Shown here: positions 1-37,498 of the stretch, one piece after another
How the letters are laid out: each line of letters starts with the position of its first letter
Numbering within the stretch: the stretch's first letter is position 1
Assembly: GCA_003166795.1 (NCBI GenBank)
Contig: PMUS01000012.1
Location: forward strand, 3,509 to 41,006
Length of the DNA stretch: 37,498 nt
From: Acidobacteriota bacterium
Lineage (GTDB): Bacteria > Acidobacteriota > Terriglobia > Acidiferrales > UBA7541
Direction of reading: 5' to 3'
Notes under the pieces: model-generated
What the model saw: the letters and a program-made list of their open reading frames with translations, nothing else
Database searches by the model: none
Told to the model about the DNA's origin: nothing
Made by a program: the position numbers and the translations under genes

Positions 1-5
1 AGTCA

Positions 6-93
6 GGTCAAACCCAACTTGTATTGAAAACAAAGGCTAAATCGCTCGCTAGGGTAAGATCGGTGGAAACATTACCCTGGCTGGGTTTTGACC
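6..93. repeat. Nested inverted repeats
   Basis: An outer pair, GGTCAAACCCA at 6-16 and TGGGTTTTGACC at 82-93, is complementary apart from one extra base. Inside it lies a perfect 7-base pair of arms, AGGGTAA at 51-57 and TTACCCT at 72-78, with a 14-base loop. The arms could fold as a two-stem RNA or act as a DNA dyad. No known riboswitch or insertion-sequence end is recognised. The element may be cut by the window edge. Confidence 0.45.
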
Positions 94-272
94 GAGTACA
101 GCGTTCAGATCGGTTCTCCCGGGGAGTATTGTCGCATCAATTGATTAGAAGGTGTTGCATCGACCGGTTGAGCTGGCAGCGTTTATCGGGACTTAGGCTT
201 TTGATTACTCCTCACAGCTTCCGATCAGGGGCTTCAGGCGGTGGCGAGTCATATTAGGCTTTAGGGATTGTG

Positions 273-400
273 ATGAAGGCTTTGATCCTTGCTATCTGTT
301 TTGTGTTTGCGTTTGGGCTGCGGCGCACGAAGTTACTGCCAACGGGATGGCCTCAGTTGATGGAGACTTGGCCAGCGACGATGGGAGTGATTCATATTAG
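273..400 (+). pseudogene. Possible frameshifted small secreted peptide
   Basis: ATG at 273, preceded by AGGG at 263-266, opens a hydrophobic signal-like segment (MKALILAICFVFAFG). That frame then runs into unrelated residues. If one base is skipped near 318-320, the next frame continues AAHEVTANG and ends in an acidic tail, SDDGSDSY, at the stop 398-400. The joined product would be about 42 residues: a signal peptide plus a short acidic mature peptide. Another frame, ending at 257, also closes with GGGESY and the same TCATATTAG bases. This may be a broken peptide gene, a sequencing error or chance. Confidence 0.25.
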
Positions 401-636
401 GGGCGCAAAGCCAATATCTCTTTTATTTTCAGTGTGTCCACGCTGCCTGCGATGGTTGGCGTACAAGAACGGTGTAGGCACGCGCCGCTTCTAGGTCTCC
501 TCATGTCAGTACTAAGGTACTAGAACCTGCCTCAATTTATGGACCGGACGAACTATCGACCGTCGCGGGGCTTCCCCCTAAAGTAGATATCGTCGCCCAA
601 TTCCGGGCTTTGCATCCATTGACGACGGGGATTACC

Positions 637-666
637 CGAAAACACCGCGGATTCCTCGGTGTTCGC
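637..666 (+). promoter_or_regulatory. Hairpin upstream of the ABC operon
   Basis: Perfect 7-base inverted repeat, AACACCG at 641-647 and CGGTGTT at 657-663, around a 9-base loop. The stem can be lengthened with CG/CG pairs if two A residues bulge out. It ends about 50 bases before the start codon at 716, so it could be a leader hairpin or an operator. No T-run follows, so it is not a typical terminator. Confidence 0.3.
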
Positions 667-715
667 GATAGGGGCGCAGGGTTTTCCGGGCGAGATGAAT
701 ACAGGAAAGGGTTTG

Positions 716-1558
716 ATGGGGACGATTCTCCAAGCCAGAGATTTGAAGATCCGCTACCGGCCCGCGGAATCGGCGGAGCGCCAGGCTGTCGGTGGCGTGA
801 GCTTTGACATGGCTCCTGGTGAAGTCCTGGGCGTGATGGGCGAGTCAGGGTGTGGCAAGACGAGCATTTCTCTGGCTTTGCTCGGGTTGCTCTCAAAGGA
901 TCAGGCAGACATCTCCGGCTCGATCTTGTTCCGCGGACAAAATCTGGTCGAGATGGACGAGCGCTCCCTTCGACGAATTCGCGGCGCGGAAATCTCCATG
1001 ATGTATCAGGAACCGGGAATCGCGTTGAGCCCGCTAATGGCCGTTGGAGCGCAGATCGCGGAAGTCGTACACGCGCACCGCGACTGGAGTTGGAAGCAAT
1101 GCCACGCGGAAGCACGTCACATGCTCGCGCGCGTTGGCTTGCCGTCAACGGACCGAATCATTTCGGCGTATCCCCATCAATTGAGTGGCGGGCAACTCCA
1201 GCGAGTTGTGCTGGCTCAGGCACTCGTTTGTCGGCCGTCACTGCTGATCGCCGACGAACCCACGGCCGCACTCGATGCGCGAAGCCAAGCCGATTTTGTC
1301 GCCTTGTTGCGCGAACTGAATCAGCAACTCAACATCTCGATCTTGCTCATCAGCCACACCCCTGAAATTCAGGCGAGCCTTGCCGATCGCGTCCTGGTGA
1401 TGAAGGGCGGAGAAATCGTCGAGCAGGGACGCTTTGAGGATCTGTATTGGAAATCGTCGCACCCTGAAACGAGGGCTTTGCTGCGGCGTAATTCTGCCGT
1501 AGTCGATGGCGCGGACGCCGAATCGGAAGTCGTCGCGCAAGAGCAGCTGGTACGGTGA
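716..1558 (+). CDS. Peptide-type ABC importer ATPase (DppD/OppD family)
   Basis: Cytoplasmic ATPase of a dipeptide/oligopeptide/nickel-class importer. Visible motifs are Walker A (GESGCGKTS), the signature LSGGQLQR, Walker B (LLIADEPTAALD) and an H-loop ISHTPE, where the family usually has ISHD. I chose ATG 716 because AGGAAAGG lies five bases upstream; frames starting at 659 or 695 add residues outside the conserved domain. At 280 residues it is shorter than typical DppD (about 320-330), mainly because the C-terminal substrate-class tail (oligo_HPY) is reduced. It is the first gene of a five-gene importer operon and is followed after 13 bases by the partner ATPase. Substrate class cannot be set from sequence alone. 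Confidence 0.9.
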   Translation: MGTILQARDLKIRYRPAESAERQAVGGVSFDMAPGEVLGVMGESGCGKTSISLALLGLLSKDQADISGSILFRGQNLVEMDERSLRRIRGAEISMMYQEPGIALSPLMAVGAQIAEVVHAHRDWSWKQCHAEARHMLARVGLPSTDRIISAYPHQLSGGQLQRVVLAQALVCRPSLLIADEPTAALDARSQADFVALLRELNQQLNISILLISHTPEIQASLADRVLVMKGGEIVEQGRFEDLYWKSSHPETRALLRRNSAVVDGADAESEVVAQEQLVR

Positions 1559-1571
1559 GGGGACTTTGAGA

Positions 1572-2414
1572 ATGGACGCGAGACCACAGCTTGCACTCGA
1601 CCGGCGTGAACCGCTCGTGCGCGTCCAGCACCTCAGCAAACAGTACGTCCAGCGCCGTCCTCTGACGCGTGCCAAGTTCACCGTGCAAGCTCTCGATGAT
1701 GCGAACTTGACGATTTGGCGGGGCACAACGCTCGCGCTGATCGGCGAATCGGGTTCGGGCAAGTCCACGCTCGCCCGGTGCCTCGCATTATTGGAGAAGC
1801 CATCTGGCGGAGCGATCTGGTTCGCCGGCGAAAATCTGCTCGAGCTGAACGCCAAAGATCATTCAAAGTTTCACCGCCGGATTCAGCTGATCTTTCAAGA
1901 TCCCACCTCGGCGCTGAACCCGAGATTGAGCGCCGCAGAAATTGTCGCGGAGCCGCTGGCAATTCAGAGAGAAGGAACGAAAATCTCTCGCCGCCGACGA
2001 GCATTGGAACTGATGGAACAGGTCGGCTTGCCTGCGCGGTGGGAGCACAAGCGCCCGCTCGAATTCAGCGGCGGCCAGCGCCAGCGCCTCGCAATCGCCC
2101 GTGCGCTGGCGCTCGAACCGCAATTGCTGATTCTCGACGAGGCTCTGTCGAGCCTCGATCTCGCGAATCAAGAAATGCTTCTGGAGCTGCTGGCCGATCT
2201 GCAAGCGGCGCACTCGCTGACTTACCTGCACATCTCTCACGATTTGCGCCTGGTGTCGCAGTGCGCCGACGAAGTTGCCGTGATGAATGAGCGAAAGATC
2301 GTGGAGCAGAAAAGCGCGGCGGAGCTTTTCGCCAACCCGGAACATCCCTACACGCGAGAGCTTCTGGCGGCGATGCCGTCTCTGGAATCCATCTGCCTGG
2401 AGCGCTCGGCATAA
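1572..2414 (+). CDS. Peptide-type ABC importer ATPase (DppF/OppF family)
   Basis: Second ATPase of the importer, expected to pair with the upstream one to drive uptake. Walker A is GESGSGKST, the signature is FSGGQRQR, Walker B is LLILDEALSSLD and the switch histidine is in ISHD. The C-terminal NPEHPYTRELL stretch is the typical oligo_HPY tail of this class, which the first ATPase largely lacks. ATG 1572 is preferred over 1506, which would overlap the previous gene by over 50 bases; GTGAGGGG lies just upstream of 1572. The protein is 280 residues. The first permease gene starts four bases after its stop. Confidence 0.92.
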   Translation: MDARPQLALDRREPLVRVQHLSKQYVQRRPLTRAKFTVQALDDANLTIWRGTTLALIGESGSGKSTLARCLALLEKPSGGAIWFAGENLLELNAKDHSKFHRRIQLIFQDPTSALNPRLSAAEIVAEPLAIQREGTKISRRRRALELMEQVGLPARWEHKRPLEFSGGQRQRLAIARALALEPQLLILDEALSSLDLANQEMLLELLADLQAAHSLTYLHISHDLRLVSQCADEVAVMNERKIVEQKSAAELFANPEHPYTRELLAAMPSLESICLERSA

Positions 2415-2418
2415 ATCG

Positions 2419-3381
2419 ATGAGATACCTCGCCCATCGGCTGATCCATGCGACGCTGCTCCTGCTCGCCATTTCGTTCTTTTCGTTCGCGCTGCTTCAGC
2501 TCGCGCCCGGCGACTACTTCGACTCCATGCGGCTGAATCCTCAGATGTCGCGGCAGACGCTCACCGGCATGCGCTCAGAATACGGCCTCGATCGGCCGCT
2601 TCCCGTACGATACGGGCACTGGCTCGTATCGCTTCTGCACGGTCAGCTTGGCGTTTCGCTTGCGTCGCGCGGCCCTGTGGCTCCCGTGCTGCGCGTGCGC
2701 GCTCGTAACACGCTCGTGCTTTCCGGCACCGCGACATTATTCGCGTGGCTGCTCGCCCTCCCGATTGGAATCTGGAGCGCGACCAAACGGGGCGGTTGGG
2801 CGGACCGGATTTGGAGCGTGGCCACGTCGGCGCTGCTGACGATTCCGGATCTCGTCCTCTTCCTTGGACTGTTGCTTCTTGCGATTCGCACCGGCTGGTT
2901 TCCGACAGGTGGAATGAGGACGGAAGCGGCGGCCGACTTGGGTTTGTGGAGCAGCGCCAAAGATTTTGCGCTCCATTTGATTCTTCCCGCCTTTGGAGTG
3001 GCGCTTGTCAGTTTGCCTGTTCTGGTCCGCCACATCCGAGCGGCGATGATCGAGGCGCTCGACTCACCGTTCCTACGGGCGGCCCGCGGCCACGGCATTC
3101 CGAACTCACGATTGCTGTTCCGCTACGCACTGCCCGCCGCGTCAAACCCACTGATCTCGCTGCTTGGATTCTCGGTCGCGACGATGTTGAGCGTCTCCGC
3201 GCTCGCGGAAATCGTATTGAGCTGGCCGGGATTGGGTCCGCTTCTGGTGGAATCGATTCTCTCGAGGGATGTGTATGTGGTAGTCGCGATCGTGATGCTT
3301 TCTTCCGTTTTTCTTGTGGCGGGCAATTTGTTTGCGGACCTGCTCCTTTTCGCAAGCGATCCGCGGATTCGAATGGAGTGA
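2419..3381 (+). CDS. Peptide-type ABC importer permease (DppB/OppB family)
   Basis: Integral membrane subunit of about 320 residues. It starts with the typical MRYLAHRLIHATLLLLAISFF first helix and the ARGD-like loop (QLAPGDYFD), then carries further helices and a cytoplasmic EAA-type loop (ALDSPFLRAARGHGIP) that contacts the ATPases. The start at 2419 is four bases past the previous stop and matches the usual DppB N-terminus; a longer frame from 2287 overlaps the ATPase gene and adds non-family residues. It forms the translocation channel with the next gene product. Confidence 0.92.
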   Translation: MRYLAHRLIHATLLLLAISFFSFALLQLAPGDYFDSMRLNPQMSRQTLTGMRSEYGLDRPLPVRYGHWLVSLLHGQLGVSLASRGPVAPVLRVRARNTLVLSGTATLFAWLLALPIGIWSATKRGGWADRIWSVATSALLTIPDLVLFLGLLLLAIRTGWFPTGGMRTEAAADLGLWSSAKDFALHLILPAFGVALVSLPVLVRHIRAAMIEALDSPFLRAARGHGIPNSRLLFRYALPAASNPLISLLGFSVATMLSVSALAEIVLSWPGLGPLLVESILSRDVYVVVAIVMLSSVFLVAGNLFADLLLFASDPRIRME

Positions 3382-3385
3382 CCAG

Positions 3386-4417
3386 GTGACGCATCGGCAC
3401 AAACTTTGGGGCGCGCTGATTTTGCTGGCGTGCTTTCACGCCCTGGTGTTCTTCGCGGGATTCTTCGCGCCCTACGATTTCGCGACCCACAATCGTGAGC
3501 TGGCCTTCGCGCCGCCGACGCGCATTCATTTCGTGGACGCGCAGGGAAAGTTCCACGCCAGACCGTTTGTGTACGGCCTGAAGAACGACCCGGCAAACAG
3601 CGGAATCTATGCGACGGATTCGACGCAGGTCTATCCCGTCCACTTCTTCGAGCGCGGCTCAGCCTACAAGCTTGCTGGAATATTCCCATCGCGTTTGCAC
3701 CTCTTCGGCGTGGACGATCCTGGCCGGATCTTCTTGATGGGCACGGACGCGTTCGGGCGCGACCAATTCTCCCGATTTCTTTACGGCGGCCGGATTTCAC
3801 TGATGGCAGGGTGGATCGCCGCGGGTCTCTCGCTGCTGATTGGAATCATCGTGGGAACGCTTGCAGGATTCTATGGCGGCTGGATTGATCAAATTCTCAT
3901 GCGTGGGGGAGAGCTTTTTCTCGCTCTGCCCTGGCTCTATCTTCTGTTCGCGGTGCGCGCCGCGCTGCCGCTGCACATTGCCGAGTGGCAGGTTTTCCTT
4001 TTGCTGATCGCCGTGATGGGATTGATCGGCTGGGCGCGTCCAGCTCGCCTGATTCGCGGCGTCGTTCTCAGCGCGAAGGAGCGCAATTTCGTACTCGCGG
4101 CACGGGGATTCGGCGCTTCGGACGCCTACGTGATATGTCGCCACGTCCTCCCTCAAACCTACGGCGTCGTGCTCACGCAGATGACGCTACTGATTCCGCA
4201 GTACGTCCTTGCCGAAGTAACACTGAGCTTCCTCGGGCTCGGTGTCAGCGAGCCTATGCCTAGCTGGGGCACGCTGCTGGCTGCTTTGCAGCAATACTAC
4301 GTTTTGTCCTCGTTTTGGTGGATGTTCTTGCCGGCTCTCTTCCTGATCCCCGTATTTCTCCTCTACTACGCCGCCGCCGATGCTCTGCAGGAACGCCTGT
4401 CGTCCGTGCCGCTATAA
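3386..4417 (+). CDS. Peptide-type ABC importer permease (DppC/OppC family)
   Basis: Second membrane subunit, about 343 residues. GTG 3386 is chosen because GGAG at 3374-3377 has good spacing and the first helix (LWGALILLACFHALVFFAGF) follows at once. The periplasmic segment after helix 1 is long and includes a proline/phenylalanine-rich stretch. The motif MGTDAFGRDQFSRFLYGGRISL is diagnostic of DppC/OppC, and an EAA loop (FVLAARGFGASD) lies in the C-terminal half. Helices near the C-terminus end the protein. It follows the DppB-like gene by five bases and should form a heterodimeric pore with it. Confidence 0.92.
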   Translation: MTHRHKLWGALILLACFHALVFFAGFFAPYDFATHNRELAFAPPTRIHFVDAQGKFHARPFVYGLKNDPANSGIYATDSTQVYPVHFFERGSAYKLAGIFPSRLHLFGVDDPGRIFLMGTDAFGRDQFSRFLYGGRISLMAGWIAAGLSLLIGIIVGTLAGFYGGWIDQILMRGGELFLALPWLYLLFAVRAALPLHIAEWQVFLLLIAVMGLIGWARPARLIRGVVLSAKERNFVLAARGFGASDAYVICRHVLPQTYGVVLTQMTLLIPQYVLAEVTLSFLGLGVSEPMPSWGTLLAALQQYYVLSSFWWMFLPALFLIPVFLLYYAAADALQERLSSVPL

Positions 4418-4449
4418 AAACCTAGTAATCTTTGCTAAGAGTTGAGCTT

Positions 4450-6198
4450 ATGCAAAGAGTACGTTTCTGGAATTATTTCGCCGTTCTCGCTGCGGCGATT
4501 ATCTGCATCGGCTCAGCGGCAATTGCTGCGCAGTCGGATGCGGGCGAAGAGCGCATGGTCGCGGAGAGCGCTTCGGGGCGCGCCGGTGGCCGGCTCGTCA
4601 TTGCAATGCGCTCGGAGCCGAAAACTCTAAATCCGGTTCTGGCTCAGGACGCTCCTTCGCGCGATGTGATTCGCTGCCTGACGGCCGACCTGATTCATAT
4701 CAACCGCGCGTCGCAAGAGACGGAACCCGCGCTCGCAAAATCGTGGACCGAATCCCGCGACGGCAGACAGTACACGCTGCGCCTCCGGCGCGGCCTGCGA
4801 TTCTCGGACGGACAGCCTCTCGATGCGGACGATGTCGTATTCAGCTTTCAAGTCTACCTCGACGAAAAAATCGATTCACCGCAGAGGGATCTGCTGGTCG
4901 TCGGCGGGAAACCGATCTCGGTCGCGAAAGTGGATCAATACACGGTCCGATTTGAAATGGCCCAGCCCTATGCCGCCGCCGAGCGCCTGTTCGATGGCAT
5001 CGCCATTCTTCCGCGGCACCTCCTCGAGAGCGTTTATCGAAAAGGCGGCTTTTCGGATGCATGGAACATCTCGGTGGCGCCGAGCGAATTCGCAGGCCTC
5101 GGACCATTTCGCCTGAAAGAGTACGTTCCGGGGCAAAGAATCGTCCTCGAGCGCAATCCTTACTATTGGAAGCAAGATCAGAGCGGCCGCCGGCTTCCGT
5201 ATCTCGATCAGGTAGTATTCCTGTTCGTGGCCAGCGAAGACGCGCAGGTCATACGCTTCCAGGCGGGAGATGCCGACATTTTGACGAGATTCAGCGCGGA
5301 AAATTTTGCGGTTCTGGAAAAGCAGCAAGAGGCGAAGCACTATCACCTCGACGATTTGGGAGCCGGGCTCGAATACAATTTCTTTTTCTTTAATTTGAAT
5401 AGCGTGGACTCGAAGGCGCTGCCCGAAATTGCGCGAAAGCAGGCGTGGTTCCAGGACAAGCGTTTCCGGCAGGCCGTTTCAGATGCGATTGACCGCGACA
5501 GCATCGTCCGCCTCGTCTACAACGGGCGCGCGACATCGCTATGGACGCAGGTAACTCCCGGAAATCGCTTGTGGATCGATCCGGGCATTCCTCACCCGGC
5601 TATGTCCGTCACGCATGCACGCGAACTCCTGCAGTCCGCCGGGTTCTCTTGGAAAAGCGATGGCGCTCTGGTGGACAGCCATGGCAGCCCCGTCGAGTTT
5701 TCGATCCTCACCAGTTCTTCGAACGCTCAGCGCGTGAAGATTGCGACGCTCATTCAGGACGATTTGAGCAAATTGGGCATAAACGTTCAAATTGCCTCGC
5801 TCGAATTTCACACCATGGTGGATCGCCTGTTGACGACCCACGATTACGAGGCTGCGGTTATGGGTCTGGTCAGCGGCGATGCCGATCCCACATCCGAGAT
5901 GAATGTCTGGATGTCCAGCGGAGACACGCACCTCTGGCATCCGAATCAAACTCAGCCTGCAACACCCTGGGAAGCGGAAATGGACCGGTTGATGCAACAG
6001 CAGCTCATCACGCTCGACTATGCAAAGCGGAAGCGGCTGTATGACCGCGTTCAAGAAACCGTGGCCGACGAGCTGCCCGTCATTTGCCTGGTAAGTCCGA
6101 ATATTCTGGTGGGAGCCAGCGATCGGGTCGGGAATTTTCACCCGGCGATCTTGGATCCTTACACGCTCTGGAATATTGATCAGCTCTACATCCAATAA
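4450..6198 (+). CDS. Peptide-type ABC substrate-binding protein (SBP_bac_5 family)
   Basis: Exported solute-binding protein of about 582 residues, the last gene of the importer operon. The N-terminus has a signal peptide (hydrophobic FAVLAAAIICIGSAAIAAQ, likely cleaved after AIAA). The family core is clear: LVIAMRSEPKTLNPVL at the start of the mature domain, LRRGLRFSDGQPLDADDVVFS, a GLGPFRLKEYVPGQRIVLERNPYYW segment, and DKRFRQAVSDAIDRDSIV further on. ATG 4450 places the signal at the N-terminus; the TTG at 4432 only adds six residues. No lipobox cysteine is seen near the signal, so a soluble periplasmic form is likely. The bound substrate (peptide, opine, sugar or nickel) cannot be decided. 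Confidence 0.9.
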   Translation: MQRVRFWNYFAVLAAAIICIGSAAIAAQSDAGEERMVAESASGRAGGRLVIAMRSEPKTLNPVLAQDAPSRDVIRCLTADLIHINRASQETEPALAKSWTESRDGRQYTLRLRRGLRFSDGQPLDADDVVFSFQVYLDEKIDSPQRDLLVVGGKPISVAKVDQYTVRFEMAQPYAAAERLFDGIAILPRHLLESVYRKGGFSDAWNISVAPSEFAGLGPFRLKEYVPGQRIVLERNPYYWKQDQSGRRLPYLDQVVFLFVASEDAQVIRFQAGDADILTRFSAENFAVLEKQQEAKHYHLDDLGAGLEYNFFFFNLNSVDSKALPEIARKQAWFQDKRFRQAVSDAIDRDSIVRLVYNGRATSLWTQVTPGNRLWIDPGIPHPAMSVTHARELLQSAGFSWKSDGALVDSHGSPVEFSILTSSSNAQRVKIATLIQDDLSKLGINVQIASLEFHTMVDRLLTTHDYEAAVMGLVSGDADPTSEMNVWMSSGDTHLWHPNQTQPATPWEAEMDRLMQQQLITLDYAKRKRLYDRVQETVADELPVICLVSPNILVGASDRVGNFHPAILDPYTLWNIDQLYIQ

Positions 6199-6218
6199 GA
6201 CTGGCGGCTACCGGCCCG

Positions 6219-6812
6219 ATGGTCACTCGCGATCGCGCGATTCAGGACGACAAGTTCAAAGCGTGGCCGGACCCGCGCCTGGTGCGAGAATGCCTCAAGG
6301 GAAATGAAGAGGCCTGGTCCGCTTTGGTGGACAAATATAAAAACCTCATTTTTTCCATTCCGGTGAAATATGGTTTTTCACCTGACGATGCCACGGACAT
6401 CTTTCAATCGGTTTGCCTGGAATTGCTTTCGCAGTTGCCGAACCTGCGCAATCCGCAGGCCCTGCCGAAATGGATCATGCAGGTAACCGCCCACAAATGC
6501 TTTCATGGGAGGCGCCAGCAGCAGCGCACCGAAGTCACCGATCCGAATGACCCAAAGTTTGAACAAAGCACGCCGTCCCGCGCGGAAAGCATTTTGCGGG
6601 AGGCGGAAGACGAGCAGAATTTGCGGCAAGCGGTGGCGGCGTTGCCGCCTCGCTGCCAGCAGCTTATTCGCATGCTTTTTTTTGAGGAACCGGCGCGCCC
6701 CTATCAACAGGTGGCGCGGACGCTCGGAATCGCTCCAGGCTCGATTGGGTTCATCCGCCAACGATGCCTTGAGCGCTTGCGCAAAGGTCTGATTGACGCG
6801 GGGTTTTCGTGA
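6219..6812 (+). CDS. ECF-type sigma-70 family factor
   Basis: A 197-residue sigma factor with region 2 (about residues 24-95, including DDATDIFQSVCLELL and KWIMQVTAHKCF) and region 4 (about 135-190, LPPRCQQLIRML followed by a helix-turn-helix ending RQRCLERLRKGL). Regions 1 and 3 are absent, as expected for the ECF group. It begins 20 bases after the importer's binding-protein gene, so it may be read in the same transcript. Its stop overlaps the start of the CHAT gene in a GTGA junction, which points to coupled translation. Which promoters it reads is unknown; autoregulation of this cluster is a reasonable guess. Confidence 0.88.
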   Translation: MVTRDRAIQDDKFKAWPDPRLVRECLKGNEEAWSALVDKYKNLIFSIPVKYGFSPDDATDIFQSVCLELLSQLPNLRNPQALPKWIMQVTAHKCFHGRRQQQRTEVTDPNDPKFEQSTPSRAESILREAEDEQNLRQAVAALPPRCQQLIRMLFFEEPARPYQQVARTLGIAPGSIGFIRQRCLERLRKGLIDAGFS

Positions 6813-9679
6813 AGCCACCGGCAAAGAAACCGCCTCTGTCCGAAAAAATGCTCGGGGATATGGCGAATCTCACGAGCGAGGCGAGCCGGAATCGCTTTCT
6901 AACGCGCCGCCGACTCTATCGCGAACCGGTTCTCAGCCAGCTGAACGACGTCGTCCGTGCCAAGCTGCGCGCGGACACGCGGCAGGCTATGGCCCTGGCG
7001 GAATCTGCCATCGCCATCGCGCGCCGGTTGCGCAACCAGGAAGCGCTCGGTCGCGGTCTTCGCTCCAAAGCAACTGCCCTCAACATCATGGGCGACAATC
7101 GCAAAGCGCTGGAGGTTCACGAGCAGGCTCTTCGCGTCTTTCGTAAGATCCCCAACCCGGAAGAAGAAGCACGCACGCTGATTCCTTCCATTCAACCGCT
7201 GATCATGCTCGGTGAATATGACAAGGCATTCGAGGCTGCCGAAAGCGCCAAGAAAATCTTTCTCCGCCTGGGGAATCACCAGCGCATCGCGCACGTGGAG
7301 ATCAACCTCGGAAACATTTATCACCGGCAGGACCGTTTCGAGGAAGGTCTTGCCTGCTACGAACGCGCTTATGAAGCGTTACTGCCGTTCCGCGATTCGG
7401 AGGGGCTCGCGGTCGCTCTCTACAACATGGCTGTCTGCCTGATCACGATGAATGATTTCCCGCGCGCGCTCGCGACCTATCAGCGAGCGCGTGCGATGTG
7501 CGTCGAACACGGAATGCCGCTTCTCGTGACGCAGGCGGACTACAACATCGCGTATTTGTATTACCTCCGCGGCGAATATAGCCGCGCGATCGAAATGCTG
7601 CGCGCCACCAGAGAGGAATGCGAGAAAAACGGGGACGCATACGTTCTGGCTCTCTGCTACCTGGATCTGTCCGAAATATACCTGGAACTCAACCTGAGCG
7701 CGGAAGCGAGAGAAACGGCTCACGAGGGGTATCTCCGTTTTCAGAAGCTGGGAATGGGCTACGAGGAAGCCAAATGCCAGGCATACGAGGCGATGGCTTT
7801 CAGTCAGCTTGGCAAGCCCCTGCGCGCGCTGGAATTGTTCGCGGAAGCGCGGCCGAAATTCGTACGCGAAAAAAATCTCGTCTGGCCGTGGCTCACCGAT
7901 CTGTACCAGGCCGTCGTGCTCTTCGACGAGGGGCGCCTCTTTGAAGCGCGCCGCCTGTGTTCGGCTGCGGCGGGCTTTTTTGACAGCTCATTTTTGCCGG
8001 GAAAGGCCGTGCTCTGCCACCTGCTCCTCGCTCGCATTTGCTTGCGGACGGGCGAGCTTCTGGTCGCTCGCGCGGAGTGCACACACGCGCTCGATCGCCT
8101 GGCTTCGCTCGAGGCCCCGATGCTTCGCTATCAGGCGGAATTTCTGATGGGCCAGGTGCAGCAATCATCGGGAGATTCTTCCGGAGCGTACGAATCGTGC
8201 CAGCGGGCGCGGGAAGCGCTGGAAACCCTGCGCAGCAGCCTTCGCGGTGAAGAACTCAAAATCGCGTTCCTGAAGAACCGCCTGGAAGTGTACGAATGCC
8301 TCGTGGAATTGTGCCTGGGCGACGGAGGTCCAAAATCCGCCGAAGAATCATTTGGCTATATGGAATTGGCGAAATCCCGCAGCCTGGCGGAACTTCTCGT
8401 GCAGCACGGCAATGCAATTCAGGCCGGTGACACAGGCCAGAGCGAGCTGGTGCGCCGCATACGGGAAATGCGCGAGGAGCTCAATTGGTATTACCGCCGC
8501 ATCGAGCTCGAACAGTTGCGCGCAGATGACCCGTCCCCCCAGCGAATCGAAAAGCTTCAGAAACAAGCGCTGGCCCACGAGAACGAGCTGCTTCGCGCTT
8601 TCCGGCAGATTCCTTCGTCGGCTGCCGGAGAGGGTTTGGGATTGGGGAACGCGATCGGCTCACTGGAAAGCATTCAAGAATCTTTGCCCCCGGACGCGAC
8701 ATTGATTGAGTATTTCAGCGTCAAGGACCAGTTCATCGCCGCGGTTGTCACGCGTGATGGCCTCGAAATCGTGCCGGTCACACCCGTGTCGCGCGTAGTA
8801 AACGTGATTCGCATGTTCCACTTTCAGATTTCCAAGTTCCGCCTCGGCGCGGAGTACGTTCGGACGTTCGAGAAGACGCTGCTGGGCGCCGCGCAGGCGC
8901 ACCTCGGCCAGCTCTATCAGGAAGTGCTGGCGCCGCTGCGCAGCCGTCTCCATGGAAAACATCTCGTCGTCGTGCCGCACGGCGTCCTACATTATCTTCC
9001 ATTCCACGCACTTTTCGACGGCGCCGGATACCTGATTGATTCCTTCACGGTTTCCTACGCACCCAGCGCCAGCATTTTCGCCCACTGCCAGCGAAAGCCC
9101 TCGCGCGCGTCCGGCTCGTCTCTAATCCTGGGAGTTCCGGATTCTCAGGCTCCGCTCATTCTTGACGAGGTACAATCCGTCGCCGGGATTCTGCCCGATG
9201 CCGAGCTGCTCGTCGGCGCCGAGGCCAACGAGGCGGCGCTCCGTGAAAAAGGATCGCACAGCCGGCTGATTCACATCGCCACGCACGGCAGCTTTCGTCA
9301 GGACAATCCCATGTTCTCCGGGATCCGTCTCGGCGGCGCCTACCTGAGCCTTTACGATCTCTACCAACTGAAGCTGGAGGCTGAGCTGGTCACCCTGAGC
9401 GGATGCGCGACCGGGCTCAACGTAGTCGCTCCCGGCGACGAACTCCTCGGCCTGATCCGCGGACTGCTCTTCGCTGGGGCGCAATCGCTGCTGCTGACGC
9501 TTTGGGACGTTAACGACCGAAGCACTGCGGACTTCATGACTCGCTTTTACCGGCGCGTCACGGATGGCGAGGGTAAGGCCTCCGCCCTCCAAGGCGCCAT
9601 GCAGGAATTGCGTGACGACTATTCCCACCCCTACCATTGGGCCCCTTTCACATTGATAGGAAAGGTCTTACCGGCCTAA
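6809..9679 (+). CDS. TPR-CHAT caspase-like protease
   Basis: A 956-residue cytoplasmic-type protein with no signal peptide. Residues of about 60-480 form TPR repeats (for example GLACYERAYEALLPF, YNMAVCLI, RALATYQRARA). A charged helical linker follows (about 515-600), then a C-terminal CHAT domain (about 640-956), a cysteine protease fold related to caspases and separase. The predicted dyad is present: His826 in HIATHGSF and Cys866 in LSGCATG, along with the SYAPSAS and GLLFAGAQSLLLTLW signatures. GTG 6809 overlaps the sigma-factor stop; the next candidate, ATG 6848, removes only basic residues. The TPR array probably binds a partner that controls cleavage. The substrate is unknown, but the anti-sigma-like protein and subtilisin encoded next are candidates. 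Confidence 0.9.
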   Translation: MKPPAKKPPLSEKMLGDMANLTSEASRNRFLTRRRLYREPVLSQLNDVVRAKLRADTRQAMALAESAIAIARRLRNQEALGRGLRSKATALNIMGDNRKALEVHEQALRVFRKIPNPEEEARTLIPSIQPLIMLGEYDKAFEAAESAKKIFLRLGNHQRIAHVEINLGNIYHRQDRFEEGLACYERAYEALLPFRDSEGLAVALYNMAVCLITMNDFPRALATYQRARAMCVEHGMPLLVTQADYNIAYLYYLRGEYSRAIEMLRATREECEKNGDAYVLALCYLDLSEIYLELNLSAEARETAHEGYLRFQKLGMGYEEAKCQAYEAMAFSQLGKPLRALELFAEARPKFVREKNLVWPWLTDLYQAVVLFDEGRLFEARRLCSAAAGFFDSSFLPGKAVLCHLLLARICLRTGELLVARAECTHALDRLASLEAPMLRYQAEFLMGQVQQSSGDSSGAYESCQRAREALETLRSSLRGEELKIAFLKNRLEVYECLVELCLGDGGPKSAEESFGYMELAKSRSLAELLVQHGNAIQAGDTGQSELVRRIREMREELNWYYRRIELEQLRADDPSPQRIEKLQKQALAHENELLRAFRQIPSSAAGEGLGLGNAIGSLESIQESLPPDATLIEYFSVKDQFIAAVVTRDGLEIVPVTPVSRVVNVIRMFHFQISKFRLGAEYVRTFEKTLLGAAQAHLGQLYQEVLAPLRSRLHGKHLVVVPHGVLHYLPFHALFDGAGYLIDSFTVSYAPSASIFAHCQRKPSRASGSSLILGVPDSQAPLILDEVQSVAGILPDAELLVGAEANEAALREKGSHSRLIHIATHGSFRQDNPMFSGIRLGGAYLSLYDLYQLKLEAELVTLSGCATGLNVVAPGDELLGLIRGLLFAGAQSLLLTLWDVNDRSTADFMTRFYRRVTDGEGKASALQGAMQELRDDYSHPYHWAPFTLIGKVLPA

Positions 9680-9812
9680 CCCAGCTCGCTGATCTTCTTC
9701 TTGCTTACCTATATTTTTTGGCCGTCGGCACACCCTTATGTGTTGAGCATGGGAAGTGGCGGCGGAGCCCCTGGATGGGGCGCGAGGAACTCAAATTTTC
9801 GGGGGGAACGCG
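9680..9812 (+). other. Spacer before the zinc-finger gene
   Basis: This 133-base gap in an otherwise tight cluster has an A/T-rich tract (TATATTTTTTGG, about 9710-9721) and ends in a strong ribosome-binding site, GGGGGGAA at 9801-9808. A second promoter within the cluster is possible, but I cannot place a convincing -35 box. No open frame here looks like a gene. Confidence 0.3.
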
Positions 9813-10520
9813 ATGGAACACTATTCGTTGGACAAGTGGGCGGATTTCGCCCGGCAGGTGATTGGAGAGCAGGAAAGAGCTGAAATGCAAAGCCATCTCG
9901 AAAACGACGGTTGCACCAAATGCTCCGAGGTTTTGGGCCTGTGGCAACGCGTTCAAGACGTTGCCCGGCACGAGCATAGCTACCAGCCGCCCGATAGCGT
10001 GGTCCGCTCCATAAAGGGCACGTTTGCCCTTCATGGACCGCGCCGGGCTGGCCGCGCGGCGCTCGCCGTCGCGGAACTGCTGTTTGACAGCGCGCGGAAC
10101 CCGCTGCCTGCCGGCGTCCGGTCTACCGGGACTGCTCTGCGCCAACTGCTCTATGGCGCCGGTAACTATCGAATTGACGTGCGAATAGAGCCTCAACCCG
10201 ATTCTCGCAAGGTGGCCGTGGTAGGGCAGGTTCTTAACTCCGCCGAACCGGATGAGGCCATCGGTGTCGCGCCTGTAAGCCTGGTGAGGGGCGGCAAGGT
10301 TTTGGCGACCTCCGTCACGAGCCCGTTTGGAGAATTCGACGTTGAATGCGACCTCGGGGGGCCTCTCGAGTTGAGAGTCCAACTCCCTGCGAAGGAGCTT
10401 CGCCTGCCTTTGACGGAGCCGATCCTCCGGGACGTCACCGAGCATTTGGAAATATCTGATTCAAAGGGGGTTAGAAAGCCCCCTCGGCGAATTAGAAAAC
10501 GTACTAGGACGAAGGTCTAA
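9813..10520 (+). CDS. Soluble zinc-finger, anti-sigma-like protein with beta-sandwich domain
   Basis: A 235-residue protein with no membrane helix or signal peptide. His28, Cys34 and Cys37 form an H-x5-C-x2-C motif close to the H-x3-C-x2-C of zinc-containing anti-sigma domains, so it may bind the upstream ECF factor. The middle has a distinctive block (ELLFDS, then RQLLY at 110-114 and a DVRIE strand). Residues of about 130-200 (GQVL, VSLVRGGKVLATSVTSPFGEF) resemble the carboxypeptidase regulatory-like/transthyretin beta-sandwich. The last 15 residues are very basic. ATG 9813 has a strong ribosome-binding site; a longer frame from 9756 reads through that site. Anti-sigma function is inferred from the motif and the gene order; the six-residue gap in the motif is a reason for caution. 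Confidence 0.65.
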   Translation: MEHYSLDKWADFARQVIGEQERAEMQSHLENDGCTKCSEVLGLWQRVQDVARHEHSYQPPDSVVRSIKGTFALHGPRRAGRAALAVAELLFDSARNPLPAGVRSTGTALRQLLYGAGNYRIDVRIEPQPDSRKVAVVGQVLNSAEPDEAIGVAPVSLVRGGKVLATSVTSPFGEFDVECDLGGPLELRVQLPAKELRLPLTEPILRDVTEHLEISDSKGVRKPPRRIRKRTRTKV

Positions 10521-10648
10521 TGCGAGAACCGCGAAAAGTAGCCGTTTGTACTATAGCCGAACATTCGTTGTTCGGACGAAACTTGGACCGTGGCAGTTGC
10601 ACGGACGACGGGCTACTGAGTCGGAACGCAAAAGGGGTACCAGCAATC
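10521..10648 (+). promoter_or_regulatory. Leader of the subtilisin gene with hairpin
   Basis: The preceding stop and an in-frame ATG share one base (TAATG at 10518-10522), but the signal peptide of the protease begins 43 codons later, at 10649. The 128 bases between hold a perfect 6-base hairpin, CCGAAC at 10557-10562 and GTTCGG at 10570-10575, with a 7-base loop. A TACTAT box lies just before it at 10549-10554 without a clear -35 partner. This could be a leader that sets protease output separately from the upstream genes. Confidence 0.3.
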
Positions 10649-12037
10649 ATGAAACGTCGAATCTGGCTAATCATGCTTCTTTTCATCGGCCTAACCGGCC
10701 GCCCGGCCGCAGCTCAAGGCGTAGTGGGAGGGCTGCTCTCCAACGTCGGAAGTAATCTCTCGAGCCTGACGACGCCACAACCCGGCGTTATCGTGCGCAC
10801 GAATCTTGGCCTCGGCGGGCTGAAGTTCGTCTGCCTGCTCCATGGATGCACGGTCGTCGGCAACCTGGACGGAAACCTCAACCAGGTTTTCCTGGTCAGG
10901 CCTGTTAAGGGACTTCTGCCGAACCTTCTGGCCGACGTGCTCAATCTAGTTGCGGGAATTATCGACGCCGAACCGGATCAAGTTTTGCAAATTCCGCCGG
11001 ACCCAGCGAGCCAACAAACTTCGAACGCGCCCCCGGCCGGACTTTGGAATACAACCCCGGTGAACTATTACGGGACAACCGTAACGGAAGGCTACGTTAA
11101 CCAGCCAGCCGCCCAGATCATCCAGATTCCCCAGGCTCAGAACGCTTTCAATGTGACCGGTGCGGGAATCGTTGCCGATATTGACACGGGCGTTGACCCT
11201 AACCATCCGGCGTTTCAGGGAGTTCTACTTCAGGGCTACGATTTCACGCGCAATCAACCGGGCGGCTCCGAAATGAACGATATTTCGATGAGCGCTCCCC
11301 CGCCTTGCGGTTCTTGCCCCGCCGCCTATGTGAACCAGCACACGGCAGCGATGCTGGATCAGCATACCGCCAGCATGCTCGACGGCACCGCGTATGAGGC
11401 GTTTGGACACGGAACGATGGTCATGGGCGTCATTCACCTTGTTGCCCCGACCGCAAAGCTCCTGCCTCTAAAGGCATTCAGCGCGAACGGGAACGGCTCG
11501 CTTTCGAATATTCTCGCCGCAGTCTACTTCGCGGTGCAGAACAAAGCCAATGTGATCAACATGAGCTTCGACATGACGCAGGGCTCAACGGAGCTGACGG
11601 ACGCGATCAACTACGCCAATAAAAACAGTGTCATCTGCGTGGCTTCCTCCGGCAATGACGGCGCGAATGAAATGGTCTATCCGGCGGGATTGCAGAACGT
11701 GATGGGCGTTGCGTCAACGAATAACCAGGACCAGCGTTCGAGCTTCTCCAATTATGGAAATCAAATCGTTTGGGTCGCCGCGCCGGGCGAGGGCATCATT
11801 ACGACCTACCCCTTCGGAATTTATGCCGCGGGGTGGGGAACTTCGTTCAGTTCGCCCTTCGTTTCCGGCACTGCTGCGCTGGTCTACAATATGCAACCGA
11901 CGACCAATCAAAACCAGGCGGCTTGGGCGATTTCTCATGCGAAGTTCGTTGGCCTGAACATGGGCAACGGGCGCCTGAACGTGGACTGGACATTATCGTC
12001 GCTGAGTCCGATCCAGGGCTTGCTTCAGCTTCAGTAG
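10649..12037 (+). CDS. Secreted S8 family subtilisin-like serine protease
   Basis: A 462-residue exported protease. The signal peptide is MKRRIWLIMLLFIGLTGRPAAAQ (ending in an AxA site). A pro-region of about residues 24-150 includes two cysteines (CLLHGC), then the catalytic domain has Asp179 (DIDTG), His254 (GHGTMV), the oxyanion Asn in SSGNDG, and Ser399 (GTSFSSP). All key residues are intact. Just before His254 is an insertion with two copies of a short repeat, HTAAMLDQ and HTASMLDG. ATG 10649 is chosen because it puts the signal at the N-terminus; AAAGGGG lies 12 bases upstream. It follows the zinc-finger gene and precedes an HD-GYP gene by 18 bases. Location outside the cytoplasm separates it from the CHAT protease, so any cascade would need to cross the membrane. 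Confidence 0.92.
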   Translation: MKRRIWLIMLLFIGLTGRPAAAQGVVGGLLSNVGSNLSSLTTPQPGVIVRTNLGLGGLKFVCLLHGCTVVGNLDGNLNQVFLVRPVKGLLPNLLADVLNLVAGIIDAEPDQVLQIPPDPASQQTSNAPPAGLWNTTPVNYYGTTVTEGYVNQPAAQIIQIPQAQNAFNVTGAGIVADIDTGVDPNHPAFQGVLLQGYDFTRNQPGGSEMNDISMSAPPPCGSCPAAYVNQHTAAMLDQHTASMLDGTAYEAFGHGTMVMGVIHLVAPTAKLLPLKAFSANGNGSLSNILAAVYFAVQNKANVINMSFDMTQGSTELTDAINYANKNSVICVASSGNDGANEMVYPAGLQNVMGVASTNNQDQRSSFSNYGNQIVWVAAPGEGIITTYPFGIYAAGWGTSFSSPFVSGTAALVYNMQPTTNQNQAAWAISHAKFVGLNMGNGRLNVDWTLSSLSPIQGLLQLQ

Positions 12038-12055
12038 AACAGGTCACATCCTCTC

Positions 12056-12823
12056 ATGCTGACAATGACCAGCCCGCTAACGAACGCTTTCACACCGTCC
12101 AGCGGCATTGATGATGGTTCGGAAGCGCTGTCGTTGTCAGCCAGCCTTTTGAACCGGGTCGCGCGTCAATGCTCTCCCGGGGTTCTGCACGTCAAGGAGA
12201 TGGAAGAGCAGCTGTCCGCGCTTCGCACATCTTTGATTTGCGCCTTTAATCAGCTTCTGGATCTCAAGGATCTCAACACCGGAGTTCACAGCACGCGGCT
12301 GGCTGAATGGGCGCTGCACGTTGCGGGAGAACTTGGCCTGGACGAGACCTCGCTTTCCGATATTGAAGTGGCCGCGCTGCTACATGACATCGGGAAAATT
12401 GGAATTCCCGATGCCATTCTCCAAAAGCCCGCGAAGTTGACCAATGAAGAATATGACCTGATGAAGAGGCATCCCGAATATGGCTGGGCGGTATTGCGAC
12501 ACGTTCCGGGGATGGAACGCGCCAGCCTGATGATCTTGCATCACCACGAGAGCTACGACGGCAGGGGCTATCCGGCTGGACTCAAGGGTGAGGAAATTCC
12601 GATTGGATCGCGCATTGTTTCCGTAATTGACGCGTTTGACGCTATGGTCTCGTCGCGTCCCTATCGCGAAGGCCTCCCGTTCGAGGAAGCCGAACGCCGG
12701 CTGCTGCAAGCGCGCGGAACGCAATTCGATCCGGAAGTCGTTGATAGTTTTATTCCCCTCGCGCGCGCGGAAATGTTGTCCGTGTTTGCGGCGGCGGGCA
12801 CCTCGGTCTCAGCCGCCCTGTAG
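12056..12823 (+). CDS. HD-GYP domain phosphodiesterase-like protein
   Basis: A 255-residue protein of the HD-GYP class, which hydrolyses cyclic di-GMP or related dinucleotides in the cytoplasm. The HD pair is His110-Asp111 (LLHDIGKIG), the metal-binding HHHE sits in MILHHHESYDGRGYP, and the GYP motif is at 171-173, followed by GLKGEEIPIGSRIVSVIDAFDAM. There is no receiver, GAF or membrane domain; the first 60 residues are a short unknown N-terminus. It is 18 bases downstream of the protease and probably cotranscribed. Its stop is 20 bases from the end of the converging MFS gene. Confidence 0.9.
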   Translation: MLTMTSPLTNAFTPSSGIDDGSEALSLSASLLNRVARQCSPGVLHVKEMEEQLSALRTSLICAFNQLLDLKDLNTGVHSTRLAEWALHVAGELGLDETSLSDIEVAALLHDIGKIGIPDAILQKPAKLTNEEYDLMKRHPEYGWAVLRHVPGMERASLMILHHHESYDGRGYPAGLKGEEIPIGSRIVSVIDAFDAMVSSRPYREGLPFEEAERRLLQARGTQFDPEVVDSFIPLARAEMLSVFAAAGTSVSAAL

Positions 12824-12842
12824 GAACCTCGATTTCAGGACT

Positions 12843-14141
12843 TCATGCGCGGGCGCTCGCATCCGGTCGCGAGCCTTTGAGCGCGTAATAAAGAATATAG
12901 AGATAGCACACGGCCGGCAGAATGAACGCGTGCTGAATTCCGATGTGGTCAGCGAGCCCCCCCTGAATTTCGGGAATGATCGCTCCCCCTACGATCGCCA
13001 TCACCAGAACTCCGGAACCGTCACCGGTTAACGGTCCGAGCTTCGCGACGCCCAGAGCAAAAATGCTGGGAAACATGATGGAATTGCACAAGCCCACGAG
13101 AAGGATGGCCCACATCGCCGCGTGACCCGTGGTAGCCATCGAGGTCAGCACGAGCGCGCACGCTCCAATCGCGGCCGCCGCCAAAACGGTTCCCGTGCGC
13201 ACTTTTCGCAGGACACCCGCGCCGATGAATCGGCCAATCATCGCACCGCCCCAATAGAGCGAAACATAGCGAGCCGCGATTTTCGCGGGCAAATCTCCAA
13301 TGTTGGGTTGGCCGAGGTAGTTGACCAGAAAGCTCCCGATGGCGACCTCGGCTCCGACGTAAGCAAAAATTGCGACGGCTCCGAGGACCAAGTGACGATG
13401 GCGCCACACGCTCCCGGCAGCTGCGGACGACCCGCTGGTGCGCTGGGCCTCCGGAATGGGAGGCAGATTCGCCATGGAGATGATGACGCCAAGGACAACC
13501 AGCGCGAGGCACAGGCCGAGATACGGCAGCTTTACCGAGGAGGCTTCGTGCAACCGATATGCCTGCAGCGCCTGCGCCGACATCAGCCGCAACTCATCCA
13601 CGCTCTTGGGAGCCGCGCTGAGAATGAAAAGGCCGCCGAGTAACGGACCGAGGAACGTCCCAAACGAATTGAACGCCTGGGTGAGATTCAAGCGGCTGGA
13701 TGCGGTTTTCGCGGGCCCTAGAACCGTCACGTACGGATTCGCGGCGACCTGAAGAGCCGTGATCCCGGCGGCGAGAACGATCAAAGCCGCTAGGAAAAGC
13801 GGAAACGACGGTACGCTCGCGGCGGGCACGAAAAGCAACGCGCCGACGCCCATGGTGAGCAGGCCGGCGACCATGGCCTTCTTGTAGCCGATCCAGTCGA
13901 TCAATTTCCCCGAAGGAATCGAAAAAACAAAATAGGCGGAGAAGAACGCAAACTGGATGAGCATCACCTCCGCATAGTTCAAGTCAAAAATCGACTTCAG
14001 ATGCGGAACCAGAATGTCGTTCAGAGATGTGAGAAATCCCCACATGAAAAACAGCGTTGTGACCGTGGCCAGCGCGCCTGCATAGCGCCCGGTTTCGGGC
14101 GGTGCGGGAACTCCGGACGGAGCCTCAGTGCGTGTATTCAT
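12843..14141 (-). CDS. MFS transporter, FucP/GluP (FHS) sugar family
   Basis: About 432 residues with 12 predicted helices. The motif FMWGFLTSLNDILVPHLKSIF in the first helix, GKLIDWIGYKKAM in the 2-3 loop, and the mid-protein NPYVTVLG and LNLTQAFNSFGTFLGPLLGG stretches are typical of the fucose/glucose/galactose:proton symporter family. I prefer ATG 14141 to the TTG at 14162, which adds seven residues. It converges with the HD-GYP gene and is separated from the next upstream gene on the same strand by about 140 bases, so it is probably its own transcript. The exact sugar cannot be read from sequence. Confidence 0.87.
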   Translation of the reverse strand: MNTRTEAPSGVPAPPETGRYAGALATVTTLFFMWGFLTSLNDILVPHLKSIFDLNYAEVMLIQFAFFSAYFVFSIPSGKLIDWIGYKKAMVAGLLTMGVGALLFVPAASVPSFPLFLAALIVLAAGITALQVAANPYVTVLGPAKTASSRLNLTQAFNSFGTFLGPLLGGLFILSAAPKSVDELRLMSAQALQAYRLHEASSVKLPYLGLCLALVVLGVIISMANLPPIPEAQRTSGSSAAAGSVWRHRHLVLGAVAIFAYVGAEVAIGSFLVNYLGQPNIGDLPAKIAARYVSLYWGGAMIGRFIGAGVLRKVRTGTVLAAAAIGACALVLTSMATTGHAAMWAILLVGLCNSIMFPSIFALGVAKLGPLTGDGSGVLVMAIVGGAIIPEIQGGLADHIGIQHAFILPAVCYLYILYYALKGSRPDASARA

Positions 14142-14283
14142 CGTGGTTTCGGCACGGACCAAAAGTATCCCGACTCCTGGCGTAAGGCAATCCGGGGATT
14201 TTCTACGTTTCCATCAGGGTTTATCTTTCAGCGCCGTCGGGATCATTGTGGAGTCAACGCCGGTTATGTTTTTTCCTCTGGAC

Positions 14284-15531
14284 TTAAGAGGCTCGTCCAG
14301 CCATTGACGGTTTTCGTAGTTGTTTTTCCCGCCGGCCGATCCTGCCGAGGACTACAAATTCGGCGACGCTGATCGCGGCAATCGCCGCCATCATGTACCA
14401 CCCTGCTGCGAATCGTCCGGTCCAGTCGCGCAAAGCCCCCAGCATCTGCGGACCAAGGTATCCGCAAACTCCGGCGCCCAGACTCACGATTCCCATCACG
14501 TTCCCGGTCTGTCGTCCGCGGAGAACATCGGCGGCGATCCCATATATCTGGTTGGTTGCGGTGAAACCGATACCCAGAATTGCCGCCGCGCCGATTCGGA
14601 ATACGATGAGGTGGCTCGTCGTCATCGCCAGGCACGCAGGCACGAGAAGCGTCATCAAAGTTCCCATGATGATCCACTTGTTGTACCGGTCCATGAGATA
14701 TCCAACGAGCAAATTCAGAAATATTGCGACAACATACCCACTGCTGATGATCCACGAAGCGGCAACGGCATCGAGCTTGAATATGGATGCAGCGGCCGAG
14801 GGAACGAAGAAAGTGATACTAAACGACGGCATGCCGACGAGTCCGAAAAGCAGCGCGAGCGCCCACACGATAGGCATCCGGAATGCGCTGGGCGCGCCTA
14901 CAACGCTCGTGCGAGTTTCGCCGATCGAATGTGCCTCCGCACGCTCCGCTCCCGTCGAGAGATCCTTGTAGAAGACCGCGACGACTACCGCTCCCAACAG
15001 GGCCGCGCAGCCGAAAGCGCGAATGCCGTCCCGCCACCCGAACGCCTGCCCAATTGAACTTCCGAACGGCGCCCCGATCACCGATGCGAGAGACGACATT
15101 GCGCCGAGGATTCCCATCGATCGCCCTCGCAGCGACGGCGGACACGTCAGCCCGATGGCCGTCAGCACGCAGACGAATGCGAAGCGATAGCCCGTGATCC
15201 AGAGACCGCGTCCAAGGAACGCTTGAGTAAAACCCCCGGCTACGCTCAGCGCTCCCAATCCAAGCGCCACAACAACAAGGCCAGCGATCAGGACCCGTTT
15301 CTCTCCAAAATATTTCGCCGCGATTCCGGCCGGCACGCTGAGAACGATTGCCAGCAGTCCGTACATTCCCGTGAACAGTCCAATCTGCGAATAGGACATT
15401 CCAAACGCTTGTTGAATGTGCGGCAGCAGCGGCGCAAAACCGAGGCTCGAAATCTGCAGCGCCATCATGCCGAAAAGCGTGGCTGCGAAGGGTATGACCC
15501 ACTGTTTGATCGGCGTTTGCGCTTCCGTCAC
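14284..15531 (-). CDS. MFS transporter, last gene of the CoA-transferase operon
   Basis: A 415-residue 12-helix major facilitator protein with the family loop motif in weakened form (GIAAKYFGEKRVLIAGL) and a second-half counterpart (GYLMDRYNKWIIMG). The start GTG at 15531 overlaps the stop of the dehydratase-like gene in a GTGA junction, so translation is probably coupled. Its position in an operon with a CoA-transferase and dehydratase-like genes suggests import or export of the organic acid they act on. Similar proteins include the cyanate/organic-acid type MFS carriers. The substrate is not known. Confidence 0.83.
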   Translation of the reverse strand: MTEAQTPIKQWVIPFAATLFGMMALQISSLGFAPLLPHIQQAFGMSYSQIGLFTGMYGLLAIVLSVPAGIAAKYFGEKRVLIAGLVVVALGLGALSVAGGFTQAFLGRGLWITGYRFAFVCVLTAIGLTCPPSLRGRSMGILGAMSSLASVIGAPFGSSIGQAFGWRDGIRAFGCAALLGAVVVAVFYKDLSTGAERAEAHSIGETRTSVVGAPSAFRMPIVWALALLFGLVGMPSFSITFFVPSAAASIFKLDAVAASWIISSGYVVAIFLNLLVGYLMDRYNKWIIMGTLMTLLVPACLAMTTSHLIVFRIGAAAILGIGFTATNQIYGIAADVLRGRQTGNVMGIVSLGAGVCGYLGPQMLGALRDWTGRFAAGWYMMAAIAAISVAEFVVLGRIGRREKQLRKPSMAGRAS

Positions 15532-16787
15532 AAGCGCTCCTCGATGAATCGCCCCACGCGCTCGACCATTTTAGCGGCATTCCAGTTTCGAGGATCGACC
15601 ATGTCCGCGAAAACTGGAAGCACGGGAATGCCCGCGCGCTCAAGCGCGCGTTCAATGAAGCGGTTTCCGGTGGCGGAAGGTCTGGTGCCGAGCGGCGTGA
15701 GCACCAGCGCGCCGTCAATACGATGCCGTTTCGCCTGATCCACGATCCACTCATTCGCCCACGGCGGCATATGAAGTTGTTCGTTCATGCTGACCGTCCG
15801 GCTTGCCAGCGCCTCCAGCGGATCCTCGAGCCCGTAGCGAATATAACCGTCGGGGCCGAACGCCAGGTACATGGACCACACGAATACGGCGCCGTGCTTT
15901 TGTTCAAACGCTGTGTAGAAATCGGTGTCGTGCCACAGCCCCGCGCCGACCCACATGAGGCGCCGCCGTTCCCCCGGATACGCGGCGATGCCTGCGTCCA
16001 CGCGCGCCTTCACTTCATCTCGAAAATTCTTCGCGTGTTGAATCGCCCATTCGCTGCCGCGGAGCCATTGCGCCGCCATCACGTTGGTGATCTGCTCGTT
16101 CATGCGCACGGGAGTTTTCGGCGCATTGCAGATCAACTCGCGGACTTCCTCGAAATACTCCTCCTGCCGGTTCACGCCTTCCATCAGCGTGCGCAAGGCC
16201 GCTCGGTCGAAAGCGCGGCCTGTGATGCGTTCGAGCGTGCGGATCAGAACGCGAAACTGTGCGACGGTTAGATCGAGCCGGTGCTGCTCGAATAATTCGC
16301 GCCAGCGATGGCGGCTGAGTTCCCACCAGCGCGGCGGCAGCTCGGTGGCGCCGGGATTATCCAGCGCGAAGAACTCGGTTCCGAGCGCCTCCGACCAGAT
16401 AGAGAAGACTCGCTGGATGCAATCGCAAGTGAGCCGCGCGGCGATCATTGCGGGTTTGGGCAGGCCGCCCCAGGGAGCTTCTCCGGGATCGTCCGCTAAG
16501 GTGCAGGCCATCGACAGGCTGCAATACCGGCAAAGTCCGTCGTGGAATCCCATCGCGTTCATCGCATCGAGATATTTTGGCGCAAGGCGCTTCGCGGAGA
16601 TCACGGCGGACCACCATTGATTGCTCACCGCCGGCAATCCCATCACTTGGAAAATCTCGAATGGCATGTCCGCCTGGAGAATCGCGTAGGGCCGATGGCT
16701 CTCGAAAACGTCGCGGCGCAACTGCGCGAACCACTCCTTTTGATACGCGCCCGCCGCCACTGTGGACTGCAATTGTTTTTCGGACAT
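15528..16787 (-). CDS. 2-hydroxyacyl-CoA dehydratase-like subunit (HgdB/FldC type), ligand-poor
   Basis: A 419-residue protein of the 2-hydroxyglutaryl-CoA dehydratase D-component family (also benzoyl-CoA reductase BcrB/C). Family features are the Cys-rich LCRYCSLSMAC segment (Cys86, 89, 95), the TCDCIQRVFSIW segment (Cys121, 123) and the ALDNPG strand. Canonical subunits bind one [4Fe-4S] cluster through three cysteines; at the third position, where a CRP-like motif is expected in the C-terminal domain, this protein has GTRPSATG, so the ligand appears to be Thr. TAGGAA precedes ATG 16787. It starts six bases after its partner gene and overlaps the transporter gene. Function is inferred as a dehydratase or reductase subunit; activity without a full ligand set is uncertain. 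Confidence 0.8.
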   Translation of the reverse strand: MSEKQLQSTVAAGAYQKEWFAQLRRDVFESHRPYAILQADMPFEIFQVMGLPAVSNQWWSAVISAKRLAPKYLDAMNAMGFHDGLCRYCSLSMACTLADDPGEAPWGGLPKPAMIAARLTCDCIQRVFSIWSEALGTEFFALDNPGATELPPRWWELSRHRWRELFEQHRLDLTVAQFRVLIRTLERITGRAFDRAALRTLMEGVNRQEEYFEEVRELICNAPKTPVRMNEQITNVMAAQWLRGSEWAIQHAKNFRDEVKARVDAGIAAYPGERRRLMWVGAGLWHDTDFYTAFEQKHGAVFVWSMYLAFGPDGYIRYGLEDPLEALASRTVSMNEQLHMPPWANEWIVDQAKRHRIDGALVLTPLGTRPSATGNRFIERALERAGIPVLPVFADMVDPRNWNAAKMVERVGRFIEERL

Positions 16788-16793
16788 CGATTC

Positions 16794-17936
16794 CTAACGC
16801 TTCCGCGCGATTTCTTTCACAAATCGCTCGATGCTCTCGTGCGATTCCGCGCTTAGCTTTTCGGCGCCTGAATCTTCGCGCACGATGAGGCTGGGAATGC
16901 CGAGCTTCTCGAGAAATCGTTTTTGCCTCGGATAGTCCCAACCCAGCACGTAATCTTCCGGCGGCAGGTAGAACACAACGCCATCCACGCCTTTACGCAC
17001 GTGAGATTCAAACCATCGGTCCGCGGCATCGGGCGGAAACACGCGTGGACTCGGCGCGTCCAGATAATAGTGATCGAAAATAGCCTTCACAGCGTCGCCG
17101 TTCGCACTGATATCCACGCCGACACTTCTGGTTCCCCACCAATCGTCTTCCGCGACCACAATCGCACCATGCGATTCGAGCGTGGCGTGCAGCCGGACGT
17201 GATCGAGTGGCGCGCCCTTTACGATCAACCGCGCGCCGGGCAGAGGCCCCCCTCGTTCGAAATTGTCGGCAGCTTCCGAGGCGAGTTTCGCGTATTCCGC
17301 GCGAGCCATGAGCCAATACGCGCCAATCAGCGGAAGCGCTTCCGTCCCGCTCAGTCGCGGAACGCCTTCCCGGAGCCGCAGCACCCGGCGAACTGCCGCG
17401 CGAGCCGCGTTGGATTCAACGACTGCCTCGGCAATGTCTCGCGCCGCAATCGGGCGCCCGGCGATTTCTTCCAGTTGCCGCTTCAATTCCTCAGTCCGCG
17501 AAATTCCATAGGCATGCGTTTCCGCCGACTGCGAATGCAGCAGGCCGTAGAGATAAACCGGCGGCATTCCGTCGCGCGAGCCTTCGCGCGCTACCTCGCG
17601 CAGGTAGAGGAAAAGTTTGTATTCCTGCTCGGACGTGCGCGAAAGGACGATGGCGCGAAGGAAGTCCAACTCTCCGCCGACGGCGCTCTCGAAGATCTGG
17701 CGGATTCGCGCCTGAAAGACGTTCTTCTCCATGAATTCGTCGGCTGCCGGAGTGGCGCACTGGGCGGGACGCAGCATCACCGGAAAAAATCCTGCCGCGC
17801 GTATCAATTCCGATGGAACGGTGTTGGACGTGAGTCCTACAACCGGGACGCCGGCGCGATGTGCTTCCATCGCCTGCGCCATCGGATTTTCATAATGCCA
17901 TGCCAGTTGACTGGCCGCGCTATTCGACTCGGGCAT
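16794..17936 (-). CDS. 2-hydroxyacyl-CoA dehydratase-like subunit, only one cysteine
   Basis: A 380-residue partner of the next gene product, in the same family. The N-terminal VPSELIRAAGFFPVML block and the C-terminal GVDGVVFYLPP and LGIPSLIVREDSG blocks are typical of these subunits. The whole protein has a single cysteine, Cys60. At the second ligand position, where a TCD-type motif is usual, it has RTSEQEYKL; at the third it has PPEDYVLGWD. It is therefore unlikely to hold a standard three-cysteine [4Fe-4S] cluster. It begins ten bases after the CoA-transferase gene. Either the pair works with one altered cluster, or it is a structural or repurposed subunit. Confidence 0.78.
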   Translation of the reverse strand: MPESNSAASQLAWHYENPMAQAMEAHRAGVPVVGLTSNTVPSELIRAAGFFPVMLRPAQCATPAADEFMEKNVFQARIRQIFESAVGGELDFLRAIVLSRTSEQEYKLFLYLREVAREGSRDGMPPVYLYGLLHSQSAETHAYGISRTEELKRQLEEIAGRPIAARDIAEAVVESNAARAAVRRVLRLREGVPRLSGTEALPLIGAYWLMARAEYAKLASEAADNFERGGPLPGARLIVKGAPLDHVRLHATLESHGAIVVAEDDWWGTRSVGVDISANGDAVKAIFDHYYLDAPSPRVFPPDAADRWFESHVRKGVDGVVFYLPPEDYVLGWDYPRQKRFLEKLGIPSLIVREDSGAEKLSAESHESIERFVKEIARKR

Positions 17937-17946
17937 CGTGAACGGT

Positions 17947-19206
17947 TCAGATCACTTTTCGCGCGCGCAAGGCCTCGATTTTTTCGCGTGAATATCCCAG
18001 CACTTGGCCGTAAATATCTTCGTTGTGCTCGCCCATCTCAGGCGCCGGCCGGTCGAATTCTGCACTCGCGCCGGAAAAGCGAATCGGCATTCCCATTCCG
18101 TACACGTCTCCCACATCCCCATATTTTGGGTGCACCAACGGCACAGTCTCCCGCCTGGCCACGACCTGTGGGTCGCGCATGGCGGCGTCCGGGTGCCGCA
18201 CCTCGGCCGACGGCACGCCGGCCGAGTCCAGCTTTGCGATTGCCTCCGCCGTGGTCATGGAGCGCGTGAATCCCTGCACCAACTCATCGAGTTCGTCGGA
18301 GTGTTTCACGCGACCGTCGCGCGTCGCATATCGCGCATCGTCTGCCAATTCCTGCCGCCCCATCGCCGCGTACAGCGAACGCGCGAACGCATCGGTGGGC
18401 GCGCAAAGCGCGATGAATCCGTCTCGCGTGGGATACACGCCAAACGGCGCCAGCCGCGGAACGGTTTGCCCCGTGCGCAGAGGCACGCCGCAGCGTTCCA
18501 GAATGTCGTACGATTCGCACGCCACCATCGTGGTCATCGCGCCCAGCATGGAAATATCGACGTGCTGCCCCACGCCCGTGCGGCGCGTCTGGTGCAGCGC
18601 TGCCAGCACTCCGATCACTCCGAAGAGCGGCGCGGAGAGATCGGCGAACGGCACTCCGACGCGCACCGGCGGATCGTCGGGGCTTCCCGACGCAAACATC
18701 ACGCCGCTCAACGCCTGAATAATCGCGTCCATCGCTTTGCCCGATCCCGGATCGCCCGCGCTGCCGAAACCGGTGATCGAGCAATAAATGATCCGCGGAT
18801 TGATCTCCCGCCCGTAGGAGTAGCCCACTCCCAATCGCTCAAGGACTCCGCGGCTGAAATTCTCGACCACTACATCCGCGTTTTTCAGCAAATCCGCGAA
18901 AACTTCGCGTGCTTCGGGAGATTTCAGGTTCAGCGTAATGGCCAGTTTGTTTCGCAGCCGGTTGAGCGCCGAAATCGAAATGTCATCTTCATGCTCGCGG
19001 GTCAGTGTCGCGCCGTTCCTGCCAAGGTAGGGAGCGTTGTTCCGGCACGTGTCACCCGCAGCGGGGTTTTCGATCTTGATTACGCGCGCTCCGAGTCCGC
19101 CCAGCAAGAGCGTCGCAAATGGCCCGGCCAGTGCGACCGTCATGTCCAGCACCGTGATGCCTTCGAGCGGACGCGGGAAACTATCCGGTTTCTGAGGCTT
19201 GTCCAT
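17947..19206 (-). CDS. Type III (CaiB/BaiF family) CoA-transferase
   Basis: About 419 residues. These enzymes move CoA between carboxylic acids through an enzyme-bound aspartyl anhydride. The N-terminal PLEGITVLDMTVALAGPFAT and LGARVIKIENPAAGD blocks are classic, and the catalytic Asp is in GKAMDAIIQALSG (residue 160 from this start). The C-terminal half has the expected HPKYGDVG and PEMGEHNEDIYG blocks. ATG 19206 and GTG 19218 are both possible; GTG has no ribosome-binding site. It is the first gene of an operon with two dehydratase-like subunits and an MFS carrier, an order like FldA-FldB-FldC of phenyllactate dehydration. No activator ATPase (HgdC/FldI type) lies in the window. Confidence 0.88.
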   Translation of the reverse strand: MDKPQKPDSFPRPLEGITVLDMTVALAGPFATLLLGGLGARVIKIENPAAGDTCRNNAPYLGRNGATLTREHEDDISISALNRLRNKLAITLNLKSPEAREVFADLLKNADVVVENFSRGVLERLGVGYSYGREINPRIIYCSITGFGSAGDPGSGKAMDAIIQALSGVMFASGSPDDPPVRVGVPFADLSAPLFGVIGVLAALHQTRRTGVGQHVDISMLGAMTTMVACESYDILERCGVPLRTGQTVPRLAPFGVYPTRDGFIALCAPTDAFARSLYAAMGRQELADDARYATRDGRVKHSDELDELVQGFTRSMTTAEAIAKLDSAGVPSAEVRHPDAAMRDPQVVARRETVPLVHPKYGDVGDVYGMGMPIRFSGASAEFDRPAPEMGEHNEDIYGQVLGYSREKIEALRARKVI

Positions 19207-19242
19207 GGCTTCCGTCACCCAAACGGTTCGTTTGTCCGGGCG

Positions 19243-19251
19243 AATGTAGCA
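19243..19251 (-). promoter_or_regulatory. Possible extended -10 for the CoA-transferase operon
   Basis: On the minus strand these bases read TGCTACATT, an extended -10 (TGnTAnnnT). It would place a start of transcription around 19236, about 30 bases before the chosen start codon. A TTGACG lies further upstream but too far for normal spacing. Confidence 0.35.
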
Positions 19252-19390
19252 CAGGCACTCTTGCTGCTGCTCTCGCCGTCAATCTTCGCGCCGGGCTTGG
19301 CGCGCCAGACTCGTCGCCCGAGTACTATACGTGCCAGTGCTACTGTTCCGGCACAGTCCTCGGACCGCTCTGGCCCGATTCGCGCTTCAA

Positions 19391-19418
19391 TTTGGCGCAT
19401 AACTTGCCGCGTTATACT
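19391..19418 (+). promoter_or_regulatory. Possible promoter of the GTPase module
   Basis: TTTGGC at 19391-19396 and TATACT at 19413-19418 are 16 bases apart, as in a sigma-70 promoter. The same stretch, TGGCGCATAACTTGCC (19393-19408), has GG and GC with the ten-base spacing of a sigma-54 -24/-12 element, with a mismatch at the A of the -24 box. Either would serve the coiled-coil gene; I cannot choose between them. No sigma-54 activator gene is nearby, which favours the sigma-70 reading. Confidence 0.35.
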
Positions 19419-19563
19419 GGCACGGGCGCGGTTTGCCGATCCGGGGATTCAGCAATTGCCCCGCATCCGAAAACTATAGTATCGTTCGCCGATGGCACGG
19501 CCAGCGCGGCGCAGAAGTGCGGTCTCCAAGCTGGGTAAAACTCGTAAGAAGAGAGGCAGGAAA

Positions 19564-20130
19564 ATGGCGTCCCCGGCAAAATCCCATTCGAACAATAATC
19601 CGGAAGTCGAGGCTCACGAAGGAGCCAATGTAGACAAGATACGCGACATCCTGTTCGGCTCGCAGATGCGCGATTACGATAAGCGCTTCGGGAGGCTGGA
19701 AGACCGCCTGATCAAGGATGCCGAGTCCCTCCGGGAAGAAATGAAGAAGCGGTTTGAGACGCTCGAGGCATTCGTGCAGAAAGAGCTTGAGTCGCTGGGC
19801 CTGCGCCTGAAGACCGAGAAGTCCGAGCGTGCCGAATCCGTCAAGGAACTGGGCGTGCAGTTGCGCGATTCTTCGAAGGCGTTCGATAAGCGCCTGGGAA
19901 GCCTGGACGATCAACTAAGCGGAGACACCGCGGAGCTGCGCGCGCGAATTCTGGAGCAATCGAAGGCGCTGACTTCCGAGATTGCCGAGAAATCTCGCGA
20001 GGTCAAGCGATTGCTCGACACAGAGGTCGAGACGTTGCGCACGGATAAGGCCGATCGCGAAGGCCTCGGCGACCTTTTTACCGAATTTGGCTTGCGCTTG
20101 AAGAACGAGTTTAATCTTCCCGAGAAATAG
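19564..20130 (+). CDS. Coiled-coil protein, first gene of the GTPase module
   Basis: About 188 residues, almost entirely charged helix, with repeated heptad-like blocks (RFGRLEDRLIKDAESLREEM, KAFDKRLGSLDDQL and others). There is no signal peptide or membrane helix. Near the N-terminus is VDKIRDILFGSQMRDYDKR, which resembles the N-terminal ELRTLLFSEEQHEIVALRE of the next gene product. ATG 19564 has GAGAGG at 19551-19556 with good spacing; a longer start at 19492 would add 24 very basic residues and is possible. I do not recognise a named family. It is the first of five tightly packed genes with a small GTPase, so it is likely a scaffold or regulator in that module. Confidence 0.72.
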   Translation: MASPAKSHSNNNPEVEAHEGANVDKIRDILFGSQMRDYDKRFGRLEDRLIKDAESLREEMKKRFETLEAFVQKELESLGLRLKTEKSERAESVKELGVQLRDSSKAFDKRLGSLDDQLSGDTAELRARILEQSKALTSEIAEKSREVKRLLDTEVETLRTDKADREGLGDLFTEFGLRLKNEFNLPEK

Positions 20131-20204
20131 GCCGCCGCGCTCGCCCGCACGATCCCCCGGGGCCGAGTCGCGCGACGAGTTCGCGGGATGCTGTACCCCT
20201 TCAC

Positions 20205-21980
20205 ATGAGCGATAAGCCCGCAAACGACGTTGGTGGACCCTCCGCCGGAGGCTCCTCCCACGAGGACGAAAAGGCCCTCCAGGAACTCCGCACGCTTTTG
20301 TTCAGCGAAGAGCAGCACGAGATCGTAGCTCTTCGCGAACGCATCGAAAGTCCCGAACAGCGGGCTCGCGACGTCAGCGCCGTTGTCGCGGAAGCGATTC
20401 AAATGCGTCGAGCCCGGGGCGGCGATCACGAACTCAGCGCGGCTCTGACCCCGACCGTGGAAGAGGCCGTGCGCGAATCCGTCCGCAAGGATTCGCACGT
20501 CCTGGTCGAGGCGCTCTTTCCTGTGATGGGTCCGGCGATTCGCCGGTCTGTAGCCGAAGTTTTCCGCTCCACGGTGGAATCGTTCAACCAGGTGCTGGAG
20601 AGCACGTTCTCGATTCGAGGTCTGCAATGGCGGTTCGAGGCCATTCGCATCGGACGGCCTTACGCGGAAGTAGCACTGCTTCGCAGCCTGGTGTATCGCG
20701 TCGAGCAGGTCTTCCTGATCCACCTGAAAACCAGCCTTGTCCTGCAGCACGTCGTGGATCCCGCCGTGGTCACGCAGGATGCGGACATGGTTTCGAGCAT
20801 GCTTTCGGCGATTCGAGATTTCGTGCGGGATTCCTTTAGCACGCAGCAGGGTGATTCCCTGGACAGTTTGCAGATGGGCCAGCTCCAGGTGTGGATCGAG
20901 CAGGGACCGCAGGCGATCATTGCCGCCGTAATTCGCGGGCAGGCTCCTCAGGAGCTGCGGCTTTCGCTCAAGGAAAAATTGGAGGAGGCTCATCGCCGCT
21001 TTTCGCGCGAGCTGGAAGAGTTTGACGGCAATCCCGCGCCGTTCGAAGCTTTCCGTCCCGAGCTTGCGGCGTGCTTGACGGCATCGTATCGGCGCGACAA
21101 GCCGGCGAAATCCCGGCCTTACCTGGCTGTCTGTGCGATTGTTTTCGCTGTGCTGCTCGCTGGCTGGTACGGATACACGGCGATTCAGAATCATAAATGG
21201 GCGCTTTTCGTCGAGAACTTGAGGCAGCAGCCGGGAATTGTGGTCACGTCATTTCAAAGGGCGCGTGGCCGCTATCGAATCCAGGGTCTGCGCGATCCGC
21301 TGGCGGTGGATCCTGAGGCGCTCCTTGACCAACGGAAGCTCAACCCCCGCCTGGCTGAGTTCCACTGGAGCGCCTTCTACGCACTCGATGACTCGCTCGT
21401 CCTGCAACGCGCGATCGCTTTGCTGCAGCCGCCCGCCGGCGTTACGCTATCCGTACAAAACGGCGTTCTTCACGCCGCTGGAGATTCTTCGTCCGAGTGG
21501 AAAAAAAGCATGCGGGAGCGCGCCCACTTCATCGCCGGAATCACCGCCGTGGACGACAAGGATCTGAATGACGAGAACAGCCCCAGGCGATTGAAAGCCG
21601 CGGTGGAGTCCGAAATCATTCTGTTTGAGCTGGGGCAGGCGGAAATCAATCCGCGACAGCAGCCAAATCTCGCCGCGGTGGCGCAAACGATTCAGAAACT
21701 GCTGCAGATCGCTCCGTCGGCGGTCGGAAATGCGATTGTTGAACTGGTTGGCCATGCGGACAGCTCCGGTCCGGAAGCTACCAATGTGCTGCTTAGCCAG
21801 GAGCGGGCCAACAACGCAGTGCGCGAGCTGGTGCGATTGGGGATTCCCGAAGCGTCCCTCCGCGCGACTGGCATCGGCTTGTCTTCTCCTCTGCGGCCGG
21901 AGACGGATGAGCAGAATCGCCAGTACAATCGCAGCGTCACATTTCGAGTCGTTGGTCCGGAAACCCCGCAGAACCGGTGA
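20205..21980 (+). CDS. Membrane-anchored OmpA-like protein of the GTPase module
   Basis: A 591-residue protein with a long N-terminal part of about 300 residues, likely cytoplasmic, one membrane helix at about 306-326 (LAVCAIVFAVLLAGWYGY), and a C-terminal periplasmic part. The latter includes a BON-like stretch (GVTLSVQNGVLHAAGDSSSEW) and an OmpA peptidoglycan-binding domain (about 470-585; VELVGHADSSG, SQERANNAV, GIGLSSPLRP, NRSVTF). There is no beta-barrel and no signal peptide. The N-terminus shares an LF-containing motif with the coiled-coil protein upstream. It ends 13 bases before the GTPase gene. The layout would let it tie a cytoplasmic GTPase complex to the cell wall, as in MotB-type proteins; this role is inferred. 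Confidence 0.82.
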   Translation: MSDKPANDVGGPSAGGSSHEDEKALQELRTLLFSEEQHEIVALRERIESPEQRARDVSAVVAEAIQMRRARGGDHELSAALTPTVEEAVRESVRKDSHVLVEALFPVMGPAIRRSVAEVFRSTVESFNQVLESTFSIRGLQWRFEAIRIGRPYAEVALLRSLVYRVEQVFLIHLKTSLVLQHVVDPAVVTQDADMVSSMLSAIRDFVRDSFSTQQGDSLDSLQMGQLQVWIEQGPQAIIAAVIRGQAPQELRLSLKEKLEEAHRRFSRELEEFDGNPAPFEAFRPELAACLTASYRRDKPAKSRPYLAVCAIVFAVLLAGWYGYTAIQNHKWALFVENLRQQPGIVVTSFQRARGRYRIQGLRDPLAVDPEALLDQRKLNPRLAEFHWSAFYALDDSLVLQRAIALLQPPAGVTLSVQNGVLHAAGDSSSEWKKSMRERAHFIAGITAVDDKDLNDENSPRRLKAAVESEIILFELGQAEINPRQQPNLAAVAQTIQKLLQIAPSAVGNAIVELVGHADSSGPEATNVLLSQERANNAVRELVRLGIPEASLRATGIGLSSPLRPETDEQNRQYNRSVTFRVVGPETPQNR

Positions 21981-21993
21981 GGATTGTCCTCAG

Positions 21994-22491
21994 ATGCTGC
22001 ACAAGAAAATCTGCATGCTCGGGTCCTTCTCCGTGGGTAAGACCAGCCTGATTCTCCGCTTCGTCCAAAGTATTTTCTCGGATCGCTATCTCACCACTGT
22101 GGGCGTAAAAATCGACAAGAAAGTGATTTCCGTGGATGGCCAGGATGTGACGCTCATGCTCTGGGATCTTTACGGCGAGGACGAGTACCAGAAGATTCGC
22201 ATGTCCTATTTGCGCGGCGCGTCGGGATACCTTCTCGTCGCCGACGGCACGCGCATCGCGACTTTGGAGAAAACGCTGGCGATCAAGGAGGAAGCGGAAA
22301 AGAACTTCGGCCCGACGCCCTTCGTCGTCGCCCTGAACAAATGCGATCTGGCCGAAGACTGGGAAATTACTCCCGAAAGGGAAGCGGAACTCGCCGGCCG
22401 CGCGTGGAAAGTCGTTCGCACGAGCGCCAAGACCGGAGAAGGCGTCGAATTCGCATTCCGGTCGTTGATCAAAGCAATGCTCCCAACGTGA
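21994..22491 (+). CDS. Ras/Rab-like small GTPase
   Basis: A 165-residue single-domain GTPase. G1 is GSFSVGKTS (Lys16, Thr17), the switch I threonine is in YLTTVGVKI, G3 is WDLYGEDE (Asp58, Gly61), G4 is NKCD (115-118) and G5 is TSAKTG. The residue after Gly61, equivalent to Ras Gln61, is Glu62, so intrinsic hydrolysis may be slow or need a partner that supplies the catalytic group. No lipid anchor motif is seen at the C-terminus. GGTGAGGA lies ten bases before ATG 21994. Its stop overlaps the kinase start (GTGA), so the two are probably coupled. The neighbouring OmpA-like and coiled-coil proteins are the likeliest partners. Confidence 0.9.
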   Translation: MLHKKICMLGSFSVGKTSLILRFVQSIFSDRYLTTVGVKIDKKVISVDGQDVTLMLWDLYGEDEYQKIRMSYLRGASGYLLVADGTRIATLEKTLAIKEEAEKNFGPTPFVVALNKCDLAEDWEITPEREAELAGRAWKVVRTSAKTGEGVEFAFRSLIKAMLPT

Positions 22492-24539
22492 CGAGCGCCG
22501 CGTCCGATTTCCCGGCCCAGCACATGACCAGCGAACCCATCGCGAACTCGCTTCTCGAATCGGAAGGATATGCCGCGTTCGAATATCTCGGAGACGCGAA
22601 TTTCCAAGTTATCGGGATTCCATCCAAATTCTGTCTGGAACTCGTCGGCGAAGCAGTCGCGCCGGGCGGGTCTTTCCGTCTCGGAGACCGCATGCCCTTT
22701 CTCGAGAGCTTTCTCCCCGATGCTGAACAGTGCTGGGACTCGGAAGGGGACGGCCGCGTGGAATCCGGCTCCTGGATCGAGCGCGTCGGAGATGGCCGCG
22801 AGTTAGCGCTGGAGGCCTCTGCATTTCGGATCGCCGGGAAGCGCATCATGCTTATCCGGAATCCTCAGAAGCAATTCGCGGAAGACGTGCTGCTACTCCA
22901 GAAGGCCCGCGAGTCGGCGCTCGGGCACGAACGACTCCTGCGCGAGATACAGAAGAAAGAAATCCTTCTCCACTGCGTGATCCACGATCTTTCCCAACCG
23001 CTTTCCGCGATGCGCGGCTGCTTTTCGTTGCTGGCGGCGGAAAAGCTCTCTCCGAAACTTCGCGGGCTGATCGAAATCGGCCAGCGGCAGTCGCGAAATC
23101 AGGAGGACTTGATCCGTGGGATCCTGCAGGCGTTTTCCGCCGAGCTCGCGGCGCAGGAAACGATTCATCGCGACGCCGCGCACGCGCCGGACCTTGCCCG
23201 GTGCGCTCAGGAAATAGCGAGGGACTTCTCCGCGGCGTTCGCGGCGCGCGACGCCCGAATCGAATGGGATGCTCACGTTGACCTCGGACGCAATTGGCAG
23301 GTCGTGGGAGATGAGTCCCGTCTCCGCAGGATCTACACGAACCTCGTCGAAAATGCGCTTCGATATAGTCCGGCGGGCTCAACCGTCACGCTCGGCGTGG
23401 TTCCCGACGGAACTGATCTGCGCGCTTACGTGGACGACGAAGGACCCGGATTGCCGGCCGGTGAGTCTGCGGCCCGCTTATTCGGGCTATTTTCGAAGGG
23501 CAAGGAAGGCGGCGGCAAGGCCGGCCTGGGACTCTATTTCTGCAAAATCACCGTCGTGCGCTGGGGCGGCGCGATCGGCTGCGAGAATCGCCCGGGCCGC
23601 GGCACGCGTTTCTGGTTTCGCCTTCCGCGAGCGGAGGGGCAGACAAGCGAGACGGCCATCGGCGCCAACCAAGGTGCAGCAGGTTCGTCCACTGGGATAG
23701 TAGATGCAAAAAAGAGCGTCAGGCCGCTGCGGCTTCTCCTCGCCGAGGATTCACCTGTCAATCGGCAGATCAGTGCTCTCTTGCTCGAAAAGCGCGGGCA
23801 CAAAGTCGTGGCTGTCGAGAACGGCAAACATGCGCTCGCGCAGCTCGAAAACCGGGGTTTCGATGCAGTGATTCTTGACGAAGAGATGCCTCAGATGGGC
23901 GGTCTCGAAGCCGCCCGCGCGATTCACAAAATGGAAGCGCGTATCGGCCGGCACATTCCCACCGTTCTGGTCACGGGCAACGGTTCGGAGGCGGCTCGCG
24001 TCCGATCTCGTGAGGCGGGTTTGGATGCGCACATTGCCAAACCGTTTCTGGATGAGGAGTTATTTCGCACCGTGGAAAGCCTGTGCGGCGGCGTCGGGAC
24101 TGGCGAGGGTTCTTCCGCGCCGGAAACGAGCGCCGGCGTCGCCGAAGTGTTTAACGCGCAGGATCTCCTGAAGCGCGTGGGCGGAAATCCCAAGGTGCTT
24201 CGGGACCTGGCCAAAATATTCCTGGAAGACACTCCGAAACGAAGGTCCGCCATCCGCAAGGCGATCACGCGTCAGGACGGCGAGGCCCTGGCCCGCGCGG
24301 CCCATGCCTTGCGCGGCTCGGTGGCAATGCTGGGCGCAACCGAGATCGCGGAGGATGCCAGCAAAATCGAGGAGATGGGTCGAAGCGGAAGAATTACTGA
24401 AGCAGGCAAGATTCTCGCGCCATTTGAGGGTAAACTCTCCGGCTTCGAAAGGTTAATTGCCGGAATCGCGGCCGGCCCGGGCAAGGCGAAGAAAAGCGGC
24501 CGAAGAACCGGCGGCACGCGAGCGCGAAGGAGAAAATGA
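22488..24539 (+). CDS. Hybrid histidine kinase (HisKA-HATPase-REC-HPt)
   Basis: About 683 residues with no membrane helix, so a cytoplasmic sensor. An N-terminal PAS-like region (about 20-130) leads to a coiled linker, a HisKA domain with His166 (VIHDLSQPLSAMRG), an ATPase domain with the N-box Asn289 (LVENALRYSPAG), DDEGPGLPAG and GLGLYFCK, a receiver domain with Asp464 (VILDEEMPQMGG) and Lys in IAKPF, and an HPt domain with His606 (AAHALRGSVAML). The C-terminus is basic. This is a full phosphorelay in one chain. GTG 22488 overlaps the GTPase stop; ATG 22524 is the alternative. The next gene is a response regulator with an ATGA overlap, so it is the likely receiver. Confidence 0.9.
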   Translation: MTSAASDFPAQHMTSEPIANSLLESEGYAAFEYLGDANFQVIGIPSKFCLELVGEAVAPGGSFRLGDRMPFLESFLPDAEQCWDSEGDGRVESGSWIERVGDGRELALEASAFRIAGKRIMLIRNPQKQFAEDVLLLQKARESALGHERLLREIQKKEILLHCVIHDLSQPLSAMRGCFSLLAAEKLSPKLRGLIEIGQRQSRNQEDLIRGILQAFSAELAAQETIHRDAAHAPDLARCAQEIARDFSAAFAARDARIEWDAHVDLGRNWQVVGDESRLRRIYTNLVENALRYSPAGSTVTLGVVPDGTDLRAYVDDEGPGLPAGESAARLFGLFSKGKEGGGKAGLGLYFCKITVVRWGGAIGCENRPGRGTRFWFRLPRAEGQTSETAIGANQGAAGSSTGIVDAKKSVRPLRLLLAEDSPVNRQISALLLEKRGHKVVAVENGKHALAQLENRGFDAVILDEEMPQMGGLEAARAIHKMEARIGRHIPTVLVTGNGSEAARVRSREAGLDAHIAKPFLDEELFRTVESLCGGVGTGEGSSAPETSAGVAEVFNAQDLLKRVGGNPKVLRDLAKIFLEDTPKRRSAIRKAITRQDGEALARAAHALRGSVAMLGATEIAEDASKIEEMGRSGRITEAGKILAPFEGKLSGFERLIAGIAAGPGKAKKSGRRTGGTRARRRK

Positions 24540-25381
24540 TGAGCAAGATTTTGGTTGCGGATGACGATCGCGCGACCCGCCACATGTTGAAGAGTGTGCT
24601 GGGGGAAGCCGGATACGAAGTTGCCGTCGCCGCGGACGGGAACGCCGCGCTGAAAAAATTGCGCGCCGGAGCCTTCGATTTGCTTCTGACGGACGTTTGG
24701 ATGCCGGGCATGAATGGCCTGGAGCTGCTCGCCCGGCTGCGCGAAGAGCCGAACCATCCCCGCACGATCGTGATGACCTCGGACGACACCTCGGAAGTGA
24801 TGCTCCGTGCGATTCGCGAGCAGGCGTATCACTACATCAGAAAACCCGTGGACCCCGGCGCCGTGGTCGAACTCGTCAAGGACGCGCTTTCCGCCAAGCC
24901 ATCCTCCTCGCCCATTGAAGTAATTTCCGCCGTTCCCCACTGGATTGAATTGCTCGTTCCGTGCGAACTCGAAGCCGTCGCCCGAATCACCGGATTCATG
25001 GCTCAGATTAAGTCCGAATTGTCCGATGAGGACCGCGAGCACGTGGGATTCGCGTTCAGGGAGCTGCTCACGAATGCGATCGAATGGGGAGGGAAGCTCG
25101 ACCCGAATCAGAGGGTGCGTATCTCCTATTTGAAAACAAAACGCATGGTCCAGTATCGAATCGCGGATCCTGGCATGGGTTTTCGTATCGAGGATTTAAG
25201 CCACGCGGCCGTCAGCAATCCCGAGGACGATCCCATGCTTCACAGCGAGGTTCGCAAGCAAAAGGGGCTGCGCCCCGGCGGCTACGGGCTTTTCATGGTG
25301 CGCGATTTGGTTGACGAGTTGCTCTACAACGAAGTGCACAACGAGGTGGTTTTGGTTAAGTACCTTACTCCCGCATCCTGA
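24539..25381 (+). CDS. Response regulator with anti-sigma-type ATPase output domain
   Basis: About 280 residues. The receiver domain (about 1-120) has the acidic pair (VADDD), the phosphoacceptor Asp52 (LLLTDVWMPGMNG) and the Lys in YIRKPV. Residues of about 140-280 are a RsbW/SpoIIAB-like HATPase_c_2 domain: N-box ELLTNAIEWGG (Asn179), G1 IADPGMGF and G2-type GGYGLFMVRDLVDEL. Such domains phosphorylate anti-anti-sigma (STAS) proteins or bind sigma factors; no STAS gene is in the window. ATG 24539 has AAGGAG six bases upstream; ATG 24536, directly adjacent, overlaps the kinase stop. It closes the GTPase module and probably carries the output. Confidence 0.88.
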   Translation: MSKILVADDDRATRHMLKSVLGEAGYEVAVAADGNAALKKLRAGAFDLLLTDVWMPGMNGLELLARLREEPNHPRTIVMTSDDTSEVMLRAIREQAYHYIRKPVDPGAVVELVKDALSAKPSSSPIEVISAVPHWIELLVPCELEAVARITGFMAQIKSELSDEDREHVGFAFRELLTNAIEWGGKLDPNQRVRISYLKTKRMVQYRIADPGMGFRIEDLSHAAVSNPEDDPMLHSEVRKQKGLRPGGYGLFMVRDLVDELLYNEVHNEVVLVKYLTPAS

Positions 25382-25407
25382 GCCACCGGCGCCGAACGGA
25401 GCGCACC

Positions 25408-26709
25408 ATGCAACCAAAATCATTTTACGGCTGGAAACTCCTGGTGGTTTTCTGGGTAATCATCGTCCTGAACTTCACCTTTCCCACGTTTGGCACCAGC
25501 GTCGTCAACACTTATATGGCGAAAGCCATGCACTGGAACCGCAAAGAGTTGGGTCTGGCATTCTCGGTGTTTAGTCTGATGGCGGGTCTTCCGGGCCCGC
25601 TGGTGGCACGCTCGATCAATAAATTCGGCATTCGTTTTACGCTCGTTGTCGGAACGCTGCTTTCTTCGCTCGGGGCGCTGCTGATGGCGCTTATTGTGCA
25701 GACGGCGTTTGAGGCGATCATTGTCTTCGGGATCATCGTCGGCGCCGGCGTCGCCATGGCGGGCACGATCGGACCGCAAGTCGGGATGGCGCGCTGGTTC
25801 CACAAAAAACGCGCCCGCGCGATTTCGCTTCTCCTCACCGCTTCCGGCGTCGGAGGTTGCATCGCCGTGCCCGCGCTGAACGGGATGATCGCGCGGGCGG
25901 GAGGGAATTGGCGCGCCGCGTGGTGGTGCATGTCCGCCATGTCGCTCGTCGCGGCATTGGTCGCCGCGCTTTTTGTCAAGGAAAGCCCCGCGCAGATGGG
26001 CCAAACGCCGGATAACGAGCCGCTCGCGGTTGCGTCGCCGTCGCCGGACCCGCGCGCCTCCCGAGCCGGCCACGGAGTTTACAAGACCACCGAAGATTGG
26101 ACGCTCGGCGAAGCTCTCAAATCGCCCACGCTGTGGCTGCTGGTCCCGACCTACCTCGGTTTTTTCATGGGATTCTTCATCTACATCGCGCACGGCGTCT
26201 CGCATCTGGAAGGTCTCGGATATGCTCCGGGAGAGGCGGCGAAATCCATCTTTGTGATTCTGATCTCCTCGTTGATCGGGCAATTTACGGTGGCCGCGCT
26301 GGGCGACCGCGTCGAGCCTCGCCTGCTCTCAGCCGTTGCGGTTTGTTTGTACGGCGCGGGCACGCTGCTTGCGATTCATGCCGTCACGCCCGCGGTGATG
26401 TATTCCTACGCCATTTTGATGGGCAGCGGATTCGGTGCGGCCTTCACCTGCATGGCGACGATTCTGAGCAATTATTATGGATTGAAGGTGTATCCCGCGC
26501 TGCTCGGAATCACTCTGCCGATGGGAACGATTCTTGGCGCCATTGGTCCGGTGACGGCCGGATATTTTTACGATCGCTACGGCACTTATAGCCAGATATT
26601 TTCCATCGTGGCCGCGCTCTGTTTCATCAGCGCAGTACTTTATCTTCTCGCCAAGCCTCCGGTGCGGAGTTCTCCCCGCGCCAGGGTCGCGCCCGCGCAA
26701 GCGGCCTAA
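25408..26709 (+). CDS. MFS transporter, oxalate/formate antiporter-like
   Basis: A 433-residue, 12-helix carrier. YGWKLLVVFWVIIVLNF at the N-terminus, the 2-3 loop (ARSINKFGIRFTLVVG), the ARWFHKKRARAISLLLTASGVGG block and a long cytoplasmic middle loop are typical of the OFA branch (also monocarboxylate-like). ATG 25408 has GGAG six bases upstream. It follows the response regulator by 26 bases on the same strand and could share its transcript. The family carries organic acid anions, so it could relate to the CoA-transferase operon, but nothing in the sequence proves this. Confidence 0.82.
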   Translation: MQPKSFYGWKLLVVFWVIIVLNFTFPTFGTSVVNTYMAKAMHWNRKELGLAFSVFSLMAGLPGPLVARSINKFGIRFTLVVGTLLSSLGALLMALIVQTAFEAIIVFGIIVGAGVAMAGTIGPQVGMARWFHKKRARAISLLLTASGVGGCIAVPALNGMIARAGGNWRAAWWCMSAMSLVAALVAALFVKESPAQMGQTPDNEPLAVASPSPDPRASRAGHGVYKTTEDWTLGEALKSPTLWLLVPTYLGFFMGFFIYIAHGVSHLEGLGYAPGEAAKSIFVILISSLIGQFTVAALGDRVEPRLLSAVAVCLYGAGTLLAIHAVTPAVMYSYAILMGSGFGAAFTCMATILSNYYGLKVYPALLGITLPMGTILGAIGPVTAGYFYDRYGTYSQIFSIVAALCFISAVLYLLAKPPVRSSPRARVAPAQAA

Positions 26710-26756
26710 GGGCTTTCATGTTGGGCGCATCTATCCTGGGCTCAAGCACTTGTATA

Positions 26757-26770
26757 CACACGCGAGTGTG
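26757..26770 (+). promoter_or_regulatory. Short GNRA-loop hairpin before the GAF-ANTAR gene
   Basis: CACAC at 26757-26761 and GTGTG at 26766-26770 form a perfect 5-base stem around a GCGA tetraloop. It lies in the 167-base gap before the ANTAR gene. ANTAR targets have two hairpins with six-base loops, so this is not a match; it may be a leader fold or chance. Confidence 0.25.
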
Positions 26771-26876
26771 CCCCTATGTTATCGGCCAGGGCACTGTTTA
26801 CCGTTATCTCAAATACTGATGACACCCACTTCGAAATTGGATTTGCCTGTTTTGCGCTGCGTTCCTAAAGTGGGGT

Positions 26877-27605
26877 ATGAATGGATACGCAGCGCCCGAT
26901 CGGCATCAGGACATAGATGTCCTGCACGCGATTGGTGAGCGCATTGCCGCCGCCGATCCGCTTTCCACGGTACTGAAGCTCGTCGTCGAAATTGTTTCCA
27001 CCGTCGTGAAATGCGACTCGTGCTTTCTGTACGTGCTTGAGGGAAACGAGCTCATCCTGCGAGCTTCTCAGAATCCCCATGCCGAGGCAGTGAACCGGCT
27101 GACGCTCCGAATGGGACAGGGCATTACCGGCTGGGTCGCCGAAAACAAAAAGCCCGTGGCGATTGCGAGCCGCGCATCGTTTGATCCGCGTTTCCAATCG
27201 TTCCACGAATTGCCCGAGGACCGGTTCGAGGCGTTTTTGTCCGTGCCCATCTTGTGCCGCGACAAGCTGGTCGGAGTGATCAATCTGCAGCACCGCCATT
27301 CGCACGTCCACAGCCAGCGCGAAATCCACCTCGTCTCGACGATTGGTTTTCTCGTGGGCCCGGAAATCGAATTGGTGCGCCTCGAGGCCCAGGACTCAAA
27401 GCTTTCCGAACTCTCGGAGGCGCGACGCTTGGTCAAAACGGCACAGGAAATCCTGCAGCGCGATCTCCGAATCGCCGAGGAAGAAGCTTTCCTCGTCCTG
27501 CAGCGCGAAAGCCGCGACCGCCGGAAGTCCATGAAGGAAATCGCGGAAGCCATCCTAATCGCCGACGAAATTGTTTCCAGGCGAAACCCGCCGCGACCAT
27601 CCTAA
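26877..27605 (+). CDS. GAF-ANTAR RNA-binding antiterminator
   Basis: A 242-residue cytoplasmic protein. Residues of about 10-160 form a GAF sensor domain (RMGQGITGWVAENKKPVAIA, FLSVPILCRDKLVGVINLQH). Residues of about 175-235 match the ANTAR three-helix fold (ARRLVKTAQEILQRDLRIAEEEAFLVLQRESRDRR and the KEIAEAI helix), which binds dual-hairpin RNA and prevents termination. The usual receiver is absent; GAF-ANTAR proteins sense small molecules or redox state. The start at 26877 has a weak ribosome-binding site. No kinase partner is adjacent. Its stop interlocks with the stop of the converging hydrolase gene. Confidence 0.85.
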   Translation: MNGYAAPDRHQDIDVLHAIGERIAAADPLSTVLKLVVEIVSTVVKCDSCFLYVLEGNELILRASQNPHAEAVNRLTLRMGQGITGWVAENKKPVAIASRASFDPRFQSFHELPEDRFEAFLSVPILCRDKLVGVINLQHRHSHVHSQREIHLVSTIGFLVGPEIELVRLEAQDSKLSELSEARRLVKTAQEILQRDLRIAEEEAFLVLQRESRDRRKSMKEIAEAILIADEIVSRRNPPRPS

Positions 27606-28507
27606 TACTCGCTTAGAAACCGAATGACCCGTGCTTCGTACTCTGCGGGCGCATGGCCGAGAGCCGACGCATGTTCTGCCCCCTCGACAACCCACAATTC
27701 CTTCGGACCGATCGCGGCTCCGTAGATTCGCTCGGCGTGTCGGCAGGGAATGGTGTTATCTCGTGCACCGCAAATCAGTAGCGCTGGAAACGGACGCGCC
27801 GCGACCGCCTTTTCCGGAGACACCTCGTCGGGGGCAAAGCCTCCCGCTTTTGCCATGGCGTCCATCCCAAAGATCGTCGCGGGACGAAACAGCGTTTTGC
27901 CCAGAAATGGGCTGAAATGCAATCCGCCATAGTCGTAGCTGACTTCGCGCAGGTCGGCGAATGGGTTTTCCGCGATGACGCCTTCGATGCGCGGCTCGAC
28001 AGCCGCCGATTGCAGCGCGATCGCGGCACCCATCGAGACTCCGAGCGCGTACAGGTGACGCACCCTTTCCGTTGAGTATAGGGCGTCTGTAACGGCGACG
28101 GTGTCGTAGCGTTCTTTCCAGCCGTAAGTCGCCATATCGCCGCCGCTCGCGCCATGCGCGCGGGAATCCATCATCACCACGCTGTACCCGTGGCGCAGGA
28201 GAAACTCGGCGTGGCCCAGAGTCCCGGTGCGATTGTCCGATACGCCATGGAAGAGAAGTACCCAATCGCCGTTCGGCTCAGGTGGATGGACTTTCCATCC
28301 GCGGAGCTCGACGCCATCCGGCGCCTGAACAGTGAAATCCTCTTTGGCGGCTCCGGTGCGGGCGAGCATCTGGGCGGTTTGTTCCAGGCGCTCAGGATTC
28401 AAGCGCATCGGGTGGAGAACGCCCGGTCCGATCGCGTGGCCGGCAAACGCAGCCATAATGGGAGCGAGCGCGAGCAGAACGATGACGACGTAGGCAGTCC
28501 GGCGCAT
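27602..28507 (-). CDS. Alpha/beta hydrolase, membrane-anchored or exported
   Basis: A 301-residue serine hydrolase. The N-terminus has a hydrophobic anchor or signal (AYVVIVLLALAPIMAAFAGHA). The fold is clear: an oxyanion HG in LLFHGVSDN, MDSRAHGASGG, nucleophile Ser in GVSMG, the acid in CGARDNTIPC, and the terminal His in EGAEHAS. It resembles the family of putative lipases/peptidases that act on envelope substrates (alpha/beta hydrolase fold COG1073-like). ATG 28507 is chosen for the signal. It runs toward the GAF-ANTAR gene, and the two stops share bases (27602-27605). The substrate is unknown. Confidence 0.85.
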   Translation of the reverse strand: MRRTAYVVIVLLALAPIMAAFAGHAIGPGVLHPMRLNPERLEQTAQMLARTGAAKEDFTVQAPDGVELRGWKVHPPEPNGDWVLLFHGVSDNRTGTLGHAEFLLRHGYSVVMMDSRAHGASGGDMATYGWKERYDTVAVTDALYSTERVRHLYALGVSMGAAIALQSAAVEPRIEGVIAENPFADLREVSYDYGGLHFSPFLGKTLFRPATIFGMDAMAKAGGFAPDEVSPEKAVAARPFPALLICGARDNTIPCRHAERIYGAAIGPKELWVVEGAEHASALGHAPAEYEARVIRFLSEY

Positions 28508-28601
28508 CCGTGCCTCTAGAAGTTGATACGAAATAGGGAGGTCAGGTGTTTCATCCGCGGGCGGAAACGACTGGCGCGCCTCGCGATTTTATCGGCAGGA
28601 G

Positions 28602-29138
28602 CTAGGGCTTGGGGTGCTCGCGGAGCATGCGAATTGGTTTCACGATCATGTCTTTCGGCGCATTCACCTGATGATCGAGGATGGGCGTCAGCTCGCCTTC
28701 GTCCGCGGACTTGGGAGCAAATTTCCACTCGGTTGACGGAGCGTACTGATCTTTCTGCATCACCACGAACAACAACGCACCGGATCGGAAGCGCGCATTT
28801 AGAAGCGGAGCGTCGCCCTGGTCCTTGTGGGTAGGGTCAATCAAGTTTCCTTCCTTATCAACGCTGATATCGAAGTTATTCAGCGTGCCGCCGAGCGCGC
28901 CACCCTGTTCCTTGAGGACGAGGATCGCAAGAACCTCGCCGTTGAAACTCGCCTTCCATGTGCCCACGAATGTCTTCAGATCGGGGGGCACTTCTTTCGC
29001 CTGTTCCACGCTTTGACTCGCTAAAGCTTGGAAGCGAGACGCTGAAAGGCCTGCCGCGCAGAGAAAGAGCATGCAGCCCAGAAACCTCAGTATCGCCCCG
29101 CGAGTGCGGGTTGCACAACGGTGCTCGGAAGGTTTCAT
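28602..29138 (-). CDS. Small secreted protein of unknown function
   Basis: A 178-residue protein with a signal segment (ILRFLGCMLFLCAAGLSASRF) after a basic start. The mature part has alternating hydrophobic strands (KTFVGTWKASFNG, LAILVLKEQGGALGGTLNNFDI, ALLFVVMQKDQY), which look like a small beta-barrel or lipocalin-like fold. No catalytic motif is evident. ATG 29138 follows AAGGAACG at good spacing, so I reject the longer frame from 29225. It lies divergent to the efflux operon and upstream of the hydrolase on the same strand, with a 94-base gap. I do not recognise a named family. Confidence 0.7.
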   Translation of the reverse strand: MKPSEHRCATRTRGAILRFLGCMLFLCAAGLSASRFQALASQSVEQAKEVPPDLKTFVGTWKASFNGEVLAILVLKEQGGALGGTLNNFDISVDKEGNLIDPTHKDQGDAPLLNARFRSGALLFVVMQKDQYAPSTEWKFAPKSADEGELTPILDHQVNAPKDMIVKPIRMLREHPKP

Positions 29139-29290
29139 CGTGCGTTCCTTTACAAGATGCCTTGGTCCGCGAAATGAAAACTCGGACACGGCGCTGATGT
29201 TACGGGAACGTCCGCCGATCGGCAATGCCCCGGCCTTCAGACCCGGGCAAGGCGCCGCCCCGCCAAAGCCGCAATTGGCATCTTACATAA

Positions 29291-29306
29291 GGCGTTCCGG
29301 ATCGCC
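29291..29306. promoter_or_regulatory. Near-perfect 16-base palindrome
   Basis: GGCGtTCCGGAtCGCC is self-complementary except for one mismatched pair. It lies about 100 bases upstream of the proposed -10 of the efflux operon, five bases from a second palindrome. It could be a binding site for a dimeric regulator; no regulator gene is adjacent. Confidence 0.35.
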
Positions 29307-29310
29307 TGAT

Positions 29311-29323
29311 ATATGGCGCATAT
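29311..29323. promoter_or_regulatory. 13-base palindrome ATATG-gcg-CATAT
   Basis: Perfect 5-base arms around a 3-base centre. A/T-rich dyads of this general kind are common operators of PadR and MarR-type regulators that control efflux genes; the assignment to either family is a guess. It is placed between the divergent secreted-protein and efflux genes. Confidence 0.35.
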
Positions 29324-29397
29324 GTAGCGTGCGAGCGGCGCCGGATGCCCTTCGCGGCAACCTGCAGGTCTTTGCGTAGGCAAGCCCGGAAAGGGTC

Positions 29398-29406
29398 TGT
29401 TACAAT
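29398..29406 (+). promoter_or_regulatory. Extended -10 promoter of the efflux operon
   Basis: TGTTACAAT fits the extended -10 pattern TGnTAnnnT with five of six -10 bases. It would start transcription near 29413, about 38 bases before the chosen HlyD start. The nearest TTG-type -35 box is too far, as is common for extended -10 promoters. Confidence 0.45.
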
Positions 29407-29450
29407 TTTGTGATTCACGGGGCAGGCCGCGGGCGGATGTGCGGCCCATC

Positions 29451-30686
29451 ATGGCGGAAAACAACAAACGAAAACCGGTCACTTTGGTCCTTGTCGCGCT
29501 GCTCGCCATCGCGATCCTGGCCGTCCTCGCCCTTCGGCGTGGGGCGCCGGTCGTGAAGGTCGTCGGCGTCGCGCGCGAGGATTTGAGCGCCACCATCACC
29601 AGCAATGGCAAGGTCGAGCCCATTTCTCCAACCGTGGCTCGCGCTGAGTTCCCGGCATTCGTGGATAAAGTGACGGCGACGGAGGGACAGTCGGTGCGCC
29701 GCGGGCAGGTGATCCTGACCCTGAATGCCGCGGATGTGCGTTCTCAGCTCGCGCAGGCTCGCGCCGATCTGCTTACCGTGCAGAATGACCTCCGCAACGC
29801 GCGCGCCGGCGGCCCGCCGGATCAGGTAGCGCAGCTCAGTGGCGATTTGCAGGCCGCTCAGGTGCAGGTGAAGAATCTCGAGAGCAGCGAGCAGGCGCTC
29901 AAGGGGCTGGTGGCCAAACAGGCCGCCACGCAGGACGAACTCGCTCAGGTTCAGGCCAGCCTCGCCAAGGCGCGCGGAAATCTTCAGGCGCTCCAGGCGA
30001 AAAAACAGGATTTGGCGCAGCGGGCATCGGCGATCGTGCAAGGCGCGAACCTGCGCGTCAGCCAGGCGCAGGACCTGGTGCAATCGCTCGAGGAAAAAGT
30101 TCGCTCGGCGACGGTCACCGCTCCCACCGACGGCACGCTCTACTCGCTCCCCGTGAACGCGGGCGATTTTGTGAAAGTCGGAGACACGCTCGCCGAAATG
30201 GCCGATCTGCGGCACGTGCGCGTGCGCGCATTTGTAGACGAGCCAGACCTGGGATCGCTTGAGCCGAATCAGAGCGTCGCGGTCACCTGGGACGCGAAGC
30301 CGGGCCGCACCTGGACCGGAAGCACCGAGGAAGTTCCAAAACAGGTGGTGGCGCGCGGGATGCGCAGCGTGGGAGAGGTGCTTTGCTCGGTTGATAACGA
30401 CCATCTCGAGTTGCTGCCAAATACCAACGTGCAGGTCCTGATCACGGTGCGCGAGCGGCACGGGGCTTTGGTCGTCCCGCGCACGGCTGTTCTCGGCGAC
30501 ACTGCCCAGCACTATGTGCTGGTGTTCGCAGACGACAAACTGCACCGCCGCGACATCTCAGTAGGCGTGGCCAGCGCCTCGATGTACGAAGTCGTGTCGG
30601 GTTTGACGAGCAACGACCGCGTGGTGCTGCCCGGCGAGAAACAGCTACGCGATGGAATGGAAGTTCGAGCCGAGGAGGCTAATTGA
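29451..30686 (+). CDS. HlyD/MacA-type efflux adaptor protein
   Basis: About 411 residues. A membrane anchor at about 11-27 (TLVLVALLAIAILAVLAL) is followed by the split barrel-sandwich domain (TATEGQSVRRGQVILTLNA; TVTAPTDGTLYSLPVNAGDFVKVGDTLAEM), a long coiled-coil hairpin (about 90-215) and a beta-barrel plus membrane-proximal domain (VPRTAVL, VVSGLTSNDRVVLPGEKQLRDGMEV). It links an inner-membrane pump to TolC. ATG 29451 is preferred; GTG 29439 adds four residues. It is the first gene of the operon, with a TTGA overlap to the TPR gene. Confidence 0.9.
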   Translation: MAENNKRKPVTLVLVALLAIAILAVLALRRGAPVVKVVGVAREDLSATITSNGKVEPISPTVARAEFPAFVDKVTATEGQSVRRGQVILTLNAADVRSQLAQARADLLTVQNDLRNARAGGPPDQVAQLSGDLQAAQVQVKNLESSEQALKGLVAKQAATQDELAQVQASLAKARGNLQALQAKKQDLAQRASAIVQGANLRVSQAQDLVQSLEEKVRSATVTAPTDGTLYSLPVNAGDFVKVGDTLAEMADLRHVRVRAFVDEPDLGSLEPNQSVAVTWDAKPGRTWTGSTEEVPKQVVARGMRSVGEVLCSVDNDHLELLPNTNVQVLITVRERHGALVVPRTAVLGDTAQHYVLVFADDKLHRRDISVGVASASMYEVVSGLTSNDRVVLPGEKQLRDGMEVRAEEAN

Positions 30687-31687
30687 GAGCTTCACATAGG
30701 AACTTTGTGGTAATCGCGTCCGCCATTCTATTCTTTGGACTCTTCTTTGCGCCGCAGGCGTTGCGGGCCGATGCATCCTCCGCGATTCAGTCGGCGCAGC
30801 ACCAGATCAATGCGGGGAATTACACAGGCGCGATCTCCACGCTGCAGGCAGCCGTGGCGGCGAGCTCCTCGAACGCTGATCTGTATTACTGGCTCTGCCG
30901 CACCTACTACGAAATGCGCGACTGGAACAATGCCGTCGAGCAGGGAGAAAAGGCGGTCTCGCTCGAGCCGAAGAACTCGCTGTATCACCAGTGGCTCGGC
31001 CGCTCGTATGGAGGCGAGGCCGACCGCGACAGAAGTTTTTCCGACGCGAAGAAGGTGAAATCGGAGTTCAAGCTGGCGGTCAGCCTGAATCCCTCCAACA
31101 TCGCCGCGCGCCGCGATCTCGAAGAGTATTGCCTCGATGCGCCCTGGATCGCGGGCGGCAGCAAGGATGAAGCGCTCGAACAGGTCACCGCCATCGCGGC
31201 AATTGATCCCATCGCCGGCCACCTTGCGCGCGCCCTGTACGATCGCGAAGGCTTGAAGAATCCGGACGATGCCGAGAACGAACTTCGCCAGGTTCTGGCG
31301 GCTAAGCCGAAATCTCCGGACCCGTATTTCGAGGTCGCCGATTTTTACAGAGAGCTGAATAAGCCGGCCGATATGGGAACCGCCATTGACGCCGCCGCGC
31401 AGGTAAGCCCCAGCGATCCACGCCTCGCGTATTTCCGCGGCGTTGCGGCGGTGCTGGCGAACGCGAATCTGCCGGACGCCGAGCGCGATTTGAAATCCTA
31501 TCTGGCGAGCACGCCGGATCGCAGCGACTGGCCCGCGCATGCCGCTGCCCGCGAATGGCTGGGCCGTCTTTACGAGGAGCAGGGAAAGCGCGCCGACGCG
31601 GCGGAACAATACCGCGAGGCCCTGCAGCTCGAACCCAAGCGCAAGGAAGCCAAGACGCGCCTCGAAAAGCTCGAGAAGTCGCAATAG
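30683..31687 (+). CDS. Exported TPR protein in the efflux operon
   Basis: A 334-residue protein with a signal peptide (FVVIASAILFFGLFFAPQALRADA) and TPR repeats from about residue 35 to the end (AGNYTGAISTLQAAVAAS, WNNAVEQGEKAVSLEPKNSLYHQWLG, YREALQLEPKRKEA). TTG 30683 overlaps the HlyD stop and has GAGGAGG four bases upstream, so it is the likely start. It sits between the adaptor and the permease, where an ATPase gene is expected. The role is unknown; periplasmic TPRs usually hold protein complexes together. Confidence 0.85.
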   Translation: MRASHRNFVVIASAILFFGLFFAPQALRADASSAIQSAQHQINAGNYTGAISTLQAAVAASSSNADLYYWLCRTYYEMRDWNNAVEQGEKAVSLEPKNSLYHQWLGRSYGGEADRDRSFSDAKKVKSEFKLAVSLNPSNIAARRDLEEYCLDAPWIAGGSKDEALEQVTAIAAIDPIAGHLARALYDREGLKNPDDAENELRQVLAAKPKSPDPYFEVADFYRELNKPADMGTAIDAAAQVSPSDPRLAYFRGVAAVLANANLPDAERDLKSYLASTPDRSDWPAHAAAREWLGRLYEEQGKRADAAEQYREALQLEPKRKEAKTRLEKLEKSQ

Positions 31688-31722
31688 CAGCGCGCAGCCG
31701 GCGCTCGCGAGTCAAATTCCGC

Positions 31723-32959
<1,237 letters not shown>

Positions 32960-32967
<8 letters not shown>

Positions 32968-34303
32968 CCGCGCGAACCAAAATGTCCAACACCGGTGCAA
33001 CATTCCTGCGCTTGCCGGATTCGTCGCGCTTTGCGCGCTTCTCGCCGCAGTCCCAGCGCGCGCGCAGGACGCGGACAAACTGACGCTGCACCAGGCTGTG
33101 ACGCTCGCCCTCCAGAACAGCCGTGACGTCAAGCTCGCACAGGTGCAATACAACGTCGCGCTCGGTGAAGTCGGCGTGGACCGTGCGGCTTTCAGGCCAA
33201 ACCTCTACACCGGCGCTGGCGCCGCTTACACTCACGGGTTCCCGTCACTTCCGGGCGGCGAGGCGCCCTCCGTCTTTCAGTTGGACTATACCCAGGCGCT
33301 TTTCGATCCGCTCCTGAAGGGTCAGCAGCATGCCGCCGCGGATCGCGCGAAGAGTCAGAAACTCGAACTTGATCATGTGCGCGACGACGTCATCGTGCGT
33401 ACCGCGACGGCCTATCTCGAATTATCCAAGGTCCGCCACTCGCTTGACTTAATACGCGGCGAGGAAGCGAGCGGCGCGAAGATTCTGGAAGCCGTCCGCG
33501 ATCGTGTCGCGGCGAATCAGGAGCTTCCCATCGAAGTCACGCGCACTCAATTGTCGCTGGCGCGCATCGCGGAGCGAGTCGTGAAATCGGAAGATCGCGA
33601 AGCTTTTCTCGACGCGCAAATCCGCGATCTCACCGGCATTCCGGACGGACAGTCGCTCGAGGTCGAGCCGGAGGATGCCTCGTTTACGGCGGAGCTTGCG
33701 ACCGCGCAATCGGAAGCCGAAATCGAGAGCATGGCCATCCAGAATGACCGCAGTCTCGCCGAAGCCGAAAACGAGCGCGCGGCGCGCGAGCAGATCTTGA
33801 AAGGCGCGCGCTGGAGCTATTTCCCCAAAGTGGATCTGGTCGGGCAGTACAGCGTGCTCAGCAAGATCAACAATTACAACGAGTTTTACAAGAAATTCGA
33901 GCGGAACAACGTCAATGTCGGCCTGCAGATCACGATTCCGCTTTTCGCCGCCAAGACCTCGGCGAACGTCGCGCTTGCCAAAAGCCAGTTGAGCGAAGCC
34001 GAATTGATGCTAGGCAACAAGCGCCAGCAGGTTCGCTTCGACGTGCAGCAGAAGGCGCGCAGCGTGCGCGAGCTGGACGCGAGCAGGGAAGTGGCGCGGC
34101 TCGATCTCCAGTTGGCGCAGGAAACGCTTCAGTTGGAGCAGTCCAAATTCGACCAGAATCGCATCACGCTGCAGGAAATGGAGCAGGCCCGCCTGGATGA
34201 AAACGACAAATGGGTGGCCTTTCTCGACGCCGATTTCGCCCGCCAGCAGGCCCAGTTGACCCTGCTTCAGGCGACCGGCCAGTTGGCCAAAGTTTTCCAA
34301 TAG
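32960..34303 (+). CDS. TolC-family outer membrane efflux protein
   Basis: A 447-residue outer membrane channel subunit. A signal peptide (IPALAGFVALCALLAAVPARAQ) leads to two outer membrane efflux repeats: LTLHQAVTLALQNSRDVKLAQ at the start of the first and a long helical second half with repeated AEAENERAAREQ and AQETLQLEQSKFDQNRITLQEMEQA blocks. ATG 32960 lies inside the last codons of the permease gene, eight bases of overlap. It ends the efflux operon; the hopanoid genes follow after about 100 bases with their own likely promoter. Confidence 0.88.
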
Positions 34304-34324
34304 AACTGATCCAAAAAGGTGCGC

Positions 34325-34353
34325 TTGGGCTGACCCGCGAAATACAGTAGAAT
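34325..34353 (+). promoter_or_regulatory. Sigma-70-like promoter of the hopanoid operon
   Basis: TTGGGC at 34325-34330 and TAGAAT at 34348-34353 are exactly 17 bases apart; the -10 matches five of six consensus bases. It would start transcription near 34360, about 40 bases before the hpnJ start, in the gap after the TolC gene. Confidence 0.45.
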
Positions 34354-34400
34354 GAGTGTTCTGGCTGGGATTGCTCGAAGTTCTGAGGGGGATACCGTAC

Positions 34401-35921
34401 ATGCCGTCCGTAATGAAGACTCTGCTCTTGAATCCGCCAAGTTTCGAAAAATTTGACGGTGGCGCGGGCTCCCGCTGGCCTGCCACGCGCGAAATCGAGT
34501 CGTACTGGTATCCGGTCTGGCTTTCCTATCCTGCTGGTATGCTGCCTGGCAGCCGCCTGCTCGACGGCCCCCCGCACCACATCAAGCCCGCCGAGGTTGT
34601 CCAGATCGCGCGGGACTACGAATTCGTGGTGCTTTTCACCTCTACCGTCGGCTTTCTAAGCGATCTGCGCATGGCTCGCGCCATGAAGGAGCAGAAGCCC
34701 GACACGAAGATTTGCTTCGTCGGTCCGCAGGTGCAAATTAAGCCCGCCGAAAGTCTGTTGGCGAGCTCCGATATTGATTTTGTCGTGCGCGGCGAATTCG
34801 ACCACGCCGTGGTCGAGTACGCGCAGGGCAAGCCGCTTTCAGAGATTGCGAATGCCAGCTACGTGAAGGACGGCAAAGTCGTGCACAACCCATCACGCCC
34901 TCTGATGCAGACGGCTGAGCTCGACGAGCTTCCCTTTGCCACGGACGTGTACCAGAAAGACGTGGAAATTGAAAAGTACAACGTGCCGTTCCTCCTTCAC
35001 CCGTTCGTTTCCTTCTATACGGCGCGAGGTTGTCCGGCTCTTTGTACCTTCTGCTTGTGGCCCCAGACGCTTTCCGGCCACGCATGGCGCACGCGATCCG
35101 TCGAAAGCGTTGCGCGGGAATTCCGCCAGGCTCACAAGATGTTTCCGCAAGCCAAGGAATTCTTCTTTGACGACGATACCTTCAACATCCGCAAAGATCG
35201 CGTCCTCGCTCTATGCAAGGAATTCAAGCCCGTGGGCTTCCAGTGGTCCTGCACGGCGCGCGTCCACGGAGATTACGAGACGCTGAAAGCCATGGCGGAC
35301 TCCGGCTGCCGCCTCTTGATTGTCGGCTTCGAATCGGGCGACGCGCAGATCCTGAAGAACATCAAGAAGGGCCAGACGCTCGACATGGGCCGCAACTTCG
35401 TCAAGAACTGCAAGAAGGTTGGCATTCACGTCCATGGCGACTTCATCATCGGCCTCCCGGGCGAGACCAAGGACACCATCGAGAAGACCATCGACTTCGC
35501 GAAGGAGCTGGATTGCGAGACGATTCAGGTCTCGATGGCTCACGCCTATCCCGGCACCGAACTCTACGATCAGGGCGTCCGCGAAGGTTTCCTTGCCGGC
35601 GAAGCGATCACCGACGACGGCGGCCACCAGCTTCCTCACCTCGAGTATCCCGGCCTCTCCAAGGAATACATGGTCGAGTCCGTCAATCGCTTTTACGACA
35701 GTTACTATTTCCGTCCCAAGGTCGCCTGGCGCATCGTTCGCGATTCGCTCTGGGATTCGCACGAGCGCAAACGCCTCTATCACGAGGCCGTGGATTTCAT
35801 GAAGCTTCGCGCGGATCGCCGCAGGGTGTCCCGTAACCGGAAGGGCGTGGACAAGAAAGCCATCGTTGCCGTGCCGCCGATGAACCCGCGTTCCGGGATC
35901 GGCGAGTCGCAAGGGGCATGA
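34401..35921 (+). CDS. hpnJ: Hopanoid-associated radical SAM protein HpnJ
   Basis: About 506 residues. HpnJ converts the sugar of glycosylated bacteriohopanetetrol to the cyclitol ether by ring contraction. The N-terminal domain (LLLNPPSFEKFDGGAGSRW, then a B12-binding-like Rossmann part) is characteristic, and the radical SAM core has the cluster motif Cys-x3-Cys-x2-Cys in GCPALCTFCLWP, followed by EFFFDDDTFNI and GDFIIGLPGET. ATG 34401 has GAGGGG ten bases upstream; ATG 34413 is an alternative that drops four residues. Its stop overlaps the next gene by four bases, so the operon is coupled to the small membrane proteins and HpnI. Confidence 0.88.
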   Translation: MPSVMKTLLLNPPSFEKFDGGAGSRWPATREIESYWYPVWLSYPAGMLPGSRLLDGPPHHIKPAEVVQIARDYEFVVLFTSTVGFLSDLRMARAMKEQKPDTKICFVGPQVQIKPAESLLASSDIDFVVRGEFDHAVVEYAQGKPLSEIANASYVKDGKVVHNPSRPLMQTAELDELPFATDVYQKDVEIEKYNVPFLLHPFVSFYTARGCPALCTFCLWPQTLSGHAWRTRSVESVAREFRQAHKMFPQAKEFFFDDDTFNIRKDRVLALCKEFKPVGFQWSCTARVHGDYETLKAMADSGCRLLIVGFESGDAQILKNIKKGQTLDMGRNFVKNCKKVGIHVHGDFIIGLPGETKDTIEKTIDFAKELDCETIQVSMAHAYPGTELYDQGVREGFLAGEAITDDGGHQLPHLEYPGLSKEYMVESVNRFYDSYYFRPKVAWRIVRDSLWDSHERKRLYHEAVDFMKLRADRRRVSRNRKGVDKKAIVAVPPMNPRSGIGESQGA

Positions 35922-36340
35922 CGGCGCCGCAAGGCCTGCACTTCAAAACCTCCGTCCTGATTCTGATCATGATCTCCGTGGCTCCGCTCGGAGACACGTT
36001 CCTTGGCAAGGGCATGAAGGAAGTGGGCGGGATGCCGGGCTGGGCGCCCTCGGACCTTTTCTTTTTTTTCTTCCACGCATTCACCAGTGGCACCGTCTGG
36101 ATCGGCATTGGCCTGCTGCTCGCGTATTTCATCGCTTACCTTCTCGTGCTTTCCTGGGCGGACTACAGCTACGTGCAGCCCGCCTCGTCGGCCTCCTACG
36201 TCCTGATCGCCCTGTTGGCCCATTTCATTTTGCATGAAGGTATCTCGCCCACGCGCTGGGCCGGTGTCCTGGTGATTTGTCTCGGCGTTTTCGTCGTGGG
36301 CCACACTCATCCGCAAACGCCGGAGCATCACTCGTGGTAA
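35918..36340 (+). CDS. Four-helix EamA/SMR-like half-transporter, first of a pair
   Basis: A 140-residue integral membrane protein with four helices and the end pattern of EamA-type drug/metabolite carriers (YVQPASSASYVLIALLAHFILHEGISPTRWAGVLVICLG). It is about half the size of a full EamA protein, like EmrE or the ArnE/ArnF flippase halves. ATG 35918 overlaps the hpnJ stop, and its own stop overlaps the next gene. It may form a heterodimer with the next protein. Placement in a hopanoid operon suggests movement of a hopanoid or its sugar precursor; this is inferred. Confidence 0.78.
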   Translation: MTAPQGLHFKTSVLILIMISVAPLGDTFLGKGMKEVGGMPGWAPSDLFFFFFHAFTSGTVWIGIGLLLAYFIAYLLVLSWADYSYVQPASSASYVLIALLAHFILHEGISPTRWAGVLVICLGVFVVGHTHPQTPEHHSW

Positions 36341-36711
36341 CGCAGGTCATCTTCTATATGCTGATCGTTTTTGTCGGCACCGGGGGCGAGCTTTGCGTCT
36401 CGCGCGCGATGAAAACCATCGGCGAGGTCACGGATTTCCGCCCGCGTGCCGTTGCCGGAGTGGTTGGCCGCGCGCTCCTGCTTCCCCGGATGTGGATGGG
36501 CATCGCGCTGATGGCCGTGGCATTTTTCGCGCTGCTCGGGATGCTTTCACTCGCCAAGGTCAGCTTCGTTTTTCCGTCAACGGCCCTCAGCTATGCTGTG
36601 GGAGCGCTTGGAGGTAAGCTCTTCTTGCGCGAGCGCGTCACCCCCCAGCGGTGGTTTGGCGTTTTTCTCGTGTGCATCGGCGTTGTTCTGGTTTTCATCG
36701 GCAACGGATAG
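36334..36711 (+). CDS. Four-helix EamA/SMR-like half-transporter, second of a pair
   Basis: About 125 residues, four helices, with FPSTALSYAVGALGGKLFLRERVTPQRWFGVFLVCIGV, the same end pattern as the previous protein. GTG 36334 has GGAG eight bases upstream and overlaps the previous stop; the longer frame from 36277 adds Arg-rich residues that read through the upstream gene. The pair is similar in size and gene order to ArnE/ArnF, which flip a modified lipid-linked sugar. It ends 17 bases before hpnI. Confidence 0.76.
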   Translation: MVTQVIFYMLIVFVGTGGELCVSRAMKTIGEVTDFRPRAVAGVVGRALLLPRMWMGIALMAVAFFALLGMLSLAKVSFVFPSTALSYAVGALGGKLFLRERVTPQRWFGVFLVCIGVVLVFIGNG

Positions 36712-36728
36712 CGGATGAGGATCGCTGC

Positions 36729-37498
36729 ATGACCGGCTGGACGGTGGTTCGCGACGCGCTGCTCCTCCTGTCCGTTGCGCCATTCGCGTACTACCTTCTC
36801 GCAATCATCGCGGCGGGGAAGTTTTTTGGCCGGACCTCCGCCGCCGATTTCAGCCCGCCCGTCAGCATCCTGAAACCGATCCGTGGTCTCGACCGCGAAG
36901 CCTACGAAAACTTCGCCAGTTTCTGCCGCCAGGATTATCCCGAGTTCGAAATGCTTTTCTGCGTCACGGATGACCAGGAGCCGGCGATCCCGGTGATCCG
37001 ACAACTGATTGCCGATTTTCCCAGGCGCTCGATCCGCCTGCTGATCGGCTCGGAGCCGCTAGGCGCCAGCGACAAGGTCAACAAGCTCTGCCGCATGGCC
37101 CGCGAGGCCCGCAATGACGTCGTCATCGTCAGCGACAGCGACGTGCGCGTCGAGCCGGGTTTCCTGCGCGCCGTTGCCGCCCCCTTCGCCGACCCGAAAG
37201 TAGGCGGGGTCACGTGCCTCTACCGCGGGCTCACGGATGGCTCATTCGCCGCCGATCTCGAAGCCCTCGGCAACAGCGCCGATTTCGCGCCGGGCGTCCT
37301 GGTTGCATGGCTCTTCGGCGGCGTCAATTTCATGCTCGGCGCCGTCATGGCGACCACCAAAAAACATCTCGCCGGAATCGGCGGCTTCGAATCGCTCGTG
37401 AATTATTTCTGCGACGACTATGAGCTTGGCAACCGCATCGCCGCGCGCGGCTATCGCGTCGAGCTGAGCCGGTTTCCCGTGGATATCGTTTACCCGCG
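36729..37498 (+). CDS. hpnI: Hopanoid-associated glycosyltransferase HpnI, cut at window end
   Basis: Partial, about 256 residues seen. HpnI is a GT2-family enzyme, related to ceramide glucosyltransferase, that adds N-acetylglucosamine to bacteriohopanetetrol at the membrane. An N-terminal helix (ALLLLSVAPFAYYLLAIIAAG) is followed by the GT2 core: PPVSILKPIRGLD, CVTDDQEPA, KVNKLCRMA, the metal-binding DxD in VSDSDVRV and a later CDDYELGNRIAARGY block. ATG 36729 has GAGG eight bases upstream. The catalytic C-terminal part lies beyond the window, as would any hpnK deacetylase. Confidence 0.85.
   Translation, partial: MTGWTVVRDALLLLSVAPFAYYLLAIIAAGKFFGRTSAADFSPPVSILKPIRGLDREAYENFASFCRQDYPEFEMLFCVTDDQEPAIPVIRQLIADFPRRSIRLLIGSEPLGASDKVNKLCRMAREARNDVVIVSDSDVRVEPGFLRAVAAPFADPKVGGVTCLYRGLTDGSFAADLEALGNSADFAPGVLVAWLFGGVNFMLGAVMATTKKHLAGIGGFESLVNYFCDDYELGNRIAARGYRVELSRFPVDIVYP

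Follow-up and report, generated by a model that had tools for sequence, protein, structure and literature searches.

The window studied here, a 37,498-nucleotide stretch of contig PMUS01000012.1 from a 3.92-Mb Acidobacteriota draft genome of 115 contigs, contained 5 genes, all on the + strand, for an ECF sigma factor (SIG, 6219..6812), a TPR-CHAT caspase-like protease of 956 amino acids (6809..9679), a zinc anti-sigma-like protein with a C-terminal carboxypeptidase-regulatory-like β domain, here called ZAS (9813..10520), a secreted S8 subtilisin (10649..12037), and an HD-GYP protein resembling cyclic-di-GMP phosphodiesterases (12056..12823). An original prediction, made from the DNA sequence, had named these 5 genes, and their places and strand were re-located and confirmed with profiles, as was the 4-nucleotide overlap (GTGA) between the sigma and CHAT genes.

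The original prediction had missed the oppDFBCA genes (659-6198), which are located directly upstream of the sigma factor gene on the same strand and encode an oligopeptide importer. These consist of genes for an OppD-like ABC ATPase (659..1558; Pfam ABC_tran), whose position upstream of sigma is conserved, an OppF-like ABC ATPase (1506..2414; ABC_tran, oligo_HPY), an OppB-like permease (2287..3381; BPD_transp_1, BPD_transp_1_N), given as the longest open reading frame with a real start probably further 3′, an OppC-like permease (3314..4417; BPD_transp_1), and an OppA-like peptide-binding protein (4432..6198; SBP_bac_5, E 1e-86). The genome contained a single CHAT gene and 2 S8 genes.

Gene order across the phylum

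In public genomes, the CHAT protein had named relatives almost exclusively in Acidobacteriota, many of these relatives being labelled Terriglobia, and a class-wide search with ZAS as the query identified relatives in 80 of 299 genomes. Using profiles made from the window genes, we annotated 40 stretches and 80 loci from a named collection. In total, 104 distinct CHAT loci were compared, and the denominators given below refer to loci with enough sequence. The linkage fractions are somewhat inflated because the loci were collected via members of the same gene set; the importer was not among the search queries.

The sigma factor gene was located just upstream of the CHAT gene in 83 of 95 loci, and the gene for OppA was found beyond it, further upstream, in 70 of 88 loci. 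About 20% of the loci did not have OppA immediately upstream, in some cases owing to rearrangements or contig ends, and in 5 rearranged loci (L034, L042, L049, L050, L052) the importer was still nearby. ZAS was encoded downstream of CHAT in 85 of 96 loci and upstream of it in 4 others, while the S8 gene was located downstream in 73 of 87 loci. The HD-GYP gene was present in 44 of 76 loci; its product (Pfam HD_5, E 1e-42 in the window) had both the HD and the GYP motif intact in 22 of 22 proteins, in agreement with the prediction. Other classes of the phylum had sigma, ZAS, CHAT, and S8 in this order, and importer genes adjoined the set in several of these. Conservation of the gene order in relatives had been set as the test of the original prediction, and the order was kept across the class. 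The conserved unit is oppDFBCA, ECF sigma, TPR-CHAT, ZAS, and the secreted S8 protein, with HD-GYP in part of the clade only. The 5 predicted genes are co-conserved beyond what chance would give, but the unit is larger than was proposed and HD-GYP is accessory to it.

An apparent fusion of CHAT and ZAS in one locus (L204) was rejected as an artefact created by a run of N. A search of plasmids for the same operon gave no copy in which 80% of CHAT was covered. It was also noted that a record titled Betaproteobacteria (L114) contained a whole operon of the typical acidobacterial kind, and this genome bin is probably mislabelled.

The sigma factor, the zinc protein, and a promoter-like element

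The sigma factor in the window has regions 2 and 4 (Sigma70 r2/r4) and scored 78.1 bits against the sigma70-ECF model, above the cut-off of 42.9, which identifies it as an ECF sigma factor. The CHAT protein matched Pfam CHAT with 217 bits at residues 697-952 as well as TPR_12. Its His826 (9284-9286) and Cys866 (9404-9406), already singled out in the original prediction, were invariant in 38 of 38 relatives. A CHAT His-Cys dyad combined with TPR is also the arrangement in Csx29; the score against the Csx29 model (NCBIfam NF041237) was 55.5 bits, far below the cut-off of 300. In a search of the PDB, TPR residues 95-280 matched the Rap phosphatases RapF and RapJ.

In ZAS, the zinc-ligand set H3, H28, C34, and C37 was conserved in 44 to 45 of 45 relatives, with the spacing H-x5-C-x2-C in the window. 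Modelled in full (pLDDT 85), ZAS consisted of 4 helices followed by a β sandwich, with no transmembrane segment, and the N-terminal 80 residues modelled alone reached a pLDDT of 89. A Foldseek search with the N-terminal domain against all solved structures gave RskA, ChrR, and RslA as the top matches, all of which are ECF anti-sigma factors, at weak E-values of 0.2 to 0.8. After realignment, the Z scores were 9.2 for ChrR (71 residues, rmsd 11.5), 7.2 for RslA, and 6.2 for RskA. The sequence profile matched RsiW, RslA, and ChrR; among the 45 relatives, 13 had a Pfam match to CarboxypepD_reg and 7 a match to zf-HC2. A fold search with the whole protein returned common β-sandwich matches only (Z up to 8.5), which were uninformative on the C-terminal domain. 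As the original prediction had suggested, the assignment of ZAS as an ECF anti-sigma factor is well supported by sequence and modelled fold, and inhibition of the sigma factor is predicted. Known zinc anti-sigma factors, among them RsrA and ChrR, respond to redox or zinc. A conserved loop before the second strand (about 10086-10121; D92...P97...G101.R103) is, as a guess, a candidate CHAT cleavage site.

Some loci contained satellite genes for a receiver-like N-terminal domain fused to a ZAS-type C-terminal β domain (L074-L079, L092 3909-4694, L278, L279). These were mostly located directly upstream of an S8 gene bearing the octapeptides described below, and were accompanied by neither sigma nor CHAT. 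Another locus (L063) contained 3 ZAS genes near an unrelated S8 gene, and neither CHAT nor sigma was recognised in the vicinity.

A promoter-like element of 2 blocks, CCTATATTTTT-N14/15-CCCTTAT, was identified 5′ of ZAS in 97 of 106 upstream regions, with a spacer of 14 or 15 in 87, as counted with a matrix refined on the same 106 ZAS upstream sequences. In the window, upstream-region comparison and scans placed it at 9708..9739 on the + strand, with the N14 spacer. The median distance from the end of the element to the ZAS start codon was 70 nucleotides. When 5.2 Mb of strands were scanned, most of the strong matches were located 5′ of ZAS, and the remaining ones close to importer starts, to extra S8 genes, and to a gene for a small secreted protein. 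In 6 Gp2 loci (L107, L110, L113-L116), the element was located close to where the importer region begins. Within the genus, matches with at most 2 mismatches were found in 8 of 20 genomes, 7 of which had a CHAT gene; the contig of the remaining one (G286) stops next to the ZAS gene, and no genome among the 20 that is without the gene set contained such a match. The element may be recognised by the sigma factor of the system, but another sigma factor could read it instead. No strong shared dyad was found upstream of the S8 genes.

The genome of the window contained a second copy of the element with one mismatch (G000:C19:53099-53130; L228, about 4100), located 71 nucleotides before a response-regulator gene. 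The small secreted protein (about 110 to 145 amino acids, with the stretch ...CGYAEKDGKTLAGEI...) was preceded by the element in 2 genera (L107, L110, and L114-L116 at about 2.9 to 3.5 kb; L232 at 3709-4035).

Octapeptides in the subtilisins and their co-variation with the TPR part

The S8 protein (Pfam Peptidase_S8, E 5e-35) has the catalytic triad Asp222, His297, and Ser442, which was invariant in 45 of 45 proteins. The secreted subtilisin with an intact triad in the original prediction was thus recovered, but its start at 10520, where the open reading frame opens, is probably to be moved to Met 10649 because the signal peptide MKRRIWLIMLLFIGLTGRPAAAQ begins there. The prediction had also missed a repeat at 11336-11383, which consists of the octapeptides QHTAAMLD (11336..11359) and QHTASMLD (11360..11383) on the + strand, differing at one residue (A/S).

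In the S8 proteins of the system, octapeptide copies stood in tandem in the segment that separates the catalytic Asp from the catalytic His. One more copy was often present near the prodomain junction, and many proteins had a single copy some 140 residues N-terminal to the catalytic His. The S8 proteins of other classes contained short repeats at the prodomain junction only. An exactly repeated 8-mer was present in 112 of 123 S8 proteins, about 8 of these being low-complexity or otherwise not octapeptide-like, as compared to 2 of 363 other proteins of the same loci. Copies that were identical at the protein level differed by a mean of 4.34 silent differences per 24 nucleotides (804 pairs); they are therefore old, and their identity has been maintained by selection and does not stem from recent duplication.

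About 40 different octapeptides were seen among the systems. In the 10 genomes searched for it, QHTA(A/S)MLD was encoded only in the S8 stretch of the contig with the system; it was absent from 3 genus members without the set, and QHTAAMLD had no further site in the window's genome beyond the S8 stretch. S8 paralogues of about 50% identity at distant loci of one genome had the octapeptide in common: QSSAAILD was present at 2 loci in G190 and also in G158, and QSTAAVLD at all such S8 loci in G199, G064, and G070, with one degraded copy in G058. More distant or unrelated S8 proteins in the same genomes were without the octapeptide. Where one genome contained 2 complete systems (G025, G017, G069), their octapeptides differed, consistent with one octapeptide reader per system. 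Tandem complete systems with differing octapeptides were also noted (L067, L068, L160), including one S8 protein with about 10 copies of QSTVSLLN or QSTVALLN. In another class (L206-L208), the S8 proteins contained short repeats such as GQSWSV and GGSWSI in place of the octapeptide.

Distances between the octapeptides were compared with distances between the proteins in 61 systems. The correlation (rho) was 0.60 for TPR residues 40-300 (6926..7708, + strand), 0.44 for S8, and 0.38 for the CHAT domain, and this TPR part tracked the octapeptide better than the CHAT domain, S8, OppA, sigma, or ZAS. Given these 5, the partial r for the TPR part was 0.43 (bootstrap 0.26 to 0.59), which exceeded all 133 control windows in S8 (maximum 0.27) and was equalled by one sigma window (0.45). 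The S8 catalytic domain had a partial r of -0.08 with the octapeptide, that is, nothing beyond shared phylogeny.

The covarying TPR residues were 162, 165, 202 (7412-7414), 205, 239, and 279 (7643-7645). They are located at -7, -4, -1, and +3 from N166, N206, N246, and D286, reference positions that recur every 40 residues, which places the covarying sites on the same face of helix A from one repeat to the next. The top pair of sites was octapeptide position 2 and residue 279, at which S was paired with H in 67 of 68 systems, R with Q in 7 of 8, H with V, I, or L in 8 of 8, and E with R in 2 of 2. Position 4 was paired by size with residue 202, such that A or G occurred with V or I, and V or M with A, G, or S.

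Residues 202 and 279 had first been chosen from the scan of the 61 systems, and independent contrasts were scored on a tree from which the TPR part had been left out. All 7 independent contrasts at position 2 were accompanied by a change at residue 279, versus 1 of 21 controls (P 7e-6). Of the 13 independent switches at position 4, 10 were compensated at residue 202 and 3 left it unchanged, with none in the wrong direction; this residue was the best of 437 columns for position 4, the next best having a net of 4. In 30 further systems, the rule for position 2 held wherever the residue was S, H, or E, and by our count the rule for position 4 held in 21 of 25. A few systems broke the rule, with V4 and F202 (twice) or A4 and A202 (once).

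It is very likely, judging from this co-variation, that the octapeptide and the TPR part are paired as ligand and receptor. The TPR part, which also includes the stretch matching Rap proteins, is probably the reader of the octapeptide, residues 40-300 forming the proposed receptor groove.

Known systems and a possible imported-peptide switch

The nearest described relatives of the locus are the neighbourhoods of the ECF54 sigma factors of Actinobacteria, which likewise adjoin genes for CHAT, subtilase, and carboxypeptidase-domain proteins (PMC8999054); the likeness seen here is one of neighbourhood. ECF54 is said to be without an anti-sigma factor, and proteolytic control has been proposed, with ECF54-type sigma held inactive via degradation (PMC8999054). 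Here, in contrast, an anti-sigma zinc domain is part of the carboxypeptidase-regulatory-like protein, and the Opp linkage and octapeptide ligand are absent from that account. A Nonomuraea sigma factor gene, whose product was 32% identical to the window sigma, overlapped a gene whose product is homologous to the ZAS β domain but has no zinc domain, which suggests that ZAS may be a zinc-domain version of this partner. The Nonomuraea CHAT locus had no sigma or S8 gene within 9 kb, and hence no full actinobacterial set was seen there. A sigma match in Streptomyces was set aside since it is located in a biosynthetic cluster.

The RRNPP systems (Rap/Phr, PlcR, NprR) consist of a secreted peptide, an oligopeptide importer, a TPR receptor, and extracellular maturation proteases (PMC11343458, PMC10569065, PMC10075063), with multi-copy pheromone precursors in some cases (PMC11343458). 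They resemble the present system in the linked Opp genes and the TPR stretch matching RapF and RapJ, the reading of a peptide being suggested here by co-variation. However, RRNPP has been described for Bacillota, with receptors of 250 to 500 amino acids and secreted propeptides of 10 to 100 amino acids (PMC10075063), whereas the receptor proposed here is found in another phylum, is 956 amino acids long, and has a protease output with an anti-sigma/ECF sigma pair as its putative target. The candidate peptide is located inside a full secreted protease, with no small propeptide by the receptor.

In the type III-E CRISPR system (Craspase; Csx29-Csx30-CASP-sigma), a TPR-CHAT protein also stands beside an ECF sigma factor and its inhibitor. 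Csx29 cleaves within a loop of Csx30, which is a precedent for a TPR-CHAT protein acting on a sigma inhibitor (PMC10028731), and by analogy the cleavage of ZAS by CHAT that the original prediction had put forward is plausible. The present locus differs in that no CRISPR parts were found among the genes examined, the Csx29 score is low, the proposed trigger is a peptide rather than RNA, and an unrelated zinc protein takes the place of the inhibitor. ZAS itself resembles the ChrR/RslA/RskA group in its helical domain with the zinc-ligand pattern and its adjoining ECF sigma factor, and differs from it in the β-sandwich C-terminal domain and the ligand spacing.

No defining test placed the system in the ECF54, RRNPP, or Craspase group, and we therefore regard it as a locus type related to ECF54 with a mechanism that is new in combination; RRNPP and Craspase are functional analogues. 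No match to an octapeptide-subtilase or CHAT-pheromone system was identified in the literature searched. The original prediction did not know this set as a described system, but part of it has been described, in the ECF54 neighbourhoods (PMC8999054).

Since the locus combines an S8 octapeptide, an importer, a covarying TPR part, a CHAT protease, an anti-sigma fold, and an ECF sigma factor, the simplest account is a switch operated by an imported peptide. The octapeptides would be cut out of the secreted S8 protein, probably outside the inner membrane and plausibly by S8 itself, and the Opp importer of the same operon would carry them into the cytoplasm, a step that we consider likely. There, the octapeptide would occupy the concave groove of the TPR superhelix in an extended form, with residue 2 against 279 and residue 4 against 202, and its binding would switch the CHAT protease. 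CHAT would then remove the cytoplasmic ZAS protein, possibly by cutting the conserved loop before the β domain, and free the ECF sigma factor. The sigma factor would transcribe the ZAS and S8 genes from CCTATATTTTT-N14-CCCTTAT, and in some lineages also the importer and further S8 genes, resulting in feedback in the form of more peptide and more anti-sigma. On balance we favour this chain as a whole, in which imported octapeptide switches CHAT, which acts on ZAS and frees sigma.

The co-variation is silent on where octapeptide and TPR part meet, and S8 is made in the same cytoplasm with its signal peptide. TPR-CHAT might thus bind the octapeptides of S8 pre-protein still awaiting export, the accumulation of which would switch CHAT and sigma, leaving Opp with a separate, nutritional role. 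We consider such a secretion monitor rather unlikely, as the importer is linked in both gene orders and in the rearranged loci, and the element is located near its start in the 6 Gp2 loci. The same ligand and receptor might also have another output, such that the peptide keeps CHAT off or CHAT cuts sigma or another protein; the switch would then have the opposite sense, or ZAS would act alone via zinc or redox, to which RsrA and ChrR respond. Degradation has been proposed to hold ECF54-type sigma inactive (PMC8999054), in line with a protease directed at sigma, but ZAS directly follows sigma in other classes and Csx29, the closest characterised TPR-CHAT protein, cleaves an anti-sigma-like protein (PMC10028731), and we regard these outputs as unlikely.

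An operon for scavenging of protein, in which S8 digests and Opp imports while the octapeptides serve only in the folding or self-processing of S8, would explain the pairing of Opp with a secreted protease and the single copy at the prodomain junction in many S8 proteins, about 140 residues before the catalytic His. It is nevertheless very improbable, because the octapeptide is explained by the TPR part and not by the S8 catalytic domain, and distant S8 paralogues of about 50% identity keep the same octapeptide. The original prediction had pointed to bacterial conflict and cell death, with which CHAT proteases are known to be associated, and the weak Csx29 match would fit a caspase-like effector of this kind. 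This link found no support: PADLOC gave no convincing match for sigma, CHAT, ZAS, or HD-GYP and only a generic subtilase model for S8, no defence gene was located around the locus, and the operon is stable, conserved, chromosomal, and equipped with an importer. A module for defence or programmed cell death is therefore scarcely credible.

To return to the imported-peptide switch, the co-varying S8 octapeptide and TPR-CHAT groove point to an undescribed bacterial peptide-signalling pathway. With moderate confidence, we propose that it represents a new class of peptide signalling outside Bacillota, in which a secreted protease would be both enzyme and multi-copy pheromone precursor, read by a TPR-CHAT protein controlling an ECF sigma factor via its anti-sigma factor. 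Lineage-specific pairs of octapeptide and groove would provide private channels, with 2 systems per cell possible. If so, the Acidobacteriota, which are abundant in soil and whose signalling is hardly understood, would gain dedicated peptide signalling with a readable ligand-receptor code, and the TPR-CHAT proteases, most of which are without a known trigger, would gain a ligand and a regulatory role. Such a pathway would join RRNPP-like import, Craspase-like anti-sigma control, and the ECF54 neighbourhoods. Elsewhere in the window (20205-25381), genes for an OmpA-like protein, a small-GTPase-like open reading frame, a histidine-kinase/receiver hybrid, and a receiver-ATPase were located in a row, and may represent another signalling cluster.
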